This document shows, piece by piece, positions 1-64,000 of a DNA stretch of 64,000 nt (positions within the stretch are counted from its first letter, which is position 1; the number at the start of each line of letters is the position of its first letter). The notes under the pieces were generated by a model. The model ran no database searches and was not told the origin of the DNA. It saw only the letters and a list, made by a program, of their open reading frames with translations. This stretch comes from Halorarum halophilum (GTDB lineage: Archaea; Halobacteriota; Halobacteria; Halobacteriales; Haloferacaceae). The position numbers were made by a program, and so were the translations under genes. The stretch is from positions 1,364,001 to 1,428,000 of the forward strand of contig NZ_CP058529.1 in the NCBI RefSeq assembly GCF_013401515.1, written 5' to 3'.

Positions 1-15
1 ATACACGAGCGGCGA

Positions 16-1416
16 CTACGTCTCTTCGATCAGGCCGCCGTTCCGGACGGCGTCGAAGAAGTTCGGCTCCTCGGCGGCGGTCTCGACCTGGCCGCCCTTC
101 AGCGCTATCTCGAGGCCGTCGAAGGTGTCAACGTGCGAGCGCGCCCGACAGAGCGGACTCCCGGGACCGACCGGAGCCGCGAACTCCAGCGCGTAGATTC
201 CCAATTCCGGGACGACGTACCCGCTGGTGTCGCCGCCGGCGACGCAGGCACGTTCCAGCCCGGTCTCAGCCAGCACGTCGCGCAAGATCCGCCCCTGCTG
301 TCGGCCGAGTCGCCGACCGACGCGCTCGTCGTCGATGCCGAGTTCCCGAGCGCGCGCGCTCGTCCGCTCGACGATCGAATCGTCGGGGCCGCGGGCCGAG
401 TAGACGATGGGGCTCTCGCCGCGCTCGATCGCGTCAGTCGCCGCCTCCACGGCTCGCGCTCTCGCGTCGTCGGCCGCGTCGGGGTCGACGAGCGCCGGCG
501 CGTCAAGCGGCAAGCCGACGAACCCGTGGTCGAGCGCCCACTCGATCTGGGCGGCGTTGACGGGCGATGCGCTCCCCGAGACGACGACCGTCCGATCGAC
601 GGCGTCGAGCGTCTGCGGCAGGTCGGGGTCGTCGACGACCCCGACCGACCGCCAGTGGTCGGCCAGCGCGTAGTTCAGCCCCGAGGAGCCGACGGCGAAG
701 AGCGGGCCGTCGTCCGGGCGCCGCTCCCAGAGGAGGCGGCCGACCGTCCGCTGGTGGTCGTGGTTCAGACCGTCGAAGACGACGACGTCGCTCTCCGCGA
801 GCGTGGATTCGAGCGCCCGGTCGAGGTCGTCGTCGGCCCCGCCGTCGAGGTGCCGGATCTCGAGGTTGCCGACGGAGCGGTCGGTCTGCTCGCCAAGGTG
901 GTCCACGAGGTCGGCCTCCCGCATCGGCGTCACCGGGTGGTCGCGCATCGTCGGGTGTCGATCGAGTCGGTAGGTCTCCCCGTCCACCGTCGCGAAGAGG
1001 TTGCCGAACAGGACGTAGCGCCCGCGCGGGGCGAGCGACGGCGCGGCGACGACGACGGGGACGAACGGCGAGTCGACGGCGCGCTGGCCGACGTCAAGGG
1101 CCCGACCGATGCTCCCCACCTCCGGAGAGGAGTCGAACGTCGAGCAGACCTTGTACTGGAATACGTCGGCGTCGAATCGACCGAGCGCCGCGAATGCGTC
1201 CGTGAGTTCCTCCTCCATCTCCGCCGGCGTCATGCTCCGACTGGTGCCGGCGACGCCGACTGCCCGCACCGCGTCGAACTCCTCCAGGTCCCCGGGCTCG
1301 GGTGGTTCGAGGAAGAGCACCGTCGGGACGCCGCAGAGCGACAACGCCTCCAGCACGTCGGTCGAGCCGGTGAAGTCGTCGCCGTAGTAGGCGAGGAGGA
1401 AGTCCGAACCGACCAT
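16..1416 (-). CDS. Four-carbon acid sugar kinase family protein (DUF1537, OiaK/OtnK-like)
   Basis: Predicted cytosolic ATP-dependent kinase of sugar acids or their keto derivatives. The 466 residues match the usual length of the family. The N-terminal substrate domain opens with the hallmark YYGDDFTGSTD (residues 10-20). The C-terminal nucleotide domain shows a GGDTSG loop (about 394-399) and the closing LKGGQ motif (about 439-443). It starts 1 base after the stop of the RuBisCO-like gene, so the two are almost certainly cotranscribed. In bacteria, DUF1537 kinases beside RuBisCO-like proteins phosphorylate 3-oxo-isoapionate (OiaK) in D-apiose catabolism; other members act on erythronate or threonate. 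The pairing favours an OiaK-like role, but the substrate is inferred from context. Confidence 0.9.
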   Translation of the reverse strand: MVGSDFLLAYYGDDFTGSTDVLEALSLCGVPTVLFLEPPEPGDLEEFDAVRAVGVAGTSRSMTPAEMEEELTDAFAALGRFDADVFQYKVCSTFDSSPEVGSIGRALDVGQRAVDSPFVPVVVAAPSLAPRGRYVLFGNLFATVDGETYRLDRHPTMRDHPVTPMREADLVDHLGEQTDRSVGNLEIRHLDGGADDDLDRALESTLAESDVVVFDGLNHDHQRTVGRLLWERRPDDGPLFAVGSSGLNYALADHWRSVGVVDDPDLPQTLDAVDRTVVVSGSASPVNAAQIEWALDHGFVGLPLDAPALVDPDAADDARARAVEAATDAIERGESPIVYSARGPDDSIVERTSARARELGIDDERVGRRLGRQQGRILRDVLAETGLERACVAGGDTSGYVVPELGIYALEFAAPVGPGSPLCRARSHVDTFDGLEIALKGGQVETAAEEPNFFDAVRNGGLIEET

Positions 1417-1417
1417 C

Positions 1418-2695
1418 TCAGCGACCGCTCCCGACGGGACCGTAGTATTCGATCGCGGTCCGCAGTTCCTCGTGGGTTTCGGCGTACTCCTCTAGCGGAA
1501 TCCCCCGCATCGCCGCCTCCCACCCCTGCTTGATGTGGGCCACCCCCGCGGCCGGCCCGTCGGGGTGCCCCAAGATGCCACCGCCGGCGAGGTACATCAG
1601 GTCCGGGTTGCCGAGCGCCTCGTAGGTTTCGGGGGCCTGCCCGGCCCACTGTCCGGACGAGAACACCGGCATCACCCTGTCGTCCTCGTCGGCGATGGGC
1701 GCCTGGCAGGCCCGCGCCGAGCGGACGACCGACGCGTCGGACTCGCAGAACTTGTTCCGGATCCCGTTCACGTGCATGTGGTCCGCGCCCGCGAGGCGGA
1801 AGAACGTGTGGTAGGCGGCGTAGTCGAATCCGAGGAGCGGATGTCGGGAGAGCGCCCCCCACCCGTTGCGGTGTGCGTGGATCGGCAGGTCGGCCTCCCG
1901 GCGCAGGTCCAGGAGGCCCGAGATGCCCACGCTGTTCATGCTCACCATCACGCAATTGCCCCCGGCGTCCTTCACGGCGTCGTGGCGCTCGAGCATCTCG
2001 TGGACGCTCCCGGTGATGTTGCAGGCGTACATCACCTCCTGGCCGGTCTCGGCCTCGTGGTCGCGGACGACGTCCATGACCGCCTCGACGCGCTCCTCGA
2101 CCGGCGAGTACGGCGGATCGGCAATGAGTTCGTCGTCCTTCACGAAGTCCAGGCCGGCGTCGACGACCTCGGCGACGGTGTCGGCCGTCTCCGCGGGCGT
2201 GAGGCCCACGTTGGGCTTGACGATGGTGCCGATTATCGGGCGGTCCTCGACGCCGACAATCTCGCGGGTGCCCTCGATCCCGAACTGCGGGCCGGGGCAC
2301 GACCGAGTGAACGAGTCCGGGAGTTCGAGATCGAGGAGTCGGAGACCGGAGAACTGCCGCAACTCGAAGAGGTTGCCCGCGACCGTCGCGCGGAGGTTGG
2401 GCAGCGACGCGCCGACGTTCTCCGCGGGGAACGAGACGACGACCCGCGCCCGCCGGTACTCAGGATTCGCCGATCGCTCCGGCTCCGCCGCGCCGGGAAG
2501 CGACGGTTCGTCGGCCACGTCGAGTTCCACCAAATCCTCGACGCGTGCGCCGTGGCGCGCCTCCAGTTCCCCCGTCTCCCCCGGGACGTCGACGAACGTC
2601 CCCGAGGACTGTTCGCCTGCCATCGCGCTCGCCGCCTCGCGGAGGGGTCGGGCCGTCTCTATCAGGTACGTTGCCCTGAGGCGTTCGTCGCTCAC
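1418..2695 (-). CDS. RuBisCO-like protein (RuBisCO large-chain superfamily, OiaX/OiaT-like)
   Basis: A 425-residue RuBisCO large-chain superfamily member, first gene of a two-gene unit with the DUF1537 kinase. By eye, the equivalents of the RuBisCO catalytic residues are: K160 (K175 in plant numbering), the carbamylation segment K186-D-D-E189, the H275-R276 pair, H308, K315 and a GGG phosphate loop at 371-373. The second lysine of the IKPK motif is replaced (VKPN, residue 162), which argues against true CO2 fixation. In bacterial apiose pathways such proteins decarboxylate 3-oxo-isoapionate 4-phosphate (OiaX) or transfer/hydrolyse it (OiaT). This is the most economical role beside a DUF1537 kinase. 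A form III RuBisCO or an MtnW-type enolase is less likely from the residues and neighbours. Confidence 0.88.
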   Translation of the reverse strand: MSDERLRATYLIETARPLREAASAMAGEQSSGTFVDVPGETGELEARHGARVEDLVELDVADEPSLPGAAEPERSANPEYRRARVVVSFPAENVGASLPNLRATVAGNLFELRQFSGLRLLDLELPDSFTRSCPGPQFGIEGTREIVGVEDRPIIGTIVKPNVGLTPAETADTVAEVVDAGLDFVKDDELIADPPYSPVEERVEAVMDVVRDHEAETGQEVMYACNITGSVHEMLERHDAVKDAGGNCVMVSMNSVGISGLLDLRREADLPIHAHRNGWGALSRHPLLGFDYAAYHTFFRLAGADHMHVNGIRNKFCESDASVVRSARACQAPIADEDDRVMPVFSSGQWAGQAPETYEALGNPDLMYLAGGGILGHPDGPAAGVAHIKQGWEAAMRGIPLEEYAETHEELRTAIEYYGPVGSGR

Positions 2696-2755
2696 GGCTC
2701 CGTCACCATCCGTCGGGGATCGATAGCGATCCGACCGGTCTCTCGTTCCATGGCG

Positions 2756-2887
2756 TTACCGTATCCGTCGGTCCGCATTAAGTGCCCTCCACCGTCCCTG
2801 GTTGCCGTAGCCGAACACCGCCACCGGTCGACCGTCGAGGACGGACAGGTTGGCGTCCTCGTCGTGGGAGACCCTCGTCTCTGACAT
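2756..2887 (-). pseudogene. Ketol-acid reductoisomerase-like N-terminal remnant
   Basis: A 43-codon frame that begins with ATG and ends in TAA. Residues 9-37 read like the N-terminus of ketol-acid reductoisomerase (KARI): an acidic DEDANLSVLDG lead, then AVFGYGNQGR, the Rossmann dinucleotide loop, then ALN. Immediately after ALN the homology stops and the frame closes. Full KARIs are about 330 residues or more, so more than 85 percent is missing. It lies 60 bases upstream of the RuBisCO-like gene on the same strand. A KARI-like oxidoisomerase would be the enzyme expected before an OiaK/OiaX pair. It could conceivably be expressed as a short peptide, but it lacks any catalytic domain. The space between it and the next enolase contains a second copy of a VTFD-stop tail, suggesting local rearrangement. 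Confidence 0.7.
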
Positions 2888-2991
2888 CGGTGCATCGGTC
2901 GGCGGGACGGACCAAGACGGTACCGGCGGTCCCTCGGGCCGCTCGCTTGAACGCGACGAGGCGTTCGTCAGTCGAACGTGACAGGGTGCCT

Positions 2992-4086
2992 TCAATCGAA
3001 GGTGACGAGGTGTTCCTCCTTCGCGTCGGGGTCGACGCGGTACCCGTGGCCTGGACGGTCCGGCAGGAGGACGGTGCCGTCCTCGATTACCGGGGACGGG
3101 TCGAGGAGCGGCCCCACGTCGTACTCGGGAATGTACTCGACGACGAACCCCGTCTGCGCGGCGCTGACGAGGTGCGCGCTGACGACGTAGTAGAAGTGCG
3201 TTGCCAGTGGGACGTCGTACGTCGCCGCGAGGTCGGCGACGCGCGTCGCGCCGGAGACCCCGCCCGCCCGGATCAGGTCCGGCTGGGCGACCTCCATGCC
3301 GCCGCGCTCCAGGAGGCGGATGAACTGCTCGGGGCGGTTCAGCATCTCGCCCGTCGCAAGCGGCGGCCCCGTCGCCTCCGCCACTCGCCGGTGGCCCTCG
3401 AGGTTGAACTCCGTGATGGGCTCCTCGACCCAGTCGACGCCGTGTTCGTCCATCGCCTCGACCGTCTCGATTGCCTCCGAGACGGTCCACGCCTGGTTGG
3501 CGTCAACGAAGACGTCGGCGTCGGAGCCGACCGCCTCGCGCACCTCGGCGACGCGGCGGGCCTCCTCCGCAGTCGACTTGTCGCCCACCTTCGTCTTGAA
3601 CGCGGTGAAGCCCTCGTCGGCGAATCCCCCGTGCAGCGCCCGGAGTTCGTCGAGGTCATGGTGGGCGTCCATGCTGGAGGCGTACGCCCTGACGCGGTCG
3701 TCGTCGCCGCCGAGGAGCCGGTAGAGCGGCTGCCCTGCGGCCTTGGCTTTGATGTCCCAGCAGGCGACGTCGATGGCGGCCCGGGGCCACGCCGACAGAC
3801 CCAGTTCGCCGTAGTAGACGGTTTGCGCCCGGAGCCGCTGCCGCAGTTCCTCCGTGGCGAAGGGGTCGGCGCCGACGACGAGGTCCCGGAACTGCGAGTC
3901 GACGAAGCGCTCCATCAGGTCGGGCGCGAAGCCGAGCGAGTTCATCCACCCCGTCCCGGTGTACCCCTCGTCGGTCTCCAGTTCCACGACGACGGTGTAC
4001 ATGTCGGTGATTTCGAGCCGCGAGTCGCCGACGACCCGGTCGAGCGGCTGGTGGAGCGTGTAGGTCTCGACGTCGGTGATCTCCAT
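2992..4086 (-). CDS. Mandelate racemase/muconate lactonizing enzyme family acid-sugar dehydratase
   Basis: Enolase-superfamily enzyme of 364 residues with an N-terminal capping domain (about 1-125) and a TIM-barrel. The MR-subgroup signature is complete: KTK at K164/K166, metal ligands D195 (FVDANQAW), E221 (VEEP) and E247 (ATGE), and a general base H297 in ATHFYY. Such enzymes abstract the proton alpha to a carboxylate and usually dehydrate aldonic or aldaric acids to 2-keto-3-deoxy acids. Substrate not determined; the KxK plus distal His arrangement resembles galactarate/talarate-type dehydratases. It is divergent from an SDR across 78 bases and lies upstream of the KARI remnant and the RuBisCO-like unit on the same strand. 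Confidence 0.88.
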   Translation of the reverse strand: MEITDVETYTLHQPLDRVVGDSRLEITDMYTVVVELETDEGYTGTGWMNSLGFAPDLMERFVDSQFRDLVVGADPFATEELRQRLRAQTVYYGELGLSAWPRAAIDVACWDIKAKAAGQPLYRLLGGDDDRVRAYASSMDAHHDLDELRALHGGFADEGFTAFKTKVGDKSTAEEARRVAEVREAVGSDADVFVDANQAWTVSEAIETVEAMDEHGVDWVEEPITEFNLEGHRRVAEATGPPLATGEMLNRPEQFIRLLERGGMEVAQPDLIRAGGVSGATRVADLAATYDVPLATHFYYVVSAHLVSAAQTGFVVEYIPEYDVGPLLDPSPVIEDGTVLLPDRPGHGYRVDPDAKEEHLVTFD

Positions 4087-4164
4087 ACACGGCGTGGGAC
4101 GGTCTTCGAGATAAAGCTACGTCCCGGGCGAAGAGCTAAGCCCGCACCGTCGGTGTGTGGCGGC

Positions 4165-4941
4165 ATGACGAGCGAGTTCGAGCACGTCCCGGTTTCGGTC
4201 GCGGGGAAGACGGCGGTGGTCGTGGGCGGCACGAGCGGCATCGGGCGCGCGATCGCGCGGGCGTTCGCCGCTGACGGGGCGGACGTGGTCGCGTCCAGCC
4301 GGACCGAGGAGCGCGTCGAGGAGACGACCGCGGAACTCCGCTCGCTGGAGGCGTCCTCGGTCGCCGTCACCTGCGACGTCACCGACCGCGATTCGCTCGT
4401 CGCCCTCTACGAGGCGACCGCCGACGAGTTCGGGGGCGTCGACGTGCTGGTGAACTCCCCGAGCGCCATCGCCCGCCGGGGGCTGCTCGACGTGACCGAG
4501 GAGGAGTGGGCGTCCGTCCTCGGCGTGCAACTGACGGGGGTCGTCCGCACGTGTCAGACCTTCGCCCGTCGGATGGACGGGGGGAGCCTCGTCAACATCT
4601 CGTCGCTCTCGTCCGTCGTGACGATGGCGGACCTCGTCGCCTACTCGACGGCGAAGGGGGCCATCGACGCGTTCACGCGCAACGCCGCCAAGGAGTTGGC
4701 CCCCGAAATCCGCGTCAACGCCATCCGACCCGGGTACGTCGCGACCCCCCAGACGGCGGACGCCTACGCCGAGGGGAGCTACCGGTACGAACGCATCCGC
4801 GAGCGCGCGCCGATGGGACGGATGGCCGACCCCGGGGAGATTGCCGGCGCGGCGATTTACCTCGCCAGCGACGCGGCGTCGTACACGACGGGGGAGATCC
4901 TCACCGTCGACGGCGGCTTCGCCGCGAGCGCCTTCGAGTAG
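4165..4941 (+). CDS. SDR family oxidoreductase with atypical NSPS motif
   Basis: Classical-type short-chain dehydrogenase of 258 residues. The cofactor loop is GGTSGIG (21-27) and the catalytic triad is S147, Y160 and K164 (YSTAK). The structural NNAG motif after beta-4 is replaced by NSPS (97-100), which is unusual for the family. The likely role is oxidation or reduction of a sugar, lactone or keto-acid intermediate with NAD(P). ATG at 4165 was chosen because it gives a normal SDR N-terminus and leaves 78 bases for divergent promoters; a much longer upstream frame is an antisense shadow of the enolase gene. The stop abuts the convergent enolase pseudogene. Confidence 0.88.
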   Translation: MTSEFEHVPVSVAGKTAVVVGGTSGIGRAIARAFAADGADVVASSRTEERVEETTAELRSLEASSVAVTCDVTDRDSLVALYEATADEFGGVDVLVNSPSAIARRGLLDVTEEEWASVLGVQLTGVVRTCQTFARRMDGGSLVNISSLSSVVTMADLVAYSTAKGAIDAFTRNAAKELAPEIRVNAIRPGYVATPQTADAYAEGSYRYERIRERAPMGRMADPGEIAGAAIYLASDAASYTTGEILTVDGGFAASAFE

Positions 4942-5382
4942 TCACGCCCCGGTCACGCGGCGTTCGACGCCGTCGGCCTCCAGCACCGAGTCGGCGAGTT
5001 CGGTCCCGAGGCCGGGACCCTCGGGGAGCAGGAGGTGGCCGTCCTCGGCCTCGGCAGGCGTCGTCACGAGTTCGCGGTGCCACCCGTTGTAGCGACCCCG
5101 GACGGACTCCATGATCACTCGGGTTCGGCGCCGCGGCCCCGAGGTGGAGGTTCGCGAAGTGCAACACCGGCCCGCCGCAGTTGTGTGGGGCGAACGGCAC
5201 CTGGTTCGCCTCGGCCATCGCCGTCACCTTCCCGGCCTCCGTGAGCCCGCCCATCCACTCGATATCGAACATCACGACGTCGACCGGTACCCGCGAGAGG
5301 AGGTGGTTGTAGTCGTACTTCGTCACGTCTCCTCGAAGTCCATGTCCGAGAGGCCGATCGTCTCCACGGCGGTGATTTCCAT
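4942..5382 (-). pseudogene. Internally deleted and frameshifted enolase-superfamily gene
   Basis: Three separated pieces of one mandelate-racemase-type gene are readable on the minus strand. From ATG 5382 the first 19 codons (MEITAVETIGL...) match the start of the local enolase genes. The frame then hits a TGA and jumps to a piece from the C-terminal barrel (DVVMFDIEWMGGLTEA, then APHNCGGP with the usual late His). A further frameshift near 5117 leads into the tail (ESVRGRYNGW ... LPEGPGLGTEL) ending in TGA at 4942. About 200 residues carrying the KxK lysines and metal ligands are missing. It cannot make an active enzyme. Confidence 0.85.
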
Positions 5383-5437
5383 GCGGGAGGGTTACCTCGC
5401 CAGGACAGATAGCTCCCGACGCGATGGAACTCGACGC

Positions 5438-6097
5438 CTAGAACGCGCCGAACTCGCGGTAGGCGTCGAGCGGTGACGTCCCGTCGCGGACAGCCTCGCG
5501 CACCTCGTCCTCGGTCCCCGCCTTGGTCTCGGCGCGCTCCAGCACCGCCTCGGCGACATCGCTCGGGACGCAGACGACGCCGTCGACGTCGCCGACGAGC
5601 ACGTCGCCGGGGCGGATCTCCACGCCGCCGACGAGCGCGGGCACGTCCCAGTCGTCGAGTCGCCATCGGGGCGGCGCGTCCGCCGGCGTCCGATAGCGCG
5701 AGAAGACGGGGAAGCCCTGCTCGAGGATGAAGCGCACGTCTCGGACGCCGCCGTCGACGACCGCGCCCCGGCACCCCCCCGCGGCGAGCGCCGTCGTCGA
5801 TAGCTCGCCGAGGTGGGCCGACTCGTCGTCGTTCGTCTCGTAGGCGACGACGCCGTGTTCGGGGACGTCTCCCAGCATCCGCAGGAAGCGCTCGATGTTC
5901 TCATCGTAGTCGGTCCCCTCGTCGGGGTGGCCCCGAACCGGGAAGGCGAGCCCGGCCATTCGGGTGTCGAGGGTCAGCGGGCCGACGTCGCTCCGGAGCG
6001 TCCGGCGCTCGTAGCCGAGTGCGTCGAGGCCGTCGGCCACCGCGCCTGGGTGCAACTGTTCGTACCGGTCACAGAGCTCGTCGTCGCTCAGTGCCAT
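5438..6097 (-). CDS. RraA family protein (HMG/CHA aldolase or oxaloacetate decarboxylase-like)
   Basis: A 219-residue RraA-fold protein. The family core is visible: GELSTTALAAGGCRG (97-111), the DGGVRD segment with R119 and D120 that bind the substrate carboxylate and metal, and a later GDVDGVVCVP strand. Family members are metal-dependent class II aldolases or decarboxylases acting on 4-hydroxy-2-keto acids or oxaloacetate; RraA itself is an RNase E regulator, improbable in an archaeon. In this cluster it may cleave a hydroxy-keto acid from the dehydratase step. ATG 6097 gives a typical N-terminus (MALSDDELCDRYEQL); a longer frame upstream to 6244 is low-complexity and unlikely. Confidence 0.86.
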   Translation of the reverse strand: MALSDDELCDRYEQLHPGAVADGLDALGYERRTLRSDVGPLTLDTRMAGLAFPVRGHPDEGTDYDENIERFLRMLGDVPEHGVVAYETNDDESAHLGELSTTALAAGGCRGAVVDGGVRDVRFILEQGFPVFSRYRTPADAPPRWRLDDWDVPALVGGVEIRPGDVLVGDVDGVVCVPSDVAEAVLERAETKAGTEDEVREAVRDGTSPLDAYREFGAF

Positions 6098-6323
6098 GGC
6101 CTCCCTGCTCCGGTGACAAAGGTAAAGCTTCGGCCGGTCGTCGTCGGTCGTCCGTCCGTGGAGGGTTCTTACCGCGTCGGACTGGATATCTCGATGTCGA
6201 CGGCTAGTTCGTCGCTGCTGTCTACGTCGGTCGGGCTCGCCCACTGCGGGCAGCCCGGCCTGACCGGTTCGACCGCCAGCGAGGGATGCGAGAGACTATT
6301 ACACACAGTCGTGACATCACCGC

Positions 6324-7109
6324 ATGAGCGGACGATTCGACGGCGAGACTGCCATCGTCACGGGGTCTAGCAAGGGCATCGGCATGTCGATCGCCAAAGC
6401 GCTGGCCCGGGAGGGCGCGAACGTAGTCACGAACTCCCGCTCCCACGAGCGAGCGGAGGCGGCCGCAGAGGAGATAGCCGCCGAGGTCGACGGCGCGTCG
6501 ACGCTCCCCGTCGAGTGCGACGTGACCGACCCGGACTCGGTGTCGGCGCTCGTCGACGCGACGGTCGAGGAGTTCGGCCGCCTCGACGTGATGGTGAACA
6601 ACGCCGGGATGACCATCATCGACCCCGCCGAGGAGATGGCTCCCGAGGACTGGCGACAGGTGATAGACGTCGACCTCTCGGGCGTATTCTACGGGTCGCA
6701 GGCCGCGGGCCGGCGGATGATAGAACGGGGCGACGGCGGCGCGATAGTCAACGTCTCCAGCATGATGGGGTCGATGGGGCTCCACATGCGAACGCCGTAC
6801 TGTGCGGCTAAGGGCGGCGTCGACAACCTCACCCGGACGCTAGCGGTCGAGTGGGCCGAACACGGGGTCCACGTCAACGCGCTTGCCCCCGGGTACATCC
6901 GCACGGCCATCACCGACCAGTCGATGGAGTCGGCGGGCTACACCGAAGCGGAGGTACGGAACCGGACTCCGCTCGGGCGGTTCGGTTCCACGGAGGAGAT
7001 GGCGAACTGTGCGCTCTTTCTCGCCTCGCGGGACAACTTCGTGACCGGCGAGGTGCTCACGGCCGACGGGGGCTGGACGGCGTTCGCGTGGGGAAGCCGG
7101 GGTCGGTGA
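6324..7109 (+). CDS. SDR family oxidoreductase (sugar dehydrogenase-like)
   Basis: A 261-residue classical SDR with TGSSKGIG (13-20), NNAG (92-95) and the S146/Y159/K163 catalytic set (YCAAK). The C-terminal LTADGGWTAF is the usual SDR ending. The serine-lysine around the cofactor loop and CDVTD after beta-3 fit glucose/gluconate-type dehydrogenases. It probably oxidises a sugar or a sugar acid at one carbon with NAD(P). An AT-rich patch (about 6291-6302, gactattacaca) sits about 25 bases upstream, consistent with its own promoter. It converges on the aminotransferase gene, 4 bases apart. Confidence 0.9.
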   Translation: MSGRFDGETAIVTGSSKGIGMSIAKALAREGANVVTNSRSHERAEAAAEEIAAEVDGASTLPVECDVTDPDSVSALVDATVEEFGRLDVMVNNAGMTIIDPAEEMAPEDWRQVIDVDLSGVFYGSQAAGRRMIERGDGGAIVNVSSMMGSMGLHMRTPYCAAKGGVDNLTRTLAVEWAEHGVHVNALAPGYIRTAITDQSMESAGYTEAEVRNRTPLGRFGSTEEMANCALFLASRDNFVTGEVLTADGGWTAFAWGSRGR

Positions 7110-7113
7110 GGAT

Positions 7114-8427
7114 TCAGTCGACCTCAGCCGCGACGGCTGGGGCGACATCGCTGAGCGCCGCCTCGAACGCGTCGACGAGCGCGTCGATTTCGGCGTCGCC
7201 CATCGGGGTCGAGACGTTCATCAGCCCGCGCCTGGCGACGAATACCCCGCGATTCCGGAGCGCGAGGAAGAACTGTTCGGTCGGCCCGCCGCTCGACTCG
7301 TGGCCAGTCGTCGACGTGGCCGCGTCGACCACCTCCTCGTCAGTGAAGTGAACGTTGAAGAAGGAGCCGTCGCCGGTCACCTGCACCGGGAGGTCGGCGT
7401 CGGCGCAGACCTCGTCGAGTCGGTCGCGGGCGGTCGCGCCCAGATCGTTGATGCGGTCGATGGCGTCGGCGTCGAGCGCGTCGAGCGTGGCGAGGCCGCC
7501 CGCCATCGTCGTCGGGTTGCCGTTGAATGTCCCCGAGTGGGTGACCGACCCGCGGACGGGGTCGAACACCGCCATCACGTCCTCGCGGCCGCCGAACGCG
7601 CCGCACGGGAGGCCGCCGCCGATGAACTTCCCGAACGCCGTCAGGTCGGGCGTGACGCCGTATCGCTCCTGTGCGCCGCCCTCGGCGAGGCGGTACGTCA
7701 TGACCTCGTCGAACACCAGCAGCGTGTCGGCGTCCTCGGTCAGGTCGCGCGCGGTCTCGAGGTAGTCGTGGCGGGGTGGAATCACTCCCGCGTTGCCCAT
7801 GATGGGGTCGACGATGAAACACGCGAGGTCGTCGCCGAGGCGCTCGAACGCCTCGACCAGCGCGTCGGCATCGTTGAACGGGACGGTCGACACCCGCTCT
7901 TCGACGTTCCGTGGTATGCCGGGGTTCTCCCGACCGTCGCCGGTGACGCCGACGAGTACCGTGTCGTGGGTGCCGTGGAACGCGCCGTCGAGTTTGAGGA
8001 CGTGGTCGTTCCCAGTGTGGGCGATGGCGGCCCGGACGGCGTTCATCGTCGCCTCCGTACCCGAGTTGGCGAACCGGACCGACTCGACCGACGGCGTCCG
8101 CTCGACGATCCGTTCGGCGAGGTCGGTCGCCTCGCGCGTCGGTGCCGCGAAGCCGTTGCCGCGGGCGAACCGCTCAGTGACCGCCTCGACGACCGCGGGC
8201 GGCGCGTGGCCGAGGACCGCCTGCGTGTAGTTGTTGAGGAAGTCGAGCAGCTCCTCGCCGTCGGCCGTCGTCAGCGTACACCCCGACGCCTCCTCGACGA
8301 ACGTCGGGTATGGGTCGAAGTACGTCACCTCGCGCGTGTCGCCGCCGGGCATGACGGCGCCCGCCTCCTCGAACAGCCGCCGCGACTCCGGCGTCCTCCG
8401 CTCGTACTCCTCCGTGAGGTCTGACAT
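7114..8427 (-). CDS. Class III aminotransferase, glutamate-1-semialdehyde aminomutase-like
   Basis: PLP-dependent fold-type I enzyme of 437 residues. SGTEA (122-126) binds the PLP phosphate, D240-E241-V is the pyridine-nitrogen site and K267 in FGKFIGGG is the Schiff-base lysine. The LPCGAFGG stretch after the lysine matches GSA aminomutase-like proteins. The setting among sugar-acid enzymes argues that this is a paralogue acting on a keto or aldehyde intermediate rather than the tetrapyrrole enzyme. ATG 8427 (MSDLTEEYERRT) gives the family-like N-terminus; the frame continues further upstream across the divergent promoter region and was not used. Confidence 0.88.
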   Translation of the reverse strand: MSDLTEEYERRTPESRRLFEEAGAVMPGGDTREVTYFDPYPTFVEEASGCTLTTADGEELLDFLNNYTQAVLGHAPPAVVEAVTERFARGNGFAAPTREATDLAERIVERTPSVESVRFANSGTEATMNAVRAAIAHTGNDHVLKLDGAFHGTHDTVLVGVTGDGRENPGIPRNVEERVSTVPFNDADALVEAFERLGDDLACFIVDPIMGNAGVIPPRHDYLETARDLTEDADTLLVFDEVMTYRLAEGGAQERYGVTPDLTAFGKFIGGGLPCGAFGGREDVMAVFDPVRGSVTHSGTFNGNPTTMAGGLATLDALDADAIDRINDLGATARDRLDEVCADADLPVQVTGDGSFFNVHFTDEEVVDAATSTTGHESSGGPTEQFFLALRNRGVFVARRGLMNVSTPMGDAEIDALVDAFEAALSDVAPAVAAEVD

Positions 8428-8527
8428 GCGCAACCAGTTCGTCGAGCGAGCACAAAGCGTTGTTCCCCGGTACCACTTGACACGGAATCGAACACGGTTA
8501 TTAGTCTCCCCACCGACGTCCGCTCGA

Positions 8528-9661
8528 ATGAGCGACGTTACCGTTGACTCGGTGGAAGCCATCGGCGTGTGCGCACCGACCGACGAGCCGTTCGGCTACG
8601 CGCAGTCGTGGGTCGACGAGCGGACGGCGACGCTGGTTCGCGTCGAGGCGAGTGACGGCACCGTCGGGTGGGGCGAGTGCTGGGGCCCCGTCGAGGGGAC
8701 CGGCGATGTCGTCGAGTCCGTGCTCGCCCCGCATGTCGTTGACGAGAACCCACTCGAAGTCGAGCGACTCTACGACCGGCTCTACGACGTGGGGCGGGCG
8801 ACGTACCAGACCATCGTGCCCCTGCCGGCGATCAGCGGCCTCGACATCGCGCTGTGGGACCTCGCGGGGAAGCTACAGGGCGTGTCTACGGCGACACTGC
8901 TCGGCGGCCGGCGGCGCGAGTCGATTCGGCCCTACGCCACGGGCCACTACTTCAAGCCCGTCGACGATCTCGAGGAGCAGTACGACCGCATCGCGGCGGA
9001 GGCGCGGACGAACGCGACCGAACTCGGCGCGGTCAAACTGAAGGTCGGCCTCGAACTGCTCGGCTACGGCCCCCGGGAGGACGTCGAACTCGTCCGCCGC
9101 GTCCGGGAGGCAGTCGGCCCGAAGACGACGATGATGGTCGACGCCAACTACGCCTACGACCGGCGGGACGCTCGTCGGGTCGGCCGCGAACTCGAATCGC
9201 TCGATGTGGAGTGGTTCGAGGAGCCAGTCCAGCCGGAGGACCTCGAGGGGTACGCGGAGCTACGCGAGACGCTCGAGGTCCCCGTCGCTGGTGGGGAGTG
9301 TCACACGCCGGCCGAGTTCGACCGTCTTCTGGAGACGCACGCCGTCGACGTCGCCCAGCCGGACGTCTGCATCGTTGGCGGCCTGACGCCGGCCCGCCGC
9401 ATCGCGCGGCGGGCGCGCGACCACGGCGTCTCGCTCGTGCCGCACGTGTGGGGGACGTCCGTCAGTCTCGGGGCGAGCCTTCAGCTCGTCGCCACGCTCG
9501 ACGGCCGGCCGTGGCTGGAGTTCGACCGATCGTCAAACCCGCTCCGCGAGGAACTGGCCGCGGAATCGTTCGCCGCGGAGGACGGTCGCGTGTCGATCCC
9601 GGACGATCCGGGTCTTGGGGTGGACCTCGACGCCGACGCGATCGACCGGTACCGCGCGTAG
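8528..9661 (+). CDS. Mandelate racemase/muconate lactonizing enzyme family protein
   Basis: Enolase-superfamily protein of 377 residues. Motifs: K170-L-K172 on strand 2, metal ligands D205 (MVDANYAYD), E231 (WFEEP) and E257 (GGECHT), and H306 in PHVWGTSVSLGA as the second base. The GECHTP and PHVWGT motifs recur in acid-sugar dehydratases and racemases of the MR subgroup. Likely reaction: dehydration of an aldonate to a 2-keto-3-deoxy acid. It is followed 31 bases later by a second, only distantly similar enolase gene, forming a two-gene unit, and is divergent from the aminotransferase gene over 100 bases that include an AT-rich ggttattag box. Confidence 0.88.
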   Translation: MSDVTVDSVEAIGVCAPTDEPFGYAQSWVDERTATLVRVEASDGTVGWGECWGPVEGTGDVVESVLAPHVVDENPLEVERLYDRLYDVGRATYQTIVPLPAISGLDIALWDLAGKLQGVSTATLLGGRRRESIRPYATGHYFKPVDDLEEQYDRIAAEARTNATELGAVKLKVGLELLGYGPREDVELVRRVREAVGPKTTMMVDANYAYDRRDARRVGRELESLDVEWFEEPVQPEDLEGYAELRETLEVPVAGGECHTPAEFDRLLETHAVDVAQPDVCIVGGLTPARRIARRARDHGVSLVPHVWGTSVSLGASLQLVATLDGRPWLEFDRSSNPLREELAAESFAAEDGRVSIPDDPGLGVDLDADAIDRYRA

Positions 9662-9692
9662 TTTGATAGGTGGAGCACCCGTAGCCGGCGAC

Positions 9693-10772
9693 GTGACGCG
9701 CGTAACCGACGTCGACGTCAACCTGTACGGCGTCCCGAATGAGGAATCGCTGGACGACGCAACCCAATCGTTCGACGAACTCGAACTGGTCGTCGTCGAT
9801 GTGGAGACCGACGACGGACCTGGGATGGGATTCACGCACACGATCGGCGAAGGTGGGTCGGCGGTCCGCGAGTTCGTCGAGACGACGCTCGCCCCGGTCC
9901 TCGTCGGGGGGACGGCCGCCCCGCGGGTTGCCCGCGACCGGATACGGGCGGCGACGACGTACGTCGGCCGCGAGGGCGTCTCCGAACTCGCCGTCTCCGC
10001 CATCGACATCGCGCTCTGGGACGCGCTGGGGCGTCGCCTCGACGCCCCGCTGTACGAACTCGTCGGCGGCGAGCGCCGCGAGGTGCCAGCCTACCAGACG
10101 CACGGCGGGTGGCTCCAGTACGACACCCACGAACTGGTCGAGAACGCCCACGACGCCGCCGAACGCGGCTTCGCCGGGATGAAGATGAAAGTGGGCAGGG
10201 GCCACGCGGAGGACGCAGAGCGCGTCCGCGCGGTCCGGGAGGCGCTGCCGGACGGGATGGACCTCATGGTCGACGCCAACTGTGCGTACACGGTTCCCGA
10301 GGCGCGACGGTTCGCCAGACACCTCGGGGCCGTCCCGCTCGACTGGCTGGAGGAACCGCTCGACAAGGGGGACTTCGCCGGTCACGCCGACCTCCGGGAC
10401 CGGATCGCCGTGCCGGTCGCGCTCGGCGAGAACCTGTTCAACGAGACGCAGTTCAAGCAGGCGATGGCGCTCGGCGCGGCGGACGTCCTCCAGCCCGACG
10501 TCACCCGCGTCGGCGGCGTCTCCGCGTGGCTCGCCGTCGCGCATGCGGCCCGGACGTGGGACCTCCCCGTGTCGCCGCACTTCGTCGAACCGCTGCACGT
10601 CCACCTGGCGACGGCCTTCGACAACGTCCCCTACATCGAACACCACTCGACGGTGCTCGACAGCGTGATGGAGACGCCACTGGAACCCGTCGAGGGGGCG
10701 TTCACGCCGCCGGACGATCCGGGACACGGCATCCGGTTCGAGGGGCTGGAGACCTACCGGAAGGACGACTGA
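9693..10772 (+). CDS. Mandelate racemase/muconate lactonizing enzyme family protein (GTG start)
   Basis: Second enolase of a tandem pair, 359 residues from GTG 9693 (the GTG encodes the initiator; next residues TRVTDVDVNLYG). Motifs: K164-M-K166, D194 (MVDANCAYT), E220 (WLEEPL), E246 (LGENLF) and H296 (SPHFVEPLHVHLA). An ATG at 9615 would extend it 26 residues into the upstream gene and gives non-family sequence, so the GTG is preferred. It shares only motif-level similarity with its neighbour, so the pair is not a recent duplication. Probable MR-subgroup sugar-acid dehydratase or epimerase; substrate unknown. Converges on the ABC importer operon. Confidence 0.86.
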   Translation: MTRVTDVDVNLYGVPNEESLDDATQSFDELELVVVDVETDDGPGMGFTHTIGEGGSAVREFVETTLAPVLVGGTAAPRVARDRIRAATTYVGREGVSELAVSAIDIALWDALGRRLDAPLYELVGGERREVPAYQTHGGWLQYDTHELVENAHDAAERGFAGMKMKVGRGHAEDAERVRAVREALPDGMDLMVDANCAYTVPEARRFARHLGAVPLDWLEEPLDKGDFAGHADLRDRIAVPVALGENLFNETQFKQAMALGAADVLQPDVTRVGGVSAWLAVAHAARTWDLPVSPHFVEPLHVHLATAFDNVPYIEHHSTVLDSVMETPLEPVEGAFTPPDDPGHGIRFEGLETYRKDD

Positions 10773-10823
10773 GGCCGGCGGACGGGAAAAACGGACGCCA
10801 GGTCGCGTGAGACGACCGGCGCC

Positions 10824-12041
10824 TCAGTTAGTGACGTTCTCGCCGGTCACGTCGTCGAAGAGGTGGATCTTGTCCAGGTTGGCCACGAGCGTGACCACCT
10901 CGTCCTCCTCGATGGTGCTTTCGGGTGAGACGCGGGCGGAGAACTCGGTGTCGAGGTCGTCCGGTGCGTCGGGGTCGGTGAGCGTCAGGAACTTGTCGGA
11001 GCCCATCGGCTCGATGAGGCGGACGTACGCCTCGAAGGTGTTCGACTCGCCGACCCGCTCGTCGGCAACCTCGGCGTCGTGGATGTCCTCGGGCCGGAGT
11101 CCCAGCGTCAGGGCGTCCCGGTCACCATCCCACGACTCGACGGCAGCCGACAGGTCGTCCGGAAGCCCGAAGTCGAAGAGCGACGATTCGGCGAACTGCC
11201 GGTCGCCCGCCTCCCTGACGTCGACGTCGAAGAAGTTCATCGGCGGTTCGCCGATAAAGCCGGCGACGAACTGGTTCGTCGGATTGTCGTACAGGTGCTG
11301 GGGCGGGTCGACCTGCTGGAGTTTGCCGTCGTTCATCACGGCCACGCGGTCGCCGAGCGTCATCGCCTCGGCCTGGTCGTGCGTGACGTAGATGGTGGTC
11401 TTGCCGACGCGCTTGTGCAGGTCATTGAGTTCGGTCCGCATCTGCACCCGTAGCTTCGCGTCGAGATTCGACAGCGGTTCGTCCATGAGGAAGACCGACG
11501 GTTCGCGGACGATGGCGCGCCCGAGGGCGACGCGCTGCTGCTGGCCGCCCGACAGCGCCCCCGGCTTGCGGTCGAGCAGGTCCGAGATGCTGAGCAGGGT
11601 TGCCGCTTCTTCGACGCGACGGTCGATCTCCTCCTGGGGGAACTTCCGAACGTCGAGGGGGAACGCAAGGTTCTCGCGTACCCGCATGTGGGGGTAGAGC
11701 GCGTAGTTCTGGAACACCATCGCGATGTCCCGCTGGCGGGGGTCGAGCCCGGTCACGTTCATCTCCTCGATGACGATGCTGCCCTCCGTCGGCTCCTCGA
11801 GACCGGCGACGGTTCGGAGCGTCGTGGTCTTTCCACATCCCGACGGGCCGACGAGCACGAGGAACTCGCCGCGGCGGACGTCTATCGAAACGTCGTCCAC
11901 GGCGACCACGTCCGTCCCGTCGCTATCCTGGAATATCTTCGTCAGCCCGACGATGCGGACGTTGATGTCCGGCCCCGCGGTGTCGGGGGCGGACTCCTCG
12001 TCCGCGGTCGAGGGTTCCGTTTGTGAGGTTGTATCGGTCAT
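10824..12041 (-). CDS. CUT1-family sugar ABC transporter ATP-binding protein (MalK/UgpC-like)
   Basis: Last gene of a four-gene importer operon (binding protein, two permeases, ATPase). Motifs: Walker A GPSGCGKTT (65-73), Q-loop Q111, signature LSGGQQQR (163-170), Walker B FLMDEP (184-189), switch H221. The C-terminal third (about 265-405) is the TOBE/OB regulatory extension typical of MalK-like proteins, with GLRPEDI and a closing DKIHLFDDVTGENV. The 405-residue length is usual apart from an acidic 25-residue N-terminal extension. It energises uptake of a mono- or oligosaccharide or sugar acid across the cytoplasmic membrane. Confidence 0.93.
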   Translation of the reverse strand: MTDTTSQTEPSTADEESAPDTAGPDINVRIVGLTKIFQDSDGTDVVAVDDVSIDVRRGEFLVLVGPSGCGKTTTLRTVAGLEEPTEGSIVIEEMNVTGLDPRQRDIAMVFQNYALYPHMRVRENLAFPLDVRKFPQEEIDRRVEEAATLLSISDLLDRKPGALSGGQQQRVALGRAIVREPSVFLMDEPLSNLDAKLRVQMRTELNDLHKRVGKTTIYVTHDQAEAMTLGDRVAVMNDGKLQQVDPPQHLYDNPTNQFVAGFIGEPPMNFFDVDVREAGDRQFAESSLFDFGLPDDLSAAVESWDGDRDALTLGLRPEDIHDAEVADERVGESNTFEAYVRLIEPMGSDKFLTLTDPDAPDDLDTEFSARVSPESTIEEDEVVTLVANLDKIHLFDDVTGENVTN

Positions 12042-12129
12042 GGTGTCATCTCCTTTGGTATCTCTGGATTCGACTGATAATCGGTACGGCTACTGGTCGG
12101 TCGTTCCGGTCGGAGGTGAAAGGAGGAGG

Positions 12130-13008
12130 TCATTCTCCTTTCATCGCCCCCGCTGTCAGCCCGCTCACGATGTACTGCTGGAAGAACAGTACGACGAGGA
12201 CGGTCGGGATGATGGCGAGCACCGCCGCGGCGCCCATCTGGGCCCACGAGATGTTCACCTCGCCGACGAAGTCGTACACTGCGACCGAGATAGGTCGGGA
12301 CGCCAGCGTGCTCGAGATCATGAACGAGAAGAGGAACTCCCGCCACGAGTAGAGGAAGGTGAGGATACCGACGGCGGCGACGCCTGGCATCGCCAGCGGA
12401 ACAACGACCCTCCGGAACGCCTGTAGCTGCGTGCAGCCGTCAACGAGCGCGGATTCGTCGATCTCCTTCGGGATGGAAATGAAGAAGTTCCGCATGATGT
12501 AGATCATCAGGGGCAACCAGAGGTACACCTGGGCGAGGATGATTCCGGTGCGGCTGTTGAGCAGGCCGAACGCGGACAGTCCCTGGAAGTAGGGAATGAT
12601 GATGCCGATCGGCGGGAACAGCCGCGAGAAGATGACGCCGATGAAGATGGCGTTGTCGAACCGGAAGCGGAAGCGACTGAACGCGTAGCCGGCCGGGATC
12701 GAGAGCACCATCACGATGGCGGTCGTCGTTGTCGAGATGATGGCGCTGTTGAGCAGCGCCCGCCAGTATCCTTCTCGAATCACTACCAACTGGTACGCCT
12801 GGAACGTGAACTCCTCGGGGAGGTACGTCGGCGAGAACACCCCGTTGGGCGTCTTGAACGACGTGAGGCTCATCCAGAAGATCGGCACCAGGACGGAGAG
12901 CACCGTAAAGACCAGTACGGCGTGGACGATGTACGGTCCCTCGATGACGTTCCAGAACGCCTGTCTTTTTTCGTAGCTGATTCGCTCGTAGCTCTCCTCG
13001 GTGCTCAT
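12130..13008 (-). CDS. Carbohydrate ABC transporter permease (MalG-like)
   Basis: A 292-residue integral membrane subunit with about six hydrophobic segments. The cytoplasmic EAA loop that docks on the ATPase is visible as EIDESALVDGCTQLQAFRRV followed by VPLAMPG. One extended N-terminal segment precedes the first membrane helix (VLVFTVLSVLVPIFWM). It lies 64 bases after the MalF-like gene and 88 bases before the ATPase gene on the same strand. It forms the translocation pore with the other permease. Confidence 0.93.
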   Translation of the reverse strand: MSTEESYERISYEKRQAFWNVIEGPYIVHAVLVFTVLSVLVPIFWMSLTSFKTPNGVFSPTYLPEEFTFQAYQLVVIREGYWRALLNSAIISTTTTAIVMVLSIPAGYAFSRFRFRFDNAIFIGVIFSRLFPPIGIIIPYFQGLSAFGLLNSRTGIILAQVYLWLPLMIYIMRNFFISIPKEIDESALVDGCTQLQAFRRVVVPLAMPGVAAVGILTFLYSWREFLFSFMISSTLASRPISVAVYDFVGEVNISWAQMGAAAVLAIIPTVLVVLFFQQYIVSGLTAGAMKGE

Positions 13009-13072
13009 CGGGGATCACGCCCCGCGAGCAGGCCGTCGTGGGTCGTCATTTGGTGACTGTTACACATCGTGA

Positions 13073-14020
13073 TCACTCCTCTATCCGTTCGAGTACCACG
13101 GTCACGTAGAAGATGGCGAGGATGACGGTGACCGCGACCAGGAATACGGCGATGGCCGACCCGTACCCGAAGTCCAGTTTTACCATCCCCTCGCGGTAGA
13201 TGTAGATGGCTAGCGTCGTCGTGCGGACGCCAGGTCCCCCCTGCGTCATCGGATAGATGATGGAGAAGGCCCGGAAGGCGAACATCCACGAGATGAGCCC
13301 CACGATAGCCATGTAGGGCCGCAGGTACGGCAACGTTATCTTCCAGAACCGTTGCCACGTCGTCGCGCCGTCGATCTTCGCGGCGTCGTACATGTGCTGT
13401 GGAATCGACTGGAGTCCCGCGAGGAACACGACCATCGCGAACGGCATCCGCAGCCAAGCGTCGACGAACGTCACGAGGGGCAGCGCGAGACGCTTGTTAG
13501 CCAGGAGCGCGAGCGGGCTGGAGATTATCCCGAGGTCCATCAAAACCTGGTTCAACAGCCCGTACGGCTGTCCGACGAAAATCCAGTTCCACGTGAGCGC
13601 GACTACCGCGAGCGGGAGCGCCCACGAGAAGAGGATGATCGTCGTGTACGTCGACCGCAGCCGTTTGTTTACAACGTGATTGGCCGCGAGGGCGACGAGA
13701 AGCCCGGACGTGAACGAGAGCGCCAGCGAGCCGAACGAGTAGATCAGCGTCTGTTCCAGGTACGTGTAGAACACCGACGACGTGAACAGTTTCTCGTAGT
13801 TGTAGAGTGGGCGGAAGATGGGCTCCGGGATGCCCGGGGCCGTCAGGAATAGCGACTGATAAAACATCCAGAGAACCGGGTAGACGAAGATCGCCGTGAT
13901 GAGAGCCAGCGGCGGGCCGAGCAGGACGAGCACCACGTGGTCGTTGAGCCACGCGCTGATACGTCCCTTCAGGCCGTCCGACTGGGTACCAATACCGGTT
14001 GTTGGTGTTTCAGTGGCCAT
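13073..14020 (-). CDS. Carbohydrate ABC transporter permease (MalF-like)
   Basis: A 315-residue inner-membrane permease of the CUT1 family. About six membrane segments are visible, beginning with VLVLLGPPLALITAIFVYPV, and the EAA loop reads MYDAAKIDGATTWQRFWKIT with LPYLRP after it. It starts 29 bases downstream of the substrate-binding protein stop, consistent with an operon. A hydrophilic N-terminal stretch of about 30 residues precedes the first helix. Partner of the MalG-like subunit. Confidence 0.93.
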   Translation of the reverse strand: MATETPTTGIGTQSDGLKGRISAWLNDHVVLVLLGPPLALITAIFVYPVLWMFYQSLFLTAPGIPEPIFRPLYNYEKLFTSSVFYTYLEQTLIYSFGSLALSFTSGLLVALAANHVVNKRLRSTYTTIILFSWALPLAVVALTWNWIFVGQPYGLLNQVLMDLGIISSPLALLANKRLALPLVTFVDAWLRMPFAMVVFLAGLQSIPQHMYDAAKIDGATTWQRFWKITLPYLRPYMAIVGLISWMFAFRAFSIIYPMTQGGPGVRTTTLAIYIYREGMVKLDFGYGSAIAVFLVAVTVILAIFYVTVVLERIEE

Positions 14021-14049
14021 GAATATATTGTCCTGTTGTAGTGGCGTCT

Positions 14050-15621
14050 CTACTGACCCAGGACCGTGTCGATGAACTCCTGAGCCGAGTTGAGCGCCTC
14101 TTCCGGGGATTTCTCGCCGGAGTACGCCAGGCTGAGCTCCTCGCTAACCTTCTGCATGACTGCGCGCTGCTGCGGGAACACTTCGTTCTTGGCGACTTCC
14201 ATCGACTTGCCGCGGACCTGCGAGAACGGCACTACGTTGTTTTGGCCGGCGACGTCGTAGTTGCTTTTAACGTAGGTCAAATTGCTCTCGACGACGTACT
14301 CCCACCAGCCGTTCTCGGTGGAGAACCGGGCGTCCTGGAGGAGCGCGCCCGCGGCCTTCTCCGCCGTTGGGGCGAACTTGTTCGTCGCCAGGACTGGACC
14401 GCCTGCCCAGGTGGCCTGCGTCGGGCTTGGACCGACGTTCGCCTTGGGCGGCGCGGCGAGGATGTACTGGCTGTCGAGTTCGTACTCGCTACTGGCGTCT
14501 GCGAACAGGTCCGTCGCCACGGGGACCATCGCTAGGTTCCCCGAGATGAAGCCGTCCGCGAGGTCACCCTGCGTCCACGTTGTGGAGGGGTCCGGCAGCC
14601 AGCCGTTCTCACGCCACTCGATGAGCTTCGAGAGGGCGGCCTTCGCACCTTCACCGTTCACCTTGATCGACTCGTCGTCCTGGATGTACTGACCTCCGGT
14701 CTGGTACCAGTGGATGCGGAAGTCCCGCTCGGTGTAGGTCAGGGAGGAACCGCGGAAGCCCCAGGCGTAGACGTCGGTACCCTCGAACGCCTTCATCACC
14801 GTCTCGAGTTCGTCCCACGACCAGTTTCCGTTCCGGATCTTATCGATGACACCCTTACTGACGCCTTGTTCCTCGAGCAGGTCGACGCGGACGTGGACCG
14901 GGTTACCCTCGACGTTCGCCGGCGCACCCCAGTTGGTCCCCTGCCAGGTGAACGTCTGCTTGAGGAGCGGAATGTACGGATTGTACATTTCGTCGTCCGG
15001 CAGGAGGAAGTCCGCCGGTTCGAGCCACCCGTTCTGGGCGTACGTCGTCATCGACGTGTCGACGGTGGACTGCAGGAGGTGAGGCGTGGGCTCCTTCGAG
15101 GAGAGCGACGCCGCCATCTTCGGGATGGCCTGGTCGACGACGATCTGGATCCGTTCGACGGTGATGCCGGTCTTCTCCTCGAACATGGCGTCGACCGCGT
15201 ACGTTGCCGGATCGAACTGCATGTCCCCATAGTTGAGGACTTGAATCTTGTCGACGTCACCGGCTGCCGTGTCCTCCCACCCTTTCGGAGGCTCCCAGGT
15301 GGAACTCTTCACCGATTCCGAGTCCAACCATGCCTGCTTGTTGGTGACAGCGTCGCCCTCCGGGACCGCCGTTCGTTTCTCGATCGGCCATTGGTCCACA
15401 GAGGCGGTACGGCGCTGTTGCCAGTTGCCAGCAAAATCGATATTCCCGATTTCGTTTTGGAATTCGGAGGAACCTGAACCGCCCTGGCCGTCCTGGCCAC
15501 CCTGGCCACCCTGGCCGCCTGGAACGCCCATGCAACCGGCGACGGCCGCGGTGGTTCCGGCGGCGGCGAGGTGTGTCAGCAGTTCTCGTCTGTCAAGTGT
15601 TCTCTTGCCAAACGGTGGCAT
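14050..15621 (-). CDS. Sugar ABC transporter substrate-binding lipoprotein (extracellular solute-binding protein family 1)
   Basis: First gene of the importer operon, 523 residues from ATG 15621. The N-terminus carries a twin-arginine-type signal (KRTLDRRELL) and a hydrophobic run ending in the lipobox AVAGC, so the mature protein is probably a Tat-exported lipoprotein. A Gly/Gln/Asp-rich linker follows, then a large periplasmic-binding fold. ATG 15621 is preferred over ATG 15636 because a GGAGGGTG Shine-Dalgarno-like run lies between them and would serve 15621. It captures the imported sugar or sugar acid; the ligand cannot be deduced from sequence alone. Confidence 0.92.
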   Translation of the reverse strand: MPPFGKRTLDRRELLTHLAAAGTTAAVAGCMGVPGGQGGQGGQDGQGGSGSSEFQNEIGNIDFAGNWQQRRTASVDQWPIEKRTAVPEGDAVTNKQAWLDSESVKSSTWEPPKGWEDTAAGDVDKIQVLNYGDMQFDPATYAVDAMFEEKTGITVERIQIVVDQAIPKMAASLSSKEPTPHLLQSTVDTSMTTYAQNGWLEPADFLLPDDEMYNPYIPLLKQTFTWQGTNWGAPANVEGNPVHVRVDLLEEQGVSKGVIDKIRNGNWSWDELETVMKAFEGTDVYAWGFRGSSLTYTERDFRIHWYQTGGQYIQDDESIKVNGEGAKAALSKLIEWRENGWLPDPSTTWTQGDLADGFISGNLAMVPVATDLFADASSEYELDSQYILAAPPKANVGPSPTQATWAGGPVLATNKFAPTAEKAAGALLQDARFSTENGWWEYVVESNLTYVKSNYDVAGQNNVVPFSQVRGKSMEVAKNEVFPQQRAVMQKVSEELSLAYSGEKSPEEALNSAQEFIDTVLGQ

Positions 15622-16120
15622 ACTACACCCTCCCATGCTATCGACATATAGCTTTCCCCAGGGCTAGGTGGGATAAGGAAAAGTGTAGCTGTATCTTATA
15701 TTTTAACGGAAGCTTATTGCGTTAAGTCAAAGCTACCGAACGGACCATCCTCGTGAGCGGCGCTCTCGAACGCGGCACCGCCGAGAGCGACCGGGGTAGT
15801 GAGGTCGTATCGTGTGGTCCAAGGACTTCCCGACGAGTTAGCCGTCCGTCGTGCTCCGGGTCCACGAACGACCCTCCGAGGGTTCAGCGACACCTCTCCG
15901 GGAGAAGTCAGTGCTGAATCCGGCCGCCGGCTCGTGGCTGCCGAACGGTTCGACGAGGAGCGGAACGGGTAGGGGCCGGTGCGACGGGAGTGGAGTCGAA
16001 GCCCTCGGACGGACAGCAACGTCCCCACGGGCGACGCCGACGGTTCGGGTAAGGGAACCGTTCACGTCGACGCGGACGGTGAACGGAAGGGATAACGCCG
16101 CCCACGGTATCGTTTCGGCG
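15622..16120. other. Intergenic region upstream of the ABC operon
   Basis: About 500 bases between the binding-protein start and the LarA-like stop. The proximal 100 bases hold the operon promoter. The remainder has long open frames on both strands, but none has recognisable protein sequence or a convincing start, so I call no gene. Confidence 0.5.
15695..15706 (-). promoter_or_regulatory. Probable TATA box of the sugar ABC operon
   Basis: On the minus strand this reads TTAAAATATAAG, an unusually AT-rich island in GC-rich DNA, about 75-85 bases upstream of the binding-protein ATG. It fits an archaeal TATA box for a leadered transcript. Confidence 0.5.
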
Positions 16121-17470
16121 TTAGTCTGCGTCGGGCGAGGGTGGGGGCGCGGTGAACCCTCCCTCGCCGTCGAACTCGACCGGTTCTGGCTCGGCGACGA
16201 CGCGCAGGTCGTCGCGCTCGCGGGCCTCCTCGATGAGCGCCTCCGAGACGTACAGCCGTTCGAGCCGCATCGTGTCGGTGACACGGGCGACGCGGACCTC
16301 CTCGGGGCCGACGATGCCCACCGTCGAGAGCGCTGCGACGAGCGCGGCGTAGTCCGACTCCATGATGGGCGGGACTCGCGCGCCCCGGAGATTGCTCGCG
16401 GTGACGGTGTTGATGACCGCCTTGGAGAGGTCCGTCTCGGCGATGAGATCCCGGTGGACGAGGTCGGCCATGCCCAGCGCCGTCGCGTTTCCGTGGGACG
16501 GTTCGGTCAGCGAGCGGACGTAGATTCGCCCGATGGTCGGCGACTCCGGTTCGGGTTCGAAGCCAAACTCGCGGCGGCCGACGACGTTCGTGTCCATACC
16601 CGTCCCGCTGATTTCCTTGCCCATCTGGTCGACGACGAGCACGTCGAGGTCGTCGAACGGGAGCGTCGGCAGTTTCTCGTACGCCGTCTCCAGGAGTTCG
16701 GCCTCGCGTTCGAGGAAACCCGACGGCGGAACGCCCTCCAGTATCGCGGTGTCGTCGTGCTGGTTCTCGACCGCGGCGATGCCACCGACGACCGGAAGGG
16801 CGTCGAGGAGGATGCGGGCGATCTGGGGGATCATCTCCCGGAAGCTCCAGTTGACCGCGCCCTCGTGGGCGAACTTCGCGCCGCGCTGTTTGCCCATCCC
16901 GATGACGAGCATCTTCGAGAGACCGCTCTCGACGCGGCCATCGAAGTCGGTGTGGGGCTTGACCCGGTTGATGGGAACGATGCCGTCAGCGGCGGCGGCG
17001 TTTGCGTCGGCAACGACCGAGACGCCCCGTTCGGGCGTCGTCCCGACCTCTACGACCTCCATCGTCGCGCGGACCTCGCACCCGACCGTCTCCTCGCTGA
17101 CGCCCAGGGCGTCAAGTTTGCCGCGCTGGCCATCGGCGGTCGCCCCGCCGTGACTTCCCATCGCCGGGAAGACGAACGGCTCGTAGCCGCGGGACTGCAG
17201 TTCTCCGACGACGCCGCGGACGATGGCGGGGAGGTTGGCGATGCCGCGGCTGCCAGCACCGACCGCGATCTCGCCGCCGTCGGGCACCTCGTCGAGTGCC
17301 AGCGAGTCGACGGCCTCCGCGGCCCGCGACTCGACCTCGTCGATCGGGATGGGATCCGTCTCCCAGATCTGTTCGATGACGCCCATCCGGGGCAGGTCGC
17401 GCTCGCCACACACTTCGAGTATCGTCTCCTCCGGGATGGGACCGACGGTGGGGTCCCCACGTTCGGTCAT
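16121..17470 (-). CDS. LarA-family (DUF2088) nickel-pincer-type racemase/epimerase homologue
   Basis: A 449-residue member of the lactate racemase (LarA) superfamily. Residues that in Lactiplantibacillus LarA carry the nickel-pincer nucleotide and catalysis have near-identical positions here: H107 (SHGG), H173 (KPHTD), K186 (LSKML) and H202 (FAHEG) against LarA H108, H174, K184 and H200; R75 also coincides. It probably racemises or epimerises a 2-hydroxy acid, plausibly a sugar acid given the neighbours. Cofactor-making genes (larB, larC, larE) are not in the window. ATG 17470 (MTERGDPT) is chosen; sequence further upstream in frame is Arg/Cys-rich and not family-like. The following 156 bases hold a probable promoter (aataagtga region). 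Confidence 0.82.
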   Translation of the reverse strand: MTERGDPTVGPIPEETILEVCGERDLPRMGVIEQIWETDPIPIDEVESRAAEAVDSLALDEVPDGGEIAVGAGSRGIANLPAIVRGVVGELQSRGYEPFVFPAMGSHGGATADGQRGKLDALGVSEETVGCEVRATMEVVEVGTTPERGVSVVADANAAAADGIVPINRVKPHTDFDGRVESGLSKMLVIGMGKQRGAKFAHEGAVNWSFREMIPQIARILLDALPVVGGIAAVENQHDDTAILEGVPPSGFLEREAELLETAYEKLPTLPFDDLDVLVVDQMGKEISGTGMDTNVVGRREFGFEPEPESPTIGRIYVRSLTEPSHGNATALGMADLVHRDLIAETDLSKAVINTVTASNLRGARVPPIMESDYAALVAALSTVGIVGPEEVRVARVTDTMRLERLYVSEALIEEARERDDLRVVAEPEPVEFDGEGGFTAPPPSPDAD

Positions 17471-17626
17471 TGTATGTGAAAGAATGCCACAGCTACAGCA
17501 ATAAGTGAATCGCTCGTTCGCGCGAAGGCGGGCGGATTCGTAGCCTGCCGAGCGACGAAGTGACGGGGGACGCCGACGAACGGGAGCACGCCTCACTGAC
17601 CGCGGGGAGTCACCGTGAGGTGGGCG

Positions 17627-18721
17627 TCACCATGAGGTGATGGTCACGTCCTTCAGCGGCCGGTCGAACGGCACCGAGACGTGGCCGCCGGTGTAGTGGG
17701 AGATGTAGAAGCCCACGATGACCTCGACGGACCGGGCGGCCTCCTCGCCCGGCGAGCGGTTCTCGGCCTCGCCGTTCAGCAGGTCCGCGACATGCCGGGC
17801 GGCGTTGGCGAACGAACCGCGGTAGTCCTCGTCCCAGCGCCACGCGTCCTCGATGCCCGGAATCGGCTTCTCGACGTGAGCTCCGTCCTCGAGCGCCCAG
17901 TAGCGCCACTCGCCGTCGTCGTTGTTGATGTAGAGTTTCCCCTCAGTGCCGACTAACTGGAACGTCATCGACGAGATGTCGCGGGCGACCGTGCAGTCGA
18001 TGGAGACGAACGTGCCGTCGTCCATGACTACGAACCCGCCGCCGCCGGAGTCGTCGACCTCGCGGTCCCCCTCCAGGGCCGTCACGGCGTCGTTCTCGCC
18101 GTTGATGAAGCCGCTGACCCGCCGCGGCCGGGCGTCGAGTAGGTAGACCAGGGTATCGATGAGGTGCGTCGAGTTCCGGAGCAGTTCGCGGCGGAACTGC
18201 GCGGTGACGGCCTTCACCTCGCCGATGAGGCCGTCCCGGACGTGGTCGCGGAGCGTCCGGAGTTTGTCGGTGAAGCGGAACGAGTGGTTGATGACGAGTT
18301 CGGTGTCCGTCTCCGCGCAGACCTCGCACATCTCCTCTGCCTCCCCGACGCCCGAAGCGATGGGTTTCTCACACCAGATGACATCGGGGTCTGCCGACGA
18401 TCGCGCCGCGTCGAGGACGTGCTGGTGGTGGAGGAACGAGGGGGTACAGACCGAGACGACGTCCAGTTCTTCGGCCGCCAGCATCGCCTCGTGGCCGACG
18501 TAGCGGCGTTCCGGAGGGAGGTCCCACGCCTCGCCGAACGTGTCCAGTTTCCCCTCGTCGACGTCGGCGACGGCGACGAGGTCGATGTCCTCGGTCGCGT
18601 GGTAGCCGCCGGCGTGGCTCTCGGGGAACTTCCTGGTCCCGATGTCTTCCTCGTCGTGGAGGCCGAGGATGCCAAGTCCGGCGATGCCGCCCGCGCCGAT
18701 GATGCCCGCTCGGTACGTCAT
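17627..18721 (-). CDS. Gfo/Idh/MocA family oxidoreductase
   Basis: A 364-residue NAD(P)-dependent dehydrogenase. The N-terminal Rossmann loop is GAGGIAG (9-15), the family EKP motif reads WCEKPIA, and the alpha/beta C-terminal domain carries the substrate face around NSTHLID. Such enzymes oxidise or reduce sugars, inositols or their derivatives at a ring carbon. Starts at ATG 18721 (MTYRAGIIGAGG); a start two codons earlier is possible. It lies 74 bases after the first altronate-dehydratase-like gene on the same strand, so it may be the distal gene of that operon. Confidence 0.88.
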   Translation of the reverse strand: MTYRAGIIGAGGIAGLGILGLHDEEDIGTRKFPESHAGGYHATEDIDLVAVADVDEGKLDTFGEAWDLPPERRYVGHEAMLAAEELDVVSVCTPSFLHHQHVLDAARSSADPDVIWCEKPIASGVGEAEEMCEVCAETDTELVINHSFRFTDKLRTLRDHVRDGLIGEVKAVTAQFRRELLRNSTHLIDTLVYLLDARPRRVSGFINGENDAVTALEGDREVDDSGGGGFVVMDDGTFVSIDCTVARDISSMTFQLVGTEGKLYINNDDGEWRYWALEDGAHVEKPIPGIEDAWRWDEDYRGSFANAARHVADLLNGEAENRSPGEEAARSVEVIVGFYISHYTGGHVSVPFDRPLKDVTITSW

Positions 18722-18795
18722 GGAATGGACTGCATGGGCCGACGTGTTGACTGTTTCGACGTCCCCCGACTGAATGTCCCCCGACCGGACGCCGC

Positions 18796-19929
18796 CTACA
18801 TCGAGGGGCCGACGCGGGTGATGGCGAACTGGGTCAGGCCGTGTCTTTCGGCCCGGGACGGGTCGCCGTTCGCCACTGCAAGCACCCGCTCGCGGACAGC
18901 AGCGTGGTCGGCGCTCGTCGCGTCGACGTCGATGTCCTCGGCGAGCGCGTCGACGGTATCGGCGTCGCCGGACACCTTCACCACCGGGACGACTGGATGG
19001 CCCGCGGGGATGCCGTCGCCGGTGACGTGGACGACTATCTGTGCACCGGCGGCCGCGAGTCCCGTGGCGGCCTCCTCGAACCGCGAGGGCGCGTCGAGGA
19101 CGGCCAGCCCGGAGTCGACGGCGACCCGGTCGCCGTAGTCGACGACCTCGCTCACCGGCAGTCCGCCCCACGAGGCGGTGGTGTCCGCGAACTCCATCCC
19201 GCCCGCCTCGGCGGCGATTCGCGTCGCCTTCGCGGGATAGTCGCGGTGGCGGGTGAGGAGTTCGTCCATCGCGTCCGCGGTCGCCTCGTCGACCGCTGTC
19301 GCACGCGCGTCGTCGGGGTGGGCGGTCAGGCGCTCACTGCCGGCGACGACGACGCGCCCGCCGGCCTCGACGACGGACTCCGCAAGGCGGCCGACAAGTG
19401 GGTCCGCCTCCGCGACCGTCGAGTCGTCGAGGTCGCTGCTGACGACGCCGACGGTGAGGTCGCCCAGCCCCGCCGTCGTGTGGGCCGTCTCCCGAGCGAC
19501 ACGTCGGAGGTCGCGGACGTGCTCGACGCCCGCTTCGACGCACTCCTCTGTGCCGCCGACGTCCTGGATCGACAGTTCGCGCACGGGGACGCCGCGCTCG
19601 TCGAGTCGGCTCGCCACGTCGTCGGACTGGAGCACCTCACAGCCGAGACCGACGACGACCGTCCCCGCGACGTTCGGGTTCGAGCCGAGGCCGAGGAACG
19701 TCCGTCTCGTCTGGTCGTTGTCGCTGCCGATCTGGGCGCAGCCGTGGCCGTGGGGCGTGCTGACCGCCTCGGGGACGGCGTCAGCGATGCGGTCGGCGAC
19801 CACGTGCGAGCAGATGACTGAGGGGAGCACGAGCACGTTATTGCGAACGCCGATGCGCCCGGTCGGCCGCTCGTATCCCTCGAACTGGCCGGCCTCGGGC
19901 GTCGGTTCGAGGTCGCTCCCGGCGCTCAC
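18796..19929 (-). CDS. UxaA family dehydratase large subunit (altronate/galactarate dehydratase C-terminal domain), copy 1
   Basis: A 377-residue protein of the GD_AH_C family, the catalytic part of altronate and galactarate dehydratases. Recognisable segments: GYERPTGRIGVRNNVLVLPS near the N-terminus, HGHGCAQIGSDNDQTRR, SNPNVAGTVVVGLGCE, and a C-terminal region with VHVTGDGIPAGHPVVPVVKV. GTG start, overlapping the stop of the SAF gene by four bases (GTGA), which implies translational coupling. It differs from the second large subunit in the same operon by lacking the long Cys/Gly-rich central section around VFGVECGGSDATSG, so it may be a non-equivalent or regulatory subunit. Confidence 0.85.
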   Translation of the reverse strand: MSAGSDLEPTPEAGQFEGYERPTGRIGVRNNVLVLPSVICSHVVADRIADAVPEAVSTPHGHGCAQIGSDNDQTRRTFLGLGSNPNVAGTVVVGLGCEVLQSDDVASRLDERGVPVRELSIQDVGGTEECVEAGVEHVRDLRRVARETAHTTAGLGDLTVGVVSSDLDDSTVAEADPLVGRLAESVVEAGGRVVVAGSERLTAHPDDARATAVDEATADAMDELLTRHRDYPAKATRIAAEAGGMEFADTTASWGGLPVSEVVDYGDRVAVDSGLAVLDAPSRFEEAATGLAAAGAQIVVHVTGDGIPAGHPVVPVVKVSGDADTVDALAEDIDVDATSADHAAVRERVLAVANGDPSRAERHGLTQFAITRVGPSM

Positions 19930-20246
19930 GCCGGTTCACCCCCGTCGGAACCGACCTCCAGGTCGCCCCGTCCACGGGTGCTCTCGCAGTTGTGGACGTG
20001 GACCCAGTCGCCCGCGGCGATGGGTTCGCTCGCGCGGCCGATGACCTCGCCGTACTTGACGATCTCCTCGCCCTCCGGGACGTCGACGAGCGCGAACTTG
20101 TGGCCGAACGCGACGGCCTCAGAGAGAACGAGCGTCCGGTCTCCGAGGTCGAGTTCGTGACCCGCATCGAGGTCGTCGATGGCGGTGGCGACGACGTCTT
20201 CAACCGTCATGACCAGCGCGTCGTCGTCGAGCACGTCGCCCTTCAC
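19926..20246 (-). CDS. UxaA family dehydratase small subunit (SAF domain)
   Basis: A 106-residue SAF-domain protein equivalent to the N-terminal domain of altronate/galactarate dehydratase. Family motifs: FGHKFALVDVPEGEEIVKYGEVIGRA, split here as FGHKFAL and KYGEVIG, then a WVHVHNCES ending. In many bacteria this domain is fused to the large domain; here it is a separate gene flanked by two large-subunit genes, each overlap being a four-base GTGA. It probably forms the mixed dehydratase with one or both. Confidence 0.92.
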   Translation of the reverse strand: MKGDVLDDDALVMTVEDVVATAIDDLDAGHELDLGDRTLVLSEAVAFGHKFALVDVPEGEEIVKYGEVIGRASEPIAAGDWVHVHNCESTRGRGDLEVGSDGGEPA

Positions 20247-21439
20247 GTCCGGACCTCCGTGCCGAGTTCGCCGATCTCGTTCGGCTGGATCTCGTTGATG
20301 GCGAACTCCTCGAGGCGTCGCCGCTCGGCCTCGGTCGGGTCGCCGTCCGCGATGGCCAGCAGTTTGTCGTACGTCCGCTCGCCGACGGTCGGGAGCGACT
20401 CGCCGCCGATGATGGTGCTGGCGTTGACGTCCATGTTGTTCGACATCCGCTCCCAGGTCTTCGGGTTGCCAGTGACCTTGATGACGGGCGCGATTGGGTT
20501 GCCGGTGGTGCTGCCGCGGCCGGTTGTGAACGCGACCACCTGCGCGCCGCCGGCGACCTTGCCGACGACGCTCTCGACGTCGTAGCCGGGCGTGTCCATG
20601 AGGACGAGGCCGCCGCCGACTGGCAAGTCCTCGCCGTAGCCGACGATGCCGTTGACCGGCGAGGTGCCACCTTTGGCGATGGCCCCGAGGCTCTTCTCCT
20701 CGATGGTCGTCAGCCCACCTTCCTTGTTACCGGGCGAGGGCTGGGCGCCGCGGATGTCGACGCCCATCATCTTCGCGAGGTTCTCGCGCCGTTCGACGAA
20801 GGCGAGCAGGCGCTTTCGCACCTCCTCGTTCGCCGCACGGTCGGCGAGGATGTGTTCGGCGCCGATGAACTCCGGCGTCTCGCTGAAGCAGGCGGTGCCG
20901 CCGTCCTCGACGAGGCGGTCGCAGGCGTCGCCGACGGCCGGGTTGGCCGCGATGCCGCTGGTGGCGTCGCTGCCGCCGCACTCGACGCCGAAGACTAGTT
21001 CGGAGGCGTCGGCCTCCTCGCGGCGAACATTGCCGACGGCCTCGTTCAGGTCGCTTGCCCGTTCGGCCCCCTGGTCGAGGGCGGTCAGCGTGCCGCCGCA
21101 CTCGCGGATGGAGAGCGTCTCGACGGGTTTCCCGGAGCGGGCGATTCGGTCGGCGAGTCCCTCGGCGTCGATGTCCTCGGTGCCGAGTTCGACGACCAGC
21201 GCCGCACCGACGTTCGGGTTCCGTCCGACGCCGGCGAGGACGCGCTCGGTCTGGTCGCGCGTCTCGTCGGGTTGGGTCGTACCCATCTGGTGGGGGGTCG
21301 CGCGGGCCCACGCCCCGGCCTCGCTCGCCACGCGCGAGGCGATGCTGGAGGCGGCGACGGACGTTGGGATTACGGCGACGTGATTTCGGACGCCGACCCG
21401 TCCGTCGTCCCGTCTGAATCCGGTGAAAGTCGGAACCAT
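20243..21439 (-). CDS. UxaA family dehydratase large subunit, copy 2 (altronate/galactarate dehydratase-like)
   Basis: A 398-residue GD_AH_C protein starting at ATG 21439 (MVPTFTGFRRDDGRVGVRN). Family hallmarks are better kept than in copy 1: VRNHVAVIPTS, HQMGTTQPDE, NPNVGAALVVELGTE, FGVECGGSDATSGIAANP, a CFSETPE stretch and a C-terminal TTGRGSTTGNPIAPVIKVTGN. These enzymes use iron or manganese to dehydrate altronate, galactarate or related acids to 2-keto-3-deoxy products. First gene of the unit; the frame continues upstream into the divergent promoter region without family sequence. Confidence 0.9.
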   Translation of the reverse strand: MVPTFTGFRRDDGRVGVRNHVAVIPTSVAASSIASRVASEAGAWARATPHQMGTTQPDETRDQTERVLAGVGRNPNVGAALVVELGTEDIDAEGLADRIARSGKPVETLSIRECGGTLTALDQGAERASDLNEAVGNVRREEADASELVFGVECGGSDATSGIAANPAVGDACDRLVEDGGTACFSETPEFIGAEHILADRAANEEVRKRLLAFVERRENLAKMMGVDIRGAQPSPGNKEGGLTTIEEKSLGAIAKGGTSPVNGIVGYGEDLPVGGGLVLMDTPGYDVESVVGKVAGGAQVVAFTTGRGSTTGNPIAPVIKVTGNPKTWERMSNNMDVNASTIIGGESLPTVGERTYDKLLAIADGDPTEAERRRLEEFAINEIQPNEIGELGTEVRT

Positions 21440-21748
21440 TGGACCGAGTGTTCGGAAGAGATTGCAATAGTCTTTCGCACGATGCACGCATGAATCACCG
21501 TTCCATTTCGGCGTCACTCCGTCAACCGGCACCGCTCCGTCTATCGGCATATCGTGAATTGACTGTCGACTTCCCATGATTCCGCTGCCGGCAGACGTGC
21601 CGGAGTCCGGTCGTCACCACCGGTCTGGTCTTGGTCGATGCGGGTCCGGTAGGCTGTAACTAACTGCCACCCGTGACCGTCGTGCGCCCGCACGGCGAAT
21701 CGCCCACCGACTGGAGGGTTTAACATCCAGCCCCCAGAGGGGTGAGCC
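21440..21748. promoter_or_regulatory. Divergent promoter region of the dehydratase operon and the Ldh-type gene
   Basis: A 309-base gap without a gene. A TATA-like stretch gggtttaacat (21716-21726) lies about 25-30 bases before ATG 21749, fitting an almost leaderless plus-strand transcript. AT-richer patches near 21450-21495 may serve the minus-strand operon. Confidence 0.5.
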
Positions 21749-22852
21749 ATGAAGCGGATCGACGCGGCTGAGCTCGAGGAGTTCGTGGGGGCGCTCGTCG
21801 CCGCCCTCGGTGCCGACAAGGACGTCGCCGACGAGGTGTCGGAGTCGCTGGTCGAGGCGGACCTCACCGGCCACGGCTCGCATGGCTCCATCCGGATGGG
21901 GACGACGTACCTGGAGATGGTCGGGTCTGGCGACATCGACCCGCGGGCGACGCCGGAGGTGACGCGTCTCTCCCCCACGGCCGCCCAGGTCGACGGGAAC
22001 CTCCAGTACGGGCAGGTGGTGGGACGGCGCGCCGTCGAGACCGGCGTCGACCTCGCCACCGAGAACGGCATGGCCACCGTCGGCGTCCGCAACGCGACCC
22101 ACCTCGGGCGGATCGGCGAGTGGGCCGAGCGGACGACCGACGAGGGGCTCTGTTTCACTGCGCTCGTCAACACCGGCGGCGCCGCGCCGCTCGTGACGCC
22201 GCCCGGCACCGCGGAACGCCTCTTCTCGACGAACCCTATCGCCTTCGGGGTCCCCCCGTTCGGCGCGCTCGACCACCCCGTCGTCCTCGACATGGCGACG
22301 AGCCAGGTGGCCCACGGGAAGGTGACGAAACGATCCGTCGAGAACCGCCCGATTCCCGAGGACTGGGTCATCGACGCCGAGGGGAACGCGGTGACGGATT
22401 CGACCGACTACGAGGAGGGCATCGGGGCAATGCTCCCACTCGGCGGCGAGACCGCCGGCTACAAGGGGTTCGGCCTGTCGATGATGGCGGAACTGTTCGC
22501 CGGCGTCGTCGGCGACGGCAAGGTGACCGGCCAGCCGACCGAGCACAGCGTCAACAACGGGGCGATGTTCTGCTTCGTCGACCCCGACGTCTACTCCACG
22601 CCGGCGGACAACCGCGCGCGCGTCGAGGCGCTGGCCGAGATGCTTCGGAACGCCGACTACCCCGACGCGGTGTCGATGGGGCCGACGGCGAAGGGCGACC
22701 GGGCCACGCTCCCCGGCGCGGCGGAACACGAGACGCGTCGGAAGCGACGCGCCGAGGGCATCCCCTTCTACCAGGAGACGCTCGACCTCCTCGCGGACAC
22801 CGCCCGTGAGGCCGGTGTCGAGTCGGCGATCCCCCACTCGTTCGCCGACTAA
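21749..22852 (+). CDS. Ldh2/malate dehydrogenase-2 family oxidoreductase
   Basis: A 367-residue NAD(P)-dependent 2-hydroxyacid dehydrogenase of the malate/L-lactate/ureidoglycolate (Ldh2, YlbC-like) family, unrelated to Rossmann LDH. Visible family segments: EADLTGHGSHGSIRM, NATHLGRIGEWAE, STNPIAFGVP, VLDMATSQVAHGKV and GYKGFGLSMM. Likely role: oxidation of a 2-hydroxy sugar-derived acid, for example 2,3-diketogulonate or a 3-deoxy acid. It converges on the MFS gene and overlaps its end by four bases. Confidence 0.9.
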   Translation: MKRIDAAELEEFVGALVAALGADKDVADEVSESLVEADLTGHGSHGSIRMGTTYLEMVGSGDIDPRATPEVTRLSPTAAQVDGNLQYGQVVGRRAVETGVDLATENGMATVGVRNATHLGRIGEWAERTTDEGLCFTALVNTGGAAPLVTPPGTAERLFSTNPIAFGVPPFGALDHPVVLDMATSQVAHGKVTKRSVENRPIPEDWVIDAEGNAVTDSTDYEEGIGAMLPLGGETAGYKGFGLSMMAELFAGVVGDGKVTGQPTEHSVNNGAMFCFVDPDVYSTPADNRARVEALAEMLRNADYPDAVSMGPTAKGDRATLPGAAEHETRRKRRAEGIPFYQETLDLLADTAREAGVESAIPHSFAD

Positions 22853-24069
22853 TCGGCGGCCGGCGTCCCGACGGCGGTCGGTTCCGGCGTGACGTACGCC
22901 GTCGCGAGTCCGACGAACCCCACGAGCGCCGCGAGCAGGAAGGCCGGGAGGTACGACCCCGTCCGCTCGATGAGGACGCCCGCGGCTATGGGGGCGATGA
23001 ACGACCCGAGCGACGACGCCCCGGTGAGCGCCGCCACCGCCGTTGTCGCCACCGACGGCCGAACGAGTTCGCGGACATAGGTGAAGAGCAGGCCGACCGC
23101 GAGCTGGATGAAAAAGCCCGAGAGGACGACGAGCACGAAGACGACGGCGACGGTCGAGGTGTGGGTCATCGCCACCACGACGGGGACCGGCACGAGGAAC
23201 GACAGCATCGTCACGGGCCGCCGTCGGCTGCCGAAGACGCGGTCCGAGAGGAAGCCACCGCCGGAGCGGGCGAAGACGCCCATCGCGGGGAACAGCGACA
23301 CGGCGAGGCCGCTCGTCGCCAGCGTCGCGCCGAGGTGCTCGGTGAGGTAGGTCGGCAGCCAACTGTTGAGAAAGGAGTACAGCGAGAACGTCGCCATCCC
23401 CATCACGAAGACGGCCCAGAAGACGCGGTTTTCGAACAGCAGGCTCACGTCGGCCAGCTTCGGCGGCCGAGTGGTCGACCCGACGGCGACGTCGAGTCCG
23501 CGCGAGGACGCCCAGAACGCGGCGAAGGGGACGATCGTACAGACGCCGAAGACGCCGAGCGTGAGCGTCCACTCGAAGCTCTCGGCGATTCGGGGGCCGA
23601 GGAACTGCGCCAGCGCGAACCCCGTGGGCGCGCCCGCCGTGAAAACGCCGATGGCCGTCGCCCGACGGCGGTCGTCGAAGGAGCGCCCGAGCACCGACAC
23701 GCCGGCGTTCCAGAACACGAGGCTCCCCAGTCCCCCGAGGACGCGGGAGGCGACGAGCGAGTAGTACGCGCCGGTGGCCGCGCTGGCGACGCCCCAGACG
23801 CCGGCGGCGACGATGGCGAGCGTCGCCGCCGCGGCGAACCGACGCGTGTCGTAGCGGTCGAGACCGAAGCCGACGGGCACCGTAGCGAGTATCTGGATGC
23901 CGAAGACGACGCTGACGATCCAACTGGCCGCGGCCGCGCCGATAGCGAGTTCCGACATCACGACCGGCAGGACGCTCGCGGGGGCGATGAGGTAGGCGTT
24001 CGCCAGCGCCGAGAGGGCGAACAGTTCGACCACGAGGAGCCAGCGTCCGTCGGACGAGGGGGTCCGCAT
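22849..24069 (-). CDS. MFS transporter
   Basis: A 406-residue major facilitator with about twelve hydrophobic segments. The cytoplasmic loop 2-3 motif appears as GFGLDRYDTRR and the second-half copy as GGGFLSDRVFGSRRR. No signal peptide; N-terminus short and cytoplasmic. It probably moves organic anions or sugar acids across the membrane, a route parallel to the ABC importer. Convergent overlap with the Ldh2-type gene suggests independent transcription. Confidence 0.9.
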   Translation of the reverse strand: MRTPSSDGRWLLVVELFALSALANAYLIAPASVLPVVMSELAIGAAAASWIVSVVFGIQILATVPVGFGLDRYDTRRFAAAATLAIVAAGVWGVASAATGAYYSLVASRVLGGLGSLVFWNAGVSVLGRSFDDRRRATAIGVFTAGAPTGFALAQFLGPRIAESFEWTLTLGVFGVCTIVPFAAFWASSRGLDVAVGSTTRPPKLADVSLLFENRVFWAVFVMGMATFSLYSFLNSWLPTYLTEHLGATLATSGLAVSLFPAMGVFARSGGGFLSDRVFGSRRRPVTMLSFLVPVPVVVAMTHTSTVAVVFVLVVLSGFFIQLAVGLLFTYVRELVRPSVATTAVAALTGASSLGSFIAPIAAGVLIERTGSYLPAFLLAALVGFVGLATAYVTPEPTAVGTPAAD

Positions 24070-24175
24070 CCGTCTCGGGCGAGGGCGAGGACGCTAATAA
24101 CGGTTTTTAAAGCGGCGGAACCGGGCTTTCCCGGGCGTTCGAAGCCCCCATCGGCCGGAGTCGACCGCCAGGGCA

Positions 24176-24184
24176 AGGTTTAGT
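24176..24184 (+). promoter_or_regulatory. TATA-like box for the hydroxyacyl-CoA dehydrogenase-like gene
   Basis: The sequence ggtttagta lies about 28 bases before ATG 24212 in otherwise GC-rich DNA, matching a leaderless or nearly leaderless haloarchaeal promoter. It supports 24212 over ATG 24200 as the start, although both are possible. Confidence 0.4.
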
Positions 24185-24211
24185 ACTGCCCCAGGGGGGA
24201 TGACACACGTC

Positions 24212-25147
24212 ATGATACAGCATACGGCGGTCGTCGGCGCGGGCGACATGGGACACGGATTCGCCGCCCACTTCGCGCTGCACGGCCGGGACGTGACGCT
24301 GATCGATCACCGGCAGTCGAACCTCGAGGAGGCCGAAGCGCGCATTCGCGAGGTCGTCGCGTTCCACGACGAGGAGGGCCTCGCCTCGGCGTCGGCCGAC
24401 GAGGTGCTCGGCCGCATCACCTTTACACTCGACCGGGCCGAGGGCGTGAGCGACGTCGACTTCGTCCTCGAAACCGTGCCGGAGGAACTCGACCTCAAGC
24501 GCGAGGTGTTCGCGGCGCTGGCCGACGCCGCGCCGTCGGACGCGGTGCTCGCGAGCAACACCTCGGGCATCCCCGTCACCGACATCGCCGCGGGCAACGA
24601 CGCCACCGACCGCATCGTCGGCTGTCACTGGTGGTACCCGCCGTACCTCCTGGAACCCGTCGAGGTGGTTCGCGGGGAGGCCACGAGCGACGCCACGATG
24701 GAGCGGACGACCGCGTTCATCGAGGACATCGACCGCGAGCCCGTCGTCGTCGAGCGCGACGTCCCCGGGTTCGTCTGGAACCGCGTCCAGAACGCCGTCG
24801 TCCGCGAGTGCATGCACCTCGCCGCGGAGGGCGTCGCCTCCGTCGAGGACATCAACACGGCCATCCGCGACGGCTACGCTCGCCGCACCGCAGTCATCGG
24901 GCCGTTCGAGACCGTCGACGTCGGCGGGCTCGCCCTGTATCGGACCGTCGCGGGCAACCTCTATCCCCACCTCTCTGACGCCGACGAACCGAGCGACCTG
25001 TACGACGAATACCTCGACGCCGGTCGCGGCGGCATCGAGGACGGCGCGGGCTTCTTCGAGTACGACGTCCCCGCCAGGGAGGTGACGCGCCGCCGCGACG
25101 AGGGGCTGGCGGCACTCCAGCGCGCAATCGACGAGCAGAGGGACTGA
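24212..25147 (+). CDS. 3-hydroxyacyl-CoA dehydrogenase family NAD-binding protein
   Basis: A 311-residue two-domain dehydrogenase. The N-terminal Rossmann loop is VVGAGDMGHG (7-16), the 3HCDH core shows ETVPEELDLKREVF and SNTSGIPVTDIA, and the catalytic His lies in GCHWWYPPYL. The C-terminal domain begins near DVPGFVWNRVQNA. Besides beta-oxidation enzymes the family includes L-gulonate 3-dehydrogenase and carnitine dehydrogenase; in a sugar-acid cluster a 3-hydroxy-acid or gulonate-type role is attractive. ATG 24200 would add MTHV. Confidence 0.85.
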   Translation: MIQHTAVVGAGDMGHGFAAHFALHGRDVTLIDHRQSNLEEAEARIREVVAFHDEEGLASASADEVLGRITFTLDRAEGVSDVDFVLETVPEELDLKREVFAALADAAPSDAVLASNTSGIPVTDIAAGNDATDRIVGCHWWYPPYLLEPVEVVRGEATSDATMERTTAFIEDIDREPVVVERDVPGFVWNRVQNAVVRECMHLAAEGVASVEDINTAIRDGYARRTAVIGPFETVDVGGLALYRTVAGNLYPHLSDADEPSDLYDEYLDAGRGGIEDGAGFFEYDVPAREVTRRRDEGLAALQRAIDEQRD

Positions 25148-25163
25148 GCGCCGGCGGAGAATC

Positions 25164-25171
25164 ACTTATCA
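25164..25171 (+). promoter_or_regulatory. TATA-like box for the SMP-30 gene
   Basis: The octamer acttatca lies 25-32 bases before ATG 25196, the spacing of a leaderless haloarchaeal promoter, inside the 48-base gap after the preceding gene. Confidence 0.4.
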
Positions 25172-25195
25172 ACGGGGACAGTGACAACTCGTCGC

Positions 25196-26071
25196 ATGAG
25201 CTGGGAATTCGAACGCGTTGCGGGCCCGTTCGAGACGACCGAGGGCCCCGTGTGGGACGGAGACGGCGTGCTGTTCACCGACATGCCGACGAGTCGGATC
25301 ATGCGGTACGACGCGACGACGGGCGGGTGCGAGACGTTCCGGACGGACACCGGCAACGCGAACGGGCTGAAACTCGGCCCCGACGGCGGGCTATACGCCT
25401 GTGAGATGGGCGGCCGCCGGGTCGTCCGCTACGAGGACGACGGCGGTGTCACGGTCGTCGCCGACGGGTTCGAGGGGGGACGACTCAACAGCCCGAACGA
25501 CCTCGCGTTCGACGCCGAGGGTCGCCTCTGGTTCACCGATCCCTTCTACGACACCGACTGGGTGGAGCACGGGGACGATCTGGACCTCGACCACCGGTCC
25601 GTCTACCGGGCGGACCCCGGTGACGACTGGACGCTCACCCGCATGACCCACGACACGACGAACCCCAACGGCCTCCTCGTCGCTCCCGACGACGGGACGC
25701 TATACGTCGCACAGAGCCGGTACGGCGAGGACAATGCTCGCGAACTCAGAGCGTACCCCATCGACGGCGACGAACTCGGCCCCTACGAGGTGTTGCACAA
25801 CTTCCACCCGCACCGCGGCATCGACGGGATGTGCCTCGACGAGGCGGGGAACGTCGTCGCCACCGCGGGGGCCGACGAGAGTGGCCCCGGGCCGATGCTC
25901 TACGTCTTCGCGCCGTCCGGGCGGGTGCTGGAGACCCACCCGGTTCCGGACCCCCGTCCGACGAACTGCTGTTTCGGCGGCGACGACCTGGGAACGCTCT
26001 ACCTGACCGGGTACGACGGGTGTCTGTACCGCGCCGAGACCGACCGGACCGGCTACCTCGGCGCGCCGTAG
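25196..26071 (+). CDS. SMP-30/gluconolactonase/LRE family protein
   Basis: A 291-residue six-bladed beta-propeller lactonase. Family features: EGPVWDGDGVLFTD with the metal-binding Glu, NANGLKLGPDGGLYACEMGGRRV, LNSPNDLAFDAEGRLWFTDP with the Asn-Asp pair, then TNPNGLLVAPDDGTLYV and GIDGMCLDEAGNVVAT for later blades. Expected reaction: metal-dependent hydrolysis of an aldonolactone made by a sugar dehydrogenase, giving the acid that the dehydratases use. ATG 25196 (MSWEFERVAGPF) is favoured by the promoter spacing; 25181 adds five residues. Confidence 0.9.
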   Translation: MSWEFERVAGPFETTEGPVWDGDGVLFTDMPTSRIMRYDATTGGCETFRTDTGNANGLKLGPDGGLYACEMGGRRVVRYEDDGGVTVVADGFEGGRLNSPNDLAFDAEGRLWFTDPFYDTDWVEHGDDLDLDHRSVYRADPGDDWTLTRMTHDTTNPNGLLVAPDDGTLYVAQSRYGEDNARELRAYPIDGDELGPYEVLHNFHPHRGIDGMCLDEAGNVVATAGADESGPGPMLYVFAPSGRVLETHPVPDPRPTNCCFGGDDLGTLYLTGYDGCLYRAETDRTGYLGAP

Positions 26072-26176
26072 GTCGTGACCGACGGCCGCTTCGAACCGGC
26101 GGCGGGTCGCGACCGGACACGGTGGCGTCCCCGCCGAGGGGGAACGGGCTAAGTATCGTCGGGGGTAGGGTCCAGC

Positions 26177-27067
26177 ATGGACGGCGTCCTCCCGCAGGTC
26201 TACCTCCTCTCGATTGTCGCCGCGCTGTTCCTCGGTCTCGGCCCGGTCGTCTCGAAGCGGGGCCTCGCAAGCGGCGGGACGTGGGTCTCGAACGCGGTGG
26301 TCGTGTTGACGACGCGAACGACGCTGCTCTGGATCGCGTTGCTCGCCGTCGGCGACGGCCCCCTGTTCGCCGGTCTCACGCCGGTCGTGGCCGGACTGTT
26401 CCTCTTCGGTGGCGTCCTCGCGTCCGGGGTCGGCCGCCTCCTCTTCTTCGTCGGCGTCGACCAGGTCGGGTCCAGCGTCTGTAACGCCATCTCGAACACC
26501 CGGCCGCTGTTCGCGGTCGTTCTGGCCGTCGTCCTGCTCGGGGAGGCGCTCTCGCTCCCGATGGCCGTCGGCGTCGTCGTCATCGTCGGCGGCCTCGTCG
26601 CCATCTCGACGTCGCGGGGCGGTGACATCGGCGGCTGGGAGCGGGTCGACCTCCTCGTGCCGGTAACCGCGGCGGTGCTCTTCGCGGTCGGCAACGTCGT
26701 CCGTCGGCAGGGATTCACCGTCGCGCCAGTGGATATCCTGCCGGCGGTGACGATCGGGGAGACCGGCGCGCTGGCCGTCGTCCTCGGCTACGCGGCGGCG
26801 ACGGGGCGACTCCGCGATCCCCTTCCGTCGCGAGCGCGGAACTACTTCCTCGTTAACGGGGTCATCGTGAGCGTCGGCTTGCTCGCCGTGTTCGCCGCGC
26901 TCCGGGTCGGCCCCGTCGTCGTCGTCGACCCCGTGACCGCGACCGCGCCGCTCTTCACGGCCCTGTTCGCCGTCATCCTCCTGCGGGACGTCGAACGCGT
27001 CACGCCGGGGCTCCTGGCCGGCGTCGTCCTCGTCGTCGGCGGCGTCGTCCTCCTGACGACCCCGTGA
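26177..27067 (+). CDS. EamA/DMT family transporter
   Basis: A 296-residue membrane protein with about ten hydrophobic helices in two EamA repeats, each ending in a Val/Ala-rich helix (SLPMAVGVVVIVGGLVAIST and PGLLAGVVLVVGGVVLLTTP). Drug/metabolite transporters export or import small solutes; here a sugar-acid or metabolite exporter is plausible. A taagtatc box about 25 bases upstream marks a promoter. Its stop overlaps the region just upstream of the next enolase gene. Confidence 0.9.
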   Translation: MDGVLPQVYLLSIVAALFLGLGPVVSKRGLASGGTWVSNAVVVLTTRTTLLWIALLAVGDGPLFAGLTPVVAGLFLFGGVLASGVGRLLFFVGVDQVGSSVCNAISNTRPLFAVVLAVVLLGEALSLPMAVGVVVIVGGLVAISTSRGGDIGGWERVDLLVPVTAAVLFAVGNVVRRQGFTVAPVDILPAVTIGETGALAVVLGYAAATGRLRDPLPSRARNYFLVNGVIVSVGLLAVFAALRVGPVVVVDPVTATAPLFTALFAVILLRDVERVTPGLLAGVVLVVGGVVLLTTP

Positions 27068-27076
27068 GTGCTGAAT

Positions 27077-27085
27077 CTTATTATC
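27077..27085 (+). promoter_or_regulatory. TATA-like box for the enolase gene at 27.1 kb
   Basis: The sequence cttattatc is 21-29 bases before ATG 27106. It supports that ATG over the GTG at 27064, which would overlap the transporter stop. Confidence 0.45.
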
Positions 27086-27105
27086 CCGGCGGTCGCGTCT
27101 TACGT

Positions 27106-28272
27106 ATGGCGCCGACTATCACCGAGATCGAATCGACGGAGTTCAGCTACGAACTAGAGGACCGCGGGTCGTACCCCGGCGGCTTCGGGATGGCCTACCA
27201 CCCGGGCGATACGGCCACCCGCCACCTCTTCGGCGTGCGCGTCCACACCGACGAGGGCGTGACGGGCGAGTACGTCGGCGGCAACTCCCCCGGCATGGCG
27301 GAGTTGAACATGATCGCCGACTACCTGGTCGGCAGGAACGCCCTGGCACGCGAGCGGCACTGGAGCGAGATGAAGCGCGCGCTCCGCAAGTACGACCGGA
27401 TGGGCATCGGCCCCATCGACATCGCCCTCTGGGACCTCGCCGGGAAGTACCGCGACGCGTCCATCCACGAGCTGCTCGGTACGTACCGCGAGCGCATCCC
27501 TGCCTACGCTTCGACGTACGGCGGCGACCGAAACGGCGGCCTCGACTCGCCGGAGGCGTACGCCGACTTCGCCGAGGAGTGTCTCGACATGGGGTATCAG
27601 GGCTTCAAGATTCACGTCTGGGGCGGCGAGTGGCGGGACACTGACGAGGTCGTCGACGTGGTCCACGCGGTGGGCGAACGGGTCGGCGACGAGATGGACC
27701 TCATGCTCGACCCGGCCTGTCAGCTGGAGACGTACGCGGACGCGCTGCGGGTGGGGAGAGCCTGTGACGAGGAGGACTTCTTCTGGTACGAGGATCCGTA
27801 TCGGGACGGGGGCATCTCCCAGCACGCCCATCGCAAACTCCGCCAGCAACTGACGACGCCGATCCTGCAGACCGAACACGTCCGCGGGCTCGAGCCGTTC
27901 ACCGACTTCGCCGCCACCGAGTCGACGGACTACCTCCGCGCGGACCCGGAGTACGACGGGGGGATCACGGGCGCGATGAAGCGTGCCCGGGTCGCCGAGG
28001 GATTCGGCCTCGACGTGGAACTGCACGCGCCCGGTCCGGCCCAGCGGCAGTGCATCGCCGCCATCCGCAACACCAACTACTACGAGATGGCGCTCGTCCA
28101 CCCGGAGGTTCCGAATACGACGCCGCCGGTGTACGCCGACGACTACGACGACCAGCTCGAATCCATCGACGACGATGGGTGCATCTCGATTCCGGACGGT
28201 CCGGGCCTCGGCGTCGAGTACGACTGGGACTACATCGAGGACAACAAGACAGGCCGGCGGACCTACGACTAA
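27106..28272 (+). CDS. Enolase-superfamily acid-sugar dehydratase with KxH motif, paralogue A
   Basis: A 388-residue MR-family protein. The strand-2 motif is K-I-H (GFKIHVWGG) rather than KxK; metal-ligand segments are LMLDPACQ, WYEDPY and LQTEHVRG, and a late His sits in VELHAPGPAQRQ. It is clearly homologous along its whole length to the gene at 34715-35890 (long identical blocks such as SEMKRALRKYDRMGIGPID). It begins with TITEIESTEF. The KxH variant and unusual DPAC segment set these two apart from the other enolases in the window. Probably an acid-sugar dehydratase; substrate unknown. Confidence 0.87.
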   Translation: MAPTITEIESTEFSYELEDRGSYPGGFGMAYHPGDTATRHLFGVRVHTDEGVTGEYVGGNSPGMAELNMIADYLVGRNALARERHWSEMKRALRKYDRMGIGPIDIALWDLAGKYRDASIHELLGTYRERIPAYASTYGGDRNGGLDSPEAYADFAEECLDMGYQGFKIHVWGGEWRDTDEVVDVVHAVGERVGDEMDLMLDPACQLETYADALRVGRACDEEDFFWYEDPYRDGGISQHAHRKLRQQLTTPILQTEHVRGLEPFTDFAATESTDYLRADPEYDGGITGAMKRARVAEGFGLDVELHAPGPAQRQCIAAIRNTNYYEMALVHPEVPNTTPPVYADDYDDQLESIDDDGCISIPDGPGLGVEYDWDYIEDNKTGRRTYD

Positions 28273-28356
28273 TCGGCACTCGGCGCGGTGACGAACCCAG
28301 TCGCGACGCGCTCGGGACGGTAAAAATTGAACACCCCCCTGGGGGAACGGGAGTGC

Positions 28357-28985
<629 letters not shown>

Positions 28986-29101
28986 CGGGCGACGGCCGCG
29001 ATTTCGAGCGTGCGTCCCCGACTGGCGTCCGTAGAGTTCCCCGACCGGTTGCCTTAATAAGCCGCTGAGGGACTAGCCCACTATCAGGTGATACGTCCAA
29101 C

Positions 29102-30370
29102 GTGAACGAACCCCTCGGCCGTCGGGAGCGGTACCAGCGCCTCGCCATCGGGATCGCCGCCGCGGCGAACAAGGGACGGGTCGTCCTGATGGGGACGGTG
29201 ATGTCCGTCTACATCGGGCAGGTCGGGTCGCCCTTCGCGGTGAGCCTCGTGTTCACCGTCTACTGGTTCGGGCTGATGGTCTTCTCGCCCGTCGCGGGGG
29301 CCATCGCCGACGTGACTGGCCGCCGCCGGGCGGTGCTCGTCGGGACGGCGACGCTCGCGACGCTCACGGTCCTCCCGTTGACCGTCGTCGACGGCGTCTG
29401 GGGACCGCTCGCGTTCCGCGGCCTGTTCGCCGTCTTCGCCGCCGGGTTCCTGCCCGTCATGCTCACCATCGTGAGCGAACGGGGCGGCAGCGAGGGACGC
29501 GGCCAGTCGCTCGGCTTCTTCAACAGCACGCAGGCCATCGGGTTTACGCTGGCGCAGTTCTTCGCCGGCGTCCTCCTCGGTTTGGTCGCGCCGTGGACGG
29601 TCTACCTCGTCGTCGCCGCGGTCAGCGGGATCGTCGCCGTCGCCTCCGTGTTCGTCCGCGACTCGACGCCAGCCGGGGGCGGGACGTCGACGCGCTCCGA
29701 GCTGGTCATCGAGGTCAAGACGCGACTGTTCCCGGCCAAGCAGGACCGCCAACACCTCGATCGAAACGGCCTGAAGTGGCTCTACGCGGCCGTCCTCCTG
29801 CGGAACATGACTGTGCTCGGCACGTCGAGTCTCCTCCCCATCTACCTCGTGAGCGAGGTGGGCGTCTCGGCGTTCGTAATGGGCGTCCTCCTGGCGATCA
29901 ACCCCGCAGCGCAGATGGTTTTCATGTACGTGTTCGGTCACGTCGCCGACGCCTCCGGGCGGAAACCTCTCGTCGTCTACGGGATGGCCGGCGCGGGCGT
30001 CCACGCCATCGTCGTCGCCGCCGCCGTCATCCCCGCTTCGGTACCGGTCCGGGCCGTCGTCGTCGCCGCCTCGTTTCTCGTGCTGGCTGCTGCGTACTCC
30101 TCGGAGACGACGGGCACCTATGCGTTCATCGGCGACGTCTCTCCCGACGAGCGCGAGTCCGAACTGATGGGGTTGCACTCGACGGCCCGTGGCCTCGGCG
30201 GCGCCGCCGGGCCGGCGCTCGTCGGCGGTCTTGCGACGCTGTTCAGTTACGAGACGGCGTTCGCCGCCGGCAGTCTGCTCGCGTTCGCTGCCACGGCGCT
30301 GGTCGCGCACTTCCTCGTCGAGAGTTATCCGTCGACCCGGCCGCAGGGCGGCGTTCCCGCCGAGGACTAA
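29102..30370 (+). CDS. MFS transporter (GTG start)
   Basis: A 422-residue major facilitator with about twelve membrane helices. The loop 2-3 motif is GAIADVTGRRRAVLVG and the second-half equivalent GHVADASGRKPLVVYG. Central loop (about 190-220) is charged and cytoplasmic. GTG 29102 is the only sensible start before the first helix. Not closely similar to the other MFS in the window. Probable transporter of a sugar or sugar acid; direction unknown. Confidence 0.9.
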   Translation: MNEPLGRRERYQRLAIGIAAAANKGRVVLMGTVMSVYIGQVGSPFAVSLVFTVYWFGLMVFSPVAGAIADVTGRRRAVLVGTATLATLTVLPLTVVDGVWGPLAFRGLFAVFAAGFLPVMLTIVSERGGSEGRGQSLGFFNSTQAIGFTLAQFFAGVLLGLVAPWTVYLVVAAVSGIVAVASVFVRDSTPAGGGTSTRSELVIEVKTRLFPAKQDRQHLDRNGLKWLYAAVLLRNMTVLGTSSLLPIYLVSEVGVSAFVMGVLLAINPAAQMVFMYVFGHVADASGRKPLVVYGMAGAGVHAIVVAAAVIPASVPVRAVVVAASFLVLAAAYSSETTGTYAFIGDVSPDERESELMGLHSTARGLGGAAGPALVGGLATLFSYETAFAAGSLLAFAATALVAHFLVESYPSTRPQGGVPAED

Positions 30371-30483
30371 CCGACGGGGGCGACCGCCCGGTGTAGGGGA
30401 TCGCCTGGATTGCCCACGTGTCCGATGTCCACCCGGCGCACGCTCCCCCGACACCTATGTAGGTCGTCGCCCGATACACTACG

Positions 30484-30768
30484 ATGGACGCGGAGGAACT
30501 GCGAGAACGGGCGACCATCGACCGCCTCGAGCCCCCGGTGTACGACCTGGACGAACCGCTCTGGACCGCCGAGGACCCGGTCACCGAGTGCGTCGGCTTC
30601 GGATACGTCGAGGAGGAGGCGTTCGGGAACCTTGCTAGCGCCATCACCCGATACGAGAACGAGTCCGACGGGACGAGGTACCGGAAGGTCCCGGGCCGGT
30701 TCGTCCGCCGAACTGACGCGGACGAGGGGCTCATCGACGCGGTGAAACGCGCCCTCGGTCGGGGGTAG
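30484..30768 (+). CDS. Hypothetical small acidic protein
   Basis: A 94-residue frame with haloarchaeal codon use and acidic composition; I do not recognise a family. Predicted soluble, no signal or membrane segment. Notable stretches: RLEPPVYDLDEPLW and VPGRFVRRTDADEGLID near the C-terminus, giving a helix-rich tail (VKRALGRG). It sits in the same orientation between an MFS gene and the DapA-type aldolase. Confidence 0.6.
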   Translation: MDAEELRERATIDRLEPPVYDLDEPLWTAEDPVTECVGFGYVEEEAFGNLASAITRYENESDGTRYRKVPGRFVRRTDADEGLIDAVKRALGRG

Positions 30769-30917
30769 CCGTCGACGCGTACCGCATCGCCGGCAATCAC
30801 AGCCGCCGCGGGGCCGAGAGTGCGGAGCACCCGAGTGACCTCTTGGCCACTTCTGAACCCTCTGGCCGCTACTGCAAACCTTTTTGCCCATCGTCACTCC
30901 TCTGTTACACGTTACCA

Positions 30918-31835
30918 ATGGACTACGAGGAACTCAAGGACGGCCTCCGGGGCGTCGCGTTCACAAACCCGACGCCGTTCAGCGAGGACGGCGAGGACGT
31001 CCTCCACGACGAACTGGCGACCAACGTCGAGTGGATAGTCGACCGCGGGGCAGAGGTGGTCATCCCCTGTGGCAACACGGGCGAGTACTACTCGCTGTCG
31101 ATGGACGAGCGTGCCGAGGTGGTGGCGACGACGGCCGAGGCGGCCGGCGACGCGACGGTCGTCGGCGGCCTCGGCGGGAGCACGAAGTCGGCGCTGGGCC
31201 TCCTCTCACGATACGAGACCGCAGGCGTCGACGCGGTGATGGTGATGCACCCGGTCCACACCTACCTGCACCACGAAGGCATCCGCCGCTACTACGAGCG
31301 GATCGTCGAGGCGACGGACCTCGGCGTCGTCCTCTACAAGCGGGGCCCCGAACTGACGACCGACCACCTCGCGACGCTGGCCGAGTACGACAACGTCGTC
31401 GCCGTCAAGTACGCTGACAACGACGTCAAGGCGTTCTCGGGGGCGATCTCCGACACGGAGGACGACGTCGTCTGGTCGAACGGCATCGCCGAGCGGTTCG
31501 CCCTTTCCTTCGCCATCGAGGGGGCCGAGGCGTTCACCACCGGCATCGGCAACTTCGTCCCCGAACAGGTGCTCGCCCTGAACGACGCCCTCCGCGAGGA
31601 GGACTGGGACGAGGCGCGGCGCATCCGCGACCTGCTTCGCCCCTACGAGGACCTCCGCGAGGACACAGGTGACGCCAATCACGTCCCGGCGGCGAACAAC
31701 GTCCCCGCAGTCAAGTTCGGTCAGGAACTCGCCGGACTGTACGGGGGACCGGTGCGGGAACCTCTCGTCGACCTCTCCGAGGCGGACCGCGAGCGCGCCG
31801 AGACCTACTACGACCGCATCACGAGCGAGGTCTGA
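30918..31835 (+). CDS. Dihydrodipicolinate synthase/N-acetylneuraminate lyase family aldolase
   Basis: A 305-residue class I aldolase-fold enzyme. The substrate loop reads GNTGE (52-56, usually GTTGE), the catalytic Tyr is Y140 (VVLYKR) and the Schiff-base lysine K164 (VVAVKYADND). Such enzymes cleave 2-keto-3-deoxy sugar acids to pyruvate plus an aldehyde, or dehydrate 5-keto-4-deoxyglucarate. It would finish the route begun by the dehydratases. The Lys-containing VKYADN and LYKRGPEL motifs resemble 5-dehydro-4-deoxyglucarate dehydratase-type members. Converges on the TPP enzyme gene. Confidence 0.88.
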   Translation: MDYEELKDGLRGVAFTNPTPFSEDGEDVLHDELATNVEWIVDRGAEVVIPCGNTGEYYSLSMDERAEVVATTAEAAGDATVVGGLGGSTKSALGLLSRYETAGVDAVMVMHPVHTYLHHEGIRRYYERIVEATDLGVVLYKRGPELTTDHLATLAEYDNVVAVKYADNDVKAFSGAISDTEDDVVWSNGIAERFALSFAIEGAEAFTTGIGNFVPEQVLALNDALREEDWDEARRIRDLLRPYEDLREDTGDANHVPAANNVPAVKFGQELAGLYGGPVREPLVDLSEADRERAETYYDRITSEV

Positions 31836-31890
31836 GCGGGCGTCGTTTCCACGGGCCCCACGGTGAGAGCGCCCACGACACTCGAAACCG

Positions 31891-33567
31891 CTAGAGCAGT
31901 TCGACCGTCGACTCGTAGGCTGCGGCCTCCGGCGCGGAGGGTTCGTCCGTCTCGACGGGGACGTCTATCAGATCGGGCCCGTCGCGGCCGACGGCGTCGG
32001 TGACGGCGTCGCGGAGGTCGTCGAGCGACTCGACGTGGGTGCCCCGGCAGCCGAAGCCCTCGGCGACGGTGACGAACTCCGGGGAGTTCCAGGTGAACTG
32101 GTGGCCCTCGGTGTACTCGTCTATCTTCGGCGACTTGCTGATGATGCCGTAATCGGCGTTGTTCGAGACGACGACGGTCACGTTGAGGTCGTACTCGGCG
32201 GCGGTGTGGAGTTCGTGAATGCACATCATCAGGCCACCGTCCCCCGTGAGACAGACGACCGGCTTCTCGGGGTTGGCGAACGCCGCCCCGATGGCGGCGG
32301 GGAGGCCGACGCCCATCCCACCCCAGGACCCCGCGGTGACGTAGGTCTCGGGATCGTACGCCTCGAACACCTGTTTCGACCACAGGCGGAAGCCGCCGAC
32401 ATCCGTCGTGACCACGGCGTCGTCTGGCGTCGCCGTCCGGACGGCGTCCAGCACGCCGGGCGTGTTGAGCGGGTGTCCGTCATCGAAGAGCCCCAGCGCG
32501 TCGAGCGCCTCGCGGTACTCCTCGCGCACCGCGGACGCGAGGGTGCCTCCGTCCCACCCGTCGGCGCCCTCGAGACCGTCCCGGATGGATTCGACGGCAT
32601 CGGCGACGTCGGCGAGGACGGCGACGTCGGCCTCGTAGGCGACGTCGACGGACTCGGGGTCGAGCGTGACGTGGATCAGTCGGTCGCCCATGGGGAGAGA
32701 CCAGTTCGCCGTCGTGATTCCGTCGAAGTTCGTCCCGAGCGCGAGCACGACGTCCGCCCGGTCGAGGACGCGCTTCGCACCGGGGGGGATGTGTGACCCC
32801 GTGACGCCCAGGAATCGAGGGTCATCCTCGGGGAAGACACCTTTCCCCTTGTACGAGACGGCCACGGGCGCATCGAGGTCCTCGACGAGTCCGCGGATCG
32901 CCTCGACCCCGCCCGGCGAGCGCCGCGCGCCCCCGCCGACGTAGACGACGGGGCGCTCCGCGTCCGCGAGCAATGCCGTCGCGGCGTCGATGTCGGCGTC
33001 GGCGTCCCACGTCGTCCGCTCGGGCGATACCTCCGCGGCGGGAGCGTGGAACGACTCGTCCAGGATGCGGCTCGGGACGCCAAAGCGGACCGGTCCGGTC
33101 GGCGGCTCGAACGCCGCCTCGATGCCGCGGGCCATGTCGGCCGGTAGTTCGAGTCCCGATTCCACGGTGACGTTCTCCTTTACCACGTTGTCGAAGGTGT
33201 CGGCCTCGATCTCGTGGATAGGGCTCTTTCCGCGGTCCTCGGGGTTGACGTCGGCGGAGACGTGGAAGACGGGCACGCAATCGTCGTACGCGTTCTTCAG
33301 CCCGTGCATCGCGTTCGTGTCGCCGGGTCCGGGGACGGTGAGCGTCGCGGCGACGCCGCCGCCGGACTCGTAGTACCCCCACGCGACGTGGGGGATGGCC
33401 GTCTCGTGGCGCGCCATCACGTAGTCCATCTCGTCGCGTTCGACGACTGTCCGGTCGAGTGGAAGCGTCTGCGTCCCGGGAATCCCGACCAGGAGGTCGA
33501 CGCCGGCGTCGAGGAGCGCCTCGTAGACGTAGTCGCCGCCTCGCTTCTCGTCGGTCACGCGAACCAC
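31891..33567 (-). CDS. Thiamine pyrophosphate-dependent enzyme (acetolactate synthase/benzoylformate decarboxylase superfamily)
   Basis: A 558-residue TPP enzyme with the usual three domains. The catalytic Glu is E55 (ARHETA), the central domain shows YVGGGARRSPGG, and the TPP/Mg site is GDGGLMMCIHELHTAAEYDL with a following NN. A GTG start at 33567 is used; a second GTG three codons in is possible. The family contains decarboxylases and carboligases of 2-keto acids. Its exact substrate is not evident; between an aldolase and sugar-acid dehydratases, a 2-keto-acid decarboxylase is plausible. No FAD-dependent evidence was sought. Confidence 0.87.
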   Translation of the reverse strand: MVRVTDEKRGGDYVYEALLDAGVDLLVGIPGTQTLPLDRTVVERDEMDYVMARHETAIPHVAWGYYESGGGVAATLTVPGPGDTNAMHGLKNAYDDCVPVFHVSADVNPEDRGKSPIHEIEADTFDNVVKENVTVESGLELPADMARGIEAAFEPPTGPVRFGVPSRILDESFHAPAAEVSPERTTWDADADIDAATALLADAERPVVYVGGGARRSPGGVEAIRGLVEDLDAPVAVSYKGKGVFPEDDPRFLGVTGSHIPPGAKRVLDRADVVLALGTNFDGITTANWSLPMGDRLIHVTLDPESVDVAYEADVAVLADVADAVESIRDGLEGADGWDGGTLASAVREEYREALDALGLFDDGHPLNTPGVLDAVRTATPDDAVVTTDVGGFRLWSKQVFEAYDPETYVTAGSWGGMGVGLPAAIGAAFANPEKPVVCLTGDGGLMMCIHELHTAAEYDLNVTVVVSNNADYGIISKSPKIDEYTEGHQFTWNSPEFVTVAEGFGCRGTHVESLDDLRDAVTDAVGRDGPDLIDVPVETDEPSAPEAAAYESTVELL

Positions 33568-34714
33568 CTGGCCGCCGCGTCGTGTGTCATGCGTGAGAGT
33601 GTCCCACCGGGACAGTTAGCACTTGTCCTGTGGGCAACGGCGGGGCGAACGCGGGTTTATGCGCCAGTCGGCGGATATCGGTCCTTCCGAGCGACACCGA
33701 GTTCACCGTCCGGCTGACGTGGGGAGCGCGTTCGACCGCGTCATCGAGGCAGAGGGGTTCGCGGAGTTGGGCGTCACCCTCCGGACGATCGATGCCTAGT
33801 TCGGCGAATCTCCGAGCGAACCCGCCGGTGTCGACGCCTGCCGCGTCGTGGCGATGGTGGTCCGGGATCAAGGCCCAGTCCCGAGGTTTCCGATCCGTCT
33901 TCGTCTGCCCCGGACGGGGCCGATCGAGCGGGTTTCCGACCTGGTTCGAGCGCTCGCGAGCGGGAACAGCGACGGGCGTGCCATAGTGACGAACGTTCGA
34001 AAATCGGTGCCTGTTCGTCGGCAGGGATGGAAGCGATGCAAATCGACAGTATTTTCCGAATTATCCTACGATGTTGGGATATAACCGCGTTCGGGACAAC
34101 AAATCCACATCCTCACGTGGTTTGATATCACGGCACGCCTTCTAGGGCGGCCCACGCGATCGAAGTATGTGACGATAAGAGGGCTACAAAGGGAGGAGGC
34201 CGGTGGAAATTACAATCATATGGTCGTAATGGGAGGACGGTTCGTCGATTGAAAATTGCGACTCCGGCCCGATTTCCGCGTTCGACGGCCCGTCGGCCCG
34301 AGCGGCCACGCGGGAAACGTAGTTCGCTTCGTTCAACGATGGGACACGTCGAATCGCGCTCGAACCGACGCAAATGGATTCGAGGTGTTTTCGGGCGGGA
34401 GAACGCCCCCTTCCGGGGCACGCGTTCTCCCGTCGGTGGAGGCCGAATGGGCGGTCTACGAACCCGAGGGTCGGTTCGCCCGCATGGCGGCGACGCGGGG
34501 GCCCCGCCGGCGGCCGAATCGGACGCGTGCGAGCCGAACGAACGATAGGTGGGTTGTTGTGCTCGTCCGGAGGACTCCTTCCATGGTGCGAACCCGATCC
34601 AGCCGACGGCTCTCGGACTGTCTCCGCCACGTGGTCACCGGCGTCCTGACGCCGTTCGACGACGGCGTCGAGGTCGGAAGGAGAGCGGACGACCGCCGCC
34701 GGACGAGGTGGCGG
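33568..34714. other. Gene-poor, rearranged region with short remnants
   Basis: About 1.15 kb without a convincing gene. A 46-codon plus-strand frame at 33659-33799 ends in AFDRVIEAEGFAELGVTLRTID, which looks like the tail of an unidentified protein. The section near 34050-34250 is AT-richer. Near 34600-34690 a DapA-like N-terminus fragment occurs (separate entry). Confidence 0.5.
34581..34685 (+). pseudogene. Possible DapA-family N-terminal fragment
   Basis: The plus-strand frame contains LRHVVTGVLTPFDDG, matching the start of DHDPS/KDG-aldolase family proteins (VVTGVLTPFDDDG-type), then degenerates. It directly abuts the end of the enolase gene at 34715. About 15 residues of similarity only, so it is a weak call. 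Confidence 0.35.
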
Positions 34715-35890
34715 TTACTCGTAGACGTGAACGCTGCCAGTGGCGTTCGTCTCGATGTAGTCCCAGTCGTACTCGACACCGAGGCCCGGCCCGTCGGGAA
34801 CTGGGACCGTCCCCTCGTCGTCGACGGCGTCGAGCATGTCCGAGTACTCGCCACCGTAGACGGGCGGTTGGGTGTTGGCACAGTCCGGGTGGACTAGCGC
34901 TAGTTCGTAGTAGTTTGCGTTGCGGGTCGCGGCGATGCAGTGTCGCTGCGCGGGGCCCGGTGCGTGGAACTCGACGTCGAGGCCGAAGCCCTCGGCGACC
35001 CGGGCACGCTTCATCGCGCCCGTGATCCCCCCATCGTACTCTGGGTCCGAGCGTACGAAGTCGGTCGACTCGGTGGCGACGAAGTCGGTCGCGGGTTCGA
35101 GCCCGCGGACGTGTTCGGTCTGCAGGATCGGTGTGTCGAGCATCTGGCGGAGTTTCCGGTGGGCGTGCTGGGAGATGCCGCCGTCGCGATACGGATCCTC
35201 GTACCAGAAGAACCCCTCCTCGTCGAGCGCGCGGCCGAGTTCGAGCGCGTCGGCGAACGTCTCGAGTTCGCAGGCCGGATCGTGCATGAGGTCCATCTCG
35301 TCGCCGACCCGTTCGCCCACCGCGTGGACCGCCGCGATCTCCCGATCGAGGTCGCGGCGCTCGTCGCCCCCGCCCCAGCCGTGAATCTTGAACCCGCCGT
35401 ACCCCATGTCGAGACACTCCTCGGCGAAGTCGGCGAACGCCTCCGGCGAGTCCAGTCCGCCCGCGTCGTCGCCGTGGTAGGTCGAAGCGTAGGCGGGAAT
35501 CCGCTCGCGGTATGTACCGAGCAGCTCGTGAATCGGTGCATCGTAGAGCTTGCCGGCGAGGTCCCAGAGGGCGATGTCGATGGGGCCGATGCCCATCCGA
35601 TCGTACTTGCGGAGCGCGCGCTTCATCTCGCTCCAGTGTCGCTCCCGGTGGAGCGGATTCTTCCCGACGAGGTAGTCGGCGAACGTGTTTATCTGGGCCG
35701 CAGCAGGGGAGTTGCCGCCGACGTACTCGCCGGTGAGTCCATCGTTCGTGTGGATACGGAGTCCGAACAGCTTCCGTTCGGTGGTCGTGCCCGGATCGTA
35801 CACGAGGTTGAACCCGTGTTCGTCCGTACCGACGTCCTCCAGTGGATAGCGAAACTCGGTGCTCTCGATTCGCGTGATTTCGAGTGACAC
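34715..35890 (-). CDS. Enolase-superfamily acid-sugar dehydratase with KxH motif, paralogue B
   Basis: A 391-residue MR-family protein closely similar to the gene at 27106-28272. Shared features: long identical blocks around RALRKYDRMGIGPID and HRKLRQ, a K-I-H strand-2 motif (GFKIHGWGG), LMHDPACELE, WYEDPY, LQTEHVRG and VEFHAPGPAQRHC. The main differences are at the N-terminus (about 5-30) and the loop after KIH, which is a few residues longer here (GGGDERRDLDRE). It starts with SLEITRIESTEF. Probably the same reaction with a related substrate, or a spare copy. Confidence 0.87.
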   Translation of the reverse strand: MSLEITRIESTEFRYPLEDVGTDEHGFNLVYDPGTTTERKLFGLRIHTNDGLTGEYVGGNSPAAAQINTFADYLVGKNPLHRERHWSEMKRALRKYDRMGIGPIDIALWDLAGKLYDAPIHELLGTYRERIPAYASTYHGDDAGGLDSPEAFADFAEECLDMGYGGFKIHGWGGGDERRDLDREIAAVHAVGERVGDEMDLMHDPACELETFADALELGRALDEEGFFWYEDPYRDGGISQHAHRKLRQMLDTPILQTEHVRGLEPATDFVATESTDFVRSDPEYDGGITGAMKRARVAEGFGLDVEFHAPGPAQRHCIAATRNANYYELALVHPDCANTQPPVYGGEYSDMLDAVDDEGTVPVPDGPGLGVEYDWDYIETNATGSVHVYE

Positions 35891-36428
35891 GGCCGATGGA
35901 TTGACGACGTGAGATAATAAAGATGGTCGGCTACGACCGTGACGCCAATCGTCACGAGTGGGATAGAATTAGATCTCGACGTGTGAGCCGTCTACAAACG
36001 GATGGAACACGACAACGGTTTTCCGCAGACTCATCAACTGCCGTGCGTTTTCGAGCGTGGGCGCCGGTCAGCTGGTATTTCGCATCAGTCTCCAGTCTCG
36101 TCCCAACGAACGATACAGCGTTTCCACGTTTACATTTGATATTCGACTAGTGAGGAAGGTCGACATCATAACGGCACCGGGTGTTGGCGCGGAGTGTCAT
36201 CGTCCTGATTGGTACCTCGTTCGCCTAGAGCCCCCGTTCTAACGAGTCGCACTCATCACCAATAGGGAGACAGCGACCGTGAATCCTCACCGTGTACGAC
36301 GCCACTTCGCGCCTCTTCGCCGTACGACGTCGACTGACTCCGGAATACCTCCTCCGCGGGACCGCTCCGTACACCACCGGCTCGGCGTCCCGAAACGCTT
36401 TGGCGACCCGTTTCGAACAGCACGAATC
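35891..36428. other. Divergent intergenic region
   Basis: About 540 bases between the enolase and SDR starts. It is noticeably less GC-rich than the genes, with AT-rich patches at 35910-35925 and 36130-36145. No open frame has recognisable sequence. It must hold the promoters for both genes. Confidence 0.5.
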
Positions 36429-37208
36429 ATGGGCGTGTTAGACGGTACCACAGCAATCGTGACTGGGGCGAGTGGGGGAATCGGTCGATGTATTTCCAGC
36501 GAGTTCGCCGCTGAGGGGGCGAATGTCACACTGGCGGCCCGGAGCGAGGGAATCTACGAGACGGCCGACCTGATAGACGACCCCGACCGGACGCTGGCAG
36601 TCGAAACAGACGTGACCGACGAGCAGGCCGTCGAGCGTGCCGTCGAACTGACAGTCGCGGAGTTCGACGGCCTCGACGTCGTAGTGAACAACGCCGGCAT
36701 CGCCGGGCCAACGGCGCCGGTCGAGGAGGTCGACGTGGCGGAGTGGCACCGAACGATGGCCGTCAACGTCACCGGCACCTTCCTGCTGACGAAGCACGCC
36801 GTCCCACACCTTCGCGAGAGCGACCGGGGGAGCGTGATCAACCTCTCCTCGATCAGCGGCAAGCGGCCGCTCCGGAGTCGGACCCCATATGCGGCCTCGA
36901 AGATGGCGGTCATCGGCCTGACCCGAACGCTCGCCTTCGAACTCGGCGCCGACGACGTCACGGTCAACGCCATCTGTCCCGGGGCGACGAGGGGCCCACG
37001 AATCGACCGCGTCATCGAGGGGCAGGCCGAGCAGCTAGGCGTCTCTCAGGCGGAGGCTAGACGACAGGTGTTCACCGATGACGCTGCGCTGGGAACCCTC
37101 GTGGACCCGGAGGACGTCGCCGCGATGGCCGTCTACCTGGCGAGCGAGAGGGGACGCCACATTACGGCACAGGACATCAACGTCGACGGCGGGTCGGTTT
37201 GGTACTGA
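36429..37208 (+). CDS. SDR family oxidoreductase
   Basis: A 259-residue classical SDR with TGASGGIG (13-20), NNAGIAG after beta-4, the SxxxY-xxx-K catalytic set in SSISGKRPLRSRTPYAASK (shown as SSIS and YAASK), and ICPGATRGPRID. The ending INVDGGSVWY is standard. ATG 36429 is preferred to upstream starts because sequence before it is Arg-rich. Likely a sugar or keto-acid dehydrogenase; substrate unknown. It stands alone, with gaps of more than 500 bases on either side. Confidence 0.9.
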   Translation: MGVLDGTTAIVTGASGGIGRCISSEFAAEGANVTLAARSEGIYETADLIDDPDRTLAVETDVTDEQAVERAVELTVAEFDGLDVVVNNAGIAGPTAPVEEVDVAEWHRTMAVNVTGTFLLTKHAVPHLRESDRGSVINLSSISGKRPLRSRTPYAASKMAVIGLTRTLAFELGADDVTVNAICPGATRGPRIDRVIEGQAEQLGVSQAEARRQVFTDDAALGTLVDPEDVAAMAVYLASERGRHITAQDINVDGGSVWY

Positions 37209-37828
37209 GGTCGGTCAAAACGTCGAAGGGAGGTGAGACGCCATCAAGCGAGAACCGACGCCAATCACGAGAACGTCAGGGCATGACTCCACCCAAACTG
37301 GTATCTATCGCATATATACTTTCTTTCTTATATGTCTAATTATTTTAATTTCTGGTGTTTTCGAACTGCCGTTCGAACGTGGACGAGGGAGAACGACGGG
37401 CAGCGGACGGAAACGATCCGAATCAGATGTGTGGGAAGGCGGTTCGCGTCGACGACGAGCGGTCCCGGCTGTACGCCGCGGCTGGGCCGACGTGAACCGC
37501 CTGCTCCCCGTCCGAATGGTACCGGTGAGAGGTAGGGCCGTCCGCCGCGGAACTCGTAGGAGAAGGTCCCGTCGACGCGCACCCTCACGGGTCGATCCCG
37601 CACGGTAGGGACGGTGGCGATGCGCCACCACGACCTCCGCGTCCGGGCGGATCGACATGAAAAGTAGACCAAAACCATATGACCAGTATAGAAATATTTT
37701 CCAGTATGAGACAACATTCATATGTATTCGGTCACGTGGAATCTTCTACGGTAGAAGGACGCGTCCGCGATGATCGGCCTGGGGGCAGAGCCGGTGGGAT
37801 TGAAACCCCGACCACCCGAATCCCCGGC
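37209..37828. other. AT-rich intergenic region
   Basis: About 620 bases without a recognisable gene. Strikingly AT-rich segments lie at 37305-37355 and 37665-37735 (for example tatgaccagtatagaaata) in a GC-rich replicon. The distal one probably contains the CitE-gene promoter; the proximal one may be a foreign or decayed fragment. Confidence 0.5.
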
Positions 37829-38710
37829 ATGGTCAGACGGAGCATTCTCTTCTCGCCGGGCGACCGCCCGGAACTGATGCGCAAGGCGCCGGCCGCGGGC
37901 GCGGACACGATCGTCTTCGACCTCGAGGACGCGGTCGCACCTGCCCGGAAGGCGGAGGCGCGGGCGGCCGTCCGCGACGTGCTCGCCGAGGCCGAGTTCG
38001 ACCCGGACGCCGAGGTGGGCGTCCGGGTTACGGGGACTGACACGTACCGCGACCTGGCGGTCCTCGCCGACGAGGGGCCGGGGAGGTTCGACGCCATGAT
38101 GCTGCCGAAGGCGGAGTCGGCCGACGAGGTCGACCACCTCGCGAACCAGCTCCGCGAGCACGGCTCCCCCGTGCCGGTGCTCGCGCTCGTGGAGACCGCC
38201 CGGGGCGTGCTGAACGCCGCCGAGATCGCCGACGCCGACGCGACCGACGCCCTGCTGTTCGGCGCGGAGGACCTGTCGGCCGACATGGGCGCGACTCGAA
38301 CGGCCGAGGGAACGGAGGTGCTGTACGCCCGCGAGAAGGTCGTCGTCGCGGCCGCGGCGGCCGGCGTCGACGCGATCGACACGGTGTTCACCGACTTCGG
38401 GGACACGGACGGGCTCCGCGACGAGACGGCGTTCGCGAGGGGACTTGGCTACGACGGGAAGATGGCGATCCACCCCGCACAGGTGCCGGTCATCAACGGC
38501 GCGTTCACGCCCGACTGCGACGACCTCGCGTGGGCCGAGGAGGTGCTGGCGGCCCGCGACGAGGCCGCCGCCGAGGACCGCGGTGTCTTCCAGGTCGACG
38601 GAGAGATGATCGACGCGCCGCTGATCGCGCAGGCAGAGCGGATCGTCGAGTACGCGCGGCTCGCGAGCGAGCGGGGCGATGACGAAAGCCGCGACGGGAA
38701 CGAAAGCTGA
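37829..38710 (+). CDS. HpcH/HpaI aldolase/citrate lyase beta-subunit family protein (CitE-like)
   Basis: A 293-residue CitE-like TIM-barrel enzyme. Family motifs: RRSILFSPGDRPELM at the N-terminus, VFDLEDAVAPARK with the metal-binding acids, ALVETARGVLNA, FGAEDLSADMGA and DGKMAIHPAQVP. Members include malyl-CoA and beta-methylmalyl-CoA lyases, citryl-CoA lyase and thioesterases, all working on CoA thioesters with Mg2+. A haloarchaeal malyl/methylmalyl-CoA lyase is plausible, but partners are not seen in the window. ATG 37829 is the family-like start. Its stop faces the glutamate dehydrogenase gene 15 bases away. Confidence 0.87.
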   Translation: MVRRSILFSPGDRPELMRKAPAAGADTIVFDLEDAVAPARKAEARAAVRDVLAEAEFDPDAEVGVRVTGTDTYRDLAVLADEGPGRFDAMMLPKAESADEVDHLANQLREHGSPVPVLALVETARGVLNAAEIADADATDALLFGAEDLSADMGATRTAEGTEVLYAREKVVVAAAAAGVDAIDTVFTDFGDTDGLRDETAFARGLGYDGKMAIHPAQVPVINGAFTPDCDDLAWAEEVLAARDEAAAEDRGVFQVDGEMIDAPLIAQAERIVEYARLASERGDDESRDGNES

Positions 38711-38725
38711 TCGGGTGCGGGCCGG

Positions 38726-40030
38726 TCAGGGCCAGAGGCCGCGGACGCTCTTCGCCTCGGCGATGCGCGAGAGGGCGACGATGTACGCGGCGTCGCGCCA
38801 CGTGACGTCGCGCGCCTCGACCTCGGCGCGGACGTCGTTCCAAGCCGAGAGCATCTCGGATTCGAGCTCCTCGTTGACCTCCTCGAGCGACCAGGTCCGC
38901 CGGTTGATGTCCTGGAGCCACTCGAAGTAGGAGACGGTGACGCCGCCCGCGTTCGCGAGGATGTCCGGGATGACCTCGACGTCGCGCTCGTCGAGGATGG
39001 CGTCGGCCGCGAACGTCGTCGGGCCGTTCGCACCCTCGACGACGATATCAGCCCGCACGTCCGCCGCGTTCTCCGTGCTGATGACGTTCCCGACGGCCGC
39101 CGGGATGAGCACGTCCACGTCGAGTTCGAGGATGTCCGAGCCGTCCTCGAGCGTCTCGGGGGCGTCCTGCTTCGTGACGGCGTTGGGCTCCTCTGCGAAC
39201 GAGGGGATGGCGTGGGTGTCGAGCCCCTCGGGGTCGTAGATCGCGCCGCCGGTGTCGGAGACGGCGACGACATCGGCGCCCCAGTCGTCGAGCAGGCGTG
39301 CGGCGTTGGCCCCGACCGAGCCGTACCCCTGCACGGCGACCGTGAGGCCGTCGAGTTCGAGGTCGTAGTAGTCGGCGGCCTCGCGGGTGATGATGGCGAC
39401 GCTGCGGCCGGGCGCCTCCTGTCGGCCCTCGCTCCCGCCGACGACCGGCGGCTTGCCGGTGACGACGCCGGGGATGGTCTCGCCCTCCTGCATCGAGTAG
39501 GCGTCCATGAACCACGCCATCGTCTGCGAGTCGGTCCCCATGTCCGGCGCGGGGATGTCCTTCTTCGGACCGACGAACTTCCGCAGCTCCTCGGCGAACC
39601 GCCGCGTGAGCCGCTCCTTCTCCCCGTCGCTGAGCTGTTTGGGGTCGACGACCACGCCGCCCTTGCCGCCGCCGAACGGGAGGTCCATCACGGCGCACTT
39701 CCAGGTCATCCACATCGAGAGGCCGACGCACTCCTCCTCGCTCACATGGGGGTGATAGCGGAGTCCGCCCTTGTAGGGACCGCGAACGTCGTCGTGCTGG
39801 GCGCGGTACCCGGTGTACACCTTCACCGAGCCGTCGTCGCGTTTGAGCGGGACCGCGACCCGGTGGACCGTCGTCGGGTGCTTGAGCCGCTCGATGACGC
39901 CCGGGTCCACGTCGAGGTGCGCCGCCGCGTGTTCCAGCTGCCGGCGGGCGGTCTCGAGCGCGGACTCCGGTTCCTCGGGTTCGCTCTCGCTCGCCTTCGT
40001 CTCCGTCGTATCGGCGGTTCCGGTTGACAT
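38726..40030 (-). CDS. gdhA: Glutamate dehydrogenase (Glu/Leu/Phe/Val family), copy 1
   Basis: A 434-residue hexameric-type glutamate dehydrogenase. Catalytic motifs: [11 protein letters not shown] with the substrate Lys, [12 protein letters not shown] with the second Lys, PAPDMGTD with the catalytic Asp, and the cofactor loop VQGYGSVG. A 25-residue acidic, Glu-rich N-terminal extension precedes the fold (ATG 40030, [10 protein letters not shown]). It interconverts glutamate with 2-oxoglutarate and ammonia. Divergent from a second GDH gene over 226 bases. Confidence 0.93.
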
Positions 40031-40089
40031 AGTGGTGGGTCTGAGCGCCGTGCGGGAACGGCGTTCCGTGCTCGACGTTCCGCCGTTGA

Positions 40090-40113
40090 TGGATAAAATA
40101 TTGATGATATCAA
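40090..40113. promoter_or_regulatory. AT-rich promoter/operator candidate between the two gdh genes
   Basis: In the divergent gap, tggataaaatattgatgata contains TATA-like sequence for the minus-strand gene. It overlaps the dyad TTGAT-GAT-ATCAA (40101-40113), arms of five bases around a three-base centre. Positioned to serve either gene as promoter or operator; no regulator gene is nearby. Confidence 0.35.
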
Positions 40114-40256
40114 CCTCACTTAGGTCATTAAACGCACTAATATTCCGTCGTTCGACGCCTGGCTCCGCCCCCGGAGGGAGAAATCGCAAGCGGCCGCGGC
40201 CGGCAGTAGTCGCAGTGGTCGACAAGCCTAACCCACAGAGGTCTGAATCCACGAGT

Positions 40257-41513
40257 ATGCCCGGTGAAGCCAATCCGTTCGAGAGCCTGCAGGAGCAGGT
40301 CGGCGACGCGGCGGCGTATCTCGACGTCGGGGACGACGTAATCGAGCGACTCCAGCACCCCGAGCGGGTGCTCGAACTGAACCTGTCCGTGGAGTTGGAC
40401 GACGGCACCGTCGGCCGCTTCGAGGCGTACCGCTCGGAGTTCAACGGCGACCGCGGCCCGTACAAGGGCGGCATCCGCTACCATCCCGGCGTCACCCGCG
40501 ACGAGGTGAAGGCGCTCTCAGGGTGGATGGCGTACAAGTGCGCCGTCGTCGACGTCCCGTACGGCGGCGGGAAGGGCGGCATCGTCATCGACCCCGCCGA
40601 GTACTCCGAGGCCGAACTGGAACGCATCACGCGCTCGTTCGCGAAGGAGCTCCGCCCGTTCATCGGCGAGGACACGGACATCCCCGCGCCGGACGTGAAC
40701 ACCGGCCAGCAGGAGATGAACTGGATCAAGGACACCTACGAGACGCTGGAGAACACGACCGAGCCGGGCGTCGTCACGGGGAAGTCCCTCAACGCGGGCG
40801 GGAGTGAGGGGCGCGTCGAGGCGACGGGCCGCTCCACGATGCTCACCGCTCGCGAGGCGTTCGACTACATCGACGAGGACATCGATGGCGCCACCGTCGC
40901 CGTGCAGGGGTACGGGAACGCCGGCCACATCGCCGCGTACCTCCTCGAGGGGCTCGGCGCCGACGTGGTCGCCGTCTCCGACTCCTCCGGTGCCATCTAC
41001 CGGGAGGCCGGCTTCCACACCCGTCGTGTGAAGGAGCACAAGAACGAGACGGGGTCGGTGACGGGGTACGAGAACGCCGAGCAGGAGTTCTCAAACGAGG
41101 AACTGCTCACGCTCGACGTCGACCTGCTCGTCCCCGCGGCGCTGGAGAACGCCATCGACGGCGACCTCGCCCACGACGTGAAGGCGGACGTCATCGTCGA
41201 GGCGGCGAACGGGCCGCTGACGCCCGAGGCGGACGAGGTACTCGCCGAGAAGGACGTGTACGTGCTTCCCGATATCCTCGCGAACGCGGGCGGCGTCACC
41301 GTCTCCTACTTCGAGTGGGTCCAGAACCGGCAGCGGTTCTACTGGACCGAGGAGAAGGTGAACGAGGAACTGGAGCGCCACATCGTCTCGGCGTTCGACG
41401 ACCTCGTGGAGGAGTTCGAGGCGCACGACCTGCCGAACTTCCGGACCGCCGCGTACGTGGTGGCGATCCAGCGCGTTGCCGACGCGTACGCGAACAACGG
41501 GAACTGGCCCTAG
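40257..41513 (+). CDS. gdhA: Glutamate dehydrogenase, copy 2
   Basis: A 418-residue glutamate dehydrogenase paralogue. Motifs parallel copy 1: [31 protein letters not shown] with the catalytic Asp, and VQGYGNAG. It lacks the acidic extension of copy 1 and replaces MGTD with VNTG after the Asp. ATG 40257 ([12 protein letters not shown]) lies in a normal position. The two copies are distinct along their length, so they probably differ in cofactor or direction (catabolic against biosynthetic), as is known for haloarchaeal GDHs. Confidence 0.92.
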
Positions 41514-41676
41514 GCGTCGTTCGCATCGAGTTGGGTCTCGATCCGGTCGAGGTCGGCTCTTCCTCGTTCGTCCGTGTTCGCGTTCCGTCGCTCCGTCCCG
41601 TTGCCTCGCCGAGCGACTGCACGGCCCGTCCATCCTCAGCGAACAACTATCCAGATCCGGGACCAACGTAGAAGGC

Positions 41677-42207
41677 ATGACCGTCACCGTCGAATCGCTG
41701 TTCACCGCGCCCGAGGACTCCGCACCGATGCGAAGCCACGACCGGATCGAGTGCGTCGACGGCGGCATCGAGGGTGACCGCTACCTGCTCGGCACCGGCT
41801 ACTACTCGCCGTTCGACGTGTGCGAGGTCACCTTCGTCTCGGCCGCGGCGATCGACGAGATCCGCGAGTCGTTCGACATCGACCTCGCCGACGGTCGGCA
41901 CCGGCGGAACGTGGTCCTCCGCGGCGTCGGCACGGACGAACTCCACGACCTCCTCGGCGCGACGTTCCGCGTCGGCGGGGCGACGTTCCGCGGTACCCGG
42001 CCCCGGCCGCCGTGCGCCCACGTCGAGCAGGTCGCGGATGAGAAGGGCGTCGCCCGGGCGCTGAAGGAGCGACGTGGGGGCATCTGCGCTGACGTGGTCG
42101 AACCGGGAGGCGTCGGCGTAGGTGACGAACTCGAACTGCTGGAGGCGGATTCGCGAACAGTGGGGAAGCGTATCGCAGACCGGCTCCGCGGGGCCGTCGG
42201 CGAGTAG
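41677..42207 (+). CDS. MOSC domain protein
   Basis: A 176-residue MOSC (molybdenum cofactor sulfurase C-terminal) domain protein. Visible features: DGGIEGDRYLLGTGYYS, RRNVVLRGV, and the conserved Cys in RPRPPCAHVEQV, the residue that accepts sulfur or binds the cofactor in this family. No PLP-dependent sulfurase domain is attached. ATG 41677 is chosen (MTVTVESLF); the region before it is a shadow frame. It probably handles a molybdenum cofactor or sulfur carrier reaction. Confidence 0.87.
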   Translation: MTVTVESLFTAPEDSAPMRSHDRIECVDGGIEGDRYLLGTGYYSPFDVCEVTFVSAAAIDEIRESFDIDLADGRHRRNVVLRGVGTDELHDLLGATFRVGGATFRGTRPRPPCAHVEQVADEKGVARALKERRGGICADVVEPGGVGVGDELELLEADSRTVGKRIADRLRGAVGE

Positions 42208-42252
42208 TCGGCCGGACAAATGATCCCGTTGGACCGACGCCTCGATCGGCGC

Positions 42253-43245
42253 TCACCCGGGGAAGATGCTGTCCGCGATGTACGCCGTCACGGTCCAGTT
42301 CGGGGCGTCCACGACCTCGCTCACCTTCAGGTCCATCGCGGCCGAACAGAGGAGGTACGCCTCGCCCCTCGTCAGGTCGCGGTGCTCGTGCAGGTGGCCG
42401 ATCATGTGCCGGGTCGCCTTCTTCGTCGCCTCCATCAGGTTCGGGTCGATGCCGGTCGTCGCGTACATCGGCTCGTCGACGCCGGTCGGGGTGAACGGCC
42501 CTCGCGTTTGGAGCTGGGGCTGGTCGACGTCCATGTCCGTCCGGACGGAGAAACGAGCGGTGACGAACATCGGCGCCTCGACGCCCGTGACGCACACCTC
42601 GCCGTCGCCCTGCGCTGCGTGACAGTCGCCCGTCGAGAACAGCGCGCCCTCGACCTCCACGGGGAGGTAGACGGTCGTGCCGGCGGTCATGTGCTTCACG
42701 TCCATGTTCCCGCCGACGTCGCGGGGCGGGAGTGTGTCGTGCTCGCCGGACTCGCCCGGCGCGTTGCCGATGACGCCCGGGAACGGGTCAAGGGGCACCT
42801 CGATGCCGTTGACGAACTTTCCGATGTCGCCCTCCAGGTCCCAGATGTGGATGCCGGGTTCATCGAAGTCCTCGGGCAGGAGGCCGAGTTCCATCTCGCC
42901 GGGGAAGTAGACGTTGTACCCCCAGCCCTTGTGCTGGGGGTCGAGCAGTTCCACCTCCAACACGTCGCCCGGGTCCGCGTCCTCCACGTACACCGGCCCG
43001 GTGAGCGGGTGGACCGGGTCGAACGAGACGTCCGGCACGTCCGCGGCGGTCGTCTCCACGTCGATCTGTCGGTCGACGGCGTCGCGACACTCGAACCGAA
43101 CCACGTCGCCCGACTCGACGGTGACGACGGGATCGAGCGAGTTGTCCCACGCGCTGTGGATGTTCCGATCCGCGTCGGAGATGCGGTAGTCGACCGCGTA
43201 CTCGTCCGCTGTCGATGGCGATTGTCCCATGGTATCAATACTCAT
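42253..43245 (-). CDS. Acetamidase/formamidase family protein
   Basis: A 330-residue FmdA-type amidohydrolase. Diagnostic stretches are HPLTGPVYVEDADPGDVLEVE (shown as HPLTGPVY), PPRDVGGNMDVKHM and the highly conserved GDCHAAQGDGE. It releases ammonia from a short amide such as formamide or acetamide in the cytosol. A second start at 43230 (MGQSPSTA) is also possible. Its proximity to glutamate dehydrogenases hints at ammonia metabolism but they are on separate transcripts. Confidence 0.93.
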   Translation of the reverse strand: MSIDTMGQSPSTADEYAVDYRISDADRNIHSAWDNSLDPVVTVESGDVVRFECRDAVDRQIDVETTAADVPDVSFDPVHPLTGPVYVEDADPGDVLEVELLDPQHKGWGYNVYFPGEMELGLLPEDFDEPGIHIWDLEGDIGKFVNGIEVPLDPFPGVIGNAPGESGEHDTLPPRDVGGNMDVKHMTAGTTVYLPVEVEGALFSTGDCHAAQGDGEVCVTGVEAPMFVTARFSVRTDMDVDQPQLQTRGPFTPTGVDEPMYATTGIDPNLMEATKKATRHMIGHLHEHRDLTRGEAYLLCSAAMDLKVSEVVDAPNWTVTAYIADSIFPG

Positions 43246-43319
43246 TCGATGAGTGATAGATCCGCCCGGCGGTCGGCGCGGGGTCAGCCGCCACGACAGG
43301 CGCTCGGACCGGTGTCGGA

Positions 43320-44096
43320 TCAGTTCCTTCGGCGGGCCACGACCGCCAGCACGCCCGCGACGACGAGCAGGACGACGCCGAACCCGGTGGCGTACATGCC
43401 GTAGACGAACCCGGTGAACCCGGGGCCGAGGTCGTCGACGTGCCCGACGGTGTGGATGCTGTATAGCGTGCCGTCGACGCTGACGAGCGCGGGGAGGCGG
43501 TCGACGAACGCCGCGTCGGCACGGGGTCGGTAGCCCGAGTCGTCGGTGCCGTTGCCGACGATTCGGTCGACCGTCCGCCGCTCGGCGGTCGAGAGGTCGG
43601 CAGCGTCGACGGTGCGGCGCTCGGCGGTGACGTTCGCGACGCGGGCGTCGGTGACGTTCCGCGCGGTGACGACGCTCCCGTTCCCCCGGACGCTGAAGCG
43701 GGCGTAGGAGTCGCGCTCGCCGTACGTCTCGGTGAGGAACGTGTGGTTCCGAGCGATGGCACGGAGGTCCGCTCGCACCGCCGGGTCGTCGACGGTCGCG
43801 TTGCCCTCGCGGATGGCAGTCTGGAGGGTTCGCCGGGTCCGGTTCGGCGCGCGATACTCGCCGGCCGAGTAGGCTCCCGACACCTGGTGGAGCGAGAGCG
43901 TCGTCTCGAAGGCGTGGAACCGCAGGACCGCGTCGCGGCCGTCGGCCGTCGCGAGGTCGATCGATCGGGCGTCGTACACCTGCGAGGTCTTCGGCGGCGG
44001 CGCGACGGCGTGTCCGGCCGCGGAGAGGTAGAGCGGCGCCGGAACGAGCAGGAGGCCGACGACCCCCAGCACGAGCGCGACGCGACCGGGGCGCAT
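43320..44096 (-). CDS. Membrane-anchored hypothetical protein
   Basis: A 258-residue protein with one N-terminal hydrophobic helix (about 5-27) and one near the C-terminus (about 232-253) followed by ARRRN. The intervening 200-residue region is extracytoplasmic by the positive-inside rule, with many Asn-x-Thr sequons and Asp/Thr. No catalytic family recognised. The length and architecture recall haloarchaeal surface-exposed proteins of unknown role. Confidence 0.75.
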   Translation of the reverse strand: MRPGRVALVLGVVGLLLVPAPLYLSAAGHAVAPPPKTSQVYDARSIDLATADGRDAVLRFHAFETTLSLHQVSGAYSAGEYRAPNRTRRTLQTAIREGNATVDDPAVRADLRAIARNHTFLTETYGERDSYARFSVRGNGSVVTARNVTDARVANVTAERRTVDAADLSTAERRTVDRIVGNGTDDSGYRPRADAAFVDRLPALVSVDGTLYSIHTVGHVDDLGPGFTGFVYGMYATGFGVVLLVVAGVLAVVARRRN

Positions 44097-44279
44097 ATCG
44101 GGCGAACAGAGTCGAGGGGTAAGAGCTTTGTTGGTCGCGCGGTCGGGATGCGGGATACGGTGGAGAATTGGGAGTTAGGCGTCCTGATGCCCCGCGTGCG
44201 GGTGAAAAAGTATCCGCGAATCCGAGAGAGCTACCCCCCGTCGAATCGGCGGATCTTCGATTCGCGAGTCCGACTCCGC

Positions 44280-45518
44280 CTACGACTCGTCGAACAACGT
44301 CTCGCCGTCGACCATGTGCTCCTCAACGGTGTCAATGTCGAGCGTCAGTCCGAGCCCCGGCTCCTCGGGGATCTCGATGGAGCCGCCCTCGATGACAGTC
44401 TCCTCGACGAGGTCCGACCACCAGCCGAGTTCGTAGCTGTGGTACTCGACGGCCAGCGAGTTCGGGATGGCTGCGCCGACCTGCGCGGACGCCATCGTCG
44501 CGATCGGCGAGGAGACGTTGTGCATCGCGACGGGGACGTAGTACTGGTTCGCCACGTCGGCGATCTTCCGCGTCTCGCGCATCCCGCCGACTTTCGGGAG
44601 GTCGGGCGCGATGATGTCGACCGCCTGGTTCTCGATGAGTCGTCGCTCCTCGGTCACGCGGTAGCGGTTCTCCCCGACGGTGATCGGCGTCGTCGTGGAC
44701 TTGGTGACCTCCTCCTGCACCTCGAGGTTCTCCGGCGGAACGGGGTCCTCCAGCCACCAGACGTCGTACTCCTCGATCTCGGCGGCGAGCCGCTGGGCCG
44801 AGTTGGCCGAGAAGGTCCAGTGGCAGTCGAACGCCACGTCCGCGCGGTCCTTCACGCGCTCGGTTACCTTCTCGACGATCTCCGCCTTGTGGCGGACCTC
44901 GCCCGGGCGGAGGTGGCGGTTGGCGCGGTCCTTCTCGTAGCCCGAGGGGACGTCGAGATCGAACTTGAGGGCGTCGTAGCCGAGTTCGTCGACGACGCGC
45001 TCGGCCTCGTCCGCACACGCCTCGGGGTCGGCCTCCTCCTCGGTGTGGCAGTCGCAGTACACGCGCATCTCGTCGCGGTACTTGCCGCCGAGGAGCTGGT
45101 AGGCCGGGATCTCGAGGATCTTCCCCGCGAGGTCGTGCAGGGCGATCTCGATGCCGGAGATCGCCGTGACGGTGACGCCCTCGATCGAGCCCTCGCCGGA
45201 CATCTTCTGGATGAGGTGCTCGTAGAGACGGTCGATGTCGAGCGGGTTCTCGCCGACGACGAACGGCGTCATGCGCTCGATGAGTTCGGGGACGCCGGCG
45301 CCCCAGTACGCCTCGCCCGTGCCGACGATGCCCGCGTCGGTGTAGACGCGGACGAGCGTCCACGGGAAGTTCCCGTCCACCATCGTGCACTGCACGTCGG
45401 TAATCTCCACGTCGCGGCCGCCGCCACGTTTCGCTTCTACGCCCATCGTTTCCGCGGAGAGCTCCCGCATCGTGTACTCCGCGTTCGGGTCGTGAAGCGA
45501 CTCGTAGTTCCTACCCAT
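44280..45518 (-). CDS. gnaD: Gluconate/galactonate (aldonate) dehydratase, archaeal enolase-superfamily type
   Basis: A 412-residue enolase-superfamily dehydratase starting at ATG 45518 (MGRNYESLHDPNAEYTM). Strand-2 motif is KFD (ALKFDLDVPSG), with DCHW, LEDPVPPEN, GENRYR as metal segments and MHNVSSPIATMA holding the distal His. This pattern and length match the haloarchaeal D-gluconate dehydratase that starts the semi-phosphorylative Entner-Doudoroff pathway; a xylonate dehydratase of the same architecture is the main alternative. It lies outside the main acid-sugar island, and could be the housekeeping enzyme for glucose catabolism. Confidence 0.8.
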   Translation of the reverse strand: MGRNYESLHDPNAEYTMRELSAETMGVEAKRGGGRDVEITDVQCTMVDGNFPWTLVRVYTDAGIVGTGEAYWGAGVPELIERMTPFVVGENPLDIDRLYEHLIQKMSGEGSIEGVTVTAISGIEIALHDLAGKILEIPAYQLLGGKYRDEMRVYCDCHTEEEADPEACADEAERVVDELGYDALKFDLDVPSGYEKDRANRHLRPGEVRHKAEIVEKVTERVKDRADVAFDCHWTFSANSAQRLAAEIEEYDVWWLEDPVPPENLEVQEEVTKSTTTPITVGENRYRVTEERRLIENQAVDIIAPDLPKVGGMRETRKIADVANQYYVPVAMHNVSSPIATMASAQVGAAIPNSLAVEYHSYELGWWSDLVEETVIEGGSIEIPEEPGLGLTLDIDTVEEHMVDGETLFDES

Positions 45519-45846
45519 GGGTTGCAGTTTACTCGGCCGTAGGTAAATCCACGTCATTTAGGTGCACGTTGCAACGGTTGGGGAGGGAGACAATGTTCAG
45601 TCGGACGACCAGTTGGGTAATGAGTTGGTCCTCCTAGCTGGACGGATGGATGAATAATATCAACACTGGTACTCGTCTACACAGGCAGTCCGACCCAGTG
45701 CCGGTGCATGCCGGCTGTCGAACGTCACGCCATCTCTCAGTTTTCGCAATCTGTTGTAGCGTACCAGACAACGAACGCCCTCGATCATTCTCACAACCGA
45801 GAACGGGGGCGGTACCACTTTCAGTGCAACAGCTCTCGCTCACAGC
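45519..45846. other. Divergent intergenic region
   Basis: About 330 bases between the gluconate dehydratase and rhomboid-like starts. AT-rich segments near 45640-45670 (atgaataatatcaac) are likely promoter sequence. The base composition drops noticeably here and stays lower to the window end. No gene recognised. Confidence 0.5.
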
Positions 45847-46737
45847 GTGACGCTCGAACGGCAGGAGGAGTTGGCACTTTCCACGACGGACTTCATCGAC
45901 GTGCTGCACGAGAACGTGCGGCGCATGGATCTCGTCTTGCTCTCTACAGTGCCAGTACTGCTCCTCCTCGTCCATGCGCTCCCGGAGCCGGTACGACGTG
46001 GGCTCGCATTCCGGTTCAGGGCGCCGACGCTGGTAACTGCCTACACCTCCCACTTCGTCCACCTCTCACTCGAGCACCTGTTGGTGAACCTCGTGGGGTA
46101 CATCCTCCTTGCAGGGGTTTGCTACGTGCTTGCGGTTCTCGCTGACCGACGACAGCTGTTCGGCATGGCAATTACGACGTACCTCCTCGCGTTCCCGCTC
46201 GTCCTGTCCGCGCTGAACCTCGCAATCCCACGCGATGCGATCGGGTACGGATTCTCCGGCGTCAATATGGCACTGCTCGGGTTGCTCCCGCTACTACTTG
46301 CTGAATACACCGAGCAGAATCTCAACCCCGCTGTCGGCGTCCGCCACGCGCCGTCGTTATTCTTTTCCGGCCTCGTCCTCGTTTCGCTGGTCGCGCTCCC
46401 ACTGACGCTACTGAGTGTGGGGCTCGCGATTGCGGCCGGGTTCGTCGTACTCTTGTACGCGAGTTCCCTCCGCACGTCGCACCGTGAGTCGCCGACCGCC
46501 GCCAGCGAATCGGTGCTAACCGGATCGTCCTCTGGCTGGGCAGACCAGTTCTTCATCGGGCTCATCGTGTTCCTCGGATACCTGTTCATCGGATTCCCAC
46601 TCTCGGCGACCGTCGATGGGGCAGTTCTGAACACGTACGCCCACCTCCTCGGGTTCTGTCTCGCCTTCATCGTCCACTACCTGGTGTTGGAGCTCGGCCT
46701 GTTGGATGCCACCGAGACAGCTGACGTTCAGCGGTGA
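45847..46737 (+). CDS. Rhomboid-like intramembrane serine protease homologue (GTG start)
   Basis: A 296-residue polytopic membrane protein with about seven hydrophobic helices. The rhomboid signature is present in order: H77-LLV-N81 in helix 2, G-F-S137-G in helix 4 and H266 in the last helix (AHLLGF), i.e. a plausible Ser-His dyad. The spacing between helix 2 and the Ser is family-like. GTG 45847 or an ATG 26 codons later may start it. An active protease is inferred from the residues only. Next to a large surface protein, it may process membrane substrates. Confidence 0.72.
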   Translation: MTLERQEELALSTTDFIDVLHENVRRMDLVLLSTVPVLLLLVHALPEPVRRGLAFRFRAPTLVTAYTSHFVHLSLEHLLVNLVGYILLAGVCYVLAVLADRRQLFGMAITTYLLAFPLVLSALNLAIPRDAIGYGFSGVNMALLGLLPLLLAEYTEQNLNPAVGVRHAPSLFFSGLVLVSLVALPLTLLSVGLAIAAGFVVLLYASSLRTSHRESPTAASESVLTGSSSGWADQFFIGLIVFLGYLFIGFPLSATVDGAVLNTYAHLLGFCLAFIVHYLVLELGLLDATETADVQR

Positions 46738-46951
46738 CGGAACGGACACACCCGGGTCCTGCTGAGGGGAGCGTGTTTGAGGCGACGGCGATGACGATAT
46801 TGGGAGCATGGTCTCCCAGCGTGGTCCCTAAGCGCGAACCAGAAAGCGGACTCGCTGTCATGGGAGGTGCGTTGCCGAGAGGAATAGTATGTTCGGAACG
46901 GGAACCGACAGTACTGCAGCCAGGGGAAACGCACCGCCCCTGGCGATCCGG

Positions 46952-49195
46952 TTACTTGAGGTCGTCCAGGCGGCCCGACCGGTAGAGCAGTGCAACTGCG
47001 CCCGCGAACACGAGGAGCACGAGTACGATGATGGCAGAGGACCCACCGCCGAGGAACGGAACGGGCGTCTCTGTCGCGGTCGCCGTGTCCGTCGGTGTGT
47101 CGGCGGCGGTCACTTCGACCGTGCCGGCTGCAGTGTCGCCGATCGTCACGTCGTAGCTACCAGCTTCGTCGAACGTGTGGGTGAAGCTGACTGGTTCGGA
47201 CTCCCCCGCCGGGACTGTGACGTCCTGCTGGTCAACCGTTTCACCGTCAACCAGTAGTTCGGCCGTGTAGGTTCCCTCACTGCCGCCAGTGTTCTCGACA
47301 GTCGCGGTGACCTCAACCGAGTCACCCACTTCAACGCTGTCCGTATCGAGGGAGGCCTCGGATACCTCGAATGTAGCAGTCTGGGCATTCCGCGTGCTCA
47401 CCGCAAACACGGAGAGCCCAGGTGAGTCGGCCTCGAATTGGTGGACGCCGTCGGCAGTACCGAGGTGGCGCGTCTCCAGTGCGGTCCACTCTCCATCGTG
47501 GTACCGGTACAGCATTATGTCCTCAGGCGTGACGCCACGGTCAGAGAGACGGTCTGCGTCGACCGTGAAGGAGAAGGTTACCCCACCGATGTCATCGTCG
47601 GGGACCTCGTGCGTGATATTGAAGTAGCCGAGATCGGCGTTCGGATTGACGGGCGGAGTGGCACCGCGGTCGCCGTTCACGCCTAGTTCTGCGTCAGTGT
47701 CCTTGGTGAAGCTCACGTCGAGATCAGTCAGCGTGGGATTCGCCGGGCCGGATCCCGACGTACCAGGGGACACGCGGATGGTCTTGTTCGCCGCGGCGTT
47801 CTGGATGACGAACGTCGTGCGGCCGTTTTCGGTTCGCTCCTCGATCGAGACCGGCGGTGAGCCCTGGCCGTTGTTCGACCGTCCACTGCGGCCGTCATTT
47901 CCGCCGCCACCGGCGTTGTTGACCGTGAGGTTGCCCGAGTTACTGCCGACGACGGAGCCGTCAGCGGTCGTCGCGATGTGGATCCAGTGGTAGCGACCGG
48001 CCGACCAGTTCTCCGCAGTACCCACATCGATTTTAGCGTTAGGCGTCGTCCGCTCGGCCGTCATGGAGGCGTCGAGCTGTACGGCGTCGTCAGTCACCGT
48101 GAGGTCACCTCGGTCAGCGAGGATCGCATTCGCAACTGAGGTCGTCGATACAGGTGGTGCCAGCTCCGAGTTCGATACGTCCCTGTTCAACACTGACGGG
48201 TCGTTGATCAGGTAGACATCGCCGTTGATCGACTTGATGTCGGTCGAGACGCTAACGTCCGCGTCAGCGGAGACGGTCTCGAAGGTGAACGTCGTACTGG
48301 TCTCCGTGAAGGTTTTCTCGTCGTACAGGACGATCGTGTGGTTGACCAGGCTGTCGTCGGCCGCGCCCGGCGTGTCAACGTCGAAGGTGACGTTGTTACC
48401 TCGCGTCACCGTATTAGGTGCATCAACATCGGAGGGATCCTCCTGGACCGTCACCGCGTCCATCCCGATGATGGTCACGTCCCCAGACCGAGAGAGCTCG
48501 CCGTCTTCGACGGAGAAGCCGGTGTCGTCCCCATCAGGTGTAGCAAGCAGGAGGACGTACTGGCCCGGTTCGTCGGGCGTGAAGGTGAAGGTGTCACCTT
48601 CGACATCAGCCCCGCCAAGTTCGAAGGTGTCAATGTCGATAGTTGTCTCATCGACCATCTCGAACGTGGCAGCATCGTTGTCCGTAGCGAGATCGATGAG
48701 TTCCCCCTGTGACCGTGGGAGTTCCTGATCGCCATCGATCCTGGCGGCGATCAGCTGGACTTCGCCGCCGTGGAAGTCATCGGGAATCGCGTCAGCACGC
48801 TTAGGGAGGAACGTCAGGTCGATCGCCGTCCCAGTATTGTACACGCTGAGAGTGGGTTTGTTCAATGACCGCTCGATTCCTTCTTCCTCGACGCGCACCT
48901 TTGCCTCAGCGTTCGGCGAGCTGTGTGCTGCGGCGTCGTCATCCGCTCGGAGAGGCAAGATTGCACGGTCCCAGATTGAGACCCCATCCCCAGCATCGAC
49001 CAGCTCGTCGCCATCGAGCTCGATCCCGGGGAATTCGCCGGTCGTCTGGAGCGACGAGTTCGTCGGGCCTGCAGCGGGTTGGCCGGTCTCTGCGGGTGCC
49101 GCGAAGGCGATCGAACTGCCCACTGGTGACGCGAGCATCAGAAGGGCGAGGAACAGCCCGAGACCCTTGATTCGGAACGGACGCTGTTTAGTCAT
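46952..49195 (-). CDS. Large haloarchaeal surface protein with CARDB-like domain and C-terminal membrane anchor
   Basis: A 747-residue exported protein. Residues about 1-32 form a Sec-type signal peptide (GLGLFLALLMLASPVGS). A long acidic ectodomain follows with several Asn-x-Ser/Thr sites (NHT, NLT, NWS, NKT), a Gly/Asn/Ser-rich linker near 430-455, a PGF-pre-PGF-like stretch (RYHDGEWTALET), and a CARDB-like Ig-fold (VEVGDSVEVTATVENTGG). A Thr-rich stalk precedes a C-terminal helix (AIIVLVLLVFAGAVALLY) and a short basic tail. The tripartite C-terminal PGF signature is not obvious. Probable cell-surface glycoprotein. Confidence 0.82.
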   Translation of the reverse strand: MTKQRPFRIKGLGLFLALLMLASPVGSSIAFAAPAETGQPAAGPTNSSLQTTGEFPGIELDGDELVDAGDGVSIWDRAILPLRADDDAAAHSSPNAEAKVRVEEEGIERSLNKPTLSVYNTGTAIDLTFLPKRADAIPDDFHGGEVQLIAARIDGDQELPRSQGELIDLATDNDAATFEMVDETTIDIDTFELGGADVEGDTFTFTPDEPGQYVLLLATPDGDDTGFSVEDGELSRSGDVTIIGMDAVTVQEDPSDVDAPNTVTRGNNVTFDVDTPGAADDSLVNHTIVLYDEKTFTETSTTFTFETVSADADVSVSTDIKSINGDVYLINDPSVLNRDVSNSELAPPVSTTSVANAILADRGDLTVTDDAVQLDASMTAERTTPNAKIDVGTAENWSAGRYHWIHIATTADGSVVGSNSGNLTVNNAGGGGNDGRSGRSNNGQGSPPVSIEERTENGRTTFVIQNAAANKTIRVSPGTSGSGPANPTLTDLDVSFTKDTDAELGVNGDRGATPPVNPNADLGYFNITHEVPDDDIGGVTFSFTVDADRLSDRGVTPEDIMLYRYHDGEWTALETRHLGTADGVHQFEADSPGLSVFAVSTRNAQTATFEVSEASLDTDSVEVGDSVEVTATVENTGGSEGTYTAELLVDGETVDQQDVTVPAGESEPVSFTHTFDEAGSYDVTIGDTAAGTVEVTAADTPTDTATATETPVPFLGGGSSAIIVLVLLVFAGAVALLYRSGRLDDLK

Positions 49196-49527
49196 ATGAC
49201 ACGTATTCGACCCTGGTATTATAATGGTTGGCTCTTCTCAATTTCAGGCTCGAAGTCAGTTAGTAAGTGATAATCATCGAATCAATAGTTAGCCGGTGAT
49301 TGACGATTTTACGTGCGGTGAGTGATAGTTCTGTGCGGCGAGTCCTTGCCATCAGACATGGCTTGGTTCCCACGTTTCAAGCTATTCGGTCGACTTGAAG
49401 CGTCAAATTGAGATCAGAAACTACCAGCCACTCTGTGTTACACCGTTACCCAACTTATTATTATGCGGTGGAAATCAAGTAGTTTAGAGAGAATGACTGA
49501 TGAGGAACACGACGTGCGGCTGAACGG
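49196..49527. other. Divergent intergenic region
   Basis: About 330 bases between two exported-protein genes. It is AT-rich (for example ttatataatggttgg-like sequence around 49218-49230 and tattattatg near 49455) and should carry both promoters. No ORF with recognisable sequence. Confidence 0.5.
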
Positions 49528-50550
49528 ATGATGATGACAGCTCGACGGGCTATGGTTGTTGTGCTGTGCGCCCTGCTGATCGTCTCTGGGACGGTACCGC
49601 TGATCGCATCGGGCGACAGCCAGTACGAGATCACGGTCGACACGGAGATCGATACACCGGAGCGGACAATCACCATCGAGGGCCAATCGTACACGGTGGC
49701 CTCAATGGGAAAGGCCCCGACCGAGGGGGAACTGACGTTCGACGTCGACACACCTGGTGTCGATCGGTATTCGGTCCACCTCTACAATAGCGATCGCCAA
49801 ATCGTCGAGTCGACCCGTGAGACCGAGGATGGAACCGTGTCGTTCGACACGTCCGGGTACACGTCAGGGTCGTACGTCCTCGTGGTGAGCGTGAACGGCG
49901 TACAGCAGGTGATCCAACCGGTTGTGATCACCGACTACGAGATTGACGTCGACGCCCCAACTGACGTGACCGCCGGCTCGTCGTTCACGCTTGAGGCGAT
50001 GCTGTCGGGCTCGTCGACGACACCCGAGCACGTAGCCGTCACGCTCTCGAACGGGACGTGGGATACGCAGTTCACGGCGTCCGAGGACGGTGGTGCCTAC
50101 GTCGCGGACATCCCAGGGACGCTTGCAGCGGGGGAGTACTCGATGTACGTGACGACCCACAGCGACAACGAATTCAATGGTCAGAAGGAAGTGACAGGGC
50201 TGAGTTCAGTGTCGATCATCACGGTGAATGCGGACGAGTCGGACACGTCCTCTGGTGGTGGCGATGCCGGGAATGGAGCGGAGGAAACGCCGGATGAGAC
50301 AGTGACGGATTCGGCAGCCACCAACGAGTCCCCGACCGTGACAACGACCACCTCGTCACCGGACACATCCGACGCGACGCCCGCCGAACCGACTGACAAG
50401 ACGACGACGACGGAGCCGAACGCCATCCAGCCAGCTGACACCGAGACGACCACGACGGAGACGACAGCACCCGGATTCCCCATCCTTGGGTTTGCCCTCC
50501 TGGGACTCGCTGGAGCCTGGATGCAGCTCAGGGCGGGCAGACGGGAGTGA
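49528..50550 (+). CDS. Secreted protein with Thr-rich stalk and PGF-CTERM-like tail
   Basis: A 340-residue exported protein. A signal peptide (about 1-30, VVVLCALLIVSGTVPLIAS) is followed by two beta-rich domains (about 35-130 and 135-240) resembling immunoglobulin-like or carbohydrate-related folds, then a Ser/Thr/Glu-rich stalk (about 245-310) and a C-terminal APGFPILGFALLGLAGAW helix ending in basic residues. The PGF motif, helix and Arg cluster resemble archaeosortase substrates. It precedes the ABC/FtsX genes on the same strand after a 311-base gap, so functional linkage is suggested but not proven. Confidence 0.8.
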   Translation: MMMTARRAMVVVLCALLIVSGTVPLIASGDSQYEITVDTEIDTPERTITIEGQSYTVASMGKAPTEGELTFDVDTPGVDRYSVHLYNSDRQIVESTRETEDGTVSFDTSGYTSGSYVLVVSVNGVQQVIQPVVITDYEIDVDAPTDVTAGSSFTLEAMLSGSSTTPEHVAVTLSNGTWDTQFTASEDGGAYVADIPGTLAAGEYSMYVTTHSDNEFNGQKEVTGLSSVSIITVNADESDTSSGGGDAGNGAEETPDETVTDSAATNESPTVTTTTSSPDTSDATPAEPTDKTTTTEPNAIQPADTETTTTETTAPGFPILGFALLGLAGAWMQLRAGRRE

Positions 50551-50590
50551 CATCCTCCTCGCCGTAAACGGCGGGATTCTCTCCTCGAAG
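50551..50590. repeat. Hairpin resembling an IS200/IS605 (TnpB-type) element end
   Basis: Immediately after the preceding stop, CGCCGT-AA-ACGGCG (50560-50573) forms a strong stem, extended by flanking C/G pairs. The minus strand reads as a C-rich stem then GAGGAGGATGTCA, a sequence I associate with right ends of haloarchaeal IS1341/TnpB elements. No tnpB gene is present. Alternatively it is a transcription terminator. Confidence 0.45.
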
Positions 50591-50861
50591 AAAGCTAGGT
50601 TCGCGCATCCGTTGCCCGCCCCGATTCGTGCCTCATCGGAGTGGGAATTCGACTAGGTTCTATACGCTCACAATCAATGGACTCACCCGGAATCACCGAG
50701 GGATCAGTCCTCGCAGGAAACAACCCGAGACGACAGAGTTGGTTAGCCAGCGCGTGAGTCAGTGTCCCAGAAGTAGCGGCAGATTCCGTCAGGACAGCCC
50801 CGCATGGATTCTCCCGACCTCGCAGTCTTTATCAATCCCCTGAGAGAACGGGTGGCAGTAG
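50591..50861. other. Intergenic region before the ABC/FtsX operon
   Basis: About 270 bases with no recognisable gene. It follows the hairpin and should contain the promoter of the ABC unit (AT-richer stretch near 50820-50830, gtctttatca). Confidence 0.4.
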
Positions 50862-51614
50862 ATGTCGTCTCGGAATGCGGACGTGGAGGCACGCAATGGC
50901 GAGCACGCCGACACGGTCGTCACCTGCGACTCGCTCGTCCGCGAGTACCGGCGCGGGTCGGGAGGCGCGCTGTTCGGGTCACGCGACCAGCCTGTCGTTC
51001 GAGCGCTTGACGGCGTCTCGATGTCGGTCTCGAGCGGCGAGATCGTGGGGATCCAGGGACCGAGTGGGAGCGGGAAGTCGACGCTGCTCCACCTGCTCGC
51101 TGCGCTCGACACGCCGACCGCCGGGTCGCTCACGGTCGCCGGACGGAACGTCACGCGCCTCTCGGAGCGGGAGCGGGCCCGTCTCCGACTCGATCATGTG
51201 GGGCTCGTGTTCCAGCGGTTCCACCTGCTGCCTGCGCTGTCGGCACGGGCGAACGTGGCGCTCCCGCTGATCGAACTCGGCATGCCGCGCCGCGAACGGC
51301 GCGAACGGGCGACCGAACTGCTCGAGGCGGTGGGGCTGTCCAGTCGAGCCACGCACCGACCCGGGCAATTGAGCGGGGGTGAACAGCAACGGGTCGCGAT
51401 CGCTCGCGCGCTCTCGACCGAGCCCGACCTGCTCGTCGCCGACGAACCGACGGGGGAACTCGACTCTGAGACGGGCCGGCGCGTACTCGATCTGTTCGAG
51501 GAACTGAGCGATGAGCATGCCGTCGTGGTCGCCTCCCACGACGCGGCGACGATCGACGTCGCCGATCGGGTCGTGCGACTTCGCGATGGGCGCCGACAGC
51601 TGGCTGACGGATGA
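50862..51614 (+). CDS. ABC transporter ATP-binding protein (LolD/MacB-type)
   Basis: A 250-residue ATPase. Walker A GPSGSGKST, Q-loop within LVFQRF, signature LSGGEQQR, Walker B LLVADEP and switch ASHD are all present. The arrangement matches LolD/MacB-type ATPases that drive FtsX-family permeases in substrate release or export from the membrane, rather than nutrient uptake. It overlaps the next gene by four bases (ATGA) and forms a three-gene operon. Confidence 0.92.
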   Translation: MSSRNADVEARNGEHADTVVTCDSLVREYRRGSGGALFGSRDQPVVRALDGVSMSVSSGEIVGIQGPSGSGKSTLLHLLAALDTPTAGSLTVAGRNVTRLSERERARLRLDHVGLVFQRFHLLPALSARANVALPLIELGMPRRERRERATELLEAVGLSSRATHRPGQLSGGEQQRVAIARALSTEPDLLVADEPTGELDSETGRRVLDLFEELSDEHAVVVASHDAATIDVADRVVRLRDGRRQLADG

Positions 51615-52858
51615 ACGGGAAGCGAGCCATCTGGCTTCGACGTCGTGCCGGACACGTCTCGCTCGCGGTTCGGCGGATCATCGGGCGGTTCCGAATCGCA
51701 CCACAACGTGTTCTCCTCACGGTGCTCGGCGTGGCGATTGCAGTCGGCCTGATGGTCACCGTGACCGGCGTCTCGTTGGGATTGGCGTCCCAGTCGGTCG
51801 TCCAAAGCGACGGTGTGGACTTCTGGATTGTCCCTGAGGAGAGCTCCGTGTCGTCGATCGCAATCTCGACCGACAGTCTCCAATTGGGCGACGTGCACGA
51901 CGTGAGCGCACGCATCGAAGCGGATGACCGCGTACCGTATTCGACGCCAGTATTACTGGAGTTGCTGCCCGTTCGCGATGAGGTCACCGGCGACCGGAAG
52001 TACGTGCTGGCGGTGGGCATCATTGCGCCGGCTGATGGGCGACCGTTCAACGGAGTGTCGACAGTCGCACTCACGCCAGGTGACCCCCACTACGCGAACG
52101 GACAGTACGACGGTCCGTGGACCGGCCAGGTCGTCGCAAACGACGCGACGGCCCGCCTTGCCAACTTCTCAACCGGGAGCACGATGGCGGTCGACAGCAG
52201 GGAGACGAATCGGAGCTTCACGGTGGCGAACGTCTCCCAGGGCGGGTTCTCCAACGCTGCGGGAACCGTTCCGGTCGTCGTCGTCCACCTGAGCGAACTT
52301 CAGGAACTGACCGGCGAGACGGCAGGTGACCAAGCCGACCAGATCTTGGTCAGTACGACGGATCCGACTGTGGAATCGAGCCTCGAGGGGGTCTATCCAC
52401 AGACGACAGTAGTCAAACGGGACGGGCTCTCCGCACAGGAGGTCTCCACGTCGAACCTCCCGCTCGCGGTCGCGCTGAGTGCCTTCGTATCTGCCGTCGT
52501 CGTCGGGGTGCTGTTCGTCACGACGCTGATGGGACTCGAAGTGAGCGCCGACCGGCGACAACTCGCAACGCTCGCAGCGATTGGGTATTCGAACCGTGCT
52601 CGCTCTACGCTCGTCGCCGTCGAGACAGTCGTGGTGGCAGCCATCGGCGGTGTTGTCGGGCTCGGCGTCGGCGTACTCGGGATCGTCGGCGCCAACCACC
52701 TCGGTACCGTGACGTTCGGTGTCGGGGCCGTTGCTATGCTCGACCCGCGCCTGACAGTGTACGCCTTGGTGGTCACCAGCGTCATCGGCGTCCTCGGTGC
52801 AGCATACCCCGTTCTGTTGAGCCGTCGCACCGATGCGCTCGAGGTGTTGTCACGGTGA
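51611..52858 (+). CDS. FtsX-like permease, subunit 1
   Basis: A 415-residue FtsX/MacB-type permease: an N-terminal helix near 40-60, a large extracytoplasmic domain (about 70-280), then three C-terminal helices beginning near LPLAVALSAFVSAVVVGVL. The ectodomain carries VVVHLSELQELTG, a pattern shared with the next subunit. Together with the ATPase it should form a mechanotransmission-type complex. Four-base overlaps with both neighbours indicate a coupled operon. Confidence 0.9.
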   Translation: MNGKRAIWLRRRAGHVSLAVRRIIGRFRIAPQRVLLTVLGVAIAVGLMVTVTGVSLGLASQSVVQSDGVDFWIVPEESSVSSIAISTDSLQLGDVHDVSARIEADDRVPYSTPVLLELLPVRDEVTGDRKYVLAVGIIAPADGRPFNGVSTVALTPGDPHYANGQYDGPWTGQVVANDATARLANFSTGSTMAVDSRETNRSFTVANVSQGGFSNAAGTVPVVVVHLSELQELTGETAGDQADQILVSTTDPTVESSLEGVYPQTTVVKRDGLSAQEVSTSNLPLAVALSAFVSAVVVGVLFVTTLMGLEVSADRRQLATLAAIGYSNRARSTLVAVETVVVAAIGGVVGLGVGVLGIVGANHLGTVTFGVGAVAMLDPRLTVYALVVTSVIGVLGAAYPVLLSRRTDALEVLSR

Positions 52859-54084
52859 GTCGGCTGTCGCGACTGGTCGGGCTCCTCGGCGTCGCGGTGC
52901 GCCAACTCCGCCACGAACGAACCCAGACACTCCTAGCCGTTCTTGGTGTCGCCCTGGCCGTGCTGGCAGCAGTCCTGCTGGCGAGCGTCGGCGTCGGCGT
53001 CCTCGAGACCGGCCAACAGCAGTTCGACCAGTCCAATCGCGACCTCTGGGTCACTGGCGGCCCACTAGAATTCCAGCCCGGGAGCGTCGGCGGCTTCAAG
53101 AACACATTGATTAACTCACATGAGGTCGCCACCGAAATCGAACAGCGAGAGGACGTCACCACCGCGGTTCCGATGGGGTTCCAGACAGTGTATGTCGGGA
53201 CGAACACCTCCGAATTCGAGACGGTTATCGGCGCTGGCGCACCGGCTCGTGGTGCATCTGTCCGCATCACTGACGGGCGGCACGTCAGCGAGAAGGATAT
53301 CCACTACGCCGACGGCACCTACACTGGCCCGATGACGTACGAGGCGGTCATCGACAAACGGGCTGCGGAGCTGCTGGACGTCTCGGTGAACGATACGATC
53401 TACGTAGGCGGCTCGATCGGGGCCGCACGGAGCCACGAGTTCACCGTTGTCGGGATCTCGCCGACGTACTCCCAGTTCGTCGGGGCGCCAACGGTCACCA
53501 TCCACCTGAGCGAACTCCAGGAGATTACGGGGACCACGGTGAGTGACCGGGCAACGTTCATCTCGATTCAACTGGCCGACGGTGCGGATCCGGAGACCGT
53601 CGAAGCCGAACTGCAGGAGGAGTACCCACAGTATACGGTCCGGACGAACCACGAACAGCTTCGGGCGACCCTCGAGGAACAGGCCGTGGTCCTCGCGAGT
53701 GGGGCGAGCCTCGTAGTCATGGCCCTCGTCGCGGGCGTGCTCCTGCTCACGAACCTCCAACTCTCGTTCGTCTACCGCCACCGCAGGACGTTTGGCGCGT
53801 TGAAGGCGCTGGGCACGTCTCAATTCTCACTGATCGTGGTCGTGGGAACGCGTGCGTTGGTCATCGGGCTCCTGGGCGGCGCGCTTGGCATCGCGTTCTC
53901 CATCCCGGGAATCTGGGTACTGAACCGCGTCGCCGTGGCCGTCACGGGCTTCGACGGGGTGGTTTCGGTCGTGCCACGCGTCCTTCTCAGTGGGTTCGTG
54001 GTCTCCATCCTGGTGAGCACGATCGCGGGACTGGCAGCGAGCGCGTACTTGAGCCGCATGCGACCACTGGCAAACCTCGACTAA
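52855..54084 (+). CDS. FtsX-like permease, subunit 2
   Basis: A 409-residue homologue of the preceding subunit, starting with GTG in a four-base overlap. Same layout: N-terminal helix (LAVLGVALAVLAAVLLASVGVG), MacB-like ectodomain with IHLSELQEITG, and three C-terminal helices (about 280-400). The two subunits probably form a heterodimer. No periplasmic adaptor or outer-membrane partner exists in archaea; the secreted protein just upstream could be the partner or substrate. Confidence 0.9.
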   Translation: MSRLSRLVGLLGVAVRQLRHERTQTLLAVLGVALAVLAAVLLASVGVGVLETGQQQFDQSNRDLWVTGGPLEFQPGSVGGFKNTLINSHEVATEIEQREDVTTAVPMGFQTVYVGTNTSEFETVIGAGAPARGASVRITDGRHVSEKDIHYADGTYTGPMTYEAVIDKRAAELLDVSVNDTIYVGGSIGAARSHEFTVVGISPTYSQFVGAPTVTIHLSELQEITGTTVSDRATFISIQLADGADPETVEAELQEEYPQYTVRTNHEQLRATLEEQAVVLASGASLVVMALVAGVLLLTNLQLSFVYRHRRTFGALKALGTSQFSLIVVVGTRALVIGLLGGALGIAFSIPGIWVLNRVAVAVTGFDGVVSVVPRVLLSGFVVSILVSTIAGLAASAYLSRMRPLANLD

Positions 54085-54230
54085 CTGAGCCAGTGGACGA
54101 CGATGTCGGGGAACGGTGTCCCGCAGCGCCTGCAGCCGTCATTCACGGATCGCACCATCAGAACACGAACGCCCGCTCCGACCACCGACCCGTCAGACCT
54201 TACGGTGTCTCTGTGAGGGCGCCAGCCCCG

Positions 54231-54362
54231 CTACTCGTCGGGCAGGGCACGGCTACAGGGGCCACAGCTGTCAGCCTGCCAGGCGACCGTCGTGATCATC
54301 TTGCCCTCCGCTCGGCAGCTCGGGCAGAACCGACGAGTCACGTCTGGAACCTCGTCGCCCAT
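54231..54362 (-). CDS. Small CxxC zinc-finger mini-protein
   Basis: A 43-residue protein with two metal-binding pairs, CPSC (13-16) and CGPC (33-36), so it probably binds one zinc ion as a ribbon. It begins MGDEVPDVTRRF and ends in LPDE. ATG 54362 is the natural start. Haloarchaea encode many such unannotated mini zinc-finger proteins, several of which affect growth or biofilm; the specific role is unknown. Nothing else is recognisable between 54085 and 54580. Confidence 0.78.
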   Translation of the reverse strand: MGDEVPDVTRRFCPSCRAEGKMITTVAWQADSCGPCSRALPDE

Positions 54363-54580
54363 CCGACCCGTGCCATGGACCGGGGGAGAAGGAACTGCAG
54401 CTAGTACTGCTGGGCGACCGTGTCGCTTGTTGGAGACACATTAGTTCGAGATGCGAAATCGATCAGGGACTGATGCTGAATCCATACTACGAGGTCCGAG
54501 CCGCATGCGGTTGCGTCGAAGCCGCGGGAACCATCAAAGCATGGAGGCTTCCTCGATCAGGGACTGTGCCCGTCAGTTCG

Positions 54581-54811
54581 TCACCGAGTGTTTAGGCGAC
54601 GCTCGATGACGTAGAGGGCGTACGGGGTCACCGCCATCATGACCAGCAGGAGGACGTACTCGATCCACAACTCGCCGAACATCGTCATGTCGATCGTGAT
54701 CGTCTGAACGCCGCCGTTGGCGACGATTGCCCCGAGTATGCCCGCGAACACGACGCCGAGTGCGCACATCTCGAAGACGATCACGAACGCCGTGAGTTCG
54801 CGGAGGCTCAT
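54581..54811 (-). CDS. Small two-helix membrane protein
   Basis: A 76-residue protein with two hydrophobic helices: about 9-30 (VIVFEMCALGVVFAGILGAI) and about 50-67 (WIEYVLLLVMMAVTPYALYV). A short loop with Gly/Thr lies between them. Ends in a basic tail (ERRLNTR). Probably cytoplasmic-facing at both termini. Haloarchaeal composition, no family recognised. Confidence 0.65.
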   Translation of the reverse strand: MSLRELTAFVIVFEMCALGVVFAGILGAIVANGGVQTITIDMTMFGELWIEYVLLLVMMAVTPYALYVIERRLNTR

Positions 54812-55508
54812 CTCCCACCCAACCGGGACAGCGGGGGCGTCATCAGGGACGTGTTGTTGGTCCGCGATATTCGTTATTCTGAACGTACATGAGTCGAGAG
54901 TCTCGTTAACGGAGATCCGAGATGAACGGAGTCAACCCAGTGAGGAGTCGAAGTGCGAACAACACCCGGGATACTGAGCATCAGTACTCGCTGGTTCAGT
55001 GCGGAGGCTGGTGAGGCCGATTTGAACGCACTTGGATGAACCCCCTGTAAGCGAAACTCCAATCACGTTCTCCGACAAGCGATCGAAGCTCTCGACGTGG
55101 TTCACACTCTCCGATTGAACACGTGGGCACAGCACGGAGGAACGGGCCAGAGAGACACCAATCGCCGAGCGCAGATATTGTTTCAGCTAACCAAAATCCT
55201 TAACTATATGTCATCTCATGCCTGGCTTGACATATGACGTCTGTACGTACAACGGTCATCCGCCTTGCACTCCATCTGCCCTCCCTCGCATACCCCAATA
55301 GGGACCGACGTGATATCGAACACCGGAGTGGACATGGTCGGATTCGTGTGGATTCGGGACACGGAATCGGCACCGAGGGAGACAGTTCTCGCGACCGATT
55401 GGATCGAGACTCAGCTGTCACACCATCTCTGTGGTGGGGTGGTGAAAGCGAGGGATCCTCGGGCAGTGGTGGACAGCTTGCTCGAGCGGCACACGCAGCA
55501 CCCGCCGT
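54812..55508. other. Intergenic region upstream of the histidine kinase
   Basis: About 700 bases with several open frames but no recognisable protein. The segment 55170-55245 is AT-rich and holds an inverted repeat (separate entry). The promoter of the kinase probably lies downstream of it. Confidence 0.5.
55206..55235. promoter_or_regulatory. Inverted repeat ATATGTCA-n14-TGACATAT
   Basis: Perfect 8-base arms around a 14-base spacer in AT-rich DNA, about 275 bases before the kinase ATG. A nested second dyad, ATGAC...GTCAT, follows immediately. The dimension fits a dimeric DNA-binding protein site. Confidence 0.4.
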
Positions 55509-57773
55509 ATGACCGGAACCACCGACGCGATTCGTGTCCTCCACGTCGACGATGCATCCGACGTTGCGGACCTAACGGCGACGGCCCTCGAACGGGAGGA
55601 CGACCGGATCGAGGTCATCACCGCACTCGACGCTGAGAGCGCGCTCGAGACGCTTGCCAGTCGTGCGATCGATTGTATCGTCTCCGACTACGAGATGCCC
55701 GGTCAGGATGGGATCGCCTTTCTCAACGTCGTCCGTGAACGCGATGGCGACATTCCGTTCATTCTCTTTACCGGAAAAGGCAGCGAGGTGATCGCCAGCG
55801 ACGCCATCGCAGCGGGAGTTACCGACTACCTCCAGAAGCGAGGTGGGATGGACCAGTACACGCTGTTAGCAAACCGGATCCAAAACGCTGTCGAGAGCGC
55901 GCGCCATCGACGGACGAACGGGGAACACGAGCGTCGACTGGAGATGCTCATCCACGTCCTCCCTGGGATCGTGTATCGCTGTCGTACGCAATCACCCTGG
56001 CAGATGGAGAACGTCGCAGGCGACTGTGAAACCCTCACCGGCTATGCAGCAGCTGCGTTGGAGACCGATACAGTGGGGTGGGAGACGGACATCGTCCATC
56101 CGGACGATCGGGAGGCGGCCGTCCAGGACATCGAGGACGCCCTCGAGGCGGGGAGGCAGTTCGACGTCACCTACCGTATCTTGATGATGGACGGGGACAC
56201 GAAGTGGGTGCGAGAGCGGGGAGGGAGGGACTGTACAGGAAGGATCCCCGGAGAGCGGTTGGAGGGGTTCATTACAGACATCACCGAGCAGAAGAAGCGC
56301 GAACGCGCACTCCGGGAGACTCAAGATCGGTTCGATCTCGTGATGCAGAGCGCGGAGCTTGGCGTTTGGGACTGGATGGTCCAGACGGACGAGATTACGA
56401 TTAACGAGCAGTGGGCAACGATGCTCGGCTACTCGCTCGAGGAACTCGAGCCGACGTTGAGCACGTGGGAGAGCCGGGTCCACCCTGATGACCTGCCCCG
56501 GGTTTGGGAAACGCTGAACGAGCACCTCGCGGGGGAGACGGACTACTACGAGAGCGACCAACGGATGTTGACGAAGTCCGGCGACTGGAAGTGGATTCGG
56601 GATATCGGGACGGTCGTCGAACGGGGCGACGACGGCACGCCGATTCGTGCCACCGGCATCCACCTGGATATCTCGGAGCGCCGACGGCACGAGGAGGCGC
56701 TCCGGGAGCTCCATAGCATCGCAACCGATCGAACACGCTATGACACAGAAACGGCGATCTGCGAGCGGACGATCGAGGCCGCAGAAACCATCCTGGAGTT
56801 CGATCTCTGCGTGATCAACCTGGAGGAGGATGGCATGTTGCCGATCACAGCGCTCTCGAAGGGCGTCCCCCCCGATGGCGCGACGACGATGGCCGTCGAT
56901 GAGGGCATCGTCGGCAAGACGTACCGGAGTGATGAGTCATTCCTGTTCGATGACGTGCAGACAGTCGAGAGGGCGAACCCCCAGGGCCCGTATCGGGGGG
57001 CGATCAGCGTCCCGATCGGCGACTACGGCGTCTTCCAGGTCGTCAGCGAGGAGGTCGGTCACTTCGACGAGGACGATCGCGAGCTCGCCGAACTGCTCGT
57101 CGAACATACGGTGCAGGCGTTCGACCGACTGACTGCCGAAGCCGAACTCAAACAGCAGAACGAACAGCTGAACGAATTCGCGAGCGTCGTCTCGCACGAT
57201 CTCCGCAACCCGCTGAACGTCGCCCAGGGCAGGCTCGAACTGGCAGCGGAGGAGTGTGACAGCGACCAGCTGCCACACATCGACCGCGCGCTCGACCGGA
57301 TGGCGACGTTGATCGACGACGTCCTCACACTCGCCCGCGAGGGCGTCGCCGTCACCGACCTCGTGACGGTCGAACTCGCTGCAACCCTCGATAAAAGCTG
57401 GCAGTACGTCGAGACGGGTGACGCCACACTCGTGATGGAGATGACGCACGCCATCCAGGCCGACGAGGGGAGACTGCAGCAGCTGTTCGAAAACCTCATT
57501 CGGAACGCCATCGACCATGGCGGTCCGGACGTCACCATCACTGCAGGCGATTTGGACACCGGCTTCTACGTCGAAGACGACGGTCCAGGCATCCCACCAA
57601 ACCAGCGTGAGGCGGTGTTCGAGGCCGGCTACTCGACGAGCACCAACGGGACCGGGTTCGGGCTTCGAATCGTGAAACAGATCGTCGACGCACACGGATG
57701 GGCGATCGAGGCGACCGATGGTCAGGAGGGTGGTGCTCGGTTCGAGATCACGGCCGTAGAGATCGTCGACTAA
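55509..57773 (+). CDS. Hybrid histidine kinase: receiver-PAS-PAS-GAF-HisKA-HATPase
   Basis: A 754-residue soluble sensor kinase with no membrane segment. Order: receiver domain (1-125) with D14-D15, phosphoacceptor D60, T88 and K110; PAS domains at about 145-265 and 272-392 (each ending DITEQKK or DISERRR); GAF at about 405-540; dimerisation domain with phospho-His H563 (VVSHDLRNP); ATPase domain with N-box ENLIRNAIDHGG (661-672) and DDGPGI (690-695). Typical of haloarchaeal bat/PAS-type kinases whose input is cytosolic. A cognate regulator was not found; HalOD1 proteins downstream are candidates. Confidence 0.93.
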   Translation: MTGTTDAIRVLHVDDASDVADLTATALEREDDRIEVITALDAESALETLASRAIDCIVSDYEMPGQDGIAFLNVVRERDGDIPFILFTGKGSEVIASDAIAAGVTDYLQKRGGMDQYTLLANRIQNAVESARHRRTNGEHERRLEMLIHVLPGIVYRCRTQSPWQMENVAGDCETLTGYAAAALETDTVGWETDIVHPDDREAAVQDIEDALEAGRQFDVTYRILMMDGDTKWVRERGGRDCTGRIPGERLEGFITDITEQKKRERALRETQDRFDLVMQSAELGVWDWMVQTDEITINEQWATMLGYSLEELEPTLSTWESRVHPDDLPRVWETLNEHLAGETDYYESDQRMLTKSGDWKWIRDIGTVVERGDDGTPIRATGIHLDISERRRHEEALRELHSIATDRTRYDTETAICERTIEAAETILEFDLCVINLEEDGMLPITALSKGVPPDGATTMAVDEGIVGKTYRSDESFLFDDVQTVERANPQGPYRGAISVPIGDYGVFQVVSEEVGHFDEDDRELAELLVEHTVQAFDRLTAEAELKQQNEQLNEFASVVSHDLRNPLNVAQGRLELAAEECDSDQLPHIDRALDRMATLIDDVLTLAREGVAVTDLVTVELAATLDKSWQYVETGDATLVMEMTHAIQADEGRLQQLFENLIRNAIDHGGPDVTITAGDLDTGFYVEDDGPGIPPNQREAVFEAGYSTSTNGTGFGLRIVKQIVDAHGWAIEATDGQEGGARFEITAVEIVD

Positions 57774-58060
57774 CAACCCGTCCGTGTACCGCTTCACTTT
57801 CACGCCGCTCTACTGAGTTTTATGTGGGCTCGAGATGACGAGCCTGCTGGAACCCGTTTACGGCGCTCAGCCGCCTGTTCCGCGTTCCCAGCAAGAACCA
57901 TGTCATTCCCAAATCGACTGCGTGGCGACTACGCATACGGTGCTGGTAATCTCCCTACCCAACTCGCCTTCATCGGATACCGTGAGGGGAAGGAGATAGA
58001 CATGGGGGTCGATAGCTCGGAGTGCTCGCAGGACGTTCGCTCTCAATACCGCGCCCAATC

Positions 58061-58207
58061 ATGAATCAATTAGTCAAACGAGTACTCGGCCAGGCCGGTG
58101 ATCCGGACACGGTCTGTGAGTGTCGACACTGCGGAACTACCGTGGCGTGTCAGCGGACGAGATGTCCGGCGTGCGACCGAGGAGAGATTATTCGATTCGA
58201 GCTCTAA
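58061..58207 (+). CDS. Small CxxC zinc-ribbon mini-protein
   Basis: A 48-residue protein with CRHC (21-24) and CPAC (35-38), one extra Cys pair (C19, C30) and a helix-like N-terminus (MNQLVKRVLGQAG). Ends IIRFEL. Reads as a single zinc-ribbon knuckle pair. ATG 58061 is the start; the frames before it are unconvincing. Confidence 0.75.
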   Translation: MNQLVKRVLGQAGDPDTVCECRHCGTTVACQRTRCPACDRGEIIRFEL

Positions 58208-58555
58208 CCGTCGACCCACTCAGTTTCCCACGTCCCTCGAGCGTCGAGTTCACGCTGGCCTTGCTGTGTGAGCATGGCTGAGGTGGGTCAAACGGCTCGA
58301 CAAGGCCCATGTCCCTTAACGTCTCCGCTGGTTGTATAAGGGGTGCCATGGTGGGTTTAGTTCACATTTGTGCCTCATGTCGTCACTGATGTTGAGATGA
58401 CGGATCCTACAAGGCACTGTGGCGCGGTCGCGTCCTAAAACCGATTTGTGGTATGTTCGGGTCCCGGTAAGAAGAAATCGTAATTGCACTGACGGCGCGC
58501 ACCAATACTTCGGATCCATCATCATTTTAGTGGGCTAGTTCGTGGGTTTCGGGAA
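58208..58555. other. Intergenic region
   Basis: About 350 bases between a zinc-ribbon gene and the winged-helix gene. AT-rich patch at 58515-58530 is probably the promoter of the latter. No recognised gene. Confidence 0.45.
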
Positions 58556-58849
58556 ATGAGACTCACGTCCCCGACGGATTTCGAAATCCTAGAGGCACTC
58601 GCGGACGGGAACCGGAATAACGCCGCGAACCTCTCGTACGAGCTCGACAAAAACCGGTCGTACATCAACACGCGGTTCCCGGTTCTGGCAGAGTACGACC
58701 TGGTCGAACGGGTCGGCCCGGCGCCGAACAGCGGCCTTTACGAGATCACCGACCGGGGATGTGCGGCCGTTGCCCTGCGAGAACAGTACGACGACGGGAA
58801 CTTCGACGTTCTCATCGACGACTACCTCGATGGGGTACGCGACGGCTGA
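58556..58849 (+). CDS. PhiH1-like winged helix-turn-helix regulator
   Basis: A 97-residue winged-helix protein. TDFEILEALADGNRNNAANL (helices 1-2) then SYINTRFPVLAEYDLVERVG (recognition helix and turn) and GLYEITDRG (wing) form the compact MarR/PhiH1-like fold common in haloarchaeal viruses and repressors. The C-terminal acidic tail (IDDYLDGVRDG) may be for dimerisation. It probably controls nearby genes. It is the only transcription-factor-like gene recognised in the window. Confidence 0.82.
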   Translation: MRLTSPTDFEILEALADGNRNNAANLSYELDKNRSYINTRFPVLAEYDLVERVGPAPNSGLYEITDRGCAAVALREQYDDGNFDVLIDDYLDGVRDG

Positions 58850-59040
58850 ATCCGGGAACGGAATCGATTGCTCGGAGTCACACTGCTAGGTGATTTCATT
58901 CGGACCCTGTTCTCTCGCATCCCTCTCCCCGTTCCAAGCGAATGGGCGTGCCCCTGACCAGCCACCCCTCTGCCAGCGTTCGCGGGGAGCCGAATGAACG
59001 TCGCCGAACGTCTAGTCAACAGGCTAATTGTTTTTCGCAT

Positions 59041-59307
59041 ATGCTTTCGTTCATGGGAACGATTCGGATTCCTCCACTCGACCGGACCGATATTTCGCGT
59101 GCGGAAATCGATCACCTCTATGAGCCCGACCTTCGGACTCACCTGTTTTTTCGAGGGACTGGGGATACCTCGTATGAGTGTGGTCGCTGTCATGAGACCA
59201 TCATCAAGAACGTTGAGCGGGGCGAACCGACAGGAATGGGGTTTGTGTGCCCGGGCTGCCATGCAGAACTGTACATCACCGACACGCTGTCCACTATCGA
59301 AGAGTAG
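59041..59307 (+). CDS. Zinc-ribbon protein (CGRC/CPGC)
   Basis: An 88-residue protein with CGRC (about 52-55) and CPGC (about 75-78), spaced as a zinc ribbon with basic and acidic segments between. ATG 59041 (MLSFMGTIRIPP) or ATG 59053. The N-terminal half is acidic and may form a helix. Ends TDTLSTIEE. Function unknown; likely nucleic acid or protein interaction. Confidence 0.72.
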   Translation: MLSFMGTIRIPPLDRTDISRAEIDHLYEPDLRTHLFFRGTGDTSYECGRCHETIIKNVERGEPTGMGFVCPGCHAELYITDTLSTIEE

Positions 59308-59450
59308 CGCACTCTGAACTCATGCTTCGGAGCGCTTAGTTGGAGTAACGTTCGTCCATACCAGAGAAGGCTCGAAGGACAGTGAATCCGTCGCGTTGCG
59401 AGGTCACCTGTGAGTAACGATTGAGCAGAGATGACCCCATAGAACCGCCT

Positions 59451-59600
59451 TCAGTCGTACTTCTTCTGGATCGTCGTGATGGTCACCGCGTATCTCGTGC
59501 CACACGCCTCGCAGATCGTGTTCGTGCTGATTTCGATATCTCCACCCCGCGTAAAATCAGCGATCGATTCACCACACCCGCACTCGAATTGATAGTCCAT
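59451..59600 (-). CDS. Small CxxC zinc-ribbon mini-protein
   Basis: A 49-residue protein found on the minus strand: MDYQFECGCGESIADFTRGG..., with CGC-type pair at C7/C9 and CEAC (33-36), ending TIQKKYD. ATG 59600 is the only natural start. The pattern of short beta strands between cysteine pairs (YAVTITTIQKK) is typical of a zinc ribbon. Confidence 0.78.
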   Translation of the reverse strand: MDYQFECGCGESIADFTRGGDIEISTNTICEACGTRYAVTITTIQKKYD

Positions 59601-59876
59601 CGATGTCCCCGATGGGTTAGTACGTAAACACGTTTCATATCACTTTTGGTGGCGGTTACTATTTATGTAGTATCCATTCGCTACTCAGTTCACCAGCGCA
59701 GGGACGCGGCGTCGAGGGGATACGTCGGCGCGTGCTCGTACTGCTTGAGTCTACCACACGCCGCTACTCAATGTCCCCCTCGTTCCTATGAGAAGCCGTA
59801 ATCGCCGGTGATACGTCCCAACACGCCGTCATTCGATACAGAGACTATTCAGGTTGGCAGGGCGTGTTTGCTTTCC

Positions 59877-61151
59877 ATGACGGGTGCTCGGTTCGGTGGG
59901 GCTATCGAGAAGACGAGACGGAATGCCGCGGCCGGCTGGCTGGTTGTCGTGCTGCTCGCCGGACTGGCGAGTTGGCTGGGCGTCGCTGGTTCGTACCGCT
60001 GGCTTTCCCTCACAGGAATGGCGATTGTGCTAATCGTCCTTCCCGCAGCGGTGCTACGGGATCCGTCTGCGATGCCGCCATGGGAACTGCTGCTGGTGGT
60101 GGCGATCCCGGTCGTCGACGCGGCGATCCTCGATGAGACCGCGCTCTCGCCGATCGCGGTGTATCTTGCCGTCGCGGCGGTCGCACTGATCGTCGCCGTT
60201 GACGTGCATACCTTCACGCCAGTGCGGATGAACCGCCCGTTCGCAGTCGCACTCGTCATCATCGCGACGCTGGCGATCGGCGCGACCTGGAACGTCGCCC
60301 AGTGGATCGCCGACATAGCGCTCGGAACGTCCTATCTCGTGGGCGGTCGAACCCAGGATGCCGCCAATCATGCGATGATGATCGACTTCCTGTTTGCGAC
60401 AATCGCCGGATCGGTAGCTGGCGTGGTCTTCACTGGCTATCTCCGATATCGGTCGTTTGACTCGACCGCGAATACTGCGGCCCCCCGTGAAGCGCCTGCT
60501 GTGGAGCCGGACCCAACACCATCGCTCATTCGCGATCGCTTCGCCATCTCCGAGAAACGCATCCGGCGACTCTCGTGGCCGATGCAGATCGTCCTCGGCG
60601 GGCTCCTCGTCTACGGGCTCGTCGTCCGCGACGTCCCAACAATCACGAACGCGGGTATCGCCCTGACGGTCACCTTCCTCCCCGCGTTCCTCGAGCGGAA
60701 CTACCGGCTTCCCATCGAACCGGAGCTCGTCATCTGGCTGACCGCGGCGGCGTTCCTCCATACGCTCGGGTCCGCCGGGCTATACGACTCCATCGGCCAG
60801 TGGGATAGCTTGACTCACGCGATGTCGGCGTCGCTGGTCGCGGCCACGGGGTACACGATCGTGCGTGCGATCGACCTCCACGCCGATTCGGTTTACCTCC
60901 CCGCGAAGACGATGTTCGCGTTCATCCTGCTGTTCGTGCTGGCAGTCGGCGTCGTCTGGGAGCTCGTCGAGTTCGCTATCGACCTTGCCGCCCTCCGGTT
61001 CGGCTTCGAAGCCGTGCTCGCCCAGCACGGCGTGAATGACACGGTCGGCGACCTCCTGTACAATCTCGCTGGCGCGATCGTCGCCGCGACTCTGGGGGCG
61101 ACCTACCTAACGAACGTCTCCCACCAGCTCGTCGGTCGGTTCAGTGAGTGA
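59877..61151 (+). CDS. Polytopic membrane protein with tandem YjdF/DUF2238-like domains
   Basis: A 424-residue membrane protein starting at ATG 59877 (MTGARFGG); an earlier ATG at 59808 adds 23 residues. About ten to eleven hydrophobic helices. Two similar halves: the second has a recognisable DUF2238 (YjdF)-like signature (GQWDSLTHAMSASLVAA, VWELVEFAIDLAA, NDTVGDLLYNLAGA). The first half shows a degenerate relative (AQWIADIALGTSYLVGG, AANHAMMIDFLFATIAG). Role unknown; possible lipid or signal-related membrane function. Confidence 0.75.
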   Translation: MTGARFGGAIEKTRRNAAAGWLVVVLLAGLASWLGVAGSYRWLSLTGMAIVLIVLPAAVLRDPSAMPPWELLLVVAIPVVDAAILDETALSPIAVYLAVAAVALIVAVDVHTFTPVRMNRPFAVALVIIATLAIGATWNVAQWIADIALGTSYLVGGRTQDAANHAMMIDFLFATIAGSVAGVVFTGYLRYRSFDSTANTAAPREAPAVEPDPTPSLIRDRFAISEKRIRRLSWPMQIVLGGLLVYGLVVRDVPTITNAGIALTVTFLPAFLERNYRLPIEPELVIWLTAAAFLHTLGSAGLYDSIGQWDSLTHAMSASLVAATGYTIVRAIDLHADSVYLPAKTMFAFILLFVLAVGVVWELVEFAIDLAALRFGFEAVLAQHGVNDTVGDLLYNLAGAIVAATLGATYLTNVSHQLVGRFSE

Positions 61152-61329
61152 GATAGATGACTCGGTGAAGCCGGAAGGCGATCTCCGAGCATGGGAACGG
61201 CAAAACACAGCAGAGATGATGCTGAGAATTCGGTCGGGTTTTCGAACCAAGCAACGTGGTTGGGTTCTATCTCAAAATGGAGGAATATTTCCCCTACGCT
61301 TATTCACGGGTACTGGGAATCTCTACGAG

Positions 61330-61641
61330 ATGGAGAGCGAGTCACCTCAGCCTCGTACCGATGGGACCGCAGTGAGCACCAAAGTCATCGAAAGGGTCGC
61401 AGCGCTGGAAGGGGTTGACCCGACTGACCTTCCCGTTCTCGTCGACGCCATTGACACTGATGCACTGGATTCCATCTTTGCTCCGTTACGTGGAGGACAG
61501 TCTACCGAGCGTGGTCGAATCAAGTTCACGTACTGCGGGTACGAGATCGTCGTTCACGGCGACGAGGCGGTCGACGTTGTGAGCGAAGTGGCGTCCCAGG
61601 AAGCGGGCGAATGCGGCACAGCGTCATCCTCATCACCGTAG
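61330..61641 (+). CDS. Stand-alone HalOD1 output domain protein
   Basis: A 103-residue protein made almost entirely of one HalOD1 domain: VSTKVIERVAALEGVDPTDL, DALDSIFAPLRGG, GRIKFTYCGYEIVVHGD. HalOD1 domains usually sit at the C-terminus of haloarchaeal response regulators; stand-alone copies are frequent. ATG 61330 is chosen because sequence upstream to 61144 is not domain-like. Possibly an output module of the histidine kinase system upstream. Confidence 0.82.
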   Translation: MESESPQPRTDGTAVSTKVIERVAALEGVDPTDLPVLVDAIDTDALDSIFAPLRGGQSTERGRIKFTYCGYEIVVHGDEAVDVVSEVASQEAGECGTASSSSP

Positions 61642-61730
61642 CGGGCAGTATCGGTTGACACCTGTATCGCCGACGGCCGTGCGCAGGCTGAGGGCTGGAG
61701 TTTGAGAACCCGTTCTTACTGAGCGTGACG

Positions 61731-61904
61731 TTACGGATCGGTGTAGGGGACAAACTCCGTGTTCCCGCATTCACACGTACCGTTCGTTCCCATCGGGCGG
61801 AGTTGATTCTCCGTGGTCTGCTGCACCGTGTACACGTTCCGGCATTCCGTGCACATGCCGAACCCTTCCGGGTCGCCACCAGACGTTGGCTCGTCCTCAC
61901 CCAT
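61731..61904 (-). CDS. Small CxxC zinc-ribbon mini-protein
   Basis: A 57-residue protein on the minus strand with CTEC (18-21) and CEC (44-46), ending GNTEFVPYTDP. Polar N-terminus MGEDEPTSGGDP. Probable single zinc ribbon. ATG 61904 is the natural start. The frames printed on the opposite strand are shadows. Confidence 0.78.
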   Translation of the reverse strand: MGEDEPTSGGDPEGFGMCTECRNVYTVQQTTENQLRPMGTNGTCECGNTEFVPYTDP

Positions 61905-62039
61905 TTTCCTCCGCTGTACGCCAGCGCCGCTATATAGCCGTTTCGCGAGTATACACGTGACTACCGGAACCGGTGTGGTAGCGAAAACTCGGGGAGCCCG
62001 TGGACACGACCACTCAGTACCGGTGAGGGCTGCGCGAGC

Positions 62040-62306
62040 TTATGGCGTCGGAATCACGTCGAGTGGTTCAACCGTGAGGTATTCGTTGCGTTCAATGGTG
62101 ACTCGGGAGTTGCTGTAGTCGAATGACACTGTTCCCGAGCGACGAGTTGGCCCCTCGTCCTTGGGCGCGAAGATCTCGTTCAGCGCATCGGGGTTGACAG
62201 CTTCGGTCAGCTGTGGGAGCGCCTCCGGCGCACACTCTTCGGCCGCACTCACCGCCGAAACGACTGCAACGTCCACCGGCTCGTCAGGGCCAATTTGATA
62301 TCTCAT
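62040..62306 (-). CDS. Stand-alone HalOD1 output domain protein
   Basis: An 88-residue protein composed of a HalOD1 domain: VVSAVSAAEECAPEALPQL, DALNEIFAPKDEG, GTVSFDYSNSRVTIE. It differs in sequence from the plus-strand HalOD1 gene at 61330, so the two are not a recent duplication. ATG 62306 gives a normal N-terminus. A small AT-rich gap of about 135 bases separates it from the zinc-ribbon gene. Confidence 0.82.
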   Translation of the reverse strand: MRYQIGPDEPVDVAVVSAVSAAEECAPEALPQLTEAVNPDALNEIFAPKDEGPTRRSGTVSFDYSNSRVTIERNEYLTVEPLDVIPTP

Positions 62307-62768
62307 AGTGACTTGCTAGCACCCACCACATAATAAATCCCCAGTTTTACTCATGGAATTATGTCCCGTGATGCGTTGCCGCACATTCCGTTGGGTGAGC
62401 GTGAACGAGACAGCCGAAGAAGAACCGTCCGTTCGCAGACGCTACTGAACTATTCGATACAGTACGCTGCGAGAATTGCGGAGTACTGCAACAGCGTTCG
62501 ATAGGGACGATATCGGGCGTAGAAAACCAGCAGATTAGCTATTTAATTGCGCCCGTCCGGCAAGGGTTCGAATATCGCGCGTACAGTCAGTACTGGCGCT
62601 ACATTCTGGCTCGTTGGACGTCGCCCCCAAAAAACTATCCAGCGGAGGTCCGGCGGCGCCTCGTTGTCCACAGGGGCGAAACGCAAGCTTGGAAATCCAC
62701 TTTCGCAGGTACAGGTACGGCTTGCCGCCGTGCAAACTAGCACCAGGTGGCGGCCTGTTCGTCTCAAT
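62307..62768. other. Intergenic region
   Basis: About 460 bases without a clear gene. A plus-strand frame from about 62405 to 62739 is open for over 100 codons and contains a CENCG motif, but it has no ATG, GTG or TTG start and poor haloarchaeal composition. It may be a remnant of a zinc-ribbon protein. Confidence 0.4.
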
Positions 62769-63134
62769 ATGCCCACCGACTCGACCGTACGTCTAGCGGC
62801 GCTGGTCCGCAGGTACTACGACTGCATTGATGCTGCCGACTACAACGGCGTCTTCGAACTATTCGATGAGGAGATAACGTATCACCGGCCTGGCCAGCCA
62901 CCCATCGAGGGGATCGAGGCTCTCCAAACCTTCTATCTCGAAGAACGCCCACTGGAACTAGGCGAACACACCATCGAGTCACTCGTCGTCGACAATGACA
63001 CCGTCGCCGTTCACGGCCGCTACGCCGGCGAGCAGGGCGGCGATACCGTCGACTTTGGGTGGGCTGACTTCCACACGTTTGACGACGACGTCATCGTCGA
63101 GCGTCATACCTACACTGACCGCGATACGATCTGA
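62769..63134 (+). CDS. NTF2-like (SnoaL-type) protein
   Basis: A 121-residue protein with an NTF2/SnoaL cone fold: helix LVRRYYDCIDAADYNGVFELF then EITYHRPGQPPIEG as the first strand pair, RYAGEQGGDTV and WADFHTF as later strands, ending RHTYTDRDTI. Typical of steroid isomerase-like and polyketide cyclase-like small proteins or scaffolds. Start at ATG 62769 (MPTDSTVRL); the open frame continues upstream into non-coding sequence. Confidence 0.8.
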   Translation: MPTDSTVRLAALVRRYYDCIDAADYNGVFELFDEEITYHRPGQPPIEGIEALQTFYLEERPLELGEHTIESLVVDNDTVAVHGRYAGEQGGDTVDFGWADFHTFDDDVIVERHTYTDRDTI

Positions 63135-63427
63135 CAGGGGATACTGGCGTCTCCGCTTGAGAAGTTGGGAGGTCATGGACAGTGATTCAGATCAAGTTCC
63201 GTGAAATCGATAGCCGCGATGCTGTCGCCAACAACCCATGGAGAACTGCCACCGATCGTTCGTTCACCGCTCACATGCACTGCCAGCGATGACTCGTCAT
63301 AGTGATGGAACGCCGTCGAGAGCGCGTTCTGAAACACCTGCATGAGGTAATCCGCACTCCACGTATCGTGGATAACACTTCGGACTCCAAAGCAACGACA
63401 CCCAAAAATCGCGAGGCGGTGGCGCAG
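63135..63427. other. Convergent intergenic region
   Basis: About 290 bases between the NTF2-like stop and the end of the lamin-tail protein. No gene recognised on either strand. Confidence 0.45.
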
Positions 63428-64000
63428 TTAACAGTCGTCGTCCGAGGACGTCGTCTCGCTGTCACCGCTCTCGGCGCTACTGTCTGGCGTCGACGTGGCC
63501 GTGTCAGTACTGTCGCTCTCGCCGTCATCTGCGGTCGGCGTCGAGGATTCCTCTGTGGCTGTCTGCTCCGCAGTCGCGGTCGGTTCCTCGGTCGAAGTCG
63601 GTTCCTCTGCAGTCGACGTGGGTTCCTCAGTCGACGTTTCTTCCTCGGTTGCCGTCGACTCCTCGTCAGTCGCAGTCGAGTCCTCAGTGTCGTCCCCGCC
63701 GGAGTCGCCGGTGCTAGACGAAGTCTCAGTCGAGGTCGAGGTTGAAACGGGCTGGTCGTTGGTGGTACAGACGTCGTTGCCGTCGGGGTCGAGCAGCGCG
63801 ACCACGTCGTTCCCATCATCGTTGAGCACGCCGCCGTCGTAGTCGAACGTCACATCGGCATCGTCGACGGGTTTGTACCCGGAGGCGACTTTGAGCTCTC
63901 CACCCGCCTCGATCGTCGTATCTTTGGGGAGCGCTCGTCGCTGATTTGTGCCATCGTTGCCGTACTCGAACGCCACTTCGTAGCCGGAAACGTCGACCTC
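63428..64000 (-). CDS. Partial lamin-tail-domain protein with Ser/Thr/Glu-rich C-terminus (runs off the window)
   Basis: Minus-strand frame open from the window edge to TAA near 63428; its start lies beyond the window. The first visible residues (EVDVSGYEVAFEYGNDGTNQ) and LPKDTTIEAGGELKVASG, FDYDGGVLNDDGNDVVALLDPDGNDV match the tail of a lamin-tail domain (LTD). A roughly 95-residue stretch rich in Ser, Thr and Glu follows, ending DSETTSSDDDC. LTD proteins in haloarchaea are often extracellular or DNA-related; with a T/S/E tail this is probably secreted or surface-exposed. Confidence 0.7.
   Translation of the reverse strand, partial: EVDVSGYEVAFEYGNDGTNQRRALPKDTTIEAGGELKVASGYKPVDDADVTFDYDGGVLNDDGNDVVALLDPDGNDVCTTNDQPVSTSTSTETSSSTGDSGGDDTEDSTATDEESTATEEETSTEEPTSTAEEPTSTEEPTATAEQTATEESSTPTADDGESDSTDTATSTPDSSAESGDSETTSSDDDC

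Follow-up and report, generated by a model that had tools for sequence, protein, structure and literature searches.

The genome of Halorarum halophilum encodes a RuBisCO-like protein (RLP), an OiaK-like kinase and an ApnO-like protein in succession, and the three together probably serve in the catabolism of D-apionate, or of another 2-C-branched sugar acid that closely resembles it. Two of the genes lie at the edge of the window, i.e. the whole 64-kb stretch of DNA that was analysed. The RLP gene (1418-2695, minus strand) has a GTG start and encodes 425 aa matching PF00016 (248.9 bits) and PF02788 (33.9 bits). A single base separates its stop codon from the ATG of the kinase gene (16-1416, minus strand), which encodes 466 aa of the DUF1537 or four-carbon acid sugar kinase family (PF07005, 182 bits; PF17042, 109 bits). 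Upstream of the RLP is the N-terminus of a ketol-acid reductoisomerase (KARI)-like gene (2756-2887, minus strand), with its ATG at 2887 and 43 codons before the stop. All three had been reported in a preliminary description, and are confirmed by the open reading frames and by Pfam and NCBIfam matches; they are genuine features, not chance reading frames.

The next operon member after the kinase falls outside the window, 65-925 bases before window base 1 (C1:1363075-1363935, minus strand). It is intact and belongs to the PGDH_C family (PF16896, 184 bits). It is 286 aa long from a TTG and 281 aa from an ATG, the latter being the likelier start, and the gap following the kinase is 80 bp, or 95 bp if the ATG is used. 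This PF16896 protein is encoded alongside an OiaK-like kinase and an RLP, as in the rhizobial apiose operons, and is likely to be the D-apionate oxidoisomerase (ApnO). No ApnO model was present among the NCBIfam matches, and the candidate assignment comes from family, synteny and homology. The preliminary description had placed the KARI remnant in this role. That is not supported, because an intact PGDH_C gene is present and the stub derives from another gene family; with only ~37 codons of KARI-type sequence the stub is rejected as a working oxidoisomerase. The more general proposal, that an archaeon carries the apionate-type sequence of oxidoisomerase, OiaK kinase and RLP, is supported at the sequence level by HMM scores, a phylogenetic tree and three intact genes. 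Since all three are intact, loss of the pathway need not be invoked.

The kinase fits OiaK best, and is thus a putative 3-oxo-isoapionate kinase. It scores 505 bits on the OiaK model, compared with 191 for 3-oxo-tetronate kinase and 54 for D-threonate kinase, so that from its sequence it does not group with the erythronate/threonate kinases, the outcome that had been named as damaging to the proposal. The score misses the OiaK cut-off of 700 bits (NF042436). However, two kinases from bacterial apiose-type operons also fall below 700, at 479 bits in a rhizobial operon whose RLP is a named OiaX and at 575 bits in a Microvirga operon, and 505 bits is therefore in range.

Family and catalytic residues of the RLP

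The RLP scores 508 bits on the OiaX model, 270 on form III RuBisCO and 202 and 157 on two MtnW models. Its closest solved structure is PDB 3nwr (440 bits over residues 2-419 of 425), the entry title of which is merely 'a rubisco-like protein' with no function assigned there. From 135 RLP and RuBisCO reading frames extracted, 21 that were duplicate, partial or apparently frameshifted and 38 that were near-redundant were left out, giving a tree of 76 rows in which a long branch parts the RLP group from form III RuBisCO. Scores within the group are 607-958 bits, against 208 for the next-nearest haloarchaeal match. It had been noted earlier that branching with MtnW or form III would tell against the apionate reading; instead the scores favour the OiaX model and form III is distant in the tree, and the protein groups with the RLPs of apionate pathways. 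The RLP does share its fold family and catalytic residues with form III RuBisCO and MtnW-type enolases, but given these scores, the separating branch, an Asn in place of K177 and the sugar-acid gene context, it is most improbable that it is either, and we reject both on score and, for form III, on the tree. No other RuBisCO-family gene was found in this genome.

Seven residues (K175, K201, D203, E204, H294, R295 and K334) are conserved in 71/71 RLPs in the alignment. Four others, E60, N123, H327 and S379, are retained in all 70 non-OiaX RLPs and altered in 5/5 named OiaX sequences, which have D, G, Q and G/C at RuBisCO positions 60, 123, 327 and 379 where the H. halophilum RLP has E, N, H and S. 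In this comparison the R. leguminosarum row of the tree was replaced by five named OiaX rows, two of which are from R. leguminosarum. There is no RpiB-family match in the genome, and triosephosphate isomerase (TIM) is present as a single copy.

We favour a reaction of the OiaT type, in which the RLP would cleave its substrate to 3-phosphoglycerate and glycolate, over decarboxylation, because it keeps the four RuBisCO residues that 5/5 named OiaX proteins have changed and because the genome lacks an RpiB match. OiaT is the transcarboxylase/hydrolase RLP of the Xanthobacter-type pathway. The label of candidate OiaT rests on the exclusion of OiaX; OiaX nests among other RLPs in the tree, so that 'non-OiaX' does not denote a clade of known function, and the closest stand-in for OiaT is a non-OiaX RLP (58.7% identity) encoded in an apiose-type operon of Microvirga ossetica. 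In one Haloterrigena cluster the genes for enolase and pyruvate kinase are also present, and these provide a route onward from 3-phosphoglycerate.

An OiaX-type decarboxylase yielding an erythrulose phosphate is a rather unlikely alternative. The OiaX model is the top scorer among curated models, but 508 bits is far below the cut-off of 700 (NF042437) that the R. leguminosarum OiaX passes with 778, and on this score and the four unaltered active-site residues an OiaX identity is disfavoured. The isomerase complement also counts against it, although weakly, since TIM and RpiB are both found nearby, carried by the same operon, in just one of the five OiaX loci read with their flanks.

Distribution of the cassette and nature of the substrate

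Halorubrum sp. CBA1125 and Halegenticoccus tardaugens have the RLP-kinase-ApnO triad in the same arrangement, strands included. ApnO adjoins the kinase on the opposite strand in Halalkalicoccus, Natrinema and H. salifodinae. Among 391 haloarchaeal genomes (this one included) the RLP is found in 10, ApnO in 7 and both in 6 (p = 3e-10, ignoring kinship). We also compared the best 80 of 348 RLP loci, 77 bacterial and three haloarchaeal. ApnL (apionolactonase) or ApsD (D-apiose dehydrogenase) was seen in 13/26 of those with a PGDH_C gene and in 2/54 of those without (Fisher p = 2e-6, kinship ignored). The tblastn thresholds for these labels were set by eye (e.g. at least 38% identity for ApnO and 33% for ApsD), and the PdxA-like, DHDPS-like and UspA-like haloarchaeal neighbours, with some of the Cpn60-like and DUF1537-like ones, were assigned by inspection of their N-terminal residues.

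Many RLP and kinase pairs have no ApnO nearby, which counts against the apionate reading, as does one genome (G122) that has the kinase, ApnO and a DeoC/LacD aldolase with no RLP. ApnO is absent from 4/10 RLP-bearing haloarchaeal genomes, where SDR, ADH or Asp/Glu-racemase genes are found nearby instead, so the RLP and kinase family may act on other acids. It is thus conceivable, at perhaps one chance in four, that the same three enzymes and chemistry serve another C2-branched or related sugar acid, as a module for 3-oxo acids that can be degraded by the kinase and RLP. The variety of partners of the RLP and kinase pairs (SDR, Asp/Glu racemase, TRAP transporter, HpcH/HpaI aldolase and an FBA-FGGY-dehydrogenase set) would fit this, as would the absence of the front-end enzymes described below; against it, the cassette of the window does have its ApnO partner, and among the best 80 loci the apiose genes lie mostly where ApnO is present. 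We retain D-apionate, or an acid very like it, as the preferred substrate.

A search for ApnL gave no match in the genome, the same query being positive in 4/4 controls, which included the record it was taken from. The ApsD query gave 16 Gfo/Idh/MocA-type matches, of which the top scorer has 28% identity. None adjoins the cassette, and one is inside the window (18188-18643). No fitting transporter adjoins the cassette in this genome, and the neighbour of ApnO is AzlC-like (a weak match, 61 bits). The MBL-fold gene that adjoins the RLP in Halorubrum CBA1125, considered as a lactonase that might supply the acid, gave no match passing the filters in the window or the adjoining 20 kb. As the searches turned up neither ApnL nor a close ApsD orthologue, the cell probably takes up the acid as such, and nothing here supports growth on the plant sugar apiose itself. 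The preliminary description had proposed that flanking dehydrogenases and lactonases supply the acid. Two SDR genes do flank the cassette (4180-4941 and 6324-7109, both plus strand), but the SMP-30/gluconolactonase-like gene (25181-26071) is ~22 kb from the cluster with nothing seen tying it there.

The KARI2 stub and its neighbourhood

The stub resembles KARI-type genes over approximately its first 37 codons at both protein and DNA level; unrelated sequence follows, and then the stop. It scores 27.1 bits (E = 1.6e-6) on the NCBIfam KARI model, for which the whole-protein cut-off is 336, and 16.8 bits on Pfam KARI_N (cut-off 20.6). It has the NADPH-binding N-terminus of KARI, and at 43 codons is not a complete catalytic gene. 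The four nearest proteins, with which it shares 62-65% over 34-38 aa, belong to a divergent paralogous family (KARI2) that is 39-42% identical to the IlvC of this genome and has changed active-site motifs, APK-x-PGH becoming APR-M-x-G in 7/7. KARI2 genes, which may be named ketol-acid reductoisomerase, probably do something else.

In two other haloarchaea KARI2 is intact, and on either side of it lie orthologues of the dehydratase and the aldolase that flank this locus. The dehydratase gene here, ENS1 of the enolase superfamily (a sugar-acid dehydratase, 2992-4086, minus strand), has orthologues (79-80%) preceding KARI2 in those genomes. Conservation of the island extends to the two SDR dehydrogenase genes above (67 and 80% respectively in genome G355) and to two enolase-superfamily dehydratase genes on the plus strand, 8543-9661 (75%) and 9690-10772 (77%), whose start codons are approximate; all four serve as synteny anchors. 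The cassette seems to have supplanted KARI2 here, leaving ~37 codons behind, and we infer that this displacement was one event.

The two gene families have further associations in common. The GntP permeases linked to KARI2 and to ApnO form one clade (support 100/100), and two congeners without KARI2 beside GntP carry GntP copies of the other clade; the shared clade hints at a substrate common to both kinds of locus. HpcH/HpaI aldolases and the FBA-FGGY-dehydrogenase set also occur in both contexts. Structurally, D-apionate corresponds to 2,3-dihydroxyisovalerate, the product of KARI, with a hydroxyl added to each of its two methyl groups, and the chemistry of ApnO resembles the KARI reaction in reverse. 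We tentatively suggest that KARI2 could act on the same imported acid as a second oxidoisomerase, unrelated to ApnO, by catalysing the KARI reaction in reverse; the synteny swap, the GntP clade, the shared aldolase and FBA-FGGY sets and the APR-M-x-G motif all hint at this. If so, the ApnO cassette here would be a non-orthologous replacement in place.

The stub would then be the remnant of an oxidoisomerase that was once KARI-like and was later replaced by ApnO, which is compatible with the catabolic cassette that we propose. The occupation of the KARI2 site by the cassette and the grouping of the permeases agree with such a history, but the KARI2 stretches read contain nothing that matches the RLP or the OiaK-like kinase, and a neutral insertion would account equally for the stub, so that we regard it as somewhat doubtful.

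Proposed pathway and comparison with known systems

In the pathway that we propose the branched acid would enter the cell as the acid. ApnO would oxidise it and shift its hydroxymethyl group to give 3-oxo-isoapionate, which the DUF1537 kinase would phosphorylate at C4. The RLP, using a lysine/Mg site of the RuBisCO type, would then generate 3-phosphoglycerate and glycolate by transcarboxylation/hydrolysis as in OiaT. The chemistry of the steps and the names of the products are those of the bacterial apiose pathway. The sequence itself shows the family-level gene identities, the gene order, the conserved catalytic residues, the lack of RpiB and ApnL matches and the synteny around the displaced KARI2; the substrates and products, the direction of the RLP reaction and the entry of the acid are predictions.

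RLPs that act in sugar-acid catabolism have been described in bacteria. An archaeal RLP that keeps the residues altered in OiaX, and is the only RuBisCO-family gene found in its genome, offers a natural test of decarboxylation versus hydrolysis. The cassette also points to direct use of a branched acid of plant origin by haloarchaea. No account of a haloarchaeal apionate pathway was found among the titles and beginnings of abstracts listed, most subscription journals lying outside the scope of the search, and apiose is unmentioned in passages of PMC10963439, retrieved on rhamnogalacturonan and haloarchaea.

Passages of PMC6302742 (citing Carter et al. 2018) and PMC11747546 describe a bacterial D-apiose pathway of the Rhizobium/Agrobacterium type that proceeds via OiaK and OiaX, and a passage of PMC6302742 one of the Xanthobacter type with a transcarboxylase/hydrolase RLP. 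The R. leguminosarum and Microvirga operons contain genes for an RLP, kinase, PGDH_C protein, Gfo/Idh/MocA dehydrogenase, a protein of 620-642 aa (ApnL) and a sugar ABC transporter. The H. halophilum cassette may be seen as an archaeal, acid-entry branch of the known bacterial apionate pathway, whose final three steps it resembles. With IlvC there is homology of the stub to KARI N-termini, but KARI2 has diverged from it as described and ApnO belongs to PF16896. The presumed reaction of the RLP is shared with the Xanthobacter-type system, although its front-end enzymes were not found in this genome. The OiaK/OiaX pathway differs in that the cassette here is archaeal, its RLP is without the OiaX-specific changes, and RpiB, an ApnL match, a close ApsD and an adjoining sugar ABC transporter are missing; yet in both, a PGDH_C oxidoisomerase, an OiaK-family kinase and an RLP are encoded together.

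Genes of the cassette

The window (C1:1364001-1428000 of a 4.28 Mb haloarchaeal genome) contains a RuBisCO-like protein (RLP) gene at 1418-2695 (minus strand; 425 aa; PF00016, 248.9 bits) and, one base behind it, a DUF1537 kinase gene at 16-1416 (minus strand; 466 aa; PF07005 and PF17042). Upstream of the RLP gene is the N-terminus of a KARI-like protein, a stub of 43 codons on the same strand with its ATG at 2887. The preliminary description had noted these three features, and their coordinates, Pfam matches and the 43-codon KARI-like reading frame are confirmed. Its reading of them as an apionate pathway, with the stub as remnant of the oxidoisomerase, is partly supported: the RLP, a kinase like 3-oxo-isoapionate kinase (OiaK) and an intact PGDH_C gene are consistent with an archaeal variant of the apionate branch, but the stub is a piece of KARI2, a divergent paralogue of ketol-acid reductoisomerase (KARI, IlvC).

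A KARI_N profile search of the genome gave a 26.2-bit match directly outside the window, where the intact PGDH_C-family gene (C1:1363075-1363935; PF16896, 184 bits) starts 80 bp behind the kinase gene. We take PF16896 to be linked with D-apionate oxidoisomerase (ApnO), for which this gene is a candidate; RLP, kinase and ApnO together are called the cassette. The nearest solved structures to the PGDH_C protein are 5t57 (E 6e-77) and 3c24. The RLP gene is the sole PF00016 match found in the genome. There is a second PF07005 match at C1:1304635, a DUF1537 kinase gene (C1:1304635-1305294, stretch L008) that lies ~60 kb from the cassette and is preceded by a gene for an IclR-type regulator.

Class of the kinase and the RLP

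With NCBIfam models the window kinase scores 505 bits for OiaK, 191 for 3-oxo-tetronate kinase and 54 for D-threonate kinase. It misses the OiaK cut-off of 700 bits, as do the kinases of Rhizobium leguminosarum (479) and Microvirga (575). The RLP scores 508 bits for OiaX (the decarboxylase type), 270 for form III RuBisCO, and 202 and 157 for two MtnW models. The OiaX cut-off is 700 bits; the named R. leguminosarum OiaX reaches 778 and the Microvirga operon's RLP 453. In a tree of 76 rows made by a quick method, a long branch parts the apionate-group RLPs from the five haloarchaeal form III RuBisCOs included, and a single group (support 93) takes in 14 of the tree's 15 haloarchaeal RLPs, the remaining one being placed basally without resolution. 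The OiaX row is a long branch nested among bacterial RLPs that are not OiaX.

The catalytic residues K175, K201, D203, E204, H294, R295 and K334 (RuBisCO numbering) are kept in all 71 RLP rows. E60, N123, H327 and S379 are changed in all five named OiaX sequences, and the RuBisCO letters are retained there in all 70 other RLPs, including that of the window, in which position K177 is Asn. With a score below the cut-off and these four positions unchanged, identity of the window RLP as OiaX is disfavoured.

The OiaX route needs triosephosphate isomerase and RpiB. R. bangladeshense encodes OiaX together with genes like both; tblastn with these two queries found no further locus, so that the pair accompanies one of the five OiaX loci read with flanks. 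The window's genome has one triosephosphate isomerase and no match to RpiB. In a Haloterrigena plasmid cluster, pyruvate kinase and enolase genes lie between kinase and ApnO. According to PMC6302742, decarboxylation and transcarboxylation/hydrolysis of 3-oxo-isoapionate-4-phosphate are catalysed by the RLPs of Agrobacterium K84 and Xanthobacter. We conclude that the window RLP is not OiaX and is most likely OiaT-like (the transcarboxylase/hydrolase type), by exclusion, because no OiaT sequence could be placed beside it.

The stub and KARI2

Across 391 haloarchaeal genomes, a set that includes the window's own, the best matches of the stub are to KARI2 and not to canonical IlvC, the four best giving 62-65% over 34-38 aa. 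At 1e-6 the stub matches 41 of these genomes, a figure that counts stub matches and not KARI2 genes. Of the seven KARI2 genes read, that of genome G304 shares 53-75% identity with the other six. Each of the seven has 39-42% identity to IlvC of the window's genome, and in each the IlvC motif APK-x-PGH has become APR-M-x-G. KARI2 with changed active-site motifs is found in the sugar-acid loci L167, L168, L169, L170, L171, L172 and L175. One copy scores 258 bits, above the ilvC cut-off of 226, and therefore such genes may be misnamed as ilvC.

Genome G355 shares the window's island: the sugar-acid dehydratase ENS1 (79%), SDRs (67 and 80%), dehydratases (75 and 77%) and an HpcH/HpaI aldolase (70%). 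There an intact KARI2 follows ENS1, a small number of genes separate it from the aldolase, and the cassette is absent. G304 has ENS1 (80%), KARI2, aldolase (74%) and two Cpn60-like genes in a row. The window's genome has ENS1, KARI2 stub, RLP, kinase, ApnO and an AzlC-like gene in this order, followed by the aldolase and two Cpn60-family genes. Judged by this synteny, and by the DNA likeness of stub and KARI2 that stops near codon 37, the cassette occupies the position of the KARI2 body. The RLP survey of the 391 genomes found the window type in none of the seven KARI2 genomes. The Cpn60/TCP-1-family pair beside a sugar-acid aldolase lies at 10731-12320 and 12327-14045 of stretch L010; G304 has a similar pair after ENS1, KARI2 and aldolase, and G355 has one gene of this kind (both named by eye).

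A substrate common to KARI2 and ApnO seems rather unlikely. Among the 391 genomes, the three copies closest to the GntP permease adjoining ApnO in Halalkalicoccus are 77, 77 and 74% identical to it (next 67-68%); those of G216 and G060 are each beside KARI2, and that of G122 is behind kinase, ApnO and a DeoC/LacD aldolase. The four form one clade (support 100/100) in a tree of nine selected rows. Two congeners of G060, G201 and G134, carry a GntP that falls in the other clade, and the 4.4 kb read contains no KARI2; neighbours like those of G060 are found on both sides in G201 and on one side in G134 (gene names assigned by eye). KARI2-type and ApnO-type clusters both include an HpcH/HpaI aldolase, and the Natronococcus RLP locus and one KARI2 locus have an FBA-FGGY-dehydrogenase set in common (46-58%). 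Against a shared substrate, the KARI2 loci of G060, G216 and G030 contain PdxA-like genes (by eye), that of G060 a kinase best fitting the D-threonate model, and that of G030 a DUF1537-like kinase (by eye). No OiaK-like kinase or RLP was matched in any KARI2 stretch read. The G122 set (OiaK-like kinase, ApnO, aldolase, GntP; L173, G122:C2:653000-672000, at 7660-13110) is in a genome without the window-type RLP, for which the aldolase may stand in.

Distribution, substrate entry and bacterial relatives

The window-type RLP is present in 10 of the 391 genomes (607-958 bits; next match 208) and ApnO in seven (367-625 bits; next 32). Six have both (G000, G026, G106, G192, G197 and G344; hypergeometric p 3e-10, kinship ignored), adjacent or within ~9 kb in five and ~47 kb apart on the same contig in G344. 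ApnO occurs without RLP in G122, and RLP without ApnO in G233, G264, G278 and G281. Among the best 60 of 366 plasmid records, eight, all haloarchaeal, are >60% identical to the RLP, and three of these belong to surveyed genomes (G197, G264 and G278); five of the eight have an ApnO match among the best 60 of 251 ApnO records. The patchy spread and plasmid homes suggest that the cassette may have spread by transfer.

The best 80 of 348 RLP loci in the genome collection (77 bacterial, three haloarchaeal) include the kinase in 79, ApnO in 26 and apionolactonase (ApnL) or D-apiose dehydrogenase (ApsD) in 15, as counted within the stretches examined. ApnL or ApsD is found in 13 of the 26 with ApnO vs two of the 54 without (p 2e-6, kinship ignored). 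An Asp/Glu-racemase-family gene occurs with RLP and kinase in haloarchaea and bacteria (L014, L136, L093, L019, L027, L033 and L101), with ApnO within 8 kb in L019 only, at ~9 kb in G026 (L136) and ~47 kb in G344 (L014). Directly before RLP in L093-L097, L138 and L140 is a protein of 267 aa that carries an internal repeat (GSHGG...FNNAGIGKDDAGI) and has no confident match to a Pfam family; whole or partial relatives occur in the bacterial RLP loci L023, L040, L054, L061 and L063.

No ApnL match was found in the window's genome with a query that recovered all four control records, one being the query's own source and the others 32-40% identical. The ApsD query gave 16 matches there, the best-scoring 28% identical. 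GntP or TRAP permeases occur in the clusters of other haloarchaea. Taken together, these results make it probable that the sugar acid itself is imported. No transporter of these types adjoins the cassette in the window's genome; the AzlC-like gene adjoins ApnO, with ABC systems farther off on both sides. An MBL-fold hydrolase, possibly a lactonase, is near RLP in two haloarchaea (L012, 4711-5649; L140, 6371-7252). Two haloarchaea from different families have a weakly GH127-like gene close to ApnO (L174, 8009-9721; L176, 9993-11711), adjoining it in G026 and one gene farther in G344. The contig of the latter, Natronoglomus mannanivorans (L014 and L176), encodes alpha-L-rhamnosidases, an alpha-L-fucosidase and GH2 enzymes, a set that fits degradation of pectin-type plant material.

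In R. leguminosarum the order is OiaX, kinase, PGDH_C, ABC transporter, Gfo/Idh/MocA dehydrogenase and a 620 aa protein. Microvirga has the identical set in a different order, and Shinella likewise a rhizobial-type set in a stretch that stops inside OiaX and in which no kinase is seen. PMC11747546 describes a five-enzyme cluster for apiose, with growth on D-apiose demonstrated, made up of a dehydrogenase, a lactonase, an oxidoisomerase, a kinase and an RLP. By our assignment each of these enzymes has one counterpart in the rhizobial set, and the PGDH_C protein is therefore most likely the oxidoisomerase ApnO. We infer that the cassette is a new, archaeal form of the apionate branch.

Follow-up and report, generated by a model that had tools for sequence, protein, structure and literature searches.

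A LarA-like isomerase of nickel-pincer group 22 in a haloarchaeal sugar-acid operon and its probable C2-epimerase function

Introduction

Nickel-pincer enzymes are a young class, and few of their reactions are known. In the LarA-superfamily study of Desguin et al., members of groups 1-8, 10, 12, 14, 19, 20 and 23 are reported as assayed, gene neighbourhood is described as not always predictive of activity, and residue D72 is given as conserved in LarA, Mar2 and GntE2 and counted as catalytic (PMC7583248). This residue is described as touching the ribose of the cofactor (PMC12611868). The 'group 22' of NCBIfam is likely the same-numbered group of Desguin et al. and, if the numberings are equal, it is not among the groups reported there as assayed (PMC7583248). 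Our literature searches for a later group-22 assay, for 'group 22' or the NCBIfam name, and for a link of group 22 to altronate or threonate found no paper.

Here we describe a group-22 gene (the isomerase) of Halorarum halophilum, in a 64-kb stretch of DNA that was analysed as a whole (the window). A sequence-only reading had presented its product as a LarA homologue in a sugar-acid cluster, and we compared the gene, its predicted structure and its neighbourhoods with those of its relatives.

Results

The isomerase belongs to NCBIfam group 22

The isomerase and the surrounding genes are as follows.

9615..10772, plus strand: enolase-superfamily acid-sugar dehydratase-like protein (NCBIfam NF047820, 254.7 bits, cut-off 500)
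10824..12041, minus strand: ABC importer ATPase (open reading frame; gene order as for the annotated ABC ATPase in locus L211)
12130..13008, minus strand: ABC importer permease (open reading frame; gene order as for the annotated carbohydrate ABC permease in L211)
13073..14020, minus strand: ABC importer permease (open reading frame; gene order as for the annotated sugar ABC permease in L211)
14050..15636, minus strand: sugar-type solute-binding protein, downstream of the isomerase (Pfam SBP_bac_8)
16121..17470, minus strand: predicted NPN-dependent isomerase, group 22 (LarA-like), 449 aa, ATG at 17470 (NCBIfam NF052515, fold, residues)
17627..18721, minus strand: Gfo/Idh/MocA oxidoreductase, about 365 aa, upstream of the isomerase (Pfam PF01408/PF22725; start inferred, ATG 18721)
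18796..19929, minus strand: UxaA/GarD-family dehydratase subunit, short, 377 aa, with an incomplete GD_AH_C domain (Pfam PF04295, PF20629)
19926..20246, minus strand: SAF-domain dehydratase subunit, 106 aa (Pfam PF08666)
20243..21577, minus strand: UxaA/GarD-family dehydratase subunit with full GD_AH domains, 444 aa (Pfam PF20629, 314 bits)
21749..22852, plus strand: Ldh_2-family oxidoreductase (Pfam PF02615, 299 bits)

The open reading frame described earlier at 16121-17470, with R75, H107, H173, K186 and H202, is present on the minus strand, and an in-frame GTG at 17596 would give an alternative product of 491 aa. The protein matches NF052515, 'nickel pincer cofactor-dependent isomerase, group 22', with 500.4 bits (equivalog cut-off 400), and residues 26-418 cover positions 1-391 of the 392 in the profile. 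Clostridial and acidobacterial relatives also fall within NF052515. The sequence is too divergent to match Pfam Lar_N (PF09861) above the cut-off; one paralogue scores 21.3 bits against a cut-off of 23.3. The Pfam scan of the isomerase returned DUF362 alone, below threshold, and relatives are often annotated publicly as 'DUF362 domain-containing protein' or 'lactate racemase domain-containing protein'. LarA was not retrieved from the PDB sequences by phmmer with the isomerase or by a profile HMM built from 23 relatives, so the link to LarA rests on the fold and on profile comparison. Judged from its sequence, the isomerase is a member of a named family inside a known superfamily, with one catalytic position changed. 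Group 22 is present in 100 of 242 haloarchaeal genomes (about 40%), often in several copies, and the genome studied here has four group-22 genes in all.

Predicted fold and active-site residues

To place the isomerase structurally, we compared a model built from 23 relatives (mean pLDDT 87.6) with PDB chains. Twelve LarA-family entries matched at Z 17.9-19.6 over 301-320 residues and the next entry scored 6.8; only LarA-family structures thus match the model strongly. The matched entries include malate racemase 6d6z, LarA 5huq and 6c1w, Isosphaera LarA 9eia, the Thermotoga protein 4nar and the single-histidine enzymes 9q3j and 9q3k. Foldseek was concordant, with LarA-family matches at E 1e-11 to 8e-9.

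For residue mapping, canonical archaeal LarA homologues were gathered, aligned and tied to the PDB sequences of LarA and Mar2, followed by a profile-profile alignment. This alignment places R75, H107, H173, K186 and H202 of the isomerase opposite R75, H108, H174, K184 and H200 of LarA, confirming the near-identical numbering noted earlier, including the pairing of K186 with the cofactor lysine K184. The sequence-only reading had named a cofactor lysine that is not conserved as one refutation, and this did not hold. The profile-profile score is weak alone (E 0.0016 and 16% probability with 23 sequences; E 4e-4 and 35% with a larger set). Every one of 97 full-length group-22 proteins has all five residues; the set spans haloarchaea, Clostridia, Proteobacteria, Acidobacteria and Chloroflexi as well as other groups, and the numbering match is therefore not a matter of chance. 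The residue case is carried by the fold match and this invariance, not by the alignment score.

One LarA residue, D72, is lost, although it is not known to be needed for cofactor use in every group. In the 97 proteins Asp never occurs at this position, which is almost always A, V or C, and the triplet preceding R75 is x-G-S in every one, x being mostly A, V or C; the earlier reading was silent on this replacement. Candidates for a K298 counterpart are K285 (97 of 99 rows) and R299 (93 of 99 rows), in a region past residue 283 where the alignment is unreliable. The second histidine, H173, is followed by the polar T174 and D175, compared with F175 and F176 in LarA.

Cofactor supply

The sequence-only reading had noted the absence of larB, larC and larE from the window, and had named the absence of all NPN biosynthetic genes from the genome as a refutation. 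The genome search rules out such an absence, since all three were found above curated cut-offs: larB (NF033503, 219 bits, cut-off 175), larC (PF01969, 420 bits, over its cut-off) and larE (TIGR00268, 290 bits, cut-off 150). Their best genome-wide matches are all on the chromosome outside the 64-kb window. Among the 242 haloarchaea, 98 of 100 genomes with group 22 and 99 of 142 without it have LarC (Fisher p 2e-9); for LarB the counts are 99 of 100 (98 plus one genome with larB split over two contig ends) and 94 of 142, respectively (p 5e-12). Both p values are inflated by shared descent. One exception is G094, a genome that looks complete and has group 22, yet gave no match to larB or to larC. 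A second haloarchaeon without a larC match (G235) has group 22, larB and larE next to one another on a contig of 5.8 kb. Operons in bacteria also join group 22 to cofactor genes: a Pseudosulfitobacter plasmid has the order altronate dehydratase-group 22-larC, and a Loktanella plasmid has IlvD/Edd-Ldh-DHDPS-altronate dehydratase-group 22-hypothetical-larB-larC-larE, where the final gene, annotated 'adenine nucleotide alpha hydrolase', is taken here as larE. The earlier prediction of a nickel-pincer enzyme is thus backed by family, fold, residues, larB/C/E in the genome, co-occurrence and operons, and use of the cofactor by the isomerase is supported.

A separate observation concerns genomes with cofactor genes and no recognized user. 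Thirteen of 20 haloarchaeal genomes checked (G005, G011, G013, G017, G019, G022, G024, G025, G028, G037, G038, G044 and G046) have larB and larC without group 22 or Lar_N (PF09861, E 0.01). Either haloarchaea have a further nickel-pincer enzyme that goes unrecognized, or larB and larC have another use there.

The operon of the window

The probable operon order, 5' to 3', is large GD_AH subunit, SAF subunit, short GD_AH subunit, Gfo/Idh oxidoreductase, isomerase, binding protein, two permeases and ATPase. In the dehydratase trio each gene overlaps the next by 4 bases, the SAF gene overlapping both neighbours. The trio (18796-21577, minus strand) is a galactarate/altronate-dehydratase-family enzyme split into three overlapping genes, with two GD_AH proteins, and it recurs in Halomarina, Natrinema, Haladaptatus and Halarchaeum. 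The best NCBIfam relative of the SAF subunit is the galactarate dehydratase N-terminus, below cut-off, and the sole PDB relative of the large subunit is galactarate dehydratase 6u7l. Galactarate dehydratase proper was rejected (TIGR03248, 202 bits against a cut-off of 731). The protein encoded at 9615..10772 is closest to L-talarate/galactarate dehydratase, also below cut-off, and no mannonate dehydratase UxuA was recognized in the window. The Ldh_2 family adjoins group-22 genes in Clostridiales and Loktanella too.

We also considered two narrower assignments. We did not favour a lactate-specific function, since the only recognized lactate gene of the window is that of the Ldh_2-family oxidoreductase, a family with many substrates. 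For sulfolactate the part list fits, the SAF and GD_AH proteins being near SuyA and SuyB in size and the Ldh_2 protein resembling L-sulfolactate dehydrogenase (165 bits, cut-off 500), but the sugar importer and the enolase-family genes do not.

Elsewhere in the window, a four-carbon-acid-kinase-type gene lies beside a RuBisCO-like protein gene (16-1416 and 1418-2695, minus strand). Their closest relatives are OiaK (505 bits) and OiaX (508 bits), each below its equivalog cut-off of 700, and the two resemble the kinase/decarboxylase pair of the apionate pathway. A split UxaA-family dehydratase with 46% identity to the large subunit of the window occurs on an Escherichia albertii plasmid (NZ_CP030786.2), where it adjoins a 2-keto-3-deoxygluconate permease, with no group-22 gene among the listed features.

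Neighbourhoods of group-22 relatives

To determine which genes accompany group 22 elsewhere, we examined the loci of its relatives. The closest ones, in Salinigranum and Haladaptatus, keep the importer and the dehydratase trio nearby. In Clostridiales the order is DgoD-GD_AH-group 22-Ldh_2, with a bona fide D-galactonate dehydratase (645 bits, cut-off 311), in Oscillibacter GntP permease-group 22-SAF-GD_AH, and in Sporomusa group 22-SAF-UxaA; IlvD/Edd stands beside group 22 in bacteria such as Loktanella. A sugar-acid dehydratase of four families lies within 8 kb in 23 of 62 archaeal loci compared with 2 of 40 control regions (p 1e-4), an enrichment that is partly one of neighbourhood type because the controls are chromosomal and fixed in position and many group-22 loci are on catabolic plasmids. 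The corresponding count for bacterial group-22 loci is 8 of 25 (control 2 of 40), and UxuA is near 14 of 62 archaeal loci compared with 1 of 40 control regions. Among haloarchaeal genomes that contain GD_AH as well as group 22, at least 11 of 30 GD_AH places are within 20 kb of group 22, where chance expects less than 1; this count was made by hand and several of the 11 are from sister species. The same trio occurs in Halomarina and Natrinema with no adjacent group-22 gene, in keeping with group 22 being an accessory that broadens the set of usable stereoisomers.

A Rubrobacter plasmid (L214) has the order four-carbon-acid kinase-pdxA-group 22, with PdxA overlapping the group-22 gene and divergent lut genes nearby. 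Group 22 beside a D-threonate-kinase-like gene and/or PdxA was seen in six loci (L214, L097, L101, L088, L049 and L100). D-erythronate and D-threonate are C2 epimers, and together with the kinase and PdxA neighbours this points to a specific 2-epimerase.

The three other group-22 genes of the genome are beside an enolase-family gene and an ABC importer (L038, C1:2371818-2372975), a GH28 polygalacturonase (L039, C1:3041176-3042354), and an FAH hydrolase and Gfo/Idh pair (L040, C1:3241103-3242278). These paralogues beside other sugar-acid genes suggest several substrates in one cell.

Discussion

We consider it probable that the isomerase is a LarA-type enzyme that carries the nickel-pincer nucleotide (NPN) on K186 and acts as a C2-epimerase of an aldonate or aldarate feeding the dehydratase of its operon. 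The observations behind this proposal are the family, the predicted fold, the conserved residues, the presence and co-occurrence of the cofactor genes, and the conserved neighbourhood. The chromosomal larB, larC and larE genes outside the window would supply the cofactor, which would be tethered to K186, with H202 coordinating the nickel. H107 and H173 would alternate as acid and base, and a proton-coupled hydride transfer through the cofactor would invert C2. The predicted substrate is a polyhydroxy acid with at least four carbons, either an aldonate or an aldarate. A sugar acid of the wrong C2 configuration, whether taken up by the cell or formed as an intermediate, would probably be converted to the epimer that the three-part UxaA/GarD-type dehydratase can use. 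The pairs D-altronate/D-allonate, D-galactonate/D-talonate, D-gluconate/D-mannonate and galactarate/talarate are candidates. Group 22 is a neighbour of four unrelated dehydratase families and of a kinase/dehydrogenase pair, suggesting that what these have in common is a need for a sugar acid with the right C2 configuration. The 'aldonate epimerase feeding the dehydratases' of the sequence-only reading is supported as a class by the archaeal and bacterial neighbourhoods, while cofactor loading, the epimerase reaction itself, the substrate class and the direction of flux are predicted. The replacement of D72, the G094 genome without larB and larC, the trio without group 22 elsewhere, the lactate-utilization and glycerate-kinase neighbours of some relatives and the cases in this superfamily where neighbourhood did not predict activity (PMC7583248) are points against the C2-epimerase reading.

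The main rival is a lactate or glycerate racemase. Here the isomerase would still depend on the nickel-pincer cofactor but would racemize a small 2-hydroxy acid such as glycerate, lactate or a related compound. It would act on the products of sugar-acid breakdown and provide glycerate 2-kinase, or the Lut proteins of lactate oxidation, with one enantiomer. Some relatives do stand beside lactate-utilization and glycerate-kinase genes, a setting that fits a smaller substrate: LutB/LutC adjoin the relatives in Haloarcula and the Haloferax relatives of this clade, and in Haloarcula a MOFRL glycerate-kinase-type gene is a neighbour as well. Of 62 archaeal loci, 20 have an FAH-family hydrolase gene nearby, and LarA and two homologues racemize glycerate (PMC11770544). 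However, the minimal operons of the Oscillibacter type, of Pseudosulfitobacter and of Rubrobacter have no glycerate or lactate enzyme (the divergent lut genes of Rubrobacter being nearby), no Lut or glycerate-kinase gene was found among the scanned genes of the window operon, and T174 and D175 are polar where LarA has F175 and F176. We regard a small-acid racemase as unlikely, though the least unlikely of the alternatives.

The loss of D72, and the uncertain position of a K298 counterpart, would also fit an enzyme that binds the nickel-pincer nucleotide and performs some other hydride-mediated reaction on a sugar acid with no inversion of C2, as Desguin et al. proposed for groups without catalytic residues (PMC7583248). 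Both acid/base histidines and the cofactor residues are invariant in group 22, unlike in the single-histidine groups (PMC12611868), making this alternative quite improbable. Slightly more doubtful still is a DUF362-type protein with a mechanism unrelated to LarA and no nickel-pincer cofactor. The sole, sub-threshold Pfam match and much of the public annotation name DUF362, and DUF362 and DUF2088 are in one Pfam clan (PMC11770544), but all five cofactor and catalytic residues are kept, the match to the LarA-enzyme fold extends over 301-320 residues, and relatives stand in operons with larBCE, larC or larB-larE.

Beyond the single locus, we tentatively propose, at somewhat less than even chances, that group 22 is a widespread nickel-pincer branch without D72 that serves archaea and bacteria as a detachable C2 adapter in the catabolism of sugar acids. 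The downstream enzymes would be GD_AH, UxuA, enolase-type and IlvD/Edd dehydratases for C5-C6 acids, and DtnK/PdxA2 for C4 acids (D-erythronate to D-threonate). The operons give a short list of substrates open to direct assay, the clearest candidates being D-erythronate/D-threonate for the DtnK-PdxA-linked genes and altronate/allonate, galactonate/talonate and galactarate/talarate for the UxaA-linked ones.

Among known enzymes, the best structural match is the malate racemase Mar2 (6d6z, 7s91; Z 19.6 over 301 residues, tied with several others), at 15% identity, but the isomerase has no malate setting around it. LarA of Lactiplantibacillus plantarum (5huq, 6c1w) has the same fold (Z 18.0-18.3) and shares R75, H108, H174, K184 and H200, whereas the isomerase, 14% identical, lacks D72, has T/D in place of F175/F176 and has no recognized lactate-specific neighbours in the window. 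In NF052515 the isomerase is a full-length member of a family whose name carries no substrate. The D-gluconate 2-epimerase GntE (groups 19/20, e.g. Thermotoga maritima 4nar) differs from the isomerase in overall sequence (13% identity in the structural alignment) and in the D72 counterpart, lost in group 22, but the two have in common the fold (Z 18.4), the cofactor residues, the polar residues after the second histidine and the sugar-acid setting.
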